DNA from: Bryum argenteum | Lineage: Eukaryota > Streptophyta > Bryopsida > Bryales > Bryaceae | Direction: 5' to 3' | DNA length: 64,000 bases | Assembly: GCA_037043015.1 (NCBI GenBank) | Contig: CM073323.1 | Coordinates: forward strand, 5,146,001-5,210,000 | Shown: positions 1-64,000 of the stretch, one piece after another | Layout of the letters: each line of letters opens with the position of its first letter | Position numbering within the stretch: position 1 is the stretch's first letter | Notes under the pieces: generated by a model | Database searches by the model: none | Told to the model about the DNA's origin: nothing | What the model saw: the letters and a program-made list of their open reading frames with translations, nothing else | Made by a program: the position numbers and the translations under genes

Positions 1-3000
1 CATTAAACATTCCAATTAGTAAAGTTGCAATTTCGGATCAAACTAGTGAAATCACTGTAGAAACAAATAGTTAAAGTTGATATTTTGGTTGCCGAAGTGG
101 ATGTAAGAGGAAAAAGATGAAATAATCAAAATAGGATGAAAAGAGAGATACAAATAGGTAGAAAACGAACAGGCAAATAACCGAATGGGGAGAGAAGTCA
201 AAAGGGAGAAGAAAGAAGAAAACAGGGCCCATTTGTTGAGTGTCGAATGTGGTTCCAGCCTTGATCGAGTCGGCTGTGTTTTGAATGTTGAGTATGAATG
301 AATTGGAATTGCCTAATCGTGTGTGTGAAATTATGTGTGAGATTATGTATGTGTATGAATTAGTGAACGAATTGTGTGTTTGAATCTGAGACTAAGTTGA
401 ATAATATGTGAGAAATATGGTGTGATCGTGATGGAGTATGCATGTGTGAATTGTCAAATCTGAATTGCCTGTGGAAAACCGAGTTGTATGAAATTTTACT
501 GAGTATGAACAAATTGGAAGAACAGGATAATTTTTAGTTGTTGGGAGAGAAACGAATTGGAATAAGTAGTGATTGAAAAGGATTACCTTGTGTATGACTG
601 AGGGAATTAAGTACGAATTGTAAGATCTGATTGAGTAATAAAATTCTGAATAGTATGAGTGTTAAACGAATAAAATACCGAGTTGATTTGTGGGAAGCTA
701 ATTTGTTGATGTCATTGTAGTATGATTGAAAGTAGAAGTGAAGTGTACGAGTGGTGTTGGAAACATGAGAGCAAATTGTAAGTTATGAGAAAAGTCTGAG
801 TAAAGTGTACTGAATTGCAAGAATAAATTTCCGAGTAGTAGAAAGAGTTTGTAACAGAGATAAATCAAATCGGAAGAAGAAACAATTAACCAGGGAAGAC
901 AAAGAGAAGTAAAGACCGAATTGGCAGAAGAGACCAGAGTTAACGAATCGGATTATAATGCTGACAAGGGCCTGATATCAAATTGAAGCCGAGTTGGTGA
1001 AGAATGTAAAGTAGCTGATTGCGACACAATCAATTCTGGAGTAAAAACAGCCGAGTGGGAGTAGAGAACCGTTTATCTTGTGAACCAAGTAGAAGAAAAA
1101 ATCAAATTCATGAATCAGGAAAGATCATCCCAGTTGGAATTCTTTATAAAAATATTATCAAGTCGGGAATAGTAAGAGTGGAGAGAAAATTGAATAAATG
1201 AGAGAAAGTAATTGAGGAAATAAAATAAAAGTAAAAATGAATTATCAAATGGGTAATAAATTACTGTCATAACTTCCTAGCTTGTAAAAAGTGATAATCA
1301 ATTAAAACTAAATCACAATTAGGACTTATAAAGCCTTATGTAACCTCCTTGGATCGAATCAAAAATACTAGGATAATTATAACAATTCGCAAGAATATCT
1401 AAATATCTCCACACAAGTGCCAAACATACAAAGGAGCTAAAGGGGTGCGAGGTCGAATTGGAGATACTGAGAAGCGTGATGATATGTGCTCTTGAGTCAA
1501 AAGTTGGAAGAGGAGGAGATGGAGAGGACCTTTATCAGCATGTCCCTAACGATACTAGACATTCGTGGAGACATTACTATGGTAGAGAAGTGTCCATATG
1601 TTGTCCACAATGACTTAAAAATGACAAATTTTGATTTAGATTGAGAGAATGACAATGAAACACATTCATAACATGTGTCCTTCATGTACCGTAATTTATT
1701 CCGGTTGATTCTTCTTAATCATAAAATGCATCCTTTGTTCTTTCCTTGATAGATGGTTTTCGTACTAGTTAAGGTGTGAGTAGCACGCTAAAATATCAAC
1801 ACAGTAGATGATTTGATTTGAAATTACAAGGTGAAATTTATGCCATGAGTATACTGTCCAATTACAATAAAATGAGCCACTAAGATTGCGAAGACTGCTT
1901 AGACCTTGTTAAAAATTTGGTGCAGCTGGAAACGACTAATATGAAATGTGCAAAAAGGCTCAAAAAGGCTCAAGAAGGCTCAAGAAGGCTCAAAAAAGCC
2001 CAAAAATGTGAACATGAATAAAGTGCCGATTTCATTTTTATTTAACCATACTATGATCATGTTGATTTAAATTTACAATGTGTAAAATGAACGTGAATAT
2101 ACATAATTGTGAATAATAAAGACAAATATCACTTGAAATAGTTGATGTTCAGAAGTTCTTGGGTTGATACTTCTTGAAATCACTTATAAATTCTTGGTCA
2201 TAGTAAAAGTTTTGAATGGGGATAAGTTGCGAGTATCGAAATTGATGTTATCATATTTGATCTTATAGATGTATGGCAAAGGAAAGTTTTTGATGAGATG
2301 AGAACTTTAAAATGAGCATTCATACATCTTTATTTAGCATACCTTTTCTTCACCAAATTCTTGAGATACATCATAATTTTGACTTTGTGAGAAGCTGTAA
2401 TGGTTGCATAAAGTCAACCATCCAAAATTTGTTTGAATGGACATTCTTTATCAAACATGTATACGAGTCTCCAATGTGTGTTTTTTAGATGCCCCCTTCT
2501 CATCAAATTTGTTTGTATGACCTACCAATCTATGCATTGAACAAATTCAAACTCTTTGTTAATAGTTCTCATATTATTAGATTCTAAAATCCTAGCATGA
2601 ATAATTTTGTAATCATTATTTGAAGTTTCTCAAAATCCATATATTAACTTGGTCATTTTGAGAGAAAGTTACAACTTCCTAACCCAGGTTAAAATACAGA
2701 CTTGAATCTTTCACTCCAATTCAGCTCAATTCCTATTCACGTAAACAATACATAATTGACCAATGATTCCAAGTAGAGTTATATTAGAAATCGATCACCT
2801 CTACATCACTCCTTCCTACGCTAGATACTATTTAGCTGATCGATAAGGCTAGCTATGTAATTAGGAAACGAATTGCGGAAAAAACTTCGAGTTTGAGAAG
2901 CAACCGATTGATCCAATGGTTAAAACTGCAACTAAACTTGGGCCGAGCACAATCAGTTGAGTACTCAAGCAGCCGCTAAATTATGTGAATGTAATGCTCA

Positions 3001-4525
3001 AGCAAGTGTGAATTTTCGTTGCTAGGTCATCATTCATTGTAGGCAACAATATTGGACATTGAGTTCAAGTTTTATTGAGTGTAGACTTTGACTCCATAGG
3101 AGTCTTTCCAATGGCAGCAAATATAGCTTTTCTACAATACTCTTGTACGGTAAGCATTATAATATCAAATCACGTATCAATTATGCTGCAATTTTGAGAC
3201 TCTTTGGCAATTTTCACGCTAGTTGATTTTAGGGGTTGAAGGTGCCTCCTAAGTCACAACAGAGTACAATGAAGAGCTTTAAGTCATTATAAGCCTTTCT
3301 AGTCAAGACCCATGTGTACATGGCAACAAGGTGCACTTGTAATAAGAATTAAGGTACTAGCTTGTTAAGAAATGGAGTAGCACCAAAACTTGCTTAGAGA
3401 CCATCAGAAGAGGCTGGCGACAAGAGCATCAACAAGTCGTAGAACTTCAATATTAGAGTCGCATGTACTAATTACACAAGAGAACCGAGAAGCTCCGTTT
3501 ACCCGTTTTAGTCTAGATGATGATGTGACGGTGGACCCCACGGAGGTTCAAGCAGGTGTTCAAACCGTTTTATATTGGAAAAGTTTTGGAATTTGGTCAT
3601 CGAAGGTGGGAAACAAAAATGAAAGTAGTGTGGTAATAGCCGCAACGGAGGGGATCACAAGAAACATCATCAGTTCTTGATAGCCAACGGTACTCGAATT
3701 GCATGGAGTCAAAGTGGGAGCCATCAGGTGAAAGACATGAGTGGGTGCCTGGGTGGAGAAAGAAGCATCGATTTATTCACGGGCGGATGAAACACAACAT
3801 GCAAGAACCAGATAACCACAACAACTTTGTATCCCAATACATGGTGTTTCAACGGAGCGAAACATTAAAATTCCAACTTTTGCAAAACCACACCTTCTAG
3901 CATACATTGCAATGCAAGTTGAATATATAGATAACGGGAGGTGCTAAGATGTGAGCCACGAGCAGCGAGCAGCGAGCCACGAGCAGGCTGAGGGAGTTAA
4001 CTTTGTGGGGAAAAGAAGAAAACAGTCTTAGCAAAGAGGTCCTATGACCGTGGATTTTTGGAAGGTTATTTATTATTAATGGAAGACTCTGGTTATAATT
4101 AGGAAGACCAATTCTAGGAATGGAGTGAATTAAAGAGAATAACACCTATGACCGTGGACAAATGTAAGAATGTAAAATGGGAAAAATCTATAGAAACTCC
4201 GATTGTTGTTTTTAAAGTTCGTGTACAAGAATGGTAATGCTGAAATCAAGATTTATACCATGTCGGAGGGCTTGTCTTCATAAAAAAATTCTCCGACGTT
4301 GAATAAGACCACTCCTAGCTCTATTGTTGCAAAAAGACGTATATAAACCTTACTAACATTCCAAGGACTTTTAAGAGCTCATAATTAACATTCCAAAACT
4401 TAACCTAGTACTTGTTAGCCACTGTTATGAGAGAATGGGCAATTCCTTAGAAGTCATTGCTTGTGAAACGGTTTTACTGGGTTTGTTGTGGCGAAGAGAG
4501 CTTACGTCACGTACACGGGTCGTAG
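1..4525. other. AT-rich stretch, no supportable gene
   Basis: Both strands hold only short open frames without recognisable domains. The first 1.2 kb is purine-rich and repeats the words GAATTG and GAGT, as old decayed repeat DNA often does. The only clear structures are a 10-bp tandem repeat at 1951-2000 and a short GAGC/CGAGCAG-type repeat near 3953-3985. I see no RNA gene and no transposon ends here. Confidence 0.5.
1951..2000. repeat. 10-bp tandem repeat, five units
   Basis: Five consecutive decamers of the form CAARAAGGCT, the last one diverged. Non-coding minisatellite in an otherwise repeat-poor stretch. Confidence 0.85.
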
Positions 4526-4668
4526 TTGGACTCTAAAGGGCGAATACGAAGGTTATCTATTCAACTTGAATTGTGTGTGTATGAAATTTCGAAACAATAT
4601 GTAATAAAATCCAATCAAATCAAATCAAATAAAATGAAAACAGTAGAAGTCCGAAACTTCAATCAAAC

Positions 4669-5235
4669 TCAAGATATGCTACCATCGCTACTACCAGTAT
4701 GGCTAGGACTCAAGGACTCAGAATCTCCTTCTACAGCCTCGGTATCCATAAACACAAGGACTCTCGGATCACAAGTAGTAGCTCGACTAGGATCATATCT
4801 AACGGCGCCAGACTGAAACGCTTGTGCTAACTCTTCAGCATACTCTGGAAGAATATATGGCTCAATGGGACTAGAGCTCATACGCCACAATGGAATGGAC
4901 ACGGGTCTTGGCATAGGTCGCGTTATTGCTGCAACTACTCTGCAATATTAATTGAATGGTTGTTAGAATGAGTACGTACAGATGTATTTAGAAGCAAAGG
5001 TAAGATAATGAGACTACAAGTATGGAAGTATAAAGTAAGACTTACTTACAATCCAAGCGTTTGCGTTTTTGTTTCTTGCTACGGGCTTCGCCATCAGGCG
5101 AAGGTCTAGGATGTTTAGGTGGGGCCATGAGAGGTTTTGGAGCGGCATATGGAGCTAGAAGGGCGTTGTAGATAGGTTCGTCATCCTCAAACGCCAGAAC
5201 GTGGCGACCAATCTCCTGGCAGGCCTTAATGGAAG
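4669..5235 (-). pseudogene. 3' fragment of an unrecognised two-exon gene
   Basis: On the minus strand an open stretch (about 5235-5050) encodes a conserved-looking segment with the words ACQEIGRHVLAFEDDEP and a basic tail KKQKRKR, followed by a GTAAGT donor at 5049. An acceptor at about 4938 leads into a second open stretch with PMPRPVSIPLWRM and PYILPEYAEELAQAF that stops at 4669. The splice phases are compatible if the exon begins at 4937. The 5' side runs directly into the truncated retropepsin of the adjacent gag-protease pseudogene at about 5239, so the first part of the gene is missing. I do not recognise the family. A transposon-associated protein is possible given the setting. A short CAAAT-type repeat lies in the presumed 3' UTR near 4614-4630. 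Confidence 0.45.
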
Positions 5236-5238
5236 CCC

Positions 5239-7518
5239 CTAATGTTCGTGTGCAGTGTCTTCCAGCATGATGTTAACACCCGACCCCCCATCTACTGGTA
5301 CTTTCTTGATCATGCAGCCCTCCACTTCAACTTCAATTTTTGGAGCTCCATGATCTTCCGTCCCCGTGTAGTTTACGGTTGCCACGGCCGGAAGCTTGAT
5401 TCTGCATTGACGCTTCTTCGTCCAAGCGTCCTTGAGCAGCTTTTGATAATTAATATTATCATGCAGCAATTGCCCAAAGGTGACGTTCGCCATCTGATTC
5501 TTAATGTCCTGGACTATGTCGTATTCGTCCACTTTCAAACGGGGACTAATCACGATGGGTACGTCATTGAACTTCACTGTTCGGCCGGCTGATTCCGTCC
5601 TCGGGATGCCGTCCTGCTCCTCTAAATCGGCGATGTCTCCTAACAAGTCCCTGATTTCTGCACTAATATCTACGTCTAATGCACTTGCTTCCACCCCCTT
5701 TTCAAAGGTGGCCGTATTCTCAACTACTGGGACGGATGGATTATCTTAATCCGTCCCAGGTGTACTGCTTCTACTGGATCTTCTCTTACTCCTCCTATTT
5801 TTCCTACGACTATGGCGTGACTCTTTTTGCGTGGAGCTGCGGGTAGCCACTCTGAATACGTCCTCTCCGTCCGCCTGCTCCACAGCCAAACATCATTTAT
5901 CCGGCCTTTCCGTCCCGGCCGTATGCGCGTAGTTGAGGCCTGTCTGCTCTCTCGGTAAGATCTGGACGTGTTTGACCGGTGCTTTCTGAACTTCCGGCTC
6001 CTGGCAGTCCTTGGCTACGTGTCCCCACTTTCCGCAATTTTGACACGGTAGTGGTAGCGGAGCACCTCCTCCCACTTCCTTCTTCCATGGGCAATTATTT
6101 GCATAATGTTCTCCACTGCCACAGAGGAAGCAGAATCCGACCTGCGTGCGTGGTCCAGCGTACGTGCTTGGAGTTGCTTGCCCGGCAACCGTCCTGGGTA
6201 CTGTGGCCGGCCTTGCCTGAGGTTTACCTCTGCCGTACGATTGTTGAATCTGGAAAACCAGCTCGTCCATCTCTGCTGACTCTTCGTCTTGCCATACGTC
6301 CTCCTCCGTTACGTACCGGACGTTCTTGACACGTTTTGGGCATTCTGTAGCAAAATGCCCCTGCCCACCGCACAAGACGCAGAAGACATTCGCTCTGGAG
6401 ACCGGAATCATCTTCCTTGGTTTCCGCTCCTCTGCGAGATTAACTCTGATGGCTTCAAGAGTTTCCTCGATGCCTTTTAACGCCTTCTTCGATTCGTCAT
6501 CTTCCTTCTTTACCTTTGATGCAAGCCGTGCACTACGATCCCACTCCAATCTGAGGTCTTTGCACTTGTGCGGCCGTCTTGAAGATTCCGGCCTCCTCTC
6601 TGGGGAAGAGGATTCCGGATTCGAGTCGAATTCAGATCCGGCCTCGCTGTCACTTTCCGGCTCTGATTCATCCGAACTCTTATGTTGTCTTCCTCTGCGT
6701 CATGCTGCCTCCTTTTCTTTTTCTTTCTTCTTCTGAGCTTTGAGGACGGATGTTCGCAGATTTGCAGAATTTTCATAATTCTGAGCGGACTCCATTGCTT
6801 CGCGTAGTGTGGCCGGCCTGGTTTGGCGAATCTGGATTCCCATCTCTTCCGGCAATCCGGCCACATACCAAGCGATCTGGATTTTTGGGGCGACATTGTC
6901 CGTCAACTTCTGGATTAGTGCCTTCACTCGCTGGCCGTACTTCCGGACCGTCTCATCCGACCTGAGGTAGATCTTGCTGAGTTGCCCCAACGCACGGTCT
7001 TCTCCTCCGGCCTCTCTAAAAGTTCGTAAGAACAGTGGGATGAGCGTATTCCAATTTGCTTTCTCTGCTGCCTCCAAATCTTGATACCACCTTAGTGCTT
7101 CTCCTTTCAGCAGTCCCTCGAAAATCCGGTGTTTAGAATCCGGAGTTTCTTCGTTAGCATTCGCTGTGGCCTCAAATTCGCCATACCAATCATCCACGTC
7201 CGTCTTCCCAGTTCCTCTGAACTGTTTGTATTTTAGCCGGTTGTGGAGTGCCATCTCGACCTCTTCTTGTTCCGGCTCCCTCCTTCCCGCCTATTCGGAA
7301 TCCGGAACCAAAAAGGTTACTTCCGGCTCTGATTCTTCTACTCTTGTGTTCACCGTCCTCCCGTCCAAGGACACGTACACAATACCTCCTTCCTCCCGTA
7401 AACTGGATGCCGCGTTCGTACGTAGGACGGCTGCTGGAGTACTCACACCTTCTGACCTCCTAGCACCAATCCGGACAGACCTCCTTACGTCCTGCACCTC
7501 TTGTGCCTTCTGACTCAT
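5239..7518 (-). pseudogene. gag: Ty3/gypsy gag-protease, truncated, with in-frame stops
   Basis: One continuous minus-strand frame runs from 7518 to 5239. It holds an N-terminal leader, a retrotransposon Gag core (7254 to about 6700, with the words KYKQFRGTGKTDVDDWY and EALRWYQDLEAAEKANW), then three CCHC zinc knuckles (CVLCGGQGHFATEC, CFLCGSGEHYANNC, CQNCGKWGHVAKDC, about 6390-5980) and a retropepsin-like start with VPVDGGSGVNIM (near 5280). Gag packages the RNA and the protease would mature the polyprotein. The frame is broken by stops at 7291 (TAG), 6700 (TGA), 5893 (TGA) and 5746 (TAA), with no frame change between pieces. Protease ends abruptly just after its active-site motif and no reverse transcriptase or integrase follows. 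A dead 5' fragment, whose primer site and LTR lie just upstream at 7691-7720. Confidence 0.88.
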
Positions 7519-7690
7519 AAAGAAGTGACTAGGTAACTCTCTAGTACTTCATTCACAACAATAGAAACCGATCTGCACTTACAGCTTCTGTATCTACGCA
7601 GAACTATTCTCACAAGTAGGTCGGATAAAGAATACGTCCTATCCGAATCCGTCCTCCCGTACTAACACTACCACTCGGTCAGCTGTTAGA

Positions 7691-7709
7691 ATCCCCGGCA
7701 GCGGCGCCA
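7691..7709 (-). other. Retrotransposon primer-binding site (tRNA-Asp type)
   Basis: The minus strand reads TGGCGCCGCTGCCGGGGAT, matching the complement of a plant tRNA-Asp 3' end with about one difference. It sits about 10 nt inside the LTR end at 7720 and upstream of gag, the expected place for minus-strand priming in Ty3/gypsy elements. Confidence 0.85.
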
Positions 7710-7719
7710 AAATTTTACA

Positions 7720-8700
7720 TGTCGGATGCCATGTATTCACTTTATCTTCCCTTACACGATTATTGGTGTAAAACCCGTGTTCAGGTGACTCGTGTATCGT
7801 TCCAGGGATTTTGTGAAGTGACCAAGACAAGCAGTGCTAAAACAACCAAACCCACAAACGTTTCTAGTCCCAACTTATGTTTTAGCCTTGCAGGGCAAGG
7901 GTATCCCTTTGCAAGAGGGGATGCACAAAGACTCTTTCCCTTATGTTTACCGTGGCGGAAACTTCCACACTTAGACTCTACTCACACACACATACACTAA
8001 GGCACACATTACGTCCTCACAACTAATCCGTCCTATCCGTCCGAACTAGCAGGTCACGCAGACCGTCCTGGTTACCCTATCACCCTTACTACAATGACAG
8101 ACTCCAAGAGCTCCGAATCCGGCTAGAAGACGTCTACACGTATTCTGGTCACGTACTGTGCTTGATCCGTCCTCTGAGACTACAGAGGAACCCAAGTCTG
8201 TGGCAGCTGGAGGACGGATTGGAATCCGGCCTCACACACTCTACTCCCAGACCCTCCCAGACCGTAAGTGTTTGCCACAGCAGTTTCCCTCTCCCAGACA
8301 CCTAGACCAGTTCAAGACACAAGGCACTCAAGAATACGCCCAACCCGACTTCAACTCCACAGAAACGATCTAACGAAGAATCCGGATTCCTAACTCCCAA
8401 CTCACAACACACAAGGTAGATCCGACTTTCCAAGCACTCAACTGAAAAGGAGACAGGGAAATGATCACACCGAATATGCGCATAAGAAGGTTCGATTAAC
8501 ACTCAAGCAAGGAATGTTTAGGTGGCCAAAACTCCCACCTATAAGTACTTCTAAGTCAACGACTTAGATACCTAACTGGATTGCGGCGCTGGCCTACCAG
8601 GCCTACTCCTCAAAAAGCGGCACGCATTCCCAAAAAGAAAACACTATACTGGCCTAGGACGGATACCAATCCGACCTCCTAACCCTGGCCGTCCTGTGAC
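7720..8700 (-). mobile_element. LTR region, left copy
   Basis: The LTR edge next to the primer site begins with TGTCGGATGCC at 7720 (the minus-strand LTR ends GGCATCCGACA). The outer boundary is unresolved: I find no matching terminal inverted word before the ORF ending at 8720, so the LTR is at most about 1 kb. It has an ORF of the element upstream and primer site plus gag downstream on the minus strand, as in tandem elements sharing one LTR. Confidence 0.7.
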
Positions 8701-9475
8701 TGCCGGCCTCTAAAACGTCCTACCTCTTCCTTCGCGAACTAACTCCGTGCTTCGGCCGCTTCAGTGGCGTCGCTGCGATACGTCCTGCCTTCACTCTCTT
8801 GCCCGTATCGGTTATCACGTACTCGTCCTCGTTGGAGTTGGTCTCGTCCCCGCTCTTCAACTCTTCCTCTTCGGAGTGCTCGAGGCCGATGTCGTGAAGC
8901 TTCTGCGCCCCGGGAGACTTCTCGTATTCCTCGGCCGTGAGCTTCCTCTTCGCGATGCGCGTGTTCTTGGCCGGAGAGTCTGCTGGGGCGGGTGCGTCCG
9001 TCTCCGTCTTCACCTTCGCCTTGCCCTTCGTGTCGGTCGGACTGGAGGGCCCAGCATCCGTCCTCGCTGTATCCGGCCGCGGGGTCTTGGCCGGAGTAGA
9101 AGTGAAGGCCGGCATGACTACCTCCTTCATCTGCTCCCAGACGGCGTCGAGGAGCACTTTGACTTCCGCGTTGCTCTTCTCAACTTTCGTGGCGTACGTC
9201 TTCGCCGCCAAGAGAAACTTCTTGAAGGTCTCTGCCTTGAATACTTCCGACTCCAGGATTCCGGCCTCGAACAGGTTTGCCTTCTGCAGTACTTCGGCCG
9301 GAATTTCGCAGGTCTCGACGAGCTTTACGACCTGCTCGTTTGCCGTGATTACGGCCTGCTGTCCGACCAGGAGTTCTTCCTCCCTTCTTCTGACCGTCTC
9401 GCGAAGACGTCTATTTTCCAGGATCAGCTTGGTCACTTGCTTCTCCATCTGTCGAAACTGCTCCGCGTCCGGCTT
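7720..9475. repeat. Left arm of a 1.75-kb inverted repeat
   Basis: This arm, reverse-complemented, closely matches 9632-11388 with scattered substitutions and small indels. It contains the LTR and most of the extra ORF of the same retroelement. The unpaired centre, about 9476-9631, holds the N-terminal part of the left ORF. Confidence 0.9.
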
Positions 9476-9604
9476 GGATTCCCACTTCTTTTTGACCTCC
9501 AGCAACGTCTTCACTCCAAATTCTTGGCATAGTTTCGCCAGCAGTCCTTGGTAAAAGAAATACTGGCACCTGGCTTCCGTGAAGTGGTGCCATGCTCGCC
9601 TCAT
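8720..9604 (-). CDS. Extra retroelement ORF: coiled-coil, basic-tailed protein
   Basis: A 294-codon intact frame. Residues about 50-110 are strongly charged and helical, consistent with a coiled coil (EKQVTKLILENRRLRETVRR). A Pro/Thr/Ser/Lys-rich linker follows (about 165-215), then an acidic block and a basic C-terminus ending SSRRKR that could act as a nuclear-localisation or nucleic-acid-binding tail. It lies just upstream of the LTR on the same strand, the position of the third ORF that some Ty3/gypsy elements carry between pol and the 3' LTR. No reverse transcriptase or integrase precedes it here, because the arm is cut off near 9604. Function unknown. A role in RNA or DNA binding is only a guess from composition. 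Confidence 0.6.
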   Translation of the reverse strand: MRRAWHHFTEARCQYFFYQGLLAKLCQEFGVKTLLEVKKKWESKPDAEQFRQMEKQVTKLILENRRLRETVRRREEELLVGQQAVITANEQVVKLVETCEIPAEVLQKANLFEAGILESEVFKAETFKKFLLAAKTYATKVEKSNAEVKVLLDAVWEQMKEVVMPAFTSTPAKTPRPDTARTDAGPSSPTDTKGKAKVKTETDAPAPADSPAKNTRIAKRKLTAEEYEKSPGAQKLHDIGLEHSEEEELKSGDETNSNEDEYVITDTGKRVKAGRIAATPLKRPKHGVSSRRKR

Positions 9605-10386
9605 GGGATCCGGGTGATTGGCGATCGGACGAGGAGCAGTTCCGGCAGATGGAGAAGCAAGTGACCAAGTTAATCCTGGAGAATAGATGTCTTCGCGAGA
9701 CGGTCAGAAGAAGGGAGGAAGAACTCCTGGTCGGACAGCAGGCCGTAATCACGGCAAAAGAGCAGGTCGTAAAGCTCGTCGAGACCTGCGAAATTCCGGC
9801 CGAAGTACTGCAGAAGGCAAACATGTTCGAGGCCGGAATCCTGGAGTTGGAAGTATTCAAGGCAGAGACCTTCAAGAAGTTTCTCTTGGCGGCGAAGACG
9901 TACGCTACGAAGGTTGAGAAGAGCAACGCTGAAGTCAAGGTGCTCCTCGACGCCGTCCGGGAGCAGATGAAGGAGGTAGTCATGCCGGCTTTCACTTCTA
10001 CTCCGGCCAAGACCCCTCGGCCGGATCTGATTAGAATGCAGAGGACGGATGCTGGGCCCTCCAGTCCGACCGACACGAAGGGCAAGGCGAAGGTGAAGAC
10101 GGAGGGAGACGCACCCGTCCCAGCAGACTCTCCGGCCAAGGATACTCGCACCGCAAAGAGGAAGCTCACGGCCGAGGAATACGAGAAGTCTCCCAGAGCC
10201 CAGAAGCTTCACGACATCGGCCTCGAGCACTCTGAAGAAGAAGAGTTGAAGAGCGGGGACGAGACCAACTCCAGCGAGGACTAGTACATAATAACCGATA
10301 CGGGTAAGAGAGTAAAGGCAGGACGTATCGCAGCGACGCCACTGAAGCGGCCGAAGCACGGGGTCAGTTCGCGAAGGAAGAGGTAG
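9592..10386 (+). pseudogene. Second copy of the extra retroelement ORF, opposite strand
   Basis: From about 9632 this plus-strand frame matches the minus-strand ORF at 8720-9475 nearly codon for codon. Its N-terminal codons (9592-9631) are unrelated, so the copy is 5'-truncated. A TAG at 10282-10284 stands where the other copy has a Glu codon. The frame then continues through the same basic tail to a stop at 10384-10386. A small in-frame insertion near 10027 (LIRMQ) distinguishes the copies. Non-functional or C-terminally shortened. Confidence 0.75.
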
Positions 10387-11388
10387 GACGTTTTAGAGGC
10401 CGGCAGTTAGAGGACGGCCAGGGTTAGGAGGTCGGATTCGAACCCGTCCTAGGCTAGTATAGTGTTTTCTTTTTGGGAATGCGTGCCGCTTTTTGAGGAG
10501 TAGGCCTTGTAGGCCGGCACCGCAATCCAGTTAGGTATCTAAGTCGTTGACTTAAAAGTACTTATAGGTGGAGGTTTTGCCACCTAAATCATTCCTTGCT
10601 TGAGTGTTAATCGAACCTTCTTATGCGCATATTCGGTGTGATCATTTCCCTGTCTCCTTTTCAGTTGAGTACTTGGAAAGTCGGATCTACTGTGTTGGGT
10701 TATGAGTTGGGAGTTAGGAATCCGGATTCTTTGTTAGATCGTTTCTGTGGAGTTGAAGTTGGATTGGGCGTATTCTTGAGTGCCTTTTGTCTTGAACTGG
10801 TCTAGGTGTCTGAGAGAGGGAAACTGCTGTGGGAAACACTTTACGGTCTGGGAGGGTCTGGGAGTAAAGTGAGTGAGGACGGATTCCAATCCGACCTCCA
10901 GCTGCCACAGACTTGGCTTCCTCTGTAGTCTCAGAGGACGGATCAAGCGCAGTACGTGACCAGAATACGTGTAGACGTCTTCTAGCCGGATTCGGAGCTC
11001 TTGGAGTCTGTCATTGTAGTAAGGGTGATAGGGTAACCAGGACGGCCTGCGTGACCTGCTAGTTCGGACGGATAGGACGGATTAGTTGTGAGGACGTAAT
11101 GTGTGCCTTAGTGTGTGTGTGTGTGAGTATAGTCTAAGTGTGGAAGTTTCCGCCACGGTAAACATAAGGAAGAGAGTCTTCGTGCATCCCCTCTTACAAA
11201 GGGATACCCTTGCCATGCAAGACTAAAACATAAGTTGGGACTAGAAACGTTTGTGGGTTTGGTTGTTTTAGCACTACTTGTCTTGATCACTTCACAGAAT
11301 CCCTGGAACGATACACGAGTCACCTGAACACGGGTTTTACACCAATAAACGTGTAAGGGAAGATAAAGTGAATACATGGCATCCGACA
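9632..11388. repeat. Right arm of the 1.75-kb inverted repeat, ending in an LTR
   Basis: Carries the ORF copy and then the LTR in plus orientation. The LTR ends with GGCATCCGACA at 11388, immediately followed by the interior of a MITE (ATAGGGTAAAT...), so the LTR edge is also an insertion boundary. A GT microsatellite lies near 11112-11124. Confidence 0.88.
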
Positions 11389-11710
11389 ATATAGGGTAAA
11401 TATTTCTTAACGACCTTTCGAAAACAACAATGTTTCTGAACGACCGTTCAGAGATATTGCCCTTTTACTGTATCCAAAGATCAAAAACCATGAAAATGTG
11501 TGATATTATGGAATTTTTTGTGATATTACAGAAATCATTTGCTATTACGGAGTACATGTGTGATATTAATAAACATGTCATTCTGTAGGCATAAATACTT
11601 CAGAACTTCACTTCAAAAATATGCTTGTAAAATGGCACGTTTGCACAATATGGCAGTTTAGCTCCGCTAAAAGGCACATGGAATAGTGCCATTTTAACGG
11701 AATTGAGGTT
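11389..11710. mobile_element. MITE of the AACCTCAATTCCGTT family, truncated
   Basis: Ends with TTTTAACGGAATTGAGGTT at 11710, the terminal word of a family also present at 19187/32505, 36047-36480 and 48059-48515. The other end is removed by the LTR at 11388. The interior includes the family's paired GAACG...CGTTC palindrome region (about 11415-11455). Confidence 0.8.
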
Positions 11711-11739
11711 ATAAGAACATTTTTGGATGACAAGCAGTA

Positions 11740-12600
11740 GCTTTCAAGATACAAGAGCTTGTTTCTTCAAATTCTGTTTTGGATGGAATCACTTGGGTTG
11801 GGTTTCAAATTAAGTCTTGTTTGTGTGCTAAAAATTGCAAACTCATAAAATAAAGTATAAATTAATGGCATGCATTTTAGTGTAGGCAACTCTTGTTTTT
11901 GGTCAATCTTCATACACAACCCGGCATGTTTTACCATTGTAAGCAAATTATGTGGAATTCAATATGGTGTTCATGAAATTGTTTGGCATAACTAATATCT
12001 CAAGATGATATTCGACAACTTCGTATAGTTTTACGAGTGTAAGTAGAGATGTGAGGAAGTTATGGTATTCATTTTTGTGCAACGGGCCTAGTTTTTGAAA
12101 TATTTCCATTGTGAAATCTGAAAAAAAAAAAAATAAATAAATAAAATTCATCATTGCAAGACTATTATTTGGGCCAAAATAAATCTTGTAAGTGTATTTG
12201 TATTTTGTAGCATTTTCATTCAAAAGTAAAAATGTTGAGAATTTGTGATATTTTTTTATTATTCATACGTTATGACCTTGTAATCATTGCGATGTCATTT
12301 TTGGTCCACGTCACCTACAATAAGTATACTATAAGAAGGAAATGAATAATCACATTTGTTTCCAAAGATGGAACCTATTCTAAAAATATGTTCGTGAACT
12401 TTGCTAGGAACAAGACAAACCACCTAGGGGTAAATAAGCATAGAGTGAAGTAAAAGATCATAAGTTCACCTATTTTGATTTACTCAACCACCATTCATGA
12501 TTGTCGCTTCATTGAGAATAGAAACAACAATACTTTGTGAACATCTTTATATATACACCATCATGGTTCACACCCTACATTTCTTGAACATAAATACAAA
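11740..12600. repeat. Copy of a long dispersed AT-rich repeat
   Basis: Shares long stretches with 62280-63430 (for example AAATTAATGGCATGCATTTTAG near 11855 and GTTTTACCATTGTAAG near 11928). No open reading frame is shared between copies. Unclassified; one copy of the family at 62.1 kb begins with TTAACCC, hinting at piggyBac-type ends. Confidence 0.6.
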
Positions 12601-12635
12601 AGAACACCATTTCTATATAATATGTTAACCACTAA

Positions 12636-13014
12636 AGATAGATAGATAGAAACTCCGGTCCTTTCTAAGGGGCCGGCGTGAATGAAGTGTCCGTTCGTAA
12701 TGCTAATATCCCGATGGCCACCAAACAAGGGGAAATTAGAACAATACTACTTCCTCCTCTCAAGGGTGGACACTATACTGAGGGTGGACACTATAACTAC
12801 GCTAGTTTCTGGCGTAGTTACTAGTGCCTTGAAATTACTTGATATTGTATCCCCCAAAGGACTTTGAGGTACCCATACACCAAGGTCCAAGGACCTCCCA
12901 CAATAGTTGGGTGGACTATAGTGGTCAGCACCACGCCGGCATGGGGAATAGAATCTACGACCTCCTCATTAGAGGCCTAAGCCCCAACCACCAAGCCAAA
13001 GCTTGTGGTGCCTA
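12636..13014 (-). mobile_element. tRNA-derived SINE with 11-bp target duplication
   Basis: On the minus strand the head (from 13014) resembles a tRNA with an A-box-like GGCTTGGTGGTTGGGGC and a B-box-like AGGTCGTAGATTCTATTCC. The tail ends in (TATC)n at about 12637-12652. The flanks carry the identical 11-mer TTAACCACTAA at 12625-12635 and 13015-13025. A second copy lies at 35011-35851. The right duplication overlaps the stop codon of the kinase gene. Confidence 0.9.
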
Positions 13015-13021
13015 TTAACCA

Positions 13022-14794
13022 CTAACATCTATGTACCTTCACATTTGGTATGGCGCATTTTGGATGAATGTTGAAAGCACACTTTTCACAATGATATATA
13101 AACTCCATGGATTTAATTTGGAGTTTGCAACACTCACAAGTGACACTTGAAACTTTCGAACTCGATGATATAGATTTTGAAGAAAGTACTAACTCGTGCT
13201 CCTTGTGTAAGGGATGTGAAATCCTTCCAACATATTTCGCACATTGTAGGTGCAAATGAAACTCGCACTCGTCAACTGGGCAGTGATACCAAGATTCCTT
13301 GCCAATTTCCAATTGGCAACCTTCACATACCAATCTCGGACTCCTCCTCCACGAACAACCAATTCTTAGTATATGTGGGTGTAAGGAAGATCTAAAGAAT
13401 TTTTCTATCATTGCACATCTTGAATGAAGATAGAGGTCTGTACATGTGGTACACTTCATCTTAGGTAATTCATTGCATGTTTCAAAACATAGTAAGCACT
13501 TGAAGTTTCCACTTTCAAGTTTCTTGGTCGTGTGTAAAAGGTTGTCACATCCAAGTTGTAACTCTTCTACGTCTGTGATCTTTGTCCTCATTTGAACTTC
13601 ATTCCAATCTTTGATCCATGGTAATCTCGAATTCAATGCGATAACAGTCAAGATCTCTTGAATCGAAGGTCTATCACTAGCGTTAGAGTCCCAACATCTA
13701 TATAGAAGTTGTCGTATCCAATCATCTACATATGTTGGCACTATAGGTCGTCGACCTTGAATAACCGATTCCATTGTCACCATTTCATCTTCAAATGGAG
13801 ACTTCCCGGTCAAGAGCTCATACCATGTCATTGCATAACTATAAACATCTGCTGCTTTTGAAAATAGCTCTGGCTTCTGGCTTACAGTATTTTCTTTGCA
13901 AGCATGCAATATTTCAGGAGCCCTCCAATATCTTGTTCCTACTACACCGATTGAACACTCGTAATCCGCTACTTGACACCATCCATCCTTGTTGATTAAT
14001 ACATTGGCAGCCTTAAGGTCTCTATGCACAACATCATGGTCATGCAACCACAACACCCCAAGTCCAATCTCGTACATAATTTCTTCACTTTCCTCCTTTG
14101 AAAATGGTCCCCACCCATATTCTTGTCCATGCATCCTTCGTACAATTAACCTCTGGAGATCATCCTCCTTCATTCCCATCAAAAAAGCAAATCTCCCATT
14201 CTCCAATATTGTCCCACAAATGGGTTTGTTATGATGCGATGTACTTGGCGACAATGGCAATTGATTGCACGCTCGTTTATTTTCATCACTTTCCCATTTC
14301 AAAAATCCATGGGGCCATTGTCTTTGTAAATCACGTAACAAAATACCTTTCTTAAAAACCTTCAGCACATACGTCACATTGTTCTCCAAATCATATTGCC
14401 TTTTGCATGGATCATTCCAGGTAACATAGGCCTTTAAAAGCTCAGCTTGCCCCCCCTCTGCAAACTTCTCACCCACCACCAATGTACCATGTGAATTCTC
14501 ATCAAATGTCCAAAATATATGGCCCCATTCCGGATGCGACTGCAGAGTCTTGAACACTTCTCTATTATCTGCTGCCACTTCCTCCCCGCTTAACCTGAGA
14601 TCACTATCCCAAAGCTCACTCCAGTGCGACTTCGATGTCTCAATCCTCTCTTGCACCATGCTGCTTGACAGACTCTCCACCATGCTCGCATCTTCTGCAC
14701 TCTCATATTGCAAGCTCGAAGAAGCAGTTGCAGCAGACACGGTCGCAGCCACCGACTGAGCTGAGAGAAATTCGCACTCACTTGAGGTCTCCAT
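13022..14794 (-). CDS. Protein kinase with C-terminal DC1 zinc fingers
   Basis: Intact single-exon frame of 590 residues. The N-terminus (1-95) is Ser/Glu-rich and probably disordered. Kinase domain about 105-395: glycine loop FAEGGQAE (111-118), candidate ATP lysine K145 in YVLKVF, catalytic loop HRDLKAANVL (257-266), a DYE triplet (277-279) in place of DFG, RAPEI (291-295) and a helix-F-like DVYSYAMTWYELLTGKSPF. The lysine, HRD Asp and metal-binding Asp are kept, so activity is plausible, although the DFG glycine is lost. The C-terminus has Cys/His modules about 433-460, 488-518 and 530-580 of the plant DC1 type (for example CEFHLHLQCA, CAFNIHPKCA), usually lipid- or zinc-binding signalling modules. 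The last codons abut a SINE target duplication. Likely cytosolic: I see no signal peptide or membrane segment. Substrates cannot be told. Confidence 0.9.
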   Translation of the reverse strand: METSSECEFLSAQSVAATVSAATASSSLQYESAEDASMVESLSSSMVQERIETSKSHWSELWDSDLRLSGEEVAADNREVFKTLQSHPEWGHIFWTFDENSHGTLVVGEKFAEGGQAELLKAYVTWNDPCKRQYDLENNVTYVLKVFKKGILLRDLQRQWPHGFLKWESDENKRACNQLPLSPSTSHHNKPICGTILENGRFAFLMGMKEDDLQRLIVRRMHGQEYGWGPFSKEESEEIMYEIGLGVLWLHDHDVVHRDLKAANVLINKDGWCQVADYECSIGVVGTRYWRAPEILHACKENTVSQKPELFSKAADVYSYAMTWYELLTGKSPFEDEMVTMESVIQGRRPIVPTYVDDWIRQLLYRCWDSNASDRPSIQEILTVIALNSRLPWIKDWNEVQMRTKITDVEELQLGCDNLLHTTKKLESGNFKCLLCFETCNELPKMKCTTCTDLYLHSRCAMIEKFFRSSLHPHILRIGCSWRRSPRLVCEGCQLEIGKESWYHCPVDECEFHLHLQCAKYVGRISHPLHKEHELVLSSKSISSSSKVSSVTCECCKLQIKSMEFIYHCEKCAFNIHPKCAIPNVKVHRC

Positions 14795-14826
14795 GATACT
14801 CGATGCGTACTCACTAGGCTTATCAA

Positions 14827-15900
14827 TAGTGGCCCTTTAATCCCTGACGTAAACCCAGGAAAACATAAGATCCAACGTCTCAGAATGCGAACAAGCTTAC
14901 AGAAATGAATAAATCCTGATCCTCAAACGTGAAACATGTTCCGATCTTGAAAGACAATCTGCGACCAAGCACTTGTTGCAGATTCAATCAATCTCACCTG
15001 GAAAAGTTGTGCTCAGTTATAAGGATAAGAATATCCTCTGTGCAGACGAATCGCACATGAAGACCGGTTAAGAGATGGACTCCCACGAAAAACCTCATGC
15101 TGGGATTGATGACCACATGCCAAAGCGCCAACGTCAGCAATCCATCTTCACGGAGCCAGGCTTCTCTATGCTGATGATTGTTCCTCGCTCTGTCCGAGTG
15201 CTGAATAAGCGAGTGCGAAATATTGCTTGAGACCTTCAACTTCTACTGCACGAATGGGAGTACCAAACGCAAGGGATTCCTGAACCACGCCAGCACTGAT
15301 CCATATTAGCCCACAAGTTCCGACACAAAAAGACGACTCACACGCCAAAAGCTTGCGACACCTCGAATCAGTCATACCTGGAAAGCCGTGCTCGAATAAT
15401 AGGCTAGGATGAACGTCCGCCCAGATGAGTTGTACGTGATGAATAATAAGAGATAACGAGGCTCATAGAATACCGCAATCATTAGGGCCGCAAGTCGAAG
15501 CTCGTATAACACCGCAAAACACAAGCAAAACCGCAAGCGCCTACTTCTGTAACCGGCTTTACAAAGCAAGGCTGCAAAACTCATCAGCCGATGATACTAG
15601 CTTGCTCTACCCGAGAGCTGGACCTTCAACCTCCACTGCAGAAAACAGGAGCTTCTGCACCGCGCAGGCAGTAAACATTTGGTAAGAAGTTAGCAAGGAT
15701 CGAGTCAGTAGGAGGAGGCGGAAGGTGGATTCTTTACCTTAGGAAGAAGTCAGCAGATGTGCTGGAGATGCTCCCAGGCCCGCTCCATTGTAGTGACCAA
15801 GAACACAGAACGCGAGAAGGTAATCGCAAGACCTTGTCAATATCCGAATATCCTGGGTGAATATTGGCAGCACTTTCGTTACTTTGATATATACTAATGT
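14827..15900 (-). other. Region upstream of the kinase gene with duplicated donor-like units
   Basis: Two diverged copies of one segment (about 14990-15240 and 15370-15625) lie head to tail. Each begins on the minus strand just after a TTTCCAG/GT donor-like site (near 14997 and 15379) and each holds a GAAGGTCC/GAAGGTCT-type word at its far end. They could be alternative 5' non-coding exons of the kinase gene or simple duplication debris. I see no coding potential. Confidence 0.35.
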
Positions 15901-16286
15901 CATGGTTCTTCCTGAGTCCTGACGCGTTCTTGGCAGAATTATTTAATACTAGCTATGCCATTGGTTACTAAGGTACTTGCTTGTTTCAGAATGAAAAAAA
16001 TAAGAATGGTTCTCTTTGTCAACTTTGCGTAACGCCCTGATAATCTGATACCAATAGTTGACAACGCGGCATCACGGGTTGTGTGACGATGGACCTGTCT
16101 GTGTGTTTCGATGAACCGGTCTCTTATGTCAACATGTGTTTCGCCTAATAATTTTATTCACTCGTATCTAGAGTCAATTCATGCTGATTGTTCATGTATT
16201 GTGCTGTAGATTGACAATGTCAACATGAAATTTAGAAAAGCAACTTGAACAATCCTATTTTGAGGTAGCACTCGTGCAAAATGGGG

Positions 16287-16383
16287 TTGAAACACTATGT
16301 GATACAATATCTCCATAGTGTTTCAACCGGCCCTTGAGACCGGTTTAAATACTAAGTAGATATTGTTTCACATAGTGTTTCAA
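16287..16383. repeat. Hairpin-forming inverted repeat, 26-bp arms
   Basis: Arms 16287-16312 and 16358-16383 pair with a single mismatch around a 45-nt loop, and the words TTGAAACACTA/TAGTGTTTCAA recur several more times out to about 16440. A small MITE is the simplest reading; a small-RNA precursor is possible. Confidence 0.8.
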
Positions 16384-16929
16384 AGGTAGTGTTTCAACCC
16401 GGTTGAAACAGTACTATGTTGAAACACTATTCCCTTATAGTGTATATAAACCATATTCTTCCAGCATCCCTACGGAGTTCTCAGTTCTACAAGCTGCAGT
16501 TTTCGCTACAAGTTGTGGTTTCCGATGGTTTGATACGCCGACTGCTCACACAAGTGCGTGGTGGTGGCAGTGCACGGAGCGATGTTGTTGTTGGTCACCA
16601 CACACCCGAAGCAAACAGTCATTTGACCATCACAACTTCTCCATAATGACTCAAATAATCTAATCGTCCCAAAGCTTGAAATGATCTAGCATAACCCTTT
16701 CCGCTTTCATTCACCTTCACCAGCTGATACCTCATGTTACCTGATATTCCCAGAAATACTCCATAACTAGCTTGAGGCACTTGTGCTAACAGAAGGGAAA
16801 TCTATCATTACGCAAAACAGCCACGAAGTACAGAAGACATACACACAAAACACAGCAGCAGGACATTGAACATAAAGCAATTGAAAACATATCGTCCAAT
16901 GAAAGCTCTGACTCGAGACTGCTTTAGGA

Positions 16930-17451
16930 GCAATCCGTGACAAAGTCACAAAGCCCTTGTCATCGTCGGCCTGCATTAATTACCCTGAGACTCGTCATCT
17001 GAGCCGAGCTCATCAAACCCTGTTCCATCGAACCGGAGGTTCACAGATTGTCCAGGGCAAAGGACGTGCTTCATTTCAATAGTATTCTATTAACATCCGA
17101 AGTACTAGAGTAGAAGCAGAATCAAGAGCAATTTGAGTGCAAAACGGTAAGGATAAGCTACACACCAATTCCACAGCCTATCGAATTATTGACGGCCAGT
17201 CACTGATCGACCTAATCCACCCCTGAAGGACGGCTTCAATCATGTACTTCCGATCAAACATCTATGCTAGTACCACCACCAGAATCAATTCGGGAAACTT
17301 GAAAAATAAAATTGCAAAATTCAGGTTATCGAGAATAATCCTTACAGGTTCCAGGAACAATAACGCGACTTCCAACTAAGCCCTTGTCATCACCATCATC
17401 ATCGCCATCGTCTTCACCAAAATAGTCGTCGTCATCACCGTCATCAGAAAC
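16930..17451 (-). pseudogene. Possible exon remnants of an acidic protein gene
   Basis: On the minus strand, 17451-17348 encodes an Asp-rich run (DDGDDDDYFGEDDGDDDGDD) and then GLVGSRVIVPGT before a GTAAGG donor. Around 17045-16990 another open stretch reads FDGTGFDELGSDDESQ before a GT site, and ATGCAG/GCC near 16974 resembles an acceptor leading to ADDDKGFVTLSRIAPK. The phases have not been reconciled into one model. Low confidence that this is a real gene. Confidence 0.25.
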
Positions 17452-17497
17452 TAGCAGGAGTTGCCACTCAATCTGCTAGCGTGAGGCTTTGGCTAGA

Positions 17498-17827
17498 CTA
17501 GAACGTGCTGGTAATGAAGCTGGCTTCCACCAAGGGAAGGTGCTGTTGCCATTGTTGATGAGGAGGTAACGTCGACGGTCTTTGAGAGGAATGAGCCCGA
17601 AGGCACCGTTGCATGAGCTCGCGTGACAACTTCACGTTGCTCAACTGATCCACGGGAATGGTGACCGACTTGCCCGAGGCGAGCTCCTTGTCGAAGACAT
17701 AGATCTTGCCCACAGTGGCCAGGTTGGTGATGGTGGACACAGCAGCCACTTGCAAACACAACGATGACACCAATAGGCCTAGAATCAGCACACGAACTGA
17801 AGCTCCAGCTCCGGCAGTGGTCGCCAT
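17498..17827 (-). CDS. Small secreted protein, paralogue 1, middle read out of frame
   Basis: 109 codons. Residues 1-29 form a typical signal peptide (VRVLILGLLVSSLCLQVAA). Residues 30-70 (STITNLATVGKIYVFDKEL...) match the intact paralogue at 33312-33644 closely. After SREL the reading frame departs: relative to the paralogues there is a 4-nt insertion near 17617 and a compensating deletion near 17540, so about 28 residues are read in another frame. The frame then returns for the conserved end LVEASFITSTF. The shifted segment, read in the ancestral frame, would resemble the paralogues. Either a recently broken gene or a protein with a new central segment. The family is unknown to me: secreted, about 110 residues, no Cys pattern. 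Confidence 0.65.
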   Translation of the reverse strand: MATTAGAGASVRVLILGLLVSSLCLQVAAVSTITNLATVGKIYVFDKELASGKSVTIPVDQLSNVKLSRELMQRCLRAHSSQRPSTLPPHQQWQQHLPLVEASFITSTF

Positions 17828-17899
17828 TGAATGGAGGATACTTTCGAAATGGGCACCTAGAAAAAGTTCGATCGAACCTGGAACTGACTAGAAAGAGAT

Positions 17900-18880
17900 A
17901 ATGATAACGAAGAAGTTAAAGAGATCGAATAAGAAGATATGACTGAGGAATGCCTTGCATCACCTGCCATTTACACTCTGCAAAAGTAATTGCTTGCTAG
18001 CTCTCTTACAGATGATTGAATGAGTGCGGATGCCTCTGGTGTCACCGAAGGTCGTCACATTGTATGACGCCCTGTTTGACTCGGGCAGCGAGAGTAAACC
18101 TTCACTCGTGATGGAAGTGGCCAGTCAACGAAGCTCACCGCTTCACTCACCCGTTCACTGTGAACTCCTGAGGGATCTCCATCAAGACCTAGTTTGGAGC
18201 CGGGACCAATACACTTGTGCAAGTTCACCGTATGGATGGGCTATCAATCGAGAAACCCCAGAAGGTGCACTAGCACTAGGAAGCCGACAAAGGAACTGAA
18301 GCGCGTGCGATTCACTGCAGAAACGTCCCACCGTGATGATATTCATTATCATTCATGTCAATCTTCTTGAAGTGGCAATTTATTACAAAAATATGCTATA
18401 TTGAAGAATTTGTATTTGAAATAGAAAATGAAGATGATAGATTCAAGAATAGAAAGAAATTTGATGAAAGTCAGTTTGTATTTGAAGTAGGAAGTTGAGA
18501 TAATAAGAATCTGAAGACTAGAAAGTGATTTGTTTATTTAGTTTGTTTGAGTGCACAAGGAACATAAGAGCCTTTTCCTCTTGGAAATAAGTAAAAATAT
18601 TACCTCTCTTTTTCCCACTTCATCTAATTGACGACCTGGCAAAAATTGGACCATTCCCACTTTGAGGAATAGAAAACAGAATAAGAAAATGCAATTTTCC
18701 ATGTGGCAAAGTCATTTTCCATGTTTCAGGAGGAAAGGCCTTCTGGATTTCCATTTGCGGGAAGTGGGAAAGCCTTTTATCTCCCCTGTGGTGAGTAAGT
18801 CAACGAGTTGTTTGTGATAGGTTCTTGTAGCATTCCGCGCTCTACAAGTACCAACTCTTGAGATGAGTAAGTGGTAAATC
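17900..18880. other. Upstream/intergenic stretch, nothing recognised
   Basis: Includes a 91-codon open frame at 18024-18299 (+) with no domain, repeat partner or splice context. I see no promoter motif that I would defend. Confidence 0.4.
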
Positions 18881-18882
18881 AA

Positions 18883-19140
18883 CACTACTGTAAAGGAGGG
18901 TGGTTTAAAATTTTGTTTTCAATGTTCTTATAGAAATGTTGCTCAAGTGAAGCAACATCTTTGTACTTGCTATTACAACGTTCTAATCTCAAATCTATGA
19001 AGTTTATTGAGAATATTGCTAATTAAAATATCATTGTTGCTTACTTACTGAAACCATTGCTAGAGCAAGTTTAAGAACGTTGCTCCATTTGAGGAGCATT
19101 TGACAAAAAACGTTGGAACCCCCTTCCTAAATTACACTCT
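18883..19140. mobile_element. CACTA-like MITE, TSD CAA
   Basis: Begins CACTACTGTAAAGGAGGG and ends in a diverged complementary end, flanked by CAA on both sides (18880-18882 and 19141-19143). The interior has the GTTGCT/AGCAAC words shared with the copies at 40.2, 51.4, 59.1 and 63.5 kb. Confidence 0.7.
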
Positions 19141-19186
19141 CAAGATCCCATGGTTACTACAATTACAAGATTGAACATAAAAGGTT

Positions 19187-19224
19187 AACCTCAATTCCGT
19201 TAAAATGGCACTATTCCATGTGCC
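19187..19224. mobile_element. Left piece of a MITE split by the 12.9-kb transposon
   Basis: Starts AACCTCAATTCCGTTAAAAT and ends CCATGTGCC. The rest of the same MITE resumes at 32109 (TGCC duplicated) and runs to 32505. The uninterrupted order is seen in the reverse complement of 11389-11710. Confidence 0.9.
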
Positions 19225-19250
19225 GGGTGGAAGCATGCTAGGGTGGATCA
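19225..19250 (+). repeat. Left terminal inverted repeat (26 bp)
   Basis: Identical, inverted, to 32083-32108. The sequence diverges right after the 26th base. Subterminal GTAC words follow (AAGTACTTGTACG at about 19260). Confidence 0.93.
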
Positions 19251-20285
19251 GTTTTGGACAAGTACTTGTACGTCATTTGTACGCAAAGTCAACGGAGTTT
19301 GCCGGCCTTGGATCCAGAAGTACTTGAGGTACTCCAGACTAAAATTAGGTGAACTACAAGCCGCTGACTTCGCGCTTTAAACCCTGTCGATGTGATTGGC
19401 CGCCTTTTTTTGATTTTGGCTGATACGCGCATGATTTGAAATCTATTTCCGATGTGGCGACCGGCGATCACTTGTCTCGGGGGGAGGGGGAACCGGTGGC
19501 AGCCGGTAAGTGCCGTGGGAGCTATTGGCGGGAACCAGTGATGGCCGGTGCGGAGGGGTCGTCTCGCACCTCTCGCTGTGGAGAGTTACCAGCGCGCCAT
19601 TGTTTTTGAAATTTTGCGAGGGATTTTGAGGGTTGTGAGATGTTTTGCGAGTTTTGTGCGAGGGTTTGCGTGGATTTGTGAGGGTGAGGGTTTTTGTATT
19701 GCAGGGCTTGCGAGGGTTTAGGAGGGTTTGCGAGAAGTGTTTGTGCTCCTTTGCTACTGAGGAGTCTTAGTGTTGCTCTGTCTCGAGGGTCGTAGTGTTC
19801 GTTTGCCTCGTGGGTAGTTTTGATGAGGGTGTACAAAGCTGGTGAGTGAAGTGAGTGTCTAAGGCTGGTGAGCGAGGGTGCGAGTTGAGGGTGTCATGCT
19901 GTGGAGAGTGTGCTTTTCAGAGTCTGGTTTTGAACTTTTGCGAGGTTTGTCCATGCGCAGGAGGGTCTTACTGTGTCTTAGTTTTTAGCAGGGTGTACGA
20001 GGCCGGTGAGCAAGGTGAGGGTTAAATGCTGGGGAGCGAGAGTGCGAGGTGAGGGTTTTAGTGAGCGAGGTGAAGGTGTACTGTTGGTGGGCGAGGTGAG
20101 AGTGTACTGCTGGTGGGCGAGATGAGGGTTTAGGGTCTGTGAGCAAGGCGAGCGTGTGAGCGAGGCTGCAAGGCAAGGGTTTGAGTGCTCCGACTTTCGG
20201 AGATTTTTCTTGAGTGTGTAGGGTGTTGGAAACTTGCGGGTTCCTGGGGTTTTTGGGATTTTCTGTGTTGCAGGTGTGATACGAG
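19251..20285 (+). other. 5' non-coding leader of the element's plus-strand gene
   Basis: From about 19605 to 20165 it is built of degenerate GCGAGGG/GTGAGGG words, G-rich on the plus strand. TTGTATTGCAG (about 19692) and TGTGTTGCAG just before the ATG at 20286 look like splice acceptors, so a 5'-UTR intron is likely. The long open frames on the opposite strand here are by-products of this bias. Confidence 0.5.
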
Positions 20286-22084
20286 ATGACGAGGATGAAG
20301 CACACACCTGTTTTGCCGAGAGGAAAGCCTGGGGGGTCTCCCGAGAAGACTGTCGCGAAGGCTGTCTTGAAGGCTGTCCCGAAGGCTGCCTCCAAGCCTG
20401 CCTCTAAGCCCTCCAAGGGTACCTCAAGCTCGAAAGGAGGGTTGAATGCAGCCTCGAAAGGAGGGTTGAATGCAGCCTCAAATGCTAGTGGGGAGCCCGA
20501 CAACGAGCAGGAGCGTGACGAAGTCCTCGAGGTTGATAGAAGCGATTGCGATGAAGACCTCGACCTGGTGGATGTCGAACATGCTATAGAGAAGTGCAGG
20601 CAACCACCTGCGAAGCTCTTAGTGGACGACTGGGTCAACAAGTTCGGGCTTGTGGGGGAAGGGTTGAACCCCAAACGATTTAGCAAGACATTCATGGATC
20701 CGAAGTTGATGGAGAAGTTCTTCGGCAAGCGAGCAGGCAGAGATGGGCGCTCTGGGTACAAGTACCAGGATTGCGCTAACAAGGAAGTAGTGGCGAGGAT
20801 TTTCGAGCTGCATCCCGTAATCTACCAGCACGATCGAGACCACATGCCCACGCATCTGAAGGTCAAGTTTGCGGAAGGGATAGTCTACGAGTTCGAGAAC
20901 AGCCGCGGGTCAGTAAATTGGGCTGGGTTTGCGCAGGTGGTGAACAACACGCAGCGGGTGAGGAGGGGTACAAAATTATGCAAGCTCGAGGAGTGCAAGG
21001 AGAATGGAGTTACGAAAGTGAGCAAGGAGGTGCTCAAAAAAAAAATTCCAGAAAGAGGCGGTTCTTCGATCTCAAAGAAGGTGAGACTGTTTGATTGGCA
21101 ATTCTGATTGTTTGAATGCATTGAATGCTTTTACATGCTTGAATGTGTTGAATGGTTGAATGCTGTGAATGGTTTTGTTAGAATTGGATTTGAATGCTTG
21201 AATTCTTGAGCGGTTTAGGGTTTTTGCTTGCATTTTCTGACATAATTGGTGTTGTTTGAGACCATGGCAGGATGTTTCTGAGGTCTGCGCCTCCAGAATT
21301 CCCACGAAGCAAGAAGAGGATTTGGGTGCATCCACGGCAGAGAGGATTAAACGCCTTACAGAATTGGCAAGAATCCTTGGACTTGAGATTGGGGCGAGAA
21401 AAGCTGCTCAGACCTCAACCACGCAACGCATCGCTGCTGGGAGGAGTGAAGTAAGGGCGATGGAGGTCAACGGGGCCCATCTCGAGGAGCAGCTTGCCGG
21501 TCTGAGAGCGGATGCGTGGGATGACAACGAGAATGTAAAATGGGAGATTATGGCACATGAGAGGATTTTGAAAAGAGTTCATATCCAATTTGAAGAAGCA
21601 AAAGCCGTTGTCCTCCAAGCAGAGGGAGAACTAGAAGAGATTGAGGGCCGGATAACAAACCAGCAACGGGAGTTGGCCGCCATCAACGAGGAGGCATCAC
21701 ATTTGAAGTTTGGAGGCCGGCCCTCTGGATTGCACCCATGGCCGATGTTCTACCGACAACAAGCTGCAGATGATGGCGTAGTGTCGATATCTGTGACGAC
21801 TTGTGTGTTTTGCAATTTTCCATTCCCAAATTGTGATATTGTTGTATCAAGCTACAGGCACGTCTATCACCCATGGTGTGCTTTTGTAGTCTTCTCGAAA
21901 GGTTTTCGGTGTGCTCTGAGAACATGCGAAGCACGAGCACATCCAAGCTGGCATCAAAGCTTTGGATGGGGGATTCCGTCTGAAGAGATGGTACAAGCGG
22001 CTGCCAAGTGTGACATGGATGGTGAATTGCAGCATCTTTTGCAGCTTCGAGAGGAGAATGTGAAGCAGCACCCATTGAATGCGG
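20286..22084 (+). CDS. Transposon-borne coiled-coil and zinc-binding protein (5' exons)
   Basis: Two exons, 20286-21080 and 21271-22084, joined by a GTGAGA donor and a GGCAG acceptor in the same phase, give 536 codons up to a GTATGT donor at 22085. Residues 1-65 are a basic, Lys/Ser/Ala-rich repeat (KAVLKAVPKAASKPASK). An acidic patch follows, then a globular segment (about 105-245, DDWVNKFGLVGEGLNPKRF, GSVNWAGFAQVVN). About 288-410 is a long coiled coil. From about 445 there is a Cys/His cluster, CVFCNFPFPNCD...HVYHPWCA...CALRTCEAR...HPSWH, consistent with a zinc finger of RING/PHD-like spacing that I cannot name. The open exon end in phase 1 fits an acceptor at 24157 in front of the SET-protein exons, so both may form one gene of about 1,247 residues. 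Otherwise the message ends a few codons into the intron. Confidence 0.7.
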
Positions 22085-22300
22085 GTATGTTTTTTTTTCA
22101 ATTGCTTTATTTTAATGTGTGTGCAGGGTAGACATGTGTTGGAGGGTGCATGTACCATTTTGAAGGTGAAACGTTGGTACTTGTATTTTTGGAGGTATGC
22201 TTGTGTCCAAATGTGCTAATGAGTACGTCTGAGGTGAATTGGATATTCATAGAAAGTTTTAAGGTAGCAAGATTAATTGTGAGGTAGAACCGAAGGTACG

Positions 22301-22456
22301 CTGGTAGTAGTTCGGCTGAGTAAGGTAACCAAAGTTGTGTAATGGGTACTTGCTGGTAGTAGTTCGGGTGAGTAAGGTAACCAAAGTTGTGTAATGGGTA
22401 GTTGCTGGTAGTAGTTCGGGTGAGGAAGGTAACCAAAGTTGTGTAATGGGTACTTC
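22301..22456. repeat. 52-bp tandem repeat, three units
   Basis: Units start at 22301, 22353 and 22405 with CTGGTAGTAGTTCGG and differ at only a few positions. The overlapping minus-strand frames with repeated THYTTLVTLL-like peptides are artefacts of the repeat. Confidence 0.92.
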
Positions 22457-23169
22457 CATTGTACTTTAAAAATAGATATGAAACTGTTTATGTAACTTAG
22501 GTACAGCCGTAGTGACATTGGAATACATTAGTACATTACAGTGCGTAGTGAGAGAGAGGTACTGCTGTACATGCATAGTGTGTACTCCGTGGTACACATT
22601 TGTGTATACTATGTGTATAGTTGCACTCTTTACGTGTAGTTTGTACCGTCCAAGTGAAAGTAGTATGTCGAGCAAACACAAACAGAAACATGACTACTTG
22701 ATACTAATTCTTGAGTATTTTGCATTTATAGATCGGTGTATGTATTTTTTTGTTTGTATTGGTTTTTACGTATTCGATTTTTACTACTGGCGCTGGTTGT
22801 CTTAATTGACAAAAAAATGACAAAAACTCACAATCGTGGTGTCAATTTTAGTACCCTGATTCGGTCATGTAGTTGATGTAACCTTGTCAATTCGGTCACA
22901 CTCAGTGCGAAAAATACACGTAGGATGTACGGGTTGCTAATGTAATTGCCATGTTGGATTTATCTTGCCATGTCACTATTACACTATGGTGATAAACTTC
23001 CACGTAGGACTCCAAAGCCTCCTTTTTTTTACAATTTCACCATTTCCCAAAGATTGTGATTTTTTTTAAAGGAAGTAAATGTTAATGTTTACTGCACCTG
23101 AAATTATTATTTATTTTCATTTCTACTTTTACGCTTCTTGAGGTAACTACGATTCTACTACCCATGAAA

Positions 23170-23290
23170 AATAAAAAAACGCATTATCAACCGCCACCGG
23201 TGGGGCCCACCACGAACTTCACAAACTGTCGCTACCCGGGCTTGAACCAATAACCTCTTCATCCCTAACCCATGTCTCCAACCGCCACAA
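23170..23290 (-). mobile_element. Possible tRNA-derived SINE head
   Basis: On the minus strand GTGGCGGTTGGAGACATGGG and, 20 nt later, TTGGTTCAAGCCCGG resemble A and B boxes of a polymerase III promoter. No target duplication was found, and the tail may be the poly-A side of the neighbouring T-rich repeats. Confidence 0.4.
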
Positions 23291-23379
23291 CACTTACAAA
23301 CGTTCATGCACATGTGCGTTTAATTTTGTAACTTATTCAAATACTTAACCATTGGCGATTAATTTGCCATGTAAAAATT

Positions 23380-23770
23380 TTTTTTTTTTTCAAATTTTAT
23401 TTTCCACTATTTCATGCAGGTATTTTTCTATATGTATAAAAAATTTCAATTTTTTTTGAATTTTTTTTTTTTTTGAGGCTGGGGCGTTTTTTACTACCCA
23501 GCATACTTTGAATATTTTTCACGGTGTAAAAAAACATTTTTTTTTCAAAATTTTTTTTCCACTACTTCATGCAGGTATTTTTCTATATGTATAAAAAATT
23601 TCAAATTTTTTTGAATTTTTTTTTTTTTTGAGGTTGGAGCCTTTTTTTACTGCCCAGTTGACTTTGAATAATTTTTACAATTTAAAAAAAAAAAAAAAAA
23701 AAAAAAGAAAATTCAAATTTTTTTTTCAATATTGCATGCAGGGATTTTTCTATATCTAGAAAATATTTTA
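23380..23770. repeat. T-rich tandem repeat, about 155-bp unit, 2.5 copies
   Basis: The word GCAGGTATTTTTCTATATGT recurs at about 23417 and 23571, and a variant at about 23740. The units are separated by homopolymeric T and A blocks, including an A run near 23684-23705. Confidence 0.8.
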
Positions 23771-24159
23771 AAATTTTTCAATTGTTTCTTTTTGAAGAAA
23801 TAATGATGCCCCAAAGCATCTTTGTTTTTCAATTTGCATTTTTATCAATGTCTGAAAAATAATGAAAAGATTCCCAAAGATTCCGTAAGATTCCGAAAGA
23901 TTCCAAACTATTCCAACAATATTCCCTAAGATTCCAAAAAAATTCCAAAAAAATTGACAAAAGATTGACAAAAAAATTTGAACGAGTGAGAATTGACAAA
24001 ACTCCGTGTAAATTGACAGAAATCCAAGGTGCGAAGGCCTTTTTGTTGATTTGGACATTTCAGTGTCAATCTTTAGTAGGTTTTACACCCATTTTCTTGT
24101 AGTGTTTATACCCTGTCTAACGCACTCCAATGTGAGATTGGAATTCCAATGTTTTAGAC

Positions 24160-26737
24160 ATGCGAACGAAGCCCTTCAAGGCACCCCCGGCTGTAGACAA
24201 GACCAACAAGGGTAAAGCGGTAGAGCTGCTGCCGGGTACGTCAGCACCGAAAGGTGTAATGACCGCTGACACGAATGATAGGGTGAAGACGCCCCAGCAG
24301 CCATGTGAGGTCCATGTTGCAGGTACATCGAAGGAGCATAAGGGTGTATCCCCCCGGGTGCATGTAATGAAGAAGAAGGGCGTTTCCCCACCTCAGCCAT
24401 CAAGAAATGCAGGTTTGTAAATTGACATAATTCTTGATTATTGCATTGGCTACTTCATGCATTGACATGTAATATACATGTTTCTGTATTACAGAGCTAT
24501 TGAAGGGCATTCCGGCTCAAGAATCTGAGTCGGATGAGGATACAGCCTCCTCAAAGAGGGAGGAAGGATCAGACGACGAAATGGAGTCTGACGATGGGGG
24601 GGACTCGCCTAGCAGCCACGACGCGGGGGCATTTTCGCCCACTCAAGCAATGGAAACAGCAGGCGAGGACACGCCACTCGACTCTCAGCAAGTGGAAGTA
24701 GTTGCAGCCGCCAAAGACGCGCCAGTCAAGTCTCAGCCTCCCCCCACCGAGGACACGCCCCTCAAGTCTCAGCCTCCCTCCACCGAGGACACGCCCCTCA
24801 AGTCTCAGCCTCCCTCCACCGAGGAGATGCCACTCGTCTCTCAGCCTCCCCCCACCGAGGACATGGACATGCCATTCATCTCTCTGCCTCCCCCCACCGA
24901 GGACATGGACATGGTACTCAGCTCTGAGCCTCCCCCCACCGAGGACATGGACATGGTAGTCGACATTCAGCCTCCTCGAGCCGAGAACATGGCAGTCAAC
25001 AGTGAGCCTCCTCGCACCGAGGACATGGCAGTCGACACTCAGCCTCCTCCCACCGAGGACATGGCAGCCAACACTCAGCATCCCCCCGTTGAGGACACGC
25101 CAACGCAGGCCGCCCGTGCCGAGAGTCCAAAGGATTCATCCTCTCCCTCAAGATCAGCCTTCTACGTGCAGGAGCGAGAACCAGAGACCGAGGCGTCTCC
25201 AGTGGCGGGGACTCAGCCGAATCCAGTGGTCGAGGAAGCGTCGAGGACTAGGAAGACACGACCACGGCTGTCACCATTGGATGCGCAGGAGGACCCTGAT
25301 TTTGATACACCGATTCAGGGGAAGAAGCAAAAAATGAAGAATGTGAACGCCATACAGAAAGAAGGTGCCACCTCTCAGGGCACCACCAAGACGGTGAGCA
25401 AGAAGAAAAAAGGGAAGCGATAGTGGGGGTGTCATGTATGTTATTTTTTGTTTTAAATATAGCGGTTTAGCGTTATTGTGTATTTGTGTATGATGATAAG
25501 TTTGTCACTTATTGTCACCAATTTTTTTTATAATTACAAAGCAATGTTTCACCTTCACTGATGACCCGCAGGCTACCTGGTTTGATCCGATTGACCTTAC
25601 GAGGGGAATGGCGCCTCTAGCTGTATCAGTTGATGTGCCTGTGGAGGTTCAATGCCCCATGGCTCCGTTTGTTTACCTCGACACCAATATAATGTCGGCA
25701 CAAGTTGTTGTGGATAATGAAAGAGAAAGTAGTTCTAATTGCTTTGGGCAGGATTGCACCTTGAACCCGGGTGCATGTGAATGCATCCAAAAGCTTGGCG
25801 GAAATTGCGCCTATAACGGTGACGGTCACTTGCAGGAGGTTGATGCGAGCGAGGTATCTGAGGTATTGGTCATTCAACCTTTGTTTTTTTTTTTTGATGT
25901 TTTTAGCTTGGGCAAGAATGTGCTAACAGTTTGCTTGTGAGGATTTCCCAGAACCAATATTGTAAACCGGGGGAGGGGTGTTACGTTCAAGAGCAAACAA
26001 GCTCGTGGGACCCTCAAGATGGAACAGTAGTTTGCAGTGGACATTTTGGGAGGAAATTTATTTTTGAGTGTAACTTGACTTGTTTGTGTCGAGGTAGCTG
26101 TAGAAACAGGATTGTACAGAAAGGTGTGAGTTTAAAACTTAGTGTGTTTTGGACGGGTAAGAAAGGGTGGGGGCTAAAAACTTTGGAGCCCATTGCAAAA
26201 GGTCAATTTGTGTTAGAGTATCATGGTGAGATCTGTACTAACGCAGAAACAATGAGGAGGACGGCAATGGAAGATAGAAACGGGTGGTATGCGGTGAGCC
26301 TCGATGCAGACTGGAGAGCAGAGGCGGCCAGCAACGACTCCACAGCGTTAAACATTGATGGACTTATTTACGGTAATGCGTCACGTTTCATCAATCACTG
26401 CTGTGATGACGCAAATCTTATCGACATGCCAGTGAGAATCGAACGCAGTGACCAACGTTTATATCATGTTGCATTTTTTGCAAATCGGAACATTGCGGCC
26501 TTTGAGGAACTAACATGGGTATGTGCATATGTTAATTTAATCCATTCCTCGTTTCGGTTTCAGTTTATGTCTATTCTTGTCGTGTTTGTGAATGGGATGG
26601 AATTCTCATTGTGTTTGTGACTTGCCGGAATGCATGATTATGGTACGCAGTGGCAGGGTGCGGAGACAGTGAATAGAATTTGTTATTGCGGTTCCCTATT
26701 CTGTAGAAATCCACCCCTTGCAAGAGTTCGGGAGTAG
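24160..26737 (+). CDS. SUVR-like pre-SET/SET histone lysine methyltransferase, transposon-borne
   Basis: Exon model 24160-24412, 24495-25393, 25572-25853, 25907-26518, 26651-26737. All junctions have GT/AG and keep frame, giving 710 residues. The first 380 residues are disordered, with about ten copies of a TEDTPLKSQPPS-like repeat. A cysteine-rich pre-SET follows (NCFGQDCTLNPGACECIQKL...GNCAYN...IFECNLTCLCRGSCRNR). The SET domain has KGWGLKTLEPIAKG, EYHGE and SRFINHCCDDAN (for NHSCxPN), and the post-SET reads CYCGSLFCRN. By family it would methylate histone H3 lysine 9 in the nucleus. The conserved DYG that should follow ELTW lies at 26636-26644, but no AG precedes it. The only usable acceptor, 26650, splices in frame and drops DYG. 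A stop is reached at 25423 if the 25394 donor is not used. May be the 3' part of the gene at 20286. Confidence 0.82.
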
Positions 26738-27004
26738 CCTTTGTACTAGTTTCTGCCTTAATCTAACAGAGGGAGCAGAACCTTTACCATTCGAAAAAAT
26801 TGCACCGATGCCATTCTGTGAATGATTGTGTTTGAAGGATTGTGTCTGCAGCAGGGCCCGGCTCACGCTGTAATTGTTCTTTTCTAAAGCAGCAGCTACA
26901 GCTTGCCATAAAGTAAACAAAAAACCGTCATAAGTGTTCGTAATATTGGCACCATGTTGATGTGGCCCCTCTCTCATGGAACAGTTCCATTCACCATCCT
27001 TTAA

Positions 27005-27059
27005 GAATGAACTTTTATACAGAGTACTAGAAAGTACTTCGTGCGTACTTCATACAGAT
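27005..27059. repeat. 55-bp direct repeat, copy 1
   Basis: Identical over 55 bases to 27169-27223. Contains two AGTACT palindromes and a CGTACTTC word like those near the element's ends. Confidence 0.93.
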
Positions 27060-27168
27060 GTCTACGAGATTTTTGTACAAATAGGTACAACAATGTAATT
27101 GAAAGGAACCACCTTGTTACTGAGTGTATGCAAAGTGGACGACATGTACTCAGAGTGATTATAAATGA

Positions 27169-27223
27169 GAATGAACTTTTATACAGAGTACTAGAAAGTA
27201 CTTCGTGCGTACTTCATACAGAT
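27169..27223. repeat. 55-bp direct repeat, copy 2
   Basis: Second copy, 164 bp from the first. The absence of mismatches in a decayed element suggests recent duplication or conservation. Confidence 0.93.
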
Positions 27224-27300
27224 ATTTCTCAAAGTACACAGCATATGCAGCTCAAACCAACGCCAATCCCCAACTTGGTGCACCTAACTAGCACTAGCAC

Positions 27301-30300
27301 TCAACTTGTATCCTCTTCAGTTGCCCACCATGAAGAAAGAACTTGCTGGATCATTTCCATGGTCTCAGAACTCATCTTGTAAACAGTTGTATGACCTGCA
27401 ACTATATGAGGAGCTAATATCATTGGAAATTTCAATGCCCTTACATGATGGGCAAAAATATGGGCCACCGGTTTTGAGTCCAAATAAACAAACGTGTTGG
27501 ACCCTCTCCCGTTCTTCTGATAGTAATATCCAGCCACGGCAAAATCTCCTTTCTGAAACTCTTCTCCCCATGGGCAAATGAAATCTTCTTGGACCTCAAA
27601 CTTTAGCTTTGTACACTGGAGCACATAAAAGTCAACCCCTTCGTCATTGCCCTCCATTGCCGGAATCATGAAGTTGTCACCAATCTGGAGAAGAGCCGCA
27701 TTCGAATCATTCTCACCGCCATGTAACCAATTATCAGGATCATCATGAGCTTCGATTTGCTCTTGAACAGCAGCCACGTTTGTTGGTCTAAGACGAACTA
27801 CCCGCCAATTTGCAACATGTGACTTCTGTTCACAACTAACCCACTCTTGATTGATGCAAGGAGCACAAAAACATGACAAATCACGAACCATTAGCAGAGT
27901 AGGGTCAGTCAATGAACATCCAAATATACTATGGAATTGCCTAGATCCTGAAATTGTCCTACACTTCCACTCATTGACTCTATTGACATCGCCAACACCA
28001 ACATGCCAGAACACTCGTGATATGGGCACTTCATTAGAAGCATCTGATGAACTAGCAACTCGATGAGAGAACTTCAAATTTAGAAATTCCACACATTGAA
28101 GTGCATTCGCTAATTCATACTCTGGGTGTTGGATTTGATGGGTCCGTAATGCCCTCTTCGCCACTGCTCCAGCTCCATCCCATTCTCCTGCATAAAAGGT
28201 ATCACATTTTTAGAATCCGTTTTCAGTCCTCAAAATATTCTGTGCGTACTAATGATAATTCGTATGCACTCACAGTAATTATAAGCTTCACTACAACAGC
28301 TACAGATCTCAATCACCAAAAGCAAATCTTCATGTGCAATGAAGTATACCTTTTCCATGGCCACTACCAAAAAAATTCCAGCGCATGGTGCATCCTGTGA
28401 GGCCCGGATACCGGGCCACAAAATACATGGCCCTTGACCCCTTGAACTGCCCCGCGCATCCGTCACTATAGACCCAATGCTCATTGGGTTTTATACCTGT
28501 AGCCAACAACCATTTCCAGTGCAAAAGAAGGCAATGCTGTACAAACAACGAATCATGTTTTTTGTCATCACTTATATAATAATGAGTGTGCTTGATTATG
28601 CCACCTTCCTCACCTTCACCTGATGGGGGTGCCCTGTAGAAGGTAATGTGCACAAGTATGGTTATTGAGGTACTAAACCAATGCATGGATTGTACCTCAT
28701 TTTGAATAGCAAAGGTATAATTTTCTGCAAAATCGATGTGAGAGATTAACACACCATCAGGAACGTTCTCCATCATCTTCCTACATTCAGTATCTTGCCA
28801 TGATGCAACAAAATTGTGGGTAACAAATTGTTGCACTTTTTTTTTGAAATAAGGTACAAACTCACCTGGAGATGTTTCCTTGAACACCTCTGTTATGCGC
28901 TTCTTTTCATAACCAGTTTCTTCATGCACCCCAATTACTTTCATTTCAAAACACCTCCACTTCATCAAAATATCAGTAGCAAGGGACAATTCTTGAGGAC
29001 AGAAGTTTATATGATCGACACCACAATTCAAACATTGACCCATTAAACAATCAAGCTTGTGCCACTTATCGAATTCCCCCTTTGGACACACACACGCTTG
29101 CCATAAAGAGGTGATGCGTTCGAAAGTATTGTCGGATGCACAACAATTATGACTTCCACTCCCACATACCTCACACTTGCATATGCATCCTACATGGCAA
29201 TTATTCCCCTTGGAGGTATCTCTGAATGTATTTAGAGCTTCCCTTAACAAATCTACTTCGACATGATACACACAACAACAACTATTTTGATCCTTAAGAG
29301 TTTTTACATACCACGGCTTCAGGTATTCGAAAGAACGTTGCTTCAAGCGGCACTCTGGATGCGCTTCCTTGAAAGCGATAAACAATTGAGCCTGCCACAA
29401 AATGCACAGATCAGAGTTACGACATCTGAGGATATAGCAATGACTCTCAATTTCGTACAAGAAGTACATTGAGTATAAAGTCTACACGCTTCTATGCGCC
29501 TTTTTTGCATTAAAATATACTCAAAGTACATAGTGACTGGATATGCTCCAGAACACTTCGTACAGATAGTACAACATACGAAAGCACTACTACTTTACTA
29601 CCCTTTCTACCAACTTTGATATTTACAATAGACAGCATACTCCAAAGTACTCAATTTCGTACATTGTATACTGAACTTCCTACCAACTATACTAATAACA
29701 CACAAAATCCACAAATTATGTAACCACGGTACTCTTCCCTATACTTAAAGCACTTCAAGAGTATACGACGAGTACTTAGTGACCACAACATATGTACCTA
29801 GAATACCATGCTGTTAACTCAACAACTTCTACCACTACTGTGAACCACGCAGGTACACACACATTACACACATTACACAAATTCTGCCAATGGAGTATCT
29901 TCATGAACATTACCAATACTATTAACACCTAAATTACATTTTAATTAGTACTTCAGTACAAACACTGAACTCCACAGAATCAAGTGGCCAAGTGGGTACC
30001 ATCCTAGGTACAAATACCATAACATTTACTCCGAGCTACCCCTTCTACGCTTGAGGCCAACTACACACTTGTATCACACATCACAGTCCAATTTCAAAAA
30101 CAATACGATCCCTTCGAATGCATTTTAAAAGAGTAAGAACAATACCTGAGTGTCTGTGAGGTAATGAGTTGCGTGCACGATGTACTCATTCCTCCCTATA
30201 CGACGTCGTGTCACATCTTTCTTGTTAGGAGACACACGGGATCTCCCGTGCCACCAAGCACGCACAGTTTCCTTCACGTAGGCAGACAGACCAACACGCT

Positions 30301-31264
30301 TTGCCCGCTCCAGAAGTTTGTATTACTCCCGTACATCTACACATGTACTTCTCCTCTCTATAGCATTCAAGATATTCCGAGGATGCACCTGCACACAACT
30401 TTCCCTTCATCAACACATGCTGCAATTGAATTGAATGCTTCCTTCATGATCACACATCAACACACAATACGTTCATGCAGTAAACCACAATTCAAACATG
30501 CAGTCAACCGAATCAACACATGCAGTCAACCGAATCAAGTTTACAGACGAAACCGTCTGTGATGCCCTCTGATCACCCACAACAAATTCTTACCCTAAAC
30601 CTAGCCGCCACAGTTCATTACTGACATATTTGTGAATACTCACAGCACCTGCGTGACTCCGCTTGCACCGCAATACGGCACCGAACAACTGGAACACACA
30701 AGCGAATAGGATACTAAGAACGAACCTGTAACACCCTCGACAGAAGCCGTCTTGATTGATCCCTTCACGACGGCCGCATCCGAAGAACCCCTTCCGCGCA
30801 AGAAACTCCTTCGACTGGGCACCTTTAACTGCTTGCAACTCATTGCGATAACTCACAAGAAACGAGCATATCGATTTGGCCTCGTAAGGTCGTGGGTAAT
30901 ATTCCGGGAGCAAAGGCCAAATCCACGTGGTTTAGGACCTTCTCGAGTACGCTTTTTTACATGTCGGGGTATCGCAACGTTCCAACTCCTCCATGATATA
31001 CTCTGCAAGCATGTTTGACCTCCGACTCGTCATCCGATCGCCCATTCGACTAGTTTCCACAGAACCTCGACTAGAGTGTCGGTTCATTTGCCCACCCTGA
31101 TCTCGCGCTGCTAGCCTTGCCCGATATGCCTGCATTCTTAGGCGCGAACCTTCAGCCAAGGTCGCACGTCTCACTTCAGCAGCTCCTGCGGCGTCCGCTC
31201 TTCTTTCAACAATAGCTCGTCTGATGCCAGGACGAGTTCGCTCCCGATTCTGTTGATTTCCCAT
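27301..31264 (-). pseudogene. Cys-rich transposase-like gene, multi-exon, interrupted
   Basis: Exons on the minus strand: first about 31264-30857 (ATG, Arg-rich MGNQQNRERTRPGIRRAI, then ELERCDTPTCKK), 30388-30146 (VHPRNILNAIERR...GRNEYIVHATHYLTDTQ), 29391-28350 and 28187-27301. The last three have exact GT/AG sites and matching phases (724 codons together). The third exon has a Cys/His-rich zone (CHVGCICKCEVCGSGSHNCC, CLMGQCLNCGVDHINFC), then SHIDFAENYTF and WVYSDGCAGQFKG. Its last motif spans the junction, FFGSGHGKG/EWDGAGAVAKR. The Asp of DFAENY, the Asp of YSDGCAG and an acidic residue of EWDG are candidates for a DDE/D triad on an RNase H fold. Damage: an in-frame TAA at 30323-30325, and an apparent 1-nt loss in the homopolymer 30953-30958. 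The exon near 30857-30720 is unresolved. Superfamily unassigned. Confidence 0.72.
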
Positions 31265-31560
31265 CACTTCGCACGTGAAACTCAACAGCTATCTCAAAGC
31301 TTACAATGACCAACCCCAAGAAAAACCACTGCCTGCAAGAATGTGCAAAACCCTAAACCAACACCGTGCAGAATGTGCGACCTAAACCAACACCGGCAAC
31401 ACTGATCCCACCTGACATGGAAGCTCGTCTAGGGTAGAACCCTAGATGCACCGGGTAAGGTTGACGTGGCCACATCGGATCCTCAGGCATTTAATGCCAC
31501 CTCCAACGACATTTTCTATAACCAGCGGGGTCAGAGTACAGTGAGTACGAAGAAGTATTG
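28351..31560. other. Introns and 5' flank of the transposase-like gene
   Basis: The intron of about 29392-30145 is rich in GTAC and AGTACT words. The 5' flank (31265-31560) is GC-richer and includes TGACGTGGCCACATCGG near 31460. No further gene is seen between 31560 and the right TIR, only AT-rich DNA with the word CGTAACGTACTTTT twice (about 31878 and 32069). Confidence 0.5.
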
Positions 31561-32082
31561 ATTATTGATTTTCCCGCACTTCCTGCACAAGGACTTTGGC
31601 GCCAAAAATCAGGGATTCGCACCCACATGCATCTGCATATTAGAATTCTAAGTATGTTGGGAAAAAAAAATCAAAAAACATTAATTTTTGACTAACTTAA
31701 ACCATGTCAAAGATTTAGCCCTTTGACCGATGCAAATTGCTAGGAAATAATGAGTTTTTGGGATGTAATGATGAAATATGTTCATCATTACATTGCGCTC
31801 AATCTAACCACATAATTTTTTTGTACTTTGTAACTTAATTTTAACCAAATTTGAGTACTTTATCACAATTTTGACTGCCGTAACGTACTTTTCTGAAAAA
31901 CTTTGAGAGTAAAATCCTATATGTTCCAAAGGTTTTTGGCAAAAAAGGACAAGTGATTTGCACACTTAACGACTCCTTTTACCTAAGTCCTCAAAAACAT
32001 TAGTACTTTGGATGGTGAAGGGGCCCAAGAAGGGGTCTAGAACAAGAAAATTTGACAGAATTAGAGGGCGTAACGTACTTTT

Positions 32083-32108
32083 TGATCCACCCTAGCATGC
32101 TTCCACCC
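32083..32108 (-). repeat. Right terminal inverted repeat (26 bp)
   Basis: Reverse complement identical to 19225-19250. The next four bases, TGCC, repeat those left of the element. Confidence 0.93.
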
Positions 32109-32505
32109 TGCCACTTTAGCGGAGCTAAAGTGCCATATTGTGCAAACGTGCCATTTTACAAGCATATTTTTGAAGTGAAGTTCAGAAGTATTTATGCCTA
32201 CAAAATGGCATGTATATTAATATCACACATATACTCCGTAATATCACCAAAATTTCTGTGATATCACCAAAATTTCCATAATATCACACTTTTATGGTTT
32301 TTGACCTTTGGACACAGTAAAAGGGCAATGTTTCTAAACGGCCGTTCACAAACATTGTTGTTTTTGAACGGCCGTTCAGAAATATTTACCCTATCATGTC
32401 AAAACTCCACAAAAACTCAACAAAAACTAGCATCATTTTTTTCATTTTAAGCACCCAAAAAGCGCCATTTTAGCGGAATAACGCCATTTTAACAGAATTG
32501 AGGTT
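32109..32505. mobile_element. Right piece of the MITE split by the 12.9-kb transposon
   Basis: Continues the MITE begun at 19187 (CACTTTAGCGGAGCTAAAGTGCC onward) and ends CAGAATTGAGGTT. Contains the family's palindromic pair AACGGCCGTTC at about 32338 and 32368, which can form a hairpin. Confidence 0.9.
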
Positions 32506-33300
32506 GCTTGTAATTTTGATGAATAAGGGAAAAAATATTTCAAAATTGGTGACCAAGAAAAGAAAGAGAACATGAATCGCAATTGCAATGAATGCTACAA
32601 TTAAACACTAATGTCAGAAATAGTGTCATGTTAGATACTTTAGTAAATAGCACTAATCTTCACACAACTCTTTTGTACTTATTGACTCTCAATAGTACAA
32701 TTTCTCACACGTCTCATGATAAACCCCAAATTTATTTCTTCACCTAACTAAAACAAAAGAATCCAAAGCTTGCAAAAATATGTAAATTTGAATCGAGGTG
32801 ATACCACAAATTGTAGTGGTGATAATATAGAACAATTTGGTGATTTTATAGAAGAAATTGGATCTTTTATGGAAATATCAACTGGTGATAGTATAGAAAA
32901 TCAATGAAATTCGAGAATGCCACGCTTGCAGATGCAAGTATACCTGGTCCTTAGAATGAATTCATCTTAATAGAATTGCCGATGATACGATGGGATGCAT
33001 AACATAGTCTGCAACAATGATCAAAATTCTGCTAAAACTCTTTACTCTTCCATTCATGCCCAGAAACGTTTCAATGCCCATGATCACTCCAAAATCCTAG
33101 ATTCTAGAACCAAGCATTCCAAACAATTCAACGTCCTACTGTTACAGTAGATTGCACACTGTCTCCAGAACTGATATTTTCATACGATTCCCCAAGTTTA
33201 TTTCTTTTGAAGGTCTGGTACAGTCATACATGGATCCTCAAATCCTCAAAGCAAGTACAGAATGATTATCTAACTAAACCATTGCTCGATACAGAAACGT
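32506..33300. other. AT-rich intergenic DNA, nothing recognised
   Basis: No repeat partner, open frame or RNA gene that I can support. It forms the 3' flank of the secreted-protein gene at 33312. Confidence 0.4.
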
Positions 33301-33311
33301 GGCAGAGGTGA

Positions 33312-33644
33312 TCAGAAAGCGTTGGTGATGAATCTGCCTTCCACCAAGTCAGAGGGGAAGCCGCCACCATCACCATTGTTGACAACGAAGTAGCGTCGTC
33401 GGTCCTTGAGAGGCATGAGTCCGTAGGCGCCGTTCAGCTCCCGTGAAATCTTCACATTCGTCAACTGGGCGGGTTTCAGAGTGATCGACTTGCCGTTCGC
33501 AAGCGCCTTGTCGTTCACATACACCTTGCCCACGGTGGAGAGGTTGGTGATGGTGGAGTCTGCCGCCACTTGCAAGCACAGCGATGTCACCAGCAGACCC
33601 AAAATCAGCACACGAACTGAAGCTCCAGTCCCAGCTACAGCCAT
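33312..33644 (-). CDS. Small secreted protein, paralogue 2 (intact)
   Basis: 110 codons, single exon. Signal peptide residues 1-28 (VRVLILGLLVTSLCLQVAA, cleavage likely after VAA or VAAD). The mature part of about 82 residues starts STITNLSTVGKVYVNDKAL, is rich in Asn, Lys and aliphatics and ends EGRFITNAF. It contains a basic DRRRYFVVNN segment but no cysteine, so no disulfide scaffold. The start is the only ATG in front of the signal peptide. A TATA-like CTATATAACC lies about 90 nt upstream. Related copies at 17498 (middle out of frame) and 58558 (C-terminal part) show a family. I do not recognise it. An apoplastic or cell-wall role is possible from the signal peptide alone. Confidence 0.8.
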   Translation of the reverse strand: MAVAGTGASVRVLILGLLVTSLCLQVAADSTITNLSTVGKVYVNDKALANGKSITLKPAQLTNVKISRELNGAYGLMPLKDRRRYFVVNNGDGGGFPSDLVEGRFITNAF

Positions 33645-33732
33645 GATGATCGATCGAAGAGCTGGTTTCTACACTGGAAAAGAGGAAGTAATCGATCTGG
33701 AATGGTTTGGCTATCAACACTGACTTGTTCCT

Positions 33733-33742
33733 GGTTATATAG
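33733..33742 (-). promoter_or_regulatory. TATA box of the secreted-protein gene
   Basis: The minus strand reads CTATATAACC about 90 nt upstream of the ATG at 33644, within a GC-poorer leader, as expected for a plant core promoter. Confidence 0.5.
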
Positions 33743-34279
33743 AGTCAATGGACTGACATTCTGAGTGTAGTTGGTATTCTTGGGTAGAGTGTCCAGAAGT
33801 CAAACAGACGTACTGGATAGTACACCTGCTTTAGCCGTTGACTTGTGGAGTGCATTCGTGGTTGACTTTGATGGCATTTACACTCTGCACCCTTTATTGT
33901 CACACCTTGGGTGACCAAAATGCATGTGATAGTGAAGAAGTCTCTAGTGTTAATTTCGATCTGTGATTGTAAAGAATTAATTGTAAGTGTGATATTATGG
34001 AAGTGTTTAGAAATGTAAGAGGAAGCACTACATTCAATGTGAGTCGGCTAATTAAGACACAGTGACGGCGCTTCTTTATTAGCACATTTGAACGGAAGTG
34101 CTTGTGACATTATCAGAAGTGATAGTGACAGTTCGGAAGGAATTTTAAACGGTGCACATTTGTTCCCTAGGGTTTCGTGATACTACAGAGGATGTGATAA
34201 TCCAGAATGTGACAATAAAGGGTGCAGAGTGTACCTTATCTGATTCGTGCGTGTAATTAATTATTTTCTATTTTTTTGT

Positions 34280-34284
<5 letters not shown>

Positions 34285-34336
<52 letters not shown>
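34285..34336. repeat. Poly-A tract, about 52 bases
   Basis: An uninterrupted A run. It may mark the tail of an old retroposed sequence, but no target duplication is evident. Confidence 0.8.
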
Positions 34337-34337
<1 letters not shown>

Positions 34338-34420
34338 AAACCTTCTGAATTAATCACTGTAACATGTAATATGATTTCGTGTTTAGGAAATGTGTTGGAC
34401 TTGGGTTGATTCTGGTTTAA

Positions 34421-34782
34421 CCCTTAAACGCCCAAGGTGACCCGAGGGGTCAACTTCCCACATAATCTTCTCTGTAGCTCTCAGTGCACTCAGCTTTTCA
34501 CTTATATTTTGATGTCAAATTGGTCACCTTCTTGTGATGCATTCAAAAGGTGAAATTTTACAATTCAAATCACAATTTGTATGAGTGATTTTGTATTTTG
34601 AAAGGATTGTGGTAGCTAGGTTGGGGTTGTACATAACCTTGTAGGAGGTTGCAAGCTCATCATTGATTGGTGCATTCATGATGCCCTTGTTCAAAAAGTG
34701 CACTATTCATGATGCCCAAGTCTAAAAGATGTTGTGATCCAATTTTGGGCTGCCCGTTTCACACCCCATGGGCGTTCAAGGG
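34421..34782. mobile_element. piggyBac-type MITE flanked by TTAA, copy 1
   Basis: Ends CCCTTAAACGCCCA and TGGGCGTTCAAGGG, with TTAA at 34417-34420 and 34783-34786. A second copy in opposite orientation starts 25 bp away. Confidence 0.85.
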
Positions 34783-35010
34783 TTAAAAGTAGAGTGTTTT
34801 CGAAGGATTAACCCTTAAACGCCCATGGGCTCTGAAATGGGCAGCCCAAAATTGGATCACAACATCTTTTCGACTTGGGCACCATGAATAGAGCACTTTT
34901 TGAACTTGGGCATCATGAATGAACCAATCAATGATGAGCTTGCAACCTCCTACAAGGTTGTCTACCACCCCAACCTACCTACCACAATCCTTTCAAAGTA
35001 CAAAATCACT

Positions 35011-35851
35011 GATAGATAAATAGATAGATAGATAGAAACTCCGGTCCCTTTCTAGGGGCCGGCGTGAATGAAGTGTTCGTTCGTAATGCTAATATCCAGA
35101 TGGCCACCGGACAAGGGGAAATTGGAACAATACTACTTCCTCCTCTCGAGGGTGGACACTATAACTACGCTAGTTTCTAGCTACACTAAAAATTATATTT
35201 AGTGTTGGATGACAATTAGTGTAGTACCCACCATCATGCTCCAACACTATTAGTCAACTTGTGGGCAATTAGTGTATTGGGGGGCCACCCCTTCTTAATG
35301 GCAACCTCCCTTTTATAGTCAACTTGTAGACAATAGTGTATTGGGGGGTCACCATATCTTAATGGGAGCCTCCCTTTTATAGTCAACTTGTAGACAATAG
35401 TGTATTGGGGGGTCACCATATCTTAATGGCAGCCTCCCTTTTAGTCACCAAAGTTGCAAGTTGGCTAATACCAAACAAAAATCTAACACTAAATGTCAAC
35501 TTCTTCATTTTTCAATTCTTTAATTCTTACTATTGTTCACAATTGGTGTTGGAATTGACAATTAGGGTTGCTACAATTCTACCCTTGTTGACAATTGGTG
35601 TTGTTGTTCGTATTTAGTGTTGCCAATACTAAATATAATTTTTAGTGTAGTTAGAAGTGCCTTGAAGATACTTGACATAGTATCCCCCCAAAGGGCTTTG
35701 AGGTACCCATACAACAAGGTCCAAAGACCCCCCCACAATAGTTGGGTGGACTATAGTCGTGAGCACCACGCCGGCATGGGGAATAGAAACCCACGACCTC
35801 CTCATTGAAGGCCTAAGCCCTAACCACGAAGCCAATGCTTGTGGTGCCTTT
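35011..35851 (-). mobile_element. tRNA-derived SINE, second copy, interrupted by a MITE
   Basis: Same SINE as 12636-13014. Tail (TATC)n next to 35011. Flanked by the 11-mer ACAAAATCACT at 35000-35010 and 35852-35862. The body is split by the element at 35181-35650. Confidence 0.9.
35181..35650. mobile_element. MITE with CTACACTAAAAATTATATTT ends, nested in the SINE
   Basis: About 28-bp inverted ends (CTACACTAAAAAT...AGTGTTGG and CCAATACTAAAT...TTAGTGTAG). The interior holds three copies of a 64-bp tandem repeat (35251-35444). The target duplication is not clear. Confidence 0.82.
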
Positions 35852-36046
35852 ACAAAATCACTCATACAAATTGTGATTGAATTGTATAATTTCACATTTT
35901 GAATGCATCACAAGAAGGTGACCAGTTTGACATCAAAATATAAGTAAAAAGTTGAGTACAGTGAGAGCTACGGAGGAGATTCCGTCAAGCCTCTCAGACT
36001 TGCTTGGGCGTTTAAGGGTTAAGCTTTGTTACTATGATATGCAATA

Positions 36047-36480
36047 AACCTCAATTCCGTTAAAATGGCACAATTCCTTGTGCCATATTGCCAAAGTCAT
36101 GTTGTGCCAATTTGGTCGCGTTTCTGAAACGTGCCATTTTACCGGCATATTTTTGAACTCAAAATCTCAAAGATTTATGCTTGCAAAATGGCACGTTTTT
36201 TAATATCACCCACATCTTCCATTATATCAACAAATTTCTGTAATATCATCAAAAATTCCATAATATCACACTATTTGATGAATTTTGACCTTCAAATTTT
36301 ATCGAAGGGCAGTTTTTTCTCAACGGCCGCTCAGAATTATCTCTGGTTTTGAGCGGCCGCTCAGAAAAATTTGCTCTATTATGTCAAAAATTGACAAAAA
36401 CGAGTGTTGTTTTTTTCATTTTTTCCACCTTAAATCGTGCCATTTTACCAGAATATTGCCAAATTAACGGAATTGAGGTT
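36047..36480. mobile_element. MITE of the AACCTCAATTCCGTT family, complete
   Basis: Inverted ends AACCTCAATTCCGTTAA and TTAACGGAATTGAGGTT. AATA flanks both sides (36043-36046 and 36481-36484). An internal hairpin is formed by two GCGGCCGCTCAGAA-type words near 36323 and 36351. Confidence 0.85.
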
Positions 36481-36484
36481 AATA

Positions 36485-38167
36485 CCATTAGAATTTTGAT
36501 ATTTTAAGTATCATTTTGTCACACCTATACTTTTTTAATGGTGTCCATTTTGAACTTTAATATCATAATTAATATCTTAATATTAATATAATATTATAAA
36601 TGTTCATTATAATTTATTATTATATTAATAAATGTAAATATCGTTTGAAGAGGTACATATGAGTGTAAGTGACAAATGTCTTGAAACGCACATATTACAT
36701 TTATAACAACACAATACCCTAAAGATGTCTCAATAGATAGAGGTAAACACGCATGACTAGGTGGACATTTTTTTTATAAGCACACAACTTAACTCCACAA
36801 AACACATGAGTACAAAAGTGTCTCTTCGTCTAACAACTCTTGTGCAACAAAAATATACATATCTTCAATTACTTTACGCGGTTGCACGTTGGTCATTTGG
36901 CTAGAGACATGCATACGCTCATCCAAGATCATGATTTTATGATACGGAAGAAGAGCACATCGCCTACTTTCAAGTAGTTCTCTTCGAAAAATGCTCGTCA
37001 TCCCAGAGAATCTTACAAGCGTTTTTTCCTTACTTCAAGGGCCAATTTTGTCATTTCTTTTATAACTACCCAATAAAATACCTCCTTGAGCATTGTAGAA
37101 GGTGGTTTTCTAGTGACTACCCACACGCATAGACATGTCTTGACAAAGAAAGATGGCGAATTTTGGTAGGAGGATCACCAAAGAAAATCATATGTGCATG
37201 GAATGGTTAAGAGGTGGAAAGTTAAGTGCTCCTAAAAATATTGGTTATCGAGTCTAATCAATACATGTTGTTTTAAAGATCAAACATGGACTACACTCAA
37301 ATGTTAAAACTAAAATATAGTAAATAAGATTTTTACGTATGCTTTACATGGGAAGTTTAGTTGTTCATGCGATCTTGTTGAGTATATTTATGTTGAAAAA
37401 ACAAATGTAGAAGTGAATCAAATGAGTCCTTATATTGCGATTGGAAGTTTGAAATTTTAAATTCCATATCTTGTGTCATGAGTTTTGTATACCAAGATTT
37501 CATAGGCTTATGCGTTACTTAAAAGGGCTTTGGTGTTGAAGGGTTACAAATCCTATAACTTCTTTGGATTAATAAATATGTACCTAACCATATGTTCAAA
37601 AGTACTTAACTTTTAAATGTCAAACAATCAATTTTTGATTGATGTACGTACCTATGAGGCCTCGAAACAACAACATCAATGAAATAACTTTTCTTACAAA
37701 GAATTACTCGGTTATATGTAACCAAGTGTACTACCATATGAAATAATAAAAATGTTCATTCAAGTTATGTGCTACCTATGATAAGTTATGAACGCATATT
37801 GGCTTGATGAGATTTGAAAATAATACTTGGTATAAGAGCAAGCACTCTTGGACACCTCTTTAAAGTTCTTCAAACATTAAATTTTCCCTTGTCAAACCGA
37901 GCTTTAATTACTTTTTGGTTCCCCTTATCCCTTAAATGATTCAACCCATTCTTAGTTGGAGCTGCCTGTACTAATATGAACGCAAGAATTTAAGTTTTTT
38001 ATTTTATTTTTCGTTTTACAATTACCATATAAAGAATACTTAATTTGATACCCAATTCAAGTGATTTCATCCAAAACAAACATCCGATAAAGAAATTATG
38101 GTTGTTTAAGATTGCTGAAATGTTGTTGTTTGACGTTTGGCCCGTTGAAAGGTATATCTTCAAAGTT

Positions 38168-38213
<46 letters not shown>

Positions 38214-38690
38214 CTTCTTCTTCTTCCATGGTCTAGCATGCAATAGTGTTGTGAGACTCTCTTGATTTACATTAACAATGCCTTTGTAACAATTAGAATA
38301 TACTCCTGAATATGTTGAAACCCAAATTGGGTCTAATTTCCATAAACTGAGACAAAATATCTCTTGCGCAAGACATCACTTCTGCTCATAAAGAAGTTGA
38401 CAACTTGCATGGAGGATGTTATGGGCCAAACTCTTGCCACTTGGCATGAATTTCTACGTCCAGACGGATTCTTAAATTAAGAGTCTGTATTTAGCCATTT
38501 TAATGAGATTGTTCGTAGTAACATGTCCTAAATTTTGCAATGTTTGGATAATCTCAAAATTAGTAATCTATATATATAAAAGAACACGATTACCTGCTAG
38601 CGATCCTTTGCAGGTTGCCCGACCTGATGCAGCCGGTTTTCTCTATTTGCCCTTGGTGATCCTTCCAGGTAGTAGGGTGGTTTGCCCATG
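36485..38690. other. AT-rich intergenic DNA with a T tract
   Basis: Only short frames without domains. A T run of about 44 bases followed by (TTC)n lies at 38170-38226. No transposon ends or RNA genes seen. Confidence 0.45.
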
Positions 38691-39850
38691 AGAGTATACA
38701 CGGTATGAAGAGTTTTAAAGATTTTGAAGGATTTCCGTAGGTGGTACTTGATTGTTATTAAGAATTTATTAAATCTCATTAACATAACAAGAGTTGAAGG
38801 GACAAGGAATGTGGAACATGTAAAATGGAGCAAAGTAAGGAGTAAAGAGGAGATCAATGGAACATGGAACAAGAACTAGGAATTGGGCACGGAGAATGGA
38901 AACAAAAACAAATAATGAGAACCATGAATATATGATAGGAACTGGGAACAAATTATGGAAATCGGGAACAAATGATGAAACCAAGAAGGGAAATTGGGGG
39001 ATGGCCGCATGGGGGAGCCGGAATCGGGAACAAAGGATGGAAACCACGAATGAGAAATTAGAGGTTGGGAGTGATTAGTAAAGAAAAAGAGAATGGGGAA
39101 CCAGAATAGAACAGAGAACAGCTGGGAAGTAGGGATCCATGGAATGAAGGATATCCTAAAATTCTTATAAAGCAAGGAGATACAATCAACGAGAGAATCA
39201 TGGACAGGGGTCAGTTCTTGAGGAGCACCAAATAAAGAGCTCATCCATCGGGATGAGGGGGAGAAATTAATCAAAGACATGCATGATCATGGCCATTATC
39301 AGTTGGTCATGTATACATGACATGAAGAGTAATTGTTCTAAAGATTTTGAAGAGTTCTCTAAATGGTATGTGGTTGTTATTAAGAGTTTATTAGATCCCA
39401 ATAATAAAAATACAAGGAGTTAAAGAGACAAGGAATATGGAACATAAAAATGGGAGCAAAGAAACAGTCACTTGAGGGGAGATCAAGGGAACATCGGAGG
39501 GGACCAGGAATCGAGATTAAAGGATAAGAATTACAAAAGGAGGATGAGAACTACTAACAAATAATGAGAACCAAGAACGAATGATGGGAACTACATACAA
39601 ATGATGGAAACTAGGAACAAATGACGGAAACCAAAAAAGAAAGTTGTTGAAACACAAAAGAAATGATGAGAATGGGGAACGGGCCAAAGCATGGGTAACC
39701 TAGAAAAAGGGAACGTAAGACATGCTATAAATCTTAAACAGCAGGAAGACCATTTACGAGGGAACCGAGGAAAGGGTGTTGTTTTTGAAGAGCACCAAAT
39801 AAAGTGCTTACCCATGGGACGAGGGGAACTTACTCACCAATTAATTGAAT
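38690..39850. repeat. Tandem duplication of about 0.6 kb, GGGAACAAATGATGG-rich
   Basis: Two diverged units (about 38695-39295 and 39320-39850) share the order AAGATTTTGAAG, GTTATTAAGA, ACAAGGAAT, AGCACCAAATAAAG. Inside each, degenerate 20-25-bp repeats of GGGAACAAATGATGGAAAC occur. The opposite-strand Phe/Pro/Ser-rich frames are by-products. Confidence 0.65.
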
Positions 39851-39874
39851 ACTATTTTTATTTTATTTTTTGTC

Positions 39875-40135
39875 CAAAGGACATCGGTATATAGAAGTCC
39901 TAACCTATATCCTTCGGACTAGGACATCAAAAAGGGCCGATCAATTTTATTTTTTTAAACACGTAAAAAACTAAAAATTTAAACTCATGTATAAAAAGAA
40001 ATATGTAGTTGGAGGATTCTCAATAGGGTATAATTATTTTTTATACCTAGGTCTGGATTTTTTACATGTTTTCATAAATTTCGATCTTACCTTTTTGATG
40101 TCCGTGTCCGAAGGACACGGGTTAGAACTTGTATA
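39875..40135. mobile_element. Possible MITE with GGACATCAAAAAGG inverted words
   Basis: GGACATCAAAAAGG (about 39924) and CCTTTTTGATGTCC (about 40090) form an inverted pair, with GTCC(A/G)AAGGACA palindromes just outside each. Boundaries unresolved. Confidence 0.35.
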
Positions 40136-40166
40136 CAATACAATCCAATTTTTTCTTAATATTGAT

Positions 40167-40401
40167 TACTGTTGTTTGAAGAGAGGGGTTTGGAACGTTT
40201 TTTTGTCAAAAATTGCTCAAGTGATGGATCATCATGGTACTTCCTTCAACAACATTTTCAAATAATGTTCTTTATTATTCTCATAACCATACTTAAGTTC
40301 CTTATAACGGTTTTAGATAAAGTTCCATGATGTTGCTTCACTTTAGCAACATTTAAGAACAAAAACGTTTCAAAACCCCCTCCTTGTGAATTCTAGTCGT
40401 G
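40167..40401. mobile_element. CACTA-like MITE, diverged
   Basis: The right end reads CACGACTAG in reverse complement, and the interior has GGGGTTTGGAACGTTTTTTTG at the left and CAACATTTAAGAACAAAAACG at the right, as in the family. The left terminus is diverged and the target duplication is uncertain. Confidence 0.5.
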
Positions 40402-40450
40402 CATTAAGATTAATGCACTCATACCTTTAATGCCTAGGAGGCCCAATTAA

Positions 40451-40952
40451 GGGCCGCTTTACACGAGGGGCCAAGCCATTGATGGGACCAATTCAAGGTC
40501 AAATCCTCACTTGTGATTGGTCCAATTCTTGCAATTGGCCCGAAGGGCTTTACATGGGGAGTCAAGGCCAATTTTCTGAAATTATATTATAATGGGTGGG
40601 GGACAAGTTATGACACGGCCCGCGCTCCAAAAGTTGGGAGATACAAGAATGGAAGGCCAATTCATGGCCTAGAGGCCGTCTCTTGATTTCAATTAAAAAT
40701 ATTATCTCACTAAAATACTTTAATGTGAACAAATCGAAAGCATGGAATGTAGCTATTAATACGAATTGGCCCCATGGGCTTGTTTTTCCTTCTAGAAATC
40801 GGCCCCAAGGGCTTTACACATGGGGGAATTGGCCCCCACTTTATTAATTGTTTAATGTGTTCTCCAAGTGGCCCATGGAGCCAATTGGGCTCAAAATTTG
40901 AGTGAATTGGCTTGGAGATTAGTTGGCCTTGACTCCCCATGTAAAGTGTCCC
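40451..40952. mobile_element. Harbinger-like MITE, TSD TAA
   Basis: Ends GGGCCGCTTTACACGAGGGG and, inverted, GGGACACTTTACATGGGGAG. TAA flanks both sides (40448-40450, 40953-40955). The end words resemble those of the Harbinger element at 52897 (GGCCCAGTTTATACTTGGGG), so mobilisation by a related transposase is plausible. Confidence 0.75.
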
Positions 40953-41112
40953 TAAGTCAATTGAATTCAATTTGGGTGTTTGTAGCATTTTGATTATGTC
41001 TCCTACATTTAAACATATATCCAACATGGTTGCTTGCATGAATGATGGCCTAGCTACGACTTTCCAGACTTGCTTGACCAATACATTCAAAAAAAGAAAG
41101 AATAATAAAAAC

Positions 41113-41443
<331 letters not shown>

Positions 41444-41915
41444 GATCGCATCCCCCTGGCCGAGGTTTGTGTGCAAGGTTTAAAATTTAAATTAAGACGT
41501 CTGCCAGTCCTGTTTTAACCCTTTATCGTCACCCCCAGCCAAATTGGCGTAGCTGGGGGCCTTGCGCGGTTACGGGGGCCGGAGCGGGCATGGGTCGCGC
41601 CTGTCGCCGGAAGACACTGCCGACATTTTCGTGCCGCGGTTGTGAATCTCTGCTCCGATCCTCCTGCCGTTTCCGCAATTGCTCAGGCGGGAATCGTGCG
41701 AGGCCAGGGCGAGAGCGCTTGTGTGCAAGTGGGGCAGGATCCCCACAGACTTTGTACAAGCCGGGGTTTAGAGTTGACAACGGGTTTGACTACTGAATAT
41801 CGGGAGAATAGCCGTTGCCTTCACCGTTCAATGAACAGGGGTGAGTACCGTTGGTATCTTTGTTCAATGTCTTCTTCTTATTTGGGTCTATGCTGAAGTT
41901 TAGCGGTTGGTGAAG

Positions 41916-44900
41916 ATGGGTGTGGAGAGGGAAAATTGCCGCTCGAGGATTGAAAGGGAGATCAGGAGGTGGTTGCAAGAAGATTTAGGGTGTTTTCAAG
42001 ACATAGTTGCAAATGAAGTGTGTTTGATGCTTGATGAGGATTACCTTGCTTCTAAGCCAAGGCCCAAGAGTGTTGTGTGGCCTCCTATTCCTCTTGGTAG
42101 GAATTGGAGGTTTTTGTTCAGGCATTTAGTAGCAAGGCAGTTAGGGTGGGTTGCGAGAAAACCCTTCCCTGATTCGTTGAATACCTTGTTGAAAGAAGAT
42201 TGGTGGCCTGATCAGGAGGAATTGAAGCCTGTTGAAATAGTAGAAGTCATGGAAGGCAATTTGAGGTCTCCTACACGTTCTGTGAGGGTGGAGACCCGGG
42301 TGGAGGTGAACAACACTCCTGTTAGGGTAGAAACTGTGATTGAGATTGGGTGCTCACGTCGCGTGAAACCAAGGAGAATTGCGTTTCAGGGGTCCAGCAG
42401 CGTTGGAGGGGAGGGGGTGCCTGTTGCGAATGAGGAAGAAGGCGGCCAGGGCCTGGCTCCGACAGCGCCGGCTCCATCAGCGGCAGCCGATCGGGGCGGC
42501 CAGGGCCGATCGCCAGCGTGCGCATCGCCGCCGCCGGGGAGGTGCATCGGGAGGGGGGCTCCCGGTGGCCGGCCTCAAGTGCTCGGGAGGGGGCTGCCCA
42601 CCGCTCTCCCCAAAGTGCTCTCTGTGGAGTGCGAGTCGCCAATTCGGCGGTTTAGGGGTGGTGGCCGACGGGGTCGTGGGAGGAGGTCTACTTCAGCAGG
42701 TGAGTTTCCTCCACTCTCCAATTTTTTGCAATTCACACGTCCAAGTGAATTGATGGACAATTCTCATGTGCATGGTTTGATTGATCAGGAGGATCTCCAA
42801 GCGGCTTCCCGTGAGTTGGATGGTTTGCTAGATTTGGTGAATAGCGGCGTGGGGGGGGATTTAGATTCACAAGGGTTAGCTGATTTTGAGAATGGCTTGA
42901 GGATGTGTAGTAGAAATGTTAGATTGAGGTCTGACAGGGTATTGATTGCACCATCTAGTGACTATGAGCTTGGATTTCGTGGGAAGATTGTGATTGTGCC
43001 CAGGAATGAGATACCGTTGCTTCACATTGATCATGAATCTCCATGTTCTAGTTTGCTTGAATTCTGGGGTATTGTAATGCATGATAGTTTTGATGTGATT
43101 CATGGGATTCAATTGCTCACTGTCAATTTCTATGGGCCTTGGTGGACGTTTGTGGTTCCGGAACCTCTGTGTGTGATTGTTGAGGATGGTCAACCAAGTA
43201 GTGTGCCATTTCTTCAAATTTGGGGTAGGAATGATCTTGATTCTTTGGATGAGGAAGGAAGTTCTAGCGGAGTAGTTAGTACAAGTGATGATGAATATTT
43301 CCCACATGGTAGTGAAAGTGATGATGAGATGGGGGAGAAGTTAGACTCTACGGTATTGACCCCAACTACAAAGAAGTGGTTGGTAAGTGGGGGTGAGATG
43401 CGGAATGAAATTGGCTTGGGATACAATGATTATGCTCAAATTTGTAACATGCCTGAGAATGAGAGGTTTAGTGAGTCTATGTGGAATTCTACATTGACAC
43501 AATTGCCTAGTATGGAGTTCATTGGGGAGCATGAGGGATTTAGCTAGGCCACATTGGATTGCATTGAACCTCTTGATTTCTTCTCATTGTTTTGGCCTAC
43601 TTCAACTTTGTCAAAGATTTGTATGCAAACTAATTTGTATGCTACAAGTTTGGATGAGAATGGGGTAAGCAAGGGTGGCTTGAGGTGGACTCCGTTGGTA
43701 ATGTCCGAATTACGGGCATGGTTTGGGGTGCTCATGGTGATGGCGTTGAAGAAGGTCCCACAAACACGGTTTCATTGGTCTAAGGACCAAGAGGTATGGA
43801 GAACCCCTGCAATTGTGAAGTGCATGAGTCGTACTCGGTTTGAGGCTATTTTGAGATGTGTGCATTTGGTTGATAATGACACAATAGTGCATGATAAAAC
43901 CGACCCGGGCTATAGCAAGATGGCTAAGACTCAATGGCTAGTAGATGAATTCAATGTATTGTGTGGTCAAATGTGGGATGCAGAGAAGAACTTGACAGTA
44001 GATGAAATGATGGTACCATATACGGGTAAGTATTCGCCTATAAGGCAATACATGAAAGCTAAGCCTACCCAGTATGGTATCAAAATTTGGTGCTTAGCAA
44101 ATAGTGTGTTTAAGTATGTTCAACACATGGAAGTTTATTGTGGTGCCTCCACTTCAGAGGATGACAATCATGCCACGGGGTTCAGAATTGTCAACCAATT
44201 GATGCGGGGCCACAAAGGTAAGGGTCACATTGTGACATGTGACAATTTTTTTACTAGCTCTAAGTTGTTTTGGTGTTTGCTACAAAAAAGGATATATGCA
44301 AATGGTACATGTAGATCTAATCGTCTTGGCTGGCCTAGTGCACTCACTATAAACCCAAGAACCGGAAGTAGGGGTCAATTGTGGTTTAGAATGCATGCTA
44401 GTGGTAGGATGGCTGCTATTTGTTGGTTTGATAACAAACCCGTGTGCTTGTTGTCTACATCATTCTCTCCATTAGATGCTAATGGCCAAGTCTACATTTC
44501 TAGATGGCATAATGGAGAGTTTGTTTCGGTGCCTTGTAGTCCCATACTAATCCACTACCAGGAAACCATGAGGGGAGTTGATGTCCAAGATCAACTACGA
44601 GGATACTACACCGTGCAGCGCAAAGACCACAAGTGGTGGCACCGTATCCTATTTCACATCTTAGATACATCTTTTGTGAATTCCTACATTATTTACAAAT
44701 CACATATGGCTCAAGCAGGTAAAAAGTGTATGGCTCATGTGAAGTACAATTTGCTTGTTGCTAATGCGTTGATGGCACAATATACAGTGTGTGAGCTTCC
44801 ACGGACTACGGTTGTTGGTGCAGTGGTTCCACGCCCAACCAAATTGCATTACACAGATAAGTTGGTTGCAGAGAAGCGGAAGAGGAGGACATGCGTAGTG

Positions 44901-44993
44901 TGTGGCAAAGTAATGAATTTTTATTGTCCAACATGTAAAAAATCCATGTGTATGGGGAAGTGCTTCGTGGATTTCCATTCTAGACGCATTTGA
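41916..44993 (+). pseudogene. piggyBac-family transposase with one in-frame TAG
   Basis: One frame from the ATG at 41916 to the stop at 44991-44993, broken only by TAG at 43545-43547. The 3' part (from 43554) is a full piggyBac catalytic domain: Asp in LTVDEMMVPYTG, Asp in HIVTCDNFFTSS and Asp in MRGVDVQDQLRGYY. It ends in a Cys-rich finger CVVCGKVMNFYCPTCKKSMCMGKCFVDFH typical of the family's DNA-binding C-terminus. The 5' part (543 codons) has an acidic, Gly/Arg-rich N-terminal region longer than usual for the family, including a GC-rich insert (residues about 165-260, GRGAPGGRPQVLGRG). The protein would cut and paste DNA at TTAA. The TAG lies just before the conserved DFFSLFW start of the transposase core. 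It may be a recent mutation or separate two proteins; the amino-acid pattern reads straight through it. Confidence 0.85.
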
Positions 44994-44999
44994 TGTTGC

Positions 45000-45640
45000 T
45001 CTAATATTTATGCTTGGCTCATTTTCATATTTTTTTCTACACACTTATTTGTGTATGCATAGATGTATTATTTAGAATGTGGGGGGAGTAGGGGTCCAAT
45101 GCCACATGATGGGTGGTTTCTTAGGTTCAAATCCTAAGGTTGGAAAATTGGAGAAGGGCTTACATTCATCAATTGAAAAAAAAAAAAAAATCCTCTGGAC
45201 AAGGCGGCCAGGGTCTCTGGACTTGATGGTGATCGGGGGTCATCCTCGTGACTTGGTGGACAGGGGATCGGTGGGGCGGGGTGGTGGCCGGCGGCCCCGC
45301 TACCGGAGTCTGGCGGCTGCCGGGCGCCTGCCCTCGATGGGCCAGCTCCGGCCGGCCCCTGCGCTACCGGAGCCTGCCGGCTGCCGGGAGCCACCGGCCC
45401 GATGGGGCAGCTCCGGCCGGGATCGGTGCGCCGGGGTGGTGGCCGGCGGGGGGTCCCCCTCACGGGGAGGGCTCCGGCTGGAGGCCGGGCCTCCTGAAAA
45501 CCGCCGAGGTCGGGCAGGGCCGATTCAAGCGGTGGCAGCCTCGCGAGCTCGGGGCAGCTCTTCCCACCCTCTTCCCAAATCTCACCAAAATCCCCATTTT
45601 CTCAACGGTGGCATTTCTTGGGATTTGACCCGATGTGTTT
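45000..45640. other. GC-rich tail of the piggyBac element
   Basis: A block at about 45200-45545 of GGCCGG-rich DNA is open in several frames on both strands because of its composition. It shares words with the GC-rich insert of the transposase frame (GGTGGCCGGC, CAGGGCCGAT). I do not treat any frame here as a gene. Confidence 0.55.
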
Positions 45641-46009
45641 GATCTTTTTTGCGTTCAGTATATATCCAAGTTACCTCGACGTTCACCGTTCCGGATTTTG
45701 AAAATTGTGTAATTAACTATGAGAAAATACACCCCAAAGGCATTAAGGTACCATTTTTTTCCCATTTGTGGAATACAAGGATGTCAATTAAGGGTTAACT
45801 TCTGTAAACGTTTTCTACAAATATCCATATATTAACGTGAACAAAACAATACATTTCATTTGCTTAGCAAGGGAAAGTGAGTATCAACTTATAATCTGAT
45901 TTTGTAAATCATAGATAGTAAAAAAGGCTGCCCTTAAAAACTTTGTAAACGTTTCAACTTCGTCACTTGAAATATGAGTAAGAACTTCTTATAGACATAT
46001 TAAAAAAAA

Positions 46010-46830
46010 TTGTGTGGCCTAAGCATGGACAACTTGTTGATCGGACGGACTTCCCAACTCGATGGTCTCTCCAAATTGGAGGGATACTCATCTTCTAACC
46101 GCTTTCTTGTGCAATACTTAAGTTTCCAACCCCTTGAACATCTCACGTGCACATCATTCTCTTTGGTGATTCTCCTTCCACAATTCACAACCTTTCTTTG
46201 TTAGTATGGGTGGCTTGATCTTGTCATCTGCAGAAAAATTGTTGAAGAAAGAGAGGCAAGAAAATTCAATGTAAAACTCGACGATGCAAGGATGCACCTA
46301 CGGACAAATATTTCCAGACAAATATTTCATTTTGTACTTCATGAAGAAAAAGACAAAGTTGTCCTTTGGGGAAGAAAAAGACAAAGTTGTCTTTTGGGGA
46401 AGAAAAAGACAAAGTTGTCCTTTGGGGACACGACACAAGATCACACGCTTGTAAGTATTCTTTTTATAACTAAATATAATTTAGACTTTTACTATTATTA
46501 TGTGAAATCAATTTTTAATCATCTTATTTCGTGTTAGAGGAGTTTCCGTGGTCATTTGTCACAAAGCATTTTGGTCTTTTGGAGATGACCTTCAAGCAAA
46601 GGCGGTATCCATGGAGGAAGTAGACAATCATCCTGAACTATGAAAAAGTAAAAGAAAGGTTCGTGTATACGCACCGAGGAATGGAGGGTGGTAGACATTA
46701 TCAAAAGACAATCGCTTGGAGGTGGACGATGTACTCTTTTTCCAAATGATTGGAGGAACCCAATTCCGTGTGAGCGTGTCTTGGAGGCAACCAACCAAGG
46801 TACAACCATGCAAAGTAGTAAAGAGATGTG
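46010..46830 (+). pseudogene. B3-domain gene remnant A
   Basis: Aligns with the B3 copies at 60.2-61.0 kb: a 5' stretch (about 46110-46200), a variable part with three copies of a AAGACAAAGTTGTCCTTTGG unit (about 46350-46425), an exon end at CTT/GTAAGT (about 46450) and an exon starting GAGTTTCCGTGG at 46540. The latter reads EFPWSFVTKHFGLLEMTF before a TAG at 46621-46623 where the other copies have TGG, and the frame drifts afterwards. B3 domains bind DNA in plant transcription factors. This copy cannot make a whole domain. Confidence 0.65.
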
Positions 46831-47539
46831 CATGTAGTTGTTGCGCATAGTTGTTAGACATAACAAACAACTAGCTTTTCAGGCATTTGTGTTAGAGGCA
46901 TAATTGCAGTAGAATTTAGAATTTTAATCGTAAGATCTTGTGCCTAAGCCTAATTATAGATAATTTTCCAAAAATTGACCATTAAATGTTTGTCATTTGC
47001 AAGATCGTAACAATTAAAGTATGTGCAAAAGTTTTTTGGGCATTGCTCGGGAGGTAGTGTCTCCATAGTGAAAATGTGCCATATATATCTCCTCAAGCAT
47101 GTAGAACTTTGAGGTATGAATGGTCTTGGAAAAATGGTGTGAGATTGACCAAAGTCAAAGCAACCAAGTCTCTCTCAAGGCATTTGTTTGCCATAGTTAT
47201 TGTGCTTTAGCACCTATACCTCAAAAGGCATCCTTGTCGTAGTTGAGTGATTCTTGAATTGTATTGTGTGCGTTTTGGGTTTTTCTTTGCCACAATTGTG
47301 TTCACGTGTTCAAGTAATGAATAAAATACTTTCAAATTGGCCCTATCTACTTACTTTAGTCCAGGACATCTCCAAAGAAAATAGGAAGAGTTCCCAAAGT
47401 TTAAGGTCCAAAATGAGTGCCTTAGAGGATCTCCACAAGGACCCACAAAAAACACCTCTCAAAGAGTGAACAAGAGAGACCGCTCAATAGATTCTCATGA
47501 TACTTGTAGTGCTTCTTTTTCAAGTTTTAGATATTTCTA

Positions 47540-47935
47540 GTTTTCTCTTCTTATGACACAAACTTCATGAAAAAGACCAATCCATGCGCATATCATTCTT
47601 TTTGGTGATTTCCTTATGACAATTTGCAATCTTTCTTTGTCACAATAAGTCCACAAAATTATCCGCAAGATAATGCCGAAAAAAGTGGCACAAAAGCGAA
47701 TGCAAAACTTGGTGGTGCAAAGATGCATCTCTTGGTAAGTGTTTGATTGCAAGATCTGTGTGTACACTTGTGGGAATGGAGGGTGGGAGGCAATTTTAAA
47801 AGACAACCGTGTGAAGGTAGATAACCGTGTGAAGGTAGACAATGTGCTCTTCTTCTTCTTTCTGATTGAAGTAATAAAATTTTGTATAAGGGTGGTGTGT
47901 GTTCAGCCAACCAGCTTAAGTACATTATAGATATC
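47540..47935 (+). pseudogene. B3-domain gene remnant B
   Basis: Matches the C-terminal half of the B3 copies (VYTCGNGGWEAILKDNRVKV, then DNVLFFFF). An 18-nt tandem duplication (two copies of GATAACCGTGTGAAGGTA) sits inside the conserved motif. The N-terminal half is missing or unrecognisable. A separate 5' part resembling remnant A precedes it at 47540-47730. Confidence 0.6.
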
Positions 47936-48058
47936 AATTAGACAAGAGTATTCAGGTGTGAAACACACCTTCTATCAAAATTGTGTTTGAAGTATTTTGT
48001 AGTACATGTATGTTTGTGGAGTTGTGTTAAATGCGTGTTGAAGTATTGGTTTGCAATA

Positions 48059-48515
48059 AACTTCACGTCCGTTAAAAGGGTGTTATTCCGTTAAAATGGC
48101 GCTTTTTGGGGTGCTTAAAATGAAAAATTAAAAAAATTTAAAAAAAAAAAAAAAATTGTGTTGAAACTTTTTGAATTTTGACATGATAGGGTAAATGTTT
48201 CTAACGGCATATCAAAAACAACAATGTTTTTGAACGGACGTTCAGAAATATTGGCCTTAGACTATGTCCAAAGGTCAAAAACCATAAAAATGTGTGATAT
48301 TATGGAAATTTTGGTAATATTATGGAAATCATATGATATTACGGAGTACATGTGTGAAATTAATAAACATGTCATTTTGCAGGCATAAATACTTATGAAC
48401 TTTAGTTCATAAATATGCTTTTAAATTGGCAGGTTTTAGAATGCGAGCAAAATGGCTCATAATGGATTTGGTAAAATGGCACAAAGAATATCAACATTTT
48501 AACGGAATTGAGGTT
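48059..48515. mobile_element. MITE of the AACCTCAATTCCGTT family, diverged ends
   Basis: Starts AACTTCACGTCCGTTAAAA and ends TTAACGGAATTGAGGTT. Contains the shared body (GATAGGGTAAATGTTTCT, ATTACGGAGTACATGTGTG). Confidence 0.8.
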
Positions 48516-48942
48516 GATAGTTGTTGCATCCCAGACACATCTAGTGCCCAAGAGCAGAGATACCTTTAACCTCATCATAGTTGTAGTACTAGAACAAAAA
48601 TGGTGTAGAACCACCAAGCTTTGTCACCACAAGAACTTCAAGGGTTTTTAAAACCAATATTTACCAAACGCTACTCATTAAAGGGAGCAACGTCCAAAAC
48701 TTGTTCTAGTAACGTTTTTACTAGTGTTCGTAAATCTAAAGTTTACTTAAGAGGAGCAAATACCAAGAACGTTCATAGAAGATGTACTCATATGTTACAA
48801 AATCCATTATTCCTCATAGTAAGTGTCGAAGTTGATAAGAGGTCACTTGCATTGATTCACAACTTAGAATAATTTAACAACATTCTTCTTGTGTATAAAA
48901 AAAAAGATTGAAACTTACCTTTTTCTTGCCATGAGATTGGTT

Positions 48943-49812
48943 TTAATGATCGCAATCAAGATCCTTCTCATTGTCACAATCAAAATTGCTATCATAATCA
49001 CTTTCTTTATCGTACTTATTGCCATAACTACTGTCACCATTCTCACTATTGGCATCCTCAATTGGAGACATATTTGCAGGTGGAAATGGAGGTGAAGAAT
49101 ATCCAGCAACTAAGTTGTCAAAGACCTCACTATCTGTAAAGGCCGACGAAATATTGTTCACACTAGGGTGCTCGTGAATGTAAAGATTGCTACTATCTTG
49201 GCCCTCGCAATGAATGCCTTTGTTACCAAAGGGCTAGAGTTGGTCCATGCTCATCCTCGTAGCCTCCATCGCTCTTGCTTTTACGACAATTGTCCTCAAC
49301 TGTACACCTTTACTCATCGACAATTTTATTCTGCACAACGTGTCTTCGAAGCCAAGATACACCACCTTCTTGCCGTCAATGAGAACAAATACTAACAATA
49401 ATATGAAATCATCTTCTTTGATGAAGCAAAATTAACGTGCGTTCCTCTGTCATGTCAAATCTATCGTAACCAACGTATTTGTGTAAGACACAATATTTCA
49501 GATTTTTAGATTCTAACTACACTTTTGAAACAAATTAATCAAATGAAGTACCTGTACGACACCAATAAAATGATATAGTGTCATGTCGCCACGTCTCATC
49601 GACCACCACTCATGTCCTTCAACTTGCACACCTATGCAGAGAGTATTAGAATATGGTGGAACTTGAGGCGATCCACAATCATACATGACACCATCACTTC
49701 CAATGGTGTGTTGCTCAATGGCTACTGGCAAGCTAAACAAACAATCCAAAACATGTGGTGCGCAACTATAAAGATGATAGGCACGACACTCGTATTTCCA
49801 TTGTCGGTGTAG
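48943..49812 (-). CDS. Unknown acidic-tailed protein, tandem copy 1
   Basis: Reading frames on the minus strand match the copy at 49925-50870: a first exon (about 49775-49553) with LDCLFSLPVAIEQHTIGSDG and VEGHEWWSMRRGDMTLYHF ending at a GTACTT donor, then an exon from about 49436 with VLIDGKKVVYLGFEDT and an acidic C-terminus with ENGDSSYGNKYDKESDYDSN. No domain known to me. The first-exon frame is open in this copy. Reading through to 48943 needs a small frame change near 49161, so the copy may be damaged. Confidence 0.45.
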
Positions 49813-49924
49813 GAATTATGCCACTTGCACCCATGTTTTGAGGCTTCCAAGTACTTATCACAAGAAGAAATTTCTATAAGTTTTTAGATTATGTTCAGGA
49901 CATAGGGGTTAGAATAATTTCACA

Positions 49925-50870
49925 TCAATTATCTTCTATATAACAAAAAATATTGAAACTTACCTTCCTGTTGCCATGAGCTTGGTTATGATGGTCGCTG
50001 TCGAGATTGCTCTCATCGTCATCATCGGAATTGCTATGATTATCACTTTTTGTATTGTACTTATTGCCAAAACTATTGTCACCATCCTCACTAGTCACAT
50101 CCTCATTTAGAGACATATTTGTAGGTGAAAATAGAGGTGAAGAATATCCAGCAACTAAGTTGTCAGACACCTCACTATCTGTAAGGGCCGATGAGATACT
50201 AGGGTGCTCATGAGCGAAAAGATTGCTACTATCTTGACCCTCGCACTCAATGTCTTTGTTGCCGAGGGGCCAGAGCTGATCCATGCTCATGTTCGTAGCC
50301 TCCATGACTCTTGCTTTTACAACAAGTGCCCTCAAATGTACACCTTCACTCATCGACAGTTTTACTTCGTACATCGTGTCTTTGAAGCCAAGATGCACCA
50401 CCTTCTTGCCGTCAATGTGAACAAGTACTAAAGATAATATGATATTATGTTCGTTGATGAAGCCAAGTAGACGTGTGTTCCTGTGTTACATCAAATCAGT
50501 CATAACCAACTTATTTAGGTAAGACACAAGATCTCAAAACTCTAAATTCCAACTACACTTTTGAAACAAATTAAGTACCTGTACGACATCAATAAAATCA
50601 TACAGTGTCATGTCGCCATGTTTCGTCGACCACCATTCGTGTCCTTCGACTTACCCACCTATCCAGAGAGTATTAGAATCTTGTGGAACATGAGGCGATC
50701 TACAATCATACATGACACCATCACTTTCAATGGTGTTTTGTTCCATAGCTACTGGCAAGGTAAACAAAAAATCTAAAAGATGTGGTGCGCATAAGTGAAG
50801 ATGATAGGCACGACACTCGTATTTATACAATGGGTGTAGGAATTCCGCCACTTGCAAAATGACGTGTGGT
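49925..50870 (-). pseudogene. Unknown acidic-tailed protein, tandem copy 2
   Basis: First exon (about 50860-50573) reads VAEFLHPLYKYECRAYHLHLC...VEGHEWWSTKHGDMTLYDF but has TAA (about 50652) where copy 1 has CAA. The second exon (about 50480-49925) is open for 158 codons: IDGKKVVHLGFKDTMYEVKL, SMDQLWPLGNKDIECEGQDS and an Asp-rich tail with SNSDDDDESNLDSDHH, ending after a possible GTAAGT donor near 49965. The two copies lie about 1.06 kb apart head to tail. Function unknown. Confidence 0.5.
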
Positions 50871-50879
50871 GAGTAAGAG

Positions 50880-51400
50880 GATGCTAAGGGCTTCCCTTTC
50901 TTTCATAATTGCTAGTAAGTAGGTATGGTGAAGAGCAATAAACCCTTCCTTTTTATTTACTTATTTATTATTATTATATTTTTGTTTATGCATTTTTATT
51001 TATTTTTATTTTTCTTTGCATGTATTTCATATTGTAACCGTTAACCGCCCACCGGTTGATATACATCAAAGTGGCCCATCACAAGCCACCTTTTTATTGA
51101 CCACTCTTTTATTACGTATTCATGCGAATTAGCCCTTTGATTACATATGTGAAGAAATGTGTATCCCGCACACAGAGGAAGTGTGTACCCCGCACTCAAA
51201 AGAAGTGTGTTTGCCTTTAAGTTGAGTTTTGTAATTGGAGAAGTTTGTAACGATTATTGTTTTAACAACAAGTGTAAATTATATGAATAACAAAGTCCTC
51301 TCGTCGTGAAAAGAGGGCATTTCTCGATTGTGATTGATCAAAAACTCAACTCTTGAGTCTTGACAGGTGGGTGATTAGACTATGGTCAAGGAAAAGCACC
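50880..51400. other. AT-rich intergenic DNA
   Basis: Nothing recognised beyond T-rich runs near 50945-51015 and a short doublet of the word GAAGTGTGT (about 51178-51210). Confidence 0.4.
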
Positions 51401-51405
51401 ACCAC

Positions 51406-51644
51406 AATTTAAGGGGGTTTGCAACGTTTTCTTCTCAAATGTTGCTAAAGTTTAGCAACATTCTAAAAAAATAAGCAACGTTATCCAATCACCAAACAAT
51501 GTTATTTATAATTTAATTGAAAACGTTGCTTATTTTTCTGAGAACGTTGCTCAAGCAAGTTCCAAAACATTGCTAGACTTGACCGACGTTTACAAAAAAG
51601 CAACGTTGATAGCATTGCAAACCCCCTCTTTCTAGACAGTAGTA
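51406..51644. mobile_element. CACTA-like MITE, TSD AAG
   Basis: Starts CACCACCACAATTTAAGGGG and ends CTAGACAGTAGTA, flanked by AAG (51403-51405 and 51645-51647). The body has TTGCAACGTTTTC and GCATTGCAAACCCCCTC near its ends. Confidence 0.8.
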
Positions 51645-51649
51645 AAGAC

Positions 51650-52377
51650 ATTGGAATTTTTTTTGGGATAAATTAGTCTTTTTTTCAAACTTGTAGATGT
51701 GATTTTTAGATGCATCTCAAGAACTTTGTAGTTGGAAGATTTTTGGTGGGGCAACTTTGGTATTGGAATTTCAATGATGTTTCTACGATGAAAAAAGTAA
51801 AAAATGGATGATTTCTCAATAGCTATATCTCCTTCATCCACTGTTAGATTTGACTTTAGTTTTTGGAATGGATTCAAATCATAGATTAGTTCTAGTGTTA
51901 GAAACCTTAACCAGATCAAAGATGTATAGAAGAAAACGCATGGATTTGAGCGCAAGGGGTTTACTTTTGAACTATATTTCCTATTGAAACTATTTGGCAG
52001 TTCTCATGATTGCAAGGCTAATTTCTGAGCGAAGATATTTTTTTGATGAATTCTTTGTACTACAAAGTCTTGAGATGAAGATGAACAACTTTCTAGTTGA
52101 TTATTTTTTTATTGCAAATTTCATGCTCGTACTTGGTAGTATTTTCTCTTCAAAAAGAAAATGATGATTTTTTGTAACGTGTTTTGTGCACTAAAACCTT
52201 ATGATCTCACAATCTATAAGGTCCCATGAGTCAATTTTTGAATCACATGATTTACAACAAGTATATCACAAGTTTGAACGGGTTGAAATCTTAGCTTGTC
52301 TTATTTTCATCTATATCACTTTTTTCAAAAATAAAATTTTGGTTAAAAATACCCCAAGGACATTTAGGGGTTAACCC
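51650..52377. repeat. Long dispersed AT-rich repeat, copy
   Basis: Shares order and words with 62410-62720 and 63120-63430 (TTTTTGGAATGGATTC, GTTAGAAACCTT, GAGCGCAAGGGGT). Ends CATTTAGGGG/TTAA near 52377, compatible with a piggyBac-type terminus. Confidence 0.6.
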
Positions 52378-52379
52378 AT

Positions 52380-52896
52380 CGACAGAGTCAACTAGCACAT
52401 GTCAGTTCGTTATGCGTTGAAACTAGTGCTTGGCGCAGATTCAGGGATCACTGTATTTTAGTGGTACGAGCGTTTTTTGGAGCTCAGGGAGGGGATGGGT
52501 AATGAGCCCCCTAATTTTTTGATGTATAGGCTGTAAATGCCAAGGAGTAGGCTTCCAGGGGTAATTTGGGGTCGCAGACCTCAAATTTGAATTCAAAATC
52601 ATCAAAATCGGTCACCAAGGGGTCCAAATGGAGAATTCCATAAATTTTGAGGAAAAAATCCCATTGGCTGATGGTCTCTCCGAAAAACACTCGTAGGAGT
52701 GAAATACAGGGATCCCAGATTCAGCGGGAAATGGCACTGATATAAAGGATGATGCCGGAGCCACACTGGGTTACTCAGTTACTCTCCCAGCCCAGCCTGG
52801 AGTTCATGCGCTGAAATTTCCAGTTCAGCATGTGATAAAATTATGCTGGACCACATCGAAAAGGTGATTCTCGAATGGTTTTTTGATTTTGTCTAA
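52380..52896. other. Left flank of the Harbinger element
   Basis: No firm coding signal. Its last 25 bases are T-rich (TTTTTTGATTTTGTCTAA) and, joined across the insertion to TTTCAGGTCAC at 58544, would form a good polypyrimidine tract and acceptor for the secreted-protein fragment. Confidence 0.4.
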
Positions 52897-54158
52897 GGCC
52901 CAGTTTATACTTGGGGCCCGATTGAGGGCCGGCCCAAACTCTCCAATTTTCAACCAATAGGATTGCTCGATTCTCTCAAATCGGGCCCAAGGGTTTTATA
53001 CTAGGGCCGGTCCCAAGCATGAACATATCCTACATGGCAGCTTATTTGGCAATAATTTGGCGCCAAATCTTTGGGCCTATGTGGTGTAATCGGGACAAGG
53101 TTTTCCTTGACCCGAAGATGAAACTTGGGCCCGAATGTCCACCTCCGTTGGATTCTTTCAATCCCCACCGTCCATCAATTTTTCTCTCCCTGCTTCCTTG
53201 TCTCCTATCTATTGTCTGCGAGAATTTGCTGGAGGGAATTTGCACACGGGCTTCGCAATCAGATTGTGCTCTTCACAACAACGTCATTGCCGCAGTTGTA
53301 CGTTGTTCTCTTCGACAGCCATCATCTTCTCCGTTTTTAAAAATTCAGGTGAGATTGAACCTCAAATGTTCCGAACCCACTTGCTGTTGCAGTAGAATTT
53401 TTAGTGCTTGCTTCGTGCCTTCTGGAGCTAGGGTTTGGAGGTGTCGACATTGCATCGGTTAAATGGAAATTCCCCAACCAAAGAGGCGGCATGCAGTCAA
53501 AGCGTCAAGCAACTGAGTGCTTTCACGATGGACAAAACAACACGATCCTACGGGGGTCAAAGCTCTTCTACGAAGGCTAGCCCAGGTTAAAATCTGTATC
53601 AAGTTTGGGAAGCAACAACAACACGATGTAATGTAAACGCCAAATGTAGCACTCCGAGTCTTCAATCGTAACTGGAGTTCAGAAACTTGAGCAGCTCCAT
53701 GCGATTGGTCTCGGCCAATTTGTCTTCTTTGGTTCTCTCTACCTTCATTTGTATCTGCCACACCCAAACACTTGACGACCTAGCTACTTTAAGACAATGT
53801 ATCGTTGAAACTAAAACAAAACTGCAGCTATGATGGAATATTGCAATTAGGGTTTCGACCGTGGGAGAGCTCGACTCTGTTTTGAATGGGTTTGATGTAT
53901 TTCAAGTTTCAGGCTTACCGACGATGTGTCGGTGCTGGTTCAAGAGTCACGAAAGTGAAGATGATTATGAAGCAAAAGTGGATGTTGGAACGGAGATATT
54001 TAGCTTGGATGGAGGTTGTGAATCGACACTGATAATTTTGTTGTTGATGGTGATTTTCAGATGATGGCGCAGCTTGGTGATGAATCAATTCGGTCGACAT
54101 TGCATCATTAAAATAACCATTCAATGACAATTTGGGTTCATGTGTGCAGAGTAACAAA

Positions 54159-55594
54159 ATGGCAGAAAACATTGGCACGTCTACTTCTGCAAAGAAGAAG
54201 CTGCCCACAGAGAGATGTGTGGTCAATGCAGACGATGACATTGAGGTAGCAGCCGCACCTCCCCCCAAGAAAGCAAGAAAACAGTCGAAGTTGAAAGAAC
54301 CAAAGAGTGAAGAGGAGGATCAGAAACAGAATTGGCTTAATAGTGAAGTTGAGACATTAATTCAACTCAGGGGAGAGATGCAGCCGGAGTTCCTCAAGAA
54401 CGCTAAAAAACAAGGTACATTCAAATTTTTGTTGATTATGTAATTGTGAGAAATTAGCCTGCTTTACTTCCAGAAATCTGTCTCACTTGCAATCAACTCT
54501 AGTATGGTCCATCGTGTAGAATCACTTGACGGGTCTTTCTGTGTTGCAATCAGCTCCATTGTGAAGCTTCCACATTATAAGTCATTGTCAGTCTACTGGG
54601 TTGAATTATCTTTGTTCAGTTTCGTTTTTTCATTTCTATTTCCTTTTGAGTTGCAGCTGGTTTCCAAGAACCGAAATGAAATCCTACATGAAGTATCTTA
54701 ACCCATTGCCATCATGTCGAGCCTCCTGTACAGATTGCTCATGTGGAAGCTATGGTTTTTTTGTGCGGAAGTTCTGTTCTGGTTTTGTTTTCCCTTGTAT
54801 CAGTAATTAGACTGCTTCTCTGAACTAAAGAGGTCGGCGCTGATTTCATTTCTTTCTCTCTTTGGAAAGTTCTGATTTTCTATGCTTTTTTTGAACAGGA
54901 GAAACCTTGTTTTCCAGGATCATTCTTGGTTTAAAGTCACAGTTAATTTTTGAAGTTTTCATTTCAATGTGTTAGAAGTGGACACATGTGGAGGATTGCC
55001 AGATGGACGTGTTTCGCTGTGCTTTACATCATGTCGCAAGAGGCCTCATACTAGTATGTTTTTAGATTCATGTCTTTCATAGTTCATTTCTAATTTCATC
55101 AATGTTCATGTGGATTAGGAGTGAACATGTGGTTGAAGCTGCACTCGAGGCTTTTATGCCTACTTCCAAACTTCAAGAAGACACCCAAGGCTTGCAAGAA
55201 CAAGTTTGGTGATGTGCTCAGGACATACAAGGAAGACAAGCAAGCGAACAACATTTCTGGAGAGTCACGTCACACGTGCAAGTTCTATGAATCGATGGAC
55301 ACGTGGTATCATCACAACGGAGCTGTGGTGAAACACATTTCTGCTTCCATTGACGACACAGACAATCCAAATGATACTGGAGAAGAGGAGAAAGAGGAAA
55401 ATGAAGAGTCAGTGCCTACTTCAACATATACAGAAACAAAGGTGACAACAAAGATGAAATATCAAGAGAAATCTCTGGATCTTATTTCCCAGCTTGTAGA
55501 CAACAGCAAAAACATGGCTCGTAGTATGGAGGTGGCCAATGGATTCATAGGGAATCTGGATAGGCACATGGAGAAGCTTATTGAGAAGCTATAG
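54159..55594 (+). CDS. Harbinger trihelix/Myb-like accessory protein
   Basis: Two exons, 54159-54414 and 55119-55594, GT/AG with matching phase, 243 residues. A basic linker (PPPKKARKQSKLKEPK, a likely nuclear signal) precedes a Myb/SANT-like trihelix domain: NWLNSEVETLIQLRGEMQPEF in exon 1, then WLKLHSRLLCLLPNFKKTPK and CKNKFGDVLRTYKEDKQ in exon 2. It is followed by an acidic stretch and a C-terminal helix (LIEKL). In this superfamily the partner binds subterminal DNA and helps bring the transposase to the nucleus and the ends. The start chosen is the first ATG after an acceptor-like TGTGTGCAG at 54150, so a 5'-UTR exon is possible. Confidence 0.85.
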
Positions 55595-55599
55595 CCCCC

Positions 55600-56262
55600 C
55601 ATGAGTATGTATTGGCAGGTTGTACGCTTACAGGAGTGAATGTTTGACCTGTGGAGCTGGAGGATGTAATTGAATCTGCATAAGGCACAAACAGTGAGAG
55701 CCACTTGTAGAGCCACATGAAGCATTAATACAGTTGGCACTTAAATATCAAATGCAGCCAAATCACAATCTTGAATGGGTAGTGACTATGCAAAAGAGAA
55801 GTTTAGTTACCATGAATCTAGTCACTACATGCAATAAATGGAGTGCAATACCTCAAGAACATTTTTGTTGAGATGGTGCTCAATCTTTCGCTTATGTCTT
55901 TTATCTTCCTCGGCGACAAGCAGGTTGAAAGCAGCACCTGTCGAAATATAAACATATCGTAGAGCCCAATTAACACATTATCAACTGCTGAACGTAACAA
56001 GGAACGAAAGTAACCGTCCAAAAGAAGCCTCAAAAATTAAAAAGCCCCATGAGCAAATCAGTATATTCACATCAATTGCTTTTGGGAAATGAATAGGTAT
56101 TAAGGTGGAATTGGATTTTTGGACATTACAAAAACATCAATTTGACTTTGAGTCTACAGAGATGATGTAAGCAAACAATCCAAAAATGTTTCAAAATTAT
56201 GTAAATGAATACGAAGTACAAGTGGTCATCCCATGGATGGATCTTTTTTTTAATAGAGTAAT
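55600..56262. other. Spacer between the two Harbinger genes
   Basis: A 3'-to-3' spacer with no open frame of note. It presumably holds both polyadenylation regions. Confidence 0.5.
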
Positions 56263-57648
56263 CTACTCAGATTCACTATCTACATCCATTGTCTCATCAA
56301 ATGTTATATTGCTTTCAGTACTTAGGTGCAGCTTCCAAAAATTTTCCGCCATCATTTCATGCTGCTTAGTAGCCTGTTGTAACATCTTTTTAATAATCTC
56401 CTCTTTTTCCTTTTTAGATGTTGATGATTTCTCTTTAGCAGTATCTTCTAAAGTTTCAGGATCCTCCCCATCATATTGTAACAGTTCAGATTGAGCAGCC
56501 GTTTTCAGGTCGCCAAATTGCTTGTCAGAAGAATCTTGAATATCTCTTTTTGCTTCTCTTGCCCAACGCATATTGAAGCCATCACCATGTATAATGCACA
56601 AATTATGTAAGCAAATGCAAGCTGTGACAATATCTGGTAAGTTTTCTAAAGGCACATCAATTCGTTTTAGAAGAATCCTCCACCGTCCTTTTAAGCATCC
56701 AAAAGCTCTTTCCACCGCCATCCTCGTACTTGATTGGATGTAATTCCAATGAGCCTTCTCTTTTGATAATCCTTCCTTTTCTCCTTTGAATGGGCTATAA
56801 AACCAAGGTCTCATAGGATAAGCAGCATCCCCAATTAATTTGTAAGGTAAATAATTATTCTTCATAACATTTCGTCCTAAAGTACTTCTTTGAAATACAG
56901 ACCAATCATGACAGCTTCCTGCCCATCCGAAATCAAAATCCCAGAACTTACATCGAGCATCCACAGCACCTTGTAAGAGTACCGAGTAATATCCTTTTCG
57001 ACAATAATATTCTGGAGCTTCCTTACTTGGAGCCATAATTGGTATGTGAGAACCATCAATAGCACCCATTATATAAGGTATACCTTTCAAAGATTCAAAC
57101 TCCTCAGATATTGTCTTCACCTTGCTTCGAGTCATTTTATCAATGACTATAGGTAATAAATGTTTTTTGATGGCTTTGCAACACTCTTGTACAATTACGG
57201 AAGTGGTGCTGGTTGCTATACCATACAAGTCTCCAATCATAGATAATGTATTACTAGTTGCAAGTCTTGCAAGGGTAACTGTGACTCTAGTTTCAATGTC
57301 CACACTAGATGTCATAGGAGTATCAATTTTCTTAATGCTTGGTGCCAAAAGTTCACATAAAAAATGGAAGGTCTTCTTATTGACCCTCATTCGGTCTCGA
57401 AACATTTTATCAGTATAGCTTCCCAATAGTTGATTACGCAGAAATCCTTGTTGTCTATTGTGTCTCCAAATCGTCCTTGTCCGTGGCCTTGAGTCATCTT
57501 CTAACAATAAAAAGACCATCATAAGGATTGACAAGTCATTAGAATGCATGGCTGACTGCATTTGAGTTAATATAGAGTTCAAAACGAACTTGTATGCGAG
57601 GAGCAACACAAAGGATAGCAACACTTTCTGTCTGCGTGGTCTCGCCAT
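56263..57648 (-). CDS. PIF/Harbinger transposase
   Basis: Intact single-exon frame of 461 residues, the usual size for HARBI1-like proteins. The N-terminal half has the helix-turn-helix-like region (about 80-190, FRDRMRVNKKTFHFLCELL, SMIGDLYGIATSTTS). The DDE domain has Asp198 in GAIDGSHIPI, Asp274 in LIGDAAYPM and Glu313 in MAVERAFGCLKGRW, with FDFGWAGSCHDWSVF between. The C-terminus (about 385-461) is Glu/Lys-rich. The enzyme would excise the element and insert it at TWA targets. It lies opposite and convergent to the trihelix partner. Confidence 0.95.
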   Translation of the reverse strand: MARPRRQKVLLSFVLLLAYKFVLNSILTQMQSAMHSNDLSILMMVFLLLEDDSRPRTRTIWRHNRQQGFLRNQLLGSYTDKMFRDRMRVNKKTFHFLCELLAPSIKKIDTPMTSSVDIETRVTVTLARLATSNTLSMIGDLYGIATSTTSVIVQECCKAIKKHLLPIVIDKMTRSKVKTISEEFESLKGIPYIMGAIDGSHIPIMAPSKEAPEYYCRKGYYSVLLQGAVDARCKFWDFDFGWAGSCHDWSVFQRSTLGRNVMKNNYLPYKLIGDAAYPMRPWFYSPFKGEKEGLSKEKAHWNYIQSSTRMAVERAFGCLKGRWRILLKRIDVPLENLPDIVTACICLHNLCIIHGDGFNMRWAREAKRDIQDSSDKQFGDLKTAAQSELLQYDGEDPETLEDTAKEKSSTSKKEKEEIIKKMLQQATKQHEMMAENFWKLHLSTESNITFDETMDVDSESE

Positions 57649-57751
57649 GATTTATAGGTTAAACAACAAATAAATAGTTATGATGTATATATATAGTAGA
57701 AGAAAATAATAATAACACGAATAATATAAAAATAACATTTGAAATTTAAAA

Positions 57752-57785
<34 letters not shown>

Positions 57786-58540
57786 ATATATACATGGAAT
57801 TCTCTTTTACTTTTGAAAATTATAAAAATAGGTAGTTAAAATTTTTTAAAAAAAATAATTACCATCAGAAGTGATTTGGCTATTTTTGAATTGGGTAACT
57901 TGAGAAACATACTTTTTAACGACATTATTCAATTTTGTATGTATATGATTTTAATATGTGATAGTGTATCATGTAAACTTATGTGGATGTTATGTTATGT
58001 ACATGTTATATATTTAGAATTTTAGATATAAAAATTTCAAAATAAAGGCTTATGATAAAAATAGTAATTCAAGTTCTAAAAGCATTAAGCACAATTTGTT
58101 TGATAATTTTATCCAAGTCTTTAATTACAGTTCAAAATTAGAAATACCTTCTATTTTGAAGGGTTATGTACAAAGAAATTCATTGTCGTCCTAATAAAAA
58201 ATGTCAAATTTTTACTTTACATTGACCACTTCAATATGAAACAGAACACTAACAATTCAATATAGAAGTCCTAAGTTTGTTTAGAATTATTTTTACATCA
58301 TATATTCACACAGCCTAGCAAGAAAAACAACGTAATTCACAATTGTAAAGCATTAGAAATCATAAATCATTTTTAAACTGGGCCCAAGTAATGGGCCTAA
58401 GAAATGAGCCCAAGAATTGGGCCTAAGGAGTTTACATGCCCCATGGGCTGGATCCCGAAGGTCAGGCCCGATTGGAGGCTGAAAGGTCCCCAAATCAGGA
58501 CCGCCTTTGGGCCGGCCCATGTTCGTGTATACACTCGCCC
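57649..58540. other. Harbinger 5' flank of the transposase and right end
   Basis: AT-rich, with a TA microsatellite at about 57751-57782. The last 160 bases carry clusters of GGGCC(C/T)AAG words (58381-58425), likely subterminal transposase or trihelix binding sites. Confidence 0.5.
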
Positions 58541-58549
58541 TAATTTCAG

Positions 58550-58665
58550 GTCACTACAATGGTGCGTTCGACCGCAGACGTTACCTCCTTACTAACAACG
58601 GCGAAACTGGCAACATGTTTACCTCCGACTTGGTGGAAGCCAGCTTCATTACCAGCACGTTCTAG
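58550..58665 (+). pseudogene. Small secreted protein, paralogue 3, C-terminal fragment
   Basis: From 58552 the frame reads HYNGAF, DRRRYLLTNN and SDLVEASFITSTF before TAG at 58663-58665, matching the ends of the genes at 17498 and 33312. The 3' flank (CTAGCGGATTGAGTGACCACTCC, about 58683) also matches the 3' flank of the 17498 gene. It is preceded by TTTCAG, so it may have been a second exon. The Harbinger element sits 9 bp upstream and no N-terminal part is recognisable beyond it. Confidence 0.75.
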
Positions 58666-58669
58666 TTTA

Positions 58670-59050
58670 GCTAAAGCCATACGCTAGCGGATTGAGTGAC
58701 CACTCCAGCTAGTTTAACAGCATATGTTGGTGTAACGTTTGGCATGCCCACAAATGGATATTGTGCTTGTTGGGTCTAGATTGTCAGCCGGGGTGTGAGC
58801 AATACGTACCTAGAAATGGAGGTCAAGGATTCCCATGTAGTGAACGAGAGTGTCGTGGCAAAGCTGTAAATGATGACCTTGAAAAGAGGCCTATGGAGTC
58901 AAAGTCTTGAATGAAATAAATAAAACTTGAATCATTCTATCCACCATGGATGGTCACCTGCAATGATTGATGGCCTAGCAACAAAATTTAGACTTACTTG
59001 AGCGATACATTCACAAATCCAGCTGTTGCTCGGTAATCAACTGATCCCCT
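58670..59050. other. Intergenic DNA
   Basis: After the 3' flank of the secreted-protein fragment nothing is recognised. A segment near 58797-58855 recurs diverged at 59500-59555 (ATGGAGGxCxAGxATTCCxATG). Confidence 0.35.
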
Positions 59051-59054
59051 AACC

Positions 59055-59302
59055 CAGTATTAGAAAAGCAATGCCTTTGAGTAAATGTTGGTCAAGTCTA
59101 GCAACGTTTTGGAACTTGCTTGAGCAACGTTCTTGAAAAAAATAAGCAACGTTTTCAACTTGATCATAACTAACGTTGCTTGGTGATATGATAACGTTAT
59201 TTATTTTTTTGAGAATGTTGCTCAAGCAAGTTCCAAAAGGTTGTTTAACCTGAGCAATGTTTGAGAAAAAAACGTTGCAAACCCTCTCAAAATGTAGTAG
59301 TG
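59055..59302. mobile_element. CACTA-like MITE, TSD ACC
   Basis: Right end in reverse complement CACTACTACATTTTGAGAGG, left end CAGTATTAGAAAAGC, flanked by ACC (59052-59054, 59303-59305). Confidence 0.8.
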
Positions 59303-59309
59303 ACCTAAG

Positions 59310-60050
59310 GGAGTTTGCAATGTCAATTAAGAATTTTGTCAATCTCTTCTTGATTTTGTGATATTTTGTCTAAAAATTTCATTTCATGTGCTATTGGTAA
59401 TAAAATGATACATGTATTTGGTTTGTTATTTAGGGTGATATCGTTTAGAGTGCCCAGGATATGTGAACGTTTGGGCCTTGACTGAGTAAGTAATTGAGCT
59501 CACATACTTAAAAATGGAGGCCGAGAATTCCAATGTTGTGAACGAGAGTGTTGTGGCAAACCACTTTTTTTTTTTTTTTTTTTTGTATAAATGTATGTGC
59601 ATGTTGTTGTTTTGAGTGCTTCGGAGATAATAACGTTGCCTCTCCACTTTACTTTTCAATTTTAGTGGCCTTTCAAGAGCATTGGGTGGTCTATAGGCAC
59701 CATAATTTTGCACCTTTTCAAACTTGCTTTCGTAAGTTGGATGTCATACTTAATCTTATTTTTTGTTTTTAAATAAAATAATGTTAGAGTTAAGAAATTT
59801 TGCACATAGGCCTTAAGACTCAAGATTTATTGAGGTATTCAATAAATTCTACCCTTGTCCATTGAAAGTCATCATGTGCACATCCATCTAAATTCAGTGG
59901 TTTTGGGTAATTTAGGATCATCCCCTTTATTGTTGGTAGCATTTTCATTTAAGCTCCAAGAGTCAAACCAAGGGTAACGAAAAGAGATGCAAAGGGAAAC
60001 TTATAAGCAATTGAAGGTTTGCTTTATACATTATGGACCCTTCATTGTAA
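59310..60050. other. AT-rich intergenic DNA
   Basis: A T run at about 59566-59584. Short frames only. Confidence 0.4.
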
Positions 60051-60232
60051 AGTCAAGGGTATTTTTATAAAGGTTAATACAAAGTACATAATCATTTGAT
60101 TGTTATAGGATAATAATTTCTTAATACTTTTGATTTGTTTGGTCTCTTCACCATCTTCTATGGCCTATTTTAACCTCCCATTTGGAGGTTGAAAGGACTT
60201 AAAAGAAGTTAGTGATGGCTGTGTAAAAAAAC

Positions 60233-60985
60233 ATGGAAGAAATAATAGACGTGTGGCGTAAGCTTCGACAAAGTGCTGATTGGTCGCGTTTCTCAAACGA
60301 TAGTCTTGCCAAGTGGCACAAATACTATTTTATTGACCGCCTTTTTCTGCATACTTAGGGTTTCCCTCGCCTTTGGAACATCTCATTTGCACATTCTTTT
60401 TTTTGTGATTGTTCTTCCACAACTCACAGCTTTCTTTGTCGTAATGGGTCCATCTCGCTATCCGCAGGAAACTGGTAAACAGAGAGAGCGTTCGATGAGA
60501 AGATTCAACGTAAAACCCGACAATATGAGGATGAGCTTTCAGGCAAGTACTTCGTGAAGAAGATGACAAAGACGGCCGTCGCGGAGACTGGAAATGATCA
60601 CGGGCTTGTAAGTATTCTTTTTACAACTATGTACATTGAATTTTCAGCACTCGTTTGTTGAGTCGATTGTAAACCATATGGTTACTATTGTAGGAGTTTC
60701 CACGGTCATTTGTCTTGGTCATTTGTCGGAAAGCATCGAGGCCTTTCGGAGGTGACGTTTCGAAGAATGCGTGACCCGAGGAAGAAGTGGAAAATAAGCC
60801 TCAGTCGTGAAAACAGCGAAGGCAAGATCCGTGTGTACGCACGCGGGAATAAAGGGTGGCGGGCATTTGTGAAAGACAATTGCGTGAGGGTGGGCGATGT
60901 ACTCTTTTTCCAGATGCGTGGAGAAGGTCAATTAATTGTGAACGTGTGTGTGTCTCCAGCCAACCGGCCGAGGTACAACCAGTAA
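60233..60985 (+). pseudogene. B3-domain gene copy C
   Basis: A first ATG at 60233 opens MEEIIDVWRKLRQSADWSRF, ending in a stop after about 40 codons. A second ATG at 60444 starts MGPSRYPQETGK and is followed in a shifted frame by GKYFVKKMTKTAVAE up to CTT/GTAAGT near 60609. The exon from 60694 (after TTGTAG) carries most of a B3 domain: KHRGLSEVTFRRM, RKKWKISLSREN, VYARGNKGWRAFVKDNCVRV, GDVLFFQM. Its start is disturbed by a 13-nt near-tandem duplication (60715-60727), so EFPRSFV and GKHRGL lie in different frames. A B3 factor would bind DNA in the nucleus; this copy probably does not make a complete one. Tandem with copy D. Confidence 0.65.
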
Positions 60986-61478
60986 AAAAATGTCCATAGT
61001 TTTTAGGTACAAGAGACACATTTTTGTTGCAATTGTGCTTGAGGCATAATTGCTATAGTTGTCCATGTATGTAAGGCAATTTTTTTGCCGTAGTTGTTGT
61101 GCGTGAGCACCTATACCTTGTAAGGCATCTTTGCAATGATTTTTCTTGAACTTGCGTTGTGTGTGTTTTGAGGTTTTTATTTAACCACAATTGTGTTCCC
61201 GTGCTTAAATATTGAATAAAATACTCTCACAACCCAATTCCATGTAAGCATGAGCATGTTGACTTAGAATATTAGTTCATAAAACTTCATTGTTAAGTCA
61301 AGGATATTTTCAAAAGGTTGATACAAACCACATAACCATTCGATTGTTATAAGATAATAATTTCTTAGTTCTTTTAACTATTTTGGTCTCTTCACCATCT
61401 TCTATGGCATATTTCAACCACCCATTTGGAGGTTGAAAGGACTTAAAAGAAATTAGTGACGGTTGAGTAAAAAAAGAT

Positions 61479-61968
61479 GGAAGGAAATAATAGGCGTGTG
61501 GCGTAAGCTTCGACAAAGTGCTGATTGGTCGCGTTTCTCAAACGATAGTCTTGCCAAGTGGCACAAATACTATTTTCTTGATCACGGGCTTGTAAGTATT
61601 CTTTTTACAACTATGTACATTGAATTTTCAGCACTCGTTTGTTGAGTCGATTGTAAACCATATGGTTACTATTGTAGGAGTTTCCGCGGTCATTTGTCTT
61701 GGTCATTTGTCGGAAAGCATCGAGGCCTTTCGGAGGTGACGTTTTGAAGAAGGCGTGACCCGAGGAAGAAGTGGAGAATCAACCTGAGTTGTGAAAACAA
61801 CGAAGACAAGGTCCGTGTGTACGCACGCGGAAATAGAGGGTGGGGGACATTTGTGAAAGACAATTGCGTGAGGGTGGGCGATGTACTCTTTTTCCAGATG
61901 AGTGCAGAAGGCCAATTTCTTGTGGACGTGCGTGTCTCTCCAGCCATCCGGCCGAGGTACAACCAATA
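61479..61968 (+). pseudogene. B3-domain gene copy D
   Basis: A head-to-tail duplicate of copy C about 1.2 kb on. The first block (EIIGVWRKLRQSADWSRFSNDS) joins directly to CACGGGCTTGTAAGT, so about 270 bp of copy C is deleted. The exon from about 61678 keeps the same 13-nt duplication and then reads in the B3 frame SEVTF, then TGA (copy C has CGA, at about 61745), and later VYARGNRGWGTFVKDNCVRV and GDVLFFQM. Non-functional. Confidence 0.7.
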
Positions 61969-62109
61969 AAGAACTGTGCATAGTGTTTAGGTACAAGAGA
62001 CACATTTTTGTTGCAATTGTATTTGAGGCATAATTGGTATGGTTGTCTATGTATCTAAGGCATTTTTTTGCCATAGTTAATGTGCGTGAGCACCTATACC
62101 TTGTAAGGC

Positions 62110-63440
62110 GTCAAAGTTGATGCTTTAACCCTTAACATCCCTAGTGTCAGAAAACAACATCTTGGATGGAGTGCACAAACTTTGAAGAGCCATAACTTCT
62201 TGATCTAGACTCTATTGTTGACAAGACCATTTCCATTGGAACACAAATCAACTCTAGTTTGATTGGTAAGATTTGTAGACCTATACAATAAAGTATGAAT
62301 AAATGGCATGCATTTTAGTGAAGGCAACTTTTGTTTTTGGGTTTTCAAACACTTGGAATGTTTTACCATTGCAAGCCAATTATGTGAATCGAAATAAATT
62401 TTTCACGGATTTTCTTACATAGGTGTGATCTTTAGATGAATTATAGTAACTTCCTAGTTGGGAGTTTTTTGATCCAAATCACTTTGGTATTGGATTTGCA
62501 ATAATGTTTCTATGATAAAGTGAGAAATTATTTTTGAGGAGCTAGAGCCCTTTCATCTACCATTAATTTTGACTTTATTTTTTGGGATGGATTCTAGTTC
62601 TAGTGGTAGAAACCTTGACCTAATCAAAGTAATAGTGATGATGATATGGCATGAATTTGAGTGCCAGGGGTGTAGTTTTGGACTATTTTTTTCTTTGTAA
62701 AATGTTTGGCAGTTTTCACCACCATTACTTGAGTAAATTTATTTTTTAGGTAATTTTATTTTGGTATAGAAGTGTTTTGGAGATGGAGATGAAGAACTTT
62801 CTAATTGGCAATTATTATCATTGCAAATCTCTTGTTGGTAGTATTTTCACTGTAAAACGACATTATGAATGAAGGAGAGTAACGGTTAATAGACATAATT
62901 TCTTCATCCAGGAGTCTGTTGAATAAAACTAATTAACTTGGGTTAGGACTCAAATCAAGTCTTGTATGTGTGAAAAATGCCGCAAAGTCATAAAGTGAAG
63001 TATAAATAAATGGCATGCATTTTAATGAAGGCAACTCTTGTTTTTGGGCTTTCAAACCTGAGCCATGTTTTACCATTGTAAGACAATTATGGCGATTCGA
63101 TAAGATGTTTTATAGAAATTTTTAACATGATTGTGATCTTAAGATGAAGCTTGACAACTTTCTAGTTGGAGGAATTTCGATCCAAATATTTTTGGTATTG
63201 GATTTGCAAGGTGTCTCAACAATAACAAAGTGAATGAATAGATGATTTCTGAGGAGCTATATCTCCTTTGTCTTCTTATGAATTTTGACTTTCTTTTTTG
63301 GAATGGATTCCAATTGAAGTGTTATTTTAGTTGTAGAAACCTTGACCTAATCGAAGGTGTTTTGAAGGTAAGGCAAGAATTTGAGTGCAAGGGGTAGGGT
63401 TTTGATTTTATTGCGTACTTTGTAAAGATGACAAAGACTG
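62110..63440. repeat. Two units of a long dispersed repeat in tandem (about 705-bp period)
   Basis: The word AAATAAATGGCATGCATTTTA occurs at about 62297 and 63002, and GTATTGGATTTGCAA at about 62479 and 63194. The left border near 62125 reads TTAACCCTTAACATCC. No shared coding frame. Confidence 0.7.
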
Positions 63441-63450
63441 CTGTCGGAGA

Positions 63451-63693
63451 CACTGCTACAATTTGAGCAGGTTTGCAACGTTTAATTCTCAAATGTCCTT
63501 CAAGTTTAGCAACATTTTGGAACTTGCTTAAGCAACGTATTCACATTACTAAGCAACGTTATTTATAATCTAGTTAAAAATGTTCCTTACTTTCTTCGTT
63601 GCCCAACCAAGTGCCAAACGTTGCTAGACTTGAGCCACGTTTATACAAAAGCAACGTTTGAAACGTTGCAAACGACTGTTTTTTCTAGTAGTG
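63451..63693. mobile_element. CACTA-like MITE, TSD AGA
   Basis: Starts CACTGCTACAATTTGAGCAG and ends TTTTTTCTAGTAGTG, flanked by AGA (63448-63450, 63694-63696). It has inserted next to B3 copy E. Confidence 0.88.
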
Positions 63694-63706
63694 AGATACT
63701 ACACTA

Positions 63707-64000
63707 GGCGTCACGGGCTTGTAAGTATTCTTTTCACAACTACGTGCATTGAATTTTCAACATTGGTTTGTAAAAATCAAATTTTAATTGTTTTGTACAT
63801 GTTATAGTAGTTTCCGTACTCGTTTGTCGCAAAGCATCTCTTCATTTAGAGGTGACATTCAAAATAAGGCGGAATCCAAGGAGAAAGTGGATAATCAACG
63901 TGAGCTATGAAAATAGTGAAGGCAAGGTTCATGTTTACGCATGTGGGAATTAAATGTGGCCAACATTAGTAAAAGACAATAGCTTGAGGGTGGGCGATGT
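63707..64000 (+). pseudogene. B3-domain gene copy E, runs off the window
   Basis: Begins with the exon end TCACGGGCTT/GTAAGT and the following exon (GTTTCCGTACTCGTTTGTCGCAAAG, from about 63810). The B3 segment is interrupted by TAG after HLFI and by frame changes, with RRKWIINVSYENSEGKVHVYA recognisable afterwards and a TAA after CGN. It continues past 64000. Confidence 0.65.

Follow-up and report, generated by a model that had tools for sequence, protein, structure and literature searches.

A moss DNA transposon group carrying a SUVR-like SET gene of probable host origin

Positions 19225–32108 of the window (the whole 64-kb stretch of DNA analysed here) are a terminal inverted repeat (TIR) transposon. 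It belongs to a group of TIR DNA transposons that is both large and diverse in this moss genome. Its cargo includes a SET methyltransferase gene, and it is nearly certain that the element is what it appears to be and that this gene was captured from a host SUVR. As a whole, the explanation we prefer, a transposon with an integrase-type transposase whose SET protein serves counter-silencing, has a probability of about 0.5.

The ends of the element agree with the original prediction of perfect 26-bp TIRs flanked by a duplicated TGCC, coordinates included. The left repeat (19225–19250, plus strand) and the right repeat (32083–32108, minus strand) are identical at 26/26 positions, and the 4-bp target site duplication (TSD) TGCC is read at 19221–19224 and 32109–32112. 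A genome scan with the TIR 26-mer at ≤3 mismatches gave 264 matches, as against 0 for the reversed-pattern control; the termini are of the GGGTG..CTAG type. Perfect 4-bp TSDs were found in 13/13 copies examined, comprising the window copy, 10 of the 11 other large pairs first listed and two later pairs. Their sequences include TGCC, CACC, ACCG, GCAC, TGAC and others, and no shared motif was apparent by eye in the 13 copies. Two further end pairs, which start with GGG and score 19 of 24 (chance pairs, 17–18 of 24 in five mispaired controls), were excluded from this tally; their TSDs, TTTA and TGGT, are no independent evidence, because the searches for those ends demanded a TSD match. Ends were not convincingly located for a third deep family, C2 (loci L111 and L112). 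The surroundings of the window element are repeat-rich. Within the window, at 11618–11711 on the minus strand, lies a near-identical paralogous empty site, in which the same flanking repeat contains a single TGCC and no element. Empty or empty-like paralogous sites were seen for 3/11 copies examined (the window copy and two others) within the DNA at hand. Shared TIRs, a constant 4-bp TSD with an empty site and a transposase with a predicted RNase H fold are together what a cut-and-paste TIR transposon would show.

The same genes recur between TIRs with 4-bp TSDs elsewhere in the genome, as had been anticipated. Among the matches listed, 25 copies with paired ends exceed 9 kb, and these contain the SET gene in 25/25 cases, the coiled-coil gene in 24/25 and a detected transposase exon in 20/25; the TIR pairs were drawn from 100 of 264 termini in one search and from 100 of 137 in a second. 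Genome-wide, a SET gene faces the transposase within 15 kb at 119 or more of 143 transposase loci, the genome search tallies being lower bounds that score best candidates only. The coiled-coil and SET genes lie on the plus strand and converge with the transposase on the minus strand, and 0 to 2 counter-examples to this fixed order were found genome-wide. SET, gene 1 and transposase stay linked across great divergence (150 of the 156 SET matches used). Some copies are recent: the SET dS between the window copy and C4:15376471, both plus-strand loci, is 0.007. CpG and substitution-context statistics gave no clear methylation footprint either way for the compared loci, which include unrelated flanks.

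TIR-bounded copies lacking the SET gene, which the original prediction had named as evidence against itself, exist in part. Short copies of 598–845 bp contain none of the genes (among the matches listed), and one gene-bearing family appears to be without SET, whereas the large listed copies have it without exception. In that family, SET was not detected in a 5.7-kb gene 1–transposase interval of which about 3 kb is unread, and a protein similar to the low-complexity acidic/proline-rich part described below is still present. Its transposase is 71–72% identical to that of the window element, compared with 55–58% for families with SET; judged from these transposase identities only, the SET-less state would be a secondary loss. 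The short gene-free copies and this family suggest that SET is retained but not indispensable.

All three of the gene modules first proposed (a coiled-coil/zinc protein, a pre-SET/SET/post-SET protein and a Cys-rich DDE-like protein) were recovered, the second by Pfam and the third through a predicted integrase fold. The SET gene is on the plus strand. A low-complexity acidic/proline-rich part at 24160–25393 (exons 24160–24412 and 24495–25393, from open frames and splice sites) could be either the N terminus of the SET protein or, if read to the stop at 25421–25423, a separate protein. Splice sites delimit an exon encoding Pre-SET at 25572–25862 (PF05033, E 4e-7), which is followed by an exon at 25907–26518 encoding the end of Pre-SET and the SET domain (PF00856, E 3e-16; GWG at 26165, RFINHCC at 26384, EELTW at 26504). 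The last exon, 26636–26737, encodes DYG and the post-SET motif CYCGSLFCR and ends with a stop at 26735–26737. The acceptor preceding it is AT in the window copy and AG in 14/15 other copies read. Among plus-strand loci only, 14 of the 16 readable ELTW junctions have the acceptor AG/GAYTAYGG (exceptions, the window copy and L022) and 14/16 have the donor GT (exceptions, L010 and L035). Because of this AT acceptor and a Tyr in place of Cys in the RING-like finger of gene 1, the window copy is probably partly decayed. Some copies have broken SET genes, and in some families introns have been lost from the gene; in a motif comparison the catalytic motifs of the element SETs are conserved.

With Pre-SET, SET and post-SET all present, the element SET is by its sequence SUVR1/2/4-like. 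It branches with SUVRs, not with SUVH or SUV39, in a group of 40 rows (34 element SETs, 4 host SUVRs and 2 unlinked SETs; support 100/99.9); the same branch without the 2 unlinked SETs is absent from the best tree and is not rejected (p-AU 0.248). That the element SETs would form a clade apart from host SUVRs proved right for the 28 nearest that of the window (99/99), but a single clade for all 34, although not rejected (AU p = 0.223), was not shown. The tree and the dN/dS analysis were built on the best 30 of 156 SET matches; L021 and L036 were dropped from the tree as truncated, and L094, L096, L101 and L102 were left out as near copies. Capture of a host gene, also proposed originally, is borne out by intron positions and phases common to the element SET and the host SUVR gene. 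These shared introns indicate that SET was captured as genomic DNA, and a retroposed capture is rejected on the same ground; they reveal the route by which a chromatin gene of the host came to lie in a transposon. The WIYLD domain has one genome match, at the host gene C2:8745808, and was not detected in the elements, which thus carry a SUVR-derived SET and not a full SUVR. Of the 434 pairs compared, 46 had a usable dS; their median SET dN/dS is 0.23, and all of them fall below 0.5. These ratios indicate that purifying selection has acted on the element SET while copies diverged to about half identity.

The transposase is encoded on the minus strand. The exon at 28396–29379 (123 genome matches) contains the Cys-rich part and the first two catalytic candidates, in IDFAENY (28717–28740) and SDGCAGQFK (28441–28470). 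Its open frame continues beyond 28396, with a splice donor after GHGK near 28350. The C-terminal part occupies an open frame at 27304–28209, with an acceptor near 28187 and the third candidate Asp in EWDGAG (28153–28185). From the open frames only, a candidate gene start, MGNQQNRE, is placed at 31241–31264. In Pfam, NCBIfam and PDB, no sequence match to the transposase passed a cut-off or was better than E 0.1; Foldseek by itself found none at E ≤ 0.001, and a scan of viral contigs found no relative. For an intronless relative, the predicted model shows an RNase H/integrase fold that includes a candidate D-D-D site, and transposase relatives occur in Ceratodon purpureus and Calypogeia fissa. 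This DDD protein would cut and paste the element.

Gene 1, on the plus strand, begins with an exon at 20286–21104 (open for 819 nt; candidate splice donor near 21081; 140 genome matches) that encodes a helical domain not assignable to a known family. Its second exon, at 21241 to about 22090 with approximate ends, encodes a coiled coil and a RING-H2-like finger (CVFC... at 21802) and has matches in 30/30 fetched loci. In Pfam the finger gave a weak zf-ANAPC11 match below cut-off (E 0.015). The finger is conserved; one ligand is Tyr in the window copy and Cys in nearly all others. The gene 1 alignment comprises 24 of the 30 fetched loci. A predicted gene 1 model of only 69.5 pLDDT had no fold match at E ≤ 0.001, and the homologue search found 3 unnamed metagenome proteins. 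The gene 1 product may be an accessory or targeting factor.

Plants silence transposons by H3K9 methylation, and the most likely function of the SET protein would be counter-silencing where a copy has newly inserted. At the chromatin of the element it would act on H3K9, push me1/me2 towards me3, a euchromatin mark in plants, and deprive the host H3K9me2/non-CG-methylation loop of its substrate. Taken by itself, this step falls somewhat short of an even chance; we favour it over self-limitation, on inference as to function. SUVR4's product cannot be assumed for the element SET, because no WIYLD (ubiquitin-binding) domain was found, and the seemingly SET-less gene-bearing family and the abnormal last SET acceptor of the window copy speak against counter-silencing. 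Self-limitation, in which SET would methylate H3K9 across copies of the element itself, dampen transposition and lower the cost to the host, is a possibility we hold only tentatively: the small genome harbours many copies side by side, and review passages describe this SET class as active on transposon chromatin of Arabidopsis, yet selection among elements would have difficulty maintaining a trans-acting product that reduces the spread of its own element, and dN/dS is low. SUVR4 itself, by the title of a 2011 study by Veiseth, reportedly acts on transposon chromatin, which fits self-limitation equally well. Somewhat unlikely is a role in targeting or in the transpososome, whereby SET would mark or dock on H3K9-methylated chromatin and steer integration or promote assembly together with gene 1 and transposase; the cohesion of the three genes over great divergence and the conserved zinc finger of gene 1 would suit it, but the TSDs have no common motif by eye and in one persisting family no SET was detected. 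We also doubt a more ambitious version of the favoured account, an unnamed bryophyte superfamily in which the captured SUVR is a core gene rewriting element H3K9 methylation to me3 and the RING-like protein replaces WIYLD; if true, it would amount to a self-contained chromatin-editing counter-defence.

Transposons do pick up host genes, and SET is broken in some copies and undetected in one family, as expected of a functionless passenger; however, its presence in every large TIR copy among the matches listed, its conserved catalytic motifs and the low dN/dS of all usable pairs disfavour this reading and make it very improbable. A host SUVR gene cluster beside unrelated transposons, or chance inverted repeats, might be imagined in so repeat-rich a region, but the unbroken series of perfect TSDs, the empty site and the fixed gene order exclude it for practical purposes. 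Having kept an enzyme of the kind that writes the marks used against them, these moss transposons may be altering the silencing marks of their host. A transposon lineage that keeps a SUVR-type methyltransferase under selection makes the use of the silencing mark by a parasite, for escape, self-restraint or targeting, directly testable, and families with and without SET in one genome provide a natural comparison.

Among known superfamilies, Sola, reportedly described by Bao et al. in 2009, is said to combine a DDD-type catalytic site, plant hosts and 4-bp TSDs, all common to the window element when compared by description only. In the passages of PMC3627910 on amoebozoan families, Sola2 TSDs are 4 bp and AT-rich, such as AWWT, which TGCC, CACC, ACCG and GCAC do not fit; the term 'SET domain' is absent from that paper. 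EnSpm/CMC transposases, including Chapaev and Lanisha, have a C(2)C motif and an H(3-4)H motif between the second D and the last acid, according to PMC12730594, whereas by eye no C(2)C pair lies between D307 and D349 of the window-type transposase, if D349 is the last acid. The same source describes fungal KDZ, Plavaka, EnSpm and other DNA transposons with TET/JBP, which resemble the moss group in carrying an enzyme that edits host epigenetic marks, with silencing escape proposed, and differ in that it is a DNA dioxygenase and not a histone methyltransferase, in their fungal hosts and in their transposases. Plant SUVR1/2/4 proteins share Pre-SET/SET/post-SET, the same large clade and introns with the element SETs, in which WIYLD was not detected and whose gene sits inside a transposon. 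SETMAR, found as a PDB match, is a host gene that acquired a transposase, the opposite direction to the window group, in which a transposon acquired SET; it likewise joins SET and a transposase (mariner, in primates; excerpt of PMC8994322).

No SET-bearing transposon in plants was recognised in the literature, judged from titles and abstract openings, which is not proof of absence. SET-bearing DNA transposons are already known from oomycetes: HarbingerS and SET-bearing MuDR families have been named in Phytophthora (Kojima and Jurka 2014, Repbase Reports, as excerpted in PMC12730594), and the moss group differs from them in host, transposase and SET type. Its SET belongs with the plant SUVR1/2/4 proteins and retains host introns, and its TSDs are 4 bp. 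MuDR elements have long TSDs of 8–11 bp, and those with SET encode a MULE transposase, for which the window element has no Pfam match. HarbingerS shares a SET methyltransferase gene with the window element but uses a Harbinger transposase of the PF13359 (DDE_Tnp_4) kind, to which the window transposase has no such Pfam match. A Harbinger-like ORF is present elsewhere in the window (Pfam match, E 1e-33).

The ends of the transposon at 19225-19250 and 32083-32108 are identical at 26 of 26 positions, and TGCC flanks the element on either side, confirming the perfect 26-bp terminal inverted repeats (TIRs) and the TGCC duplication of the original prediction. An empty site lies within the window at 11618-11711 (minus strand), where a second copy of the flanking repeat contains a single TGCC and lacks the element; the joined element flanks differ from this site at 3 of 95 columns. 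Of ten other copies checked, two likewise have an empty or empty-like paralogue in the DNA searched, and eight have none. Nested inverted repeats (146-655 bp, 93-97% complementary) were also observed at 7720-11388, around 9.5 kb.

The window lies at G000:C3:5146001-5210000 in the genome searched (258.8 Mb, 25 contigs, here C1, C2 and so on), which contains 264 occurrences of the window 26-mer with up to 3 mismatches (control, 0) and 137 exact occurrences of the shorter terminal motif GGGTGRRAGYAYGCTAG (control, 0). Ends were paired using 100 of the 264 and 100 of the 137 places, and 22 convergent pairs larger than 9 kb, plus three more (C4:7031089, C9:4186864 and C9:7598963), were found among the matches listed. 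All 25 of these large pairs contain SET, 24 contain gene 1, 20 contain a transposase exon and 19 contain all three, so that multiple TIR-bounded copies do carry the same three genes, as anticipated. TIR-bounded copies without SET, which had been expected to speak against a SET-bearing transposon, exist as short pairs of 598-845 bp that lack all three genes and resemble non-autonomous derivatives, but no large pair among those listed lacks SET. Target-site duplications were read for the element in the window, for 10 of the other 11 large pairs first listed, and for two deep-family pairs, which are diverged relatives. All 13 are perfect and 4 bp long, extending the predicted duplication to other copies: TGCC, CACC, ACAA, CTAA, CACC, ACCG, GCAC, TTTT, TGAC, ACGT, GACA, TAGA and ATAT. 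Of these, the last two enclose regions of 42.7 kb (C4:9153341-9196010) and 69.8 kb (G000:C1:34728652-34798468) with the same three genes, presumably enlarged by nested insertions. At G000:C9:3764707-3794177, four partial end matches on one strand, spaced by ~9.8 kb, resemble a tandem array containing an element end.

Linkage of the three genes was also assessed across the genome. The first genome searches gave 138 SET, 136 gene 1 and 122 transposase merged loci. Because only the best candidates were scored, these and the linkage counts are lower bounds: gene 1 lies upstream on the same strand at 94 or more of the 138 SET loci, the transposase follows downstream on the other strand at 86 or more, and both are present at 67 or more, compared with 0 or 1 in wrong-side or wrong-strand controls. 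When searches with deep-family transposase and SET were added, at least 119 of 143 transposase loci had a facing SET within 15 kb (at least 115 within 5 kb), and the three other arrangements gave 0 to 2 cases. At least 147 of 183 SET loci in this enlarged tally were linked to gene 1 or transposase; the host SUVR and two SUVH-like genes are among the 36 unlinked loci.

No facing SET was found at 24 transposase loci. Gene 1 lies close to seven of them, and five of the seven, with transposases 71-72% like that of the window element, look like one family. One locus of this family, at G000:C8:12734600-12737300 (L113, L114), encodes gene 1, a low-complexity protein ending RKRAGKR and a transposase, and no SET follows the low-complexity protein in the stretch read (all but ~3 kb of the interval). 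Since the transposases of SET-bearing families are both closer to and farther from the window transposase than those of this family, loss of SET seems more likely than primitive absence. Named relatives of the transposase occur in the moss Ceratodon purpureus and the liverwort Calypogeia fissa. Exon 1 of gene 1 encodes a helical domain that is conserved, 29 columns being invariant in an alignment of 24 of the 30 fetched loci; no match to a known family was found for it. Exon 2 has a match in all 30, and its intact reading frames show a RING-H2-like pattern in which the window copy has Tyr instead of Cys as one ligand. Any part for gene 1 in targeting or ubiquitin transfer is speculative.

The window SET protein matches Pfam Pre-SET and SET. 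Among the named proteins found, plant SUVR4 and SUVR2 are nearest to it (38%); among solved structures, SETMAR, EHMT2 and SUV39H2 are nearest in sequence. The one genomic WIYLD match (C2:8745808) leads to the host SUVR gene. In a 46-row tree with long branches, 34 element SETs, four host SUVRs and two unlinked SETs fall on one side of a branch from SUV39 and SUVH (100/99.9), and the host SUVRs group together (94/91). The predicted separation of element SETs from host SUVRs holds for the 28 nearest that of the window, which form one clade (99/99), but not for all 34 in the best tree, which requires three changes; placing them all in a single clade costs 3 log units and is not rejected (p-AU 0.223), making one capture and several both compatible with the data. 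Introns after RLQ/KLN, within NHR and after YYH coincide in position and phase between the host SUVR and a deep-family SET (L100), the one within NHR also being present in other deep families, and the ELTW|DYG intron is common to the host SUVR and the main element group. These introns agree with the earlier suggestion of host-gene capture and mean that the element SET was captured, or descends, in the form of genomic DNA and that some families lost introns afterwards. L103 (C10:13369400-13370100) and L104 (C1:28397100-28397800) are near-identical SET loci in which an exon ends at NHR, as in SUVR; they have no linked gene 1 or transposase and may be either an additional copy of the host gene or a decayed element.

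The SET dN/dS has a median of 0.228, with every pair below 0.5 (46 pairs, dS 0.05-1.0); for gene 1 the median is 0.191, with 92.5% of 40 pairs below 0.5. The SET motifs GWG, RFxNH and NHxC are found in 31, 33 and 30 of 34 sequences, respectively, and three of the four NHxC misses are exons ending at NHR. Judged from its sequence, SET splicing is probably defective in the window copy.

What the SET may do was considered in light of Arabidopsis, in which, according to the review PMC7218100, transposons are silenced by H3K9me2 and non-CG methylation, H3K9me3 is located in euchromatin, and SUVR4 converts H3K9me1 to me2/me3. These roles and this product lead us to rank counter-silencing first, at a probability of roughly 0.4; the SET would then help every new copy to escape silencing. 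Self-limitation, in which the SET restrains the element's own copies, ranks second and appears rather unlikely, as selection should find a restraining product harder to keep than one that helps escape, a point of reasoning rather than data. A role in targeting or assembly ranks third and is slightly less likely.

PMC12730594 describes fungal transposons bearing TET/JBP as well as HarbingerS and MuDR families of Phytophthora that carry SET methyltransferase genes; a transposon equipped with a histone methyltransferase of its own is thus a known idea already. The likeness is a DNA transposon carrying such a gene, whereas the window group has a land-plant host, a SUVR-type SET and a transposase without a Pfam family. 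As far as our literature searches go, the new features are the occurrence in a land plant, the capture of a SUVR-type SET that has introns in common with the host gene, a transposase that matches no Pfam family, and evidence that SET has been widely retained under selection throughout a large family.

The window also contains two consecutive plus-strand ORFs (41904-44993), the first of which (547 aa) has no Pfam match and the second of which (481 aa) matches the piggyBac-type PF13843 DDE_Tnp_1_7 (E 4e-70). On the minus strand are a 462-aa Harbinger-like transposase ORF (56263-57651; PF13359, E 1e-33), a 604-aa ORF with protein kinase and C1_2 domains (13022-14836), and Ty3-type gag and zinc-knuckle ORFs (5893-7290).
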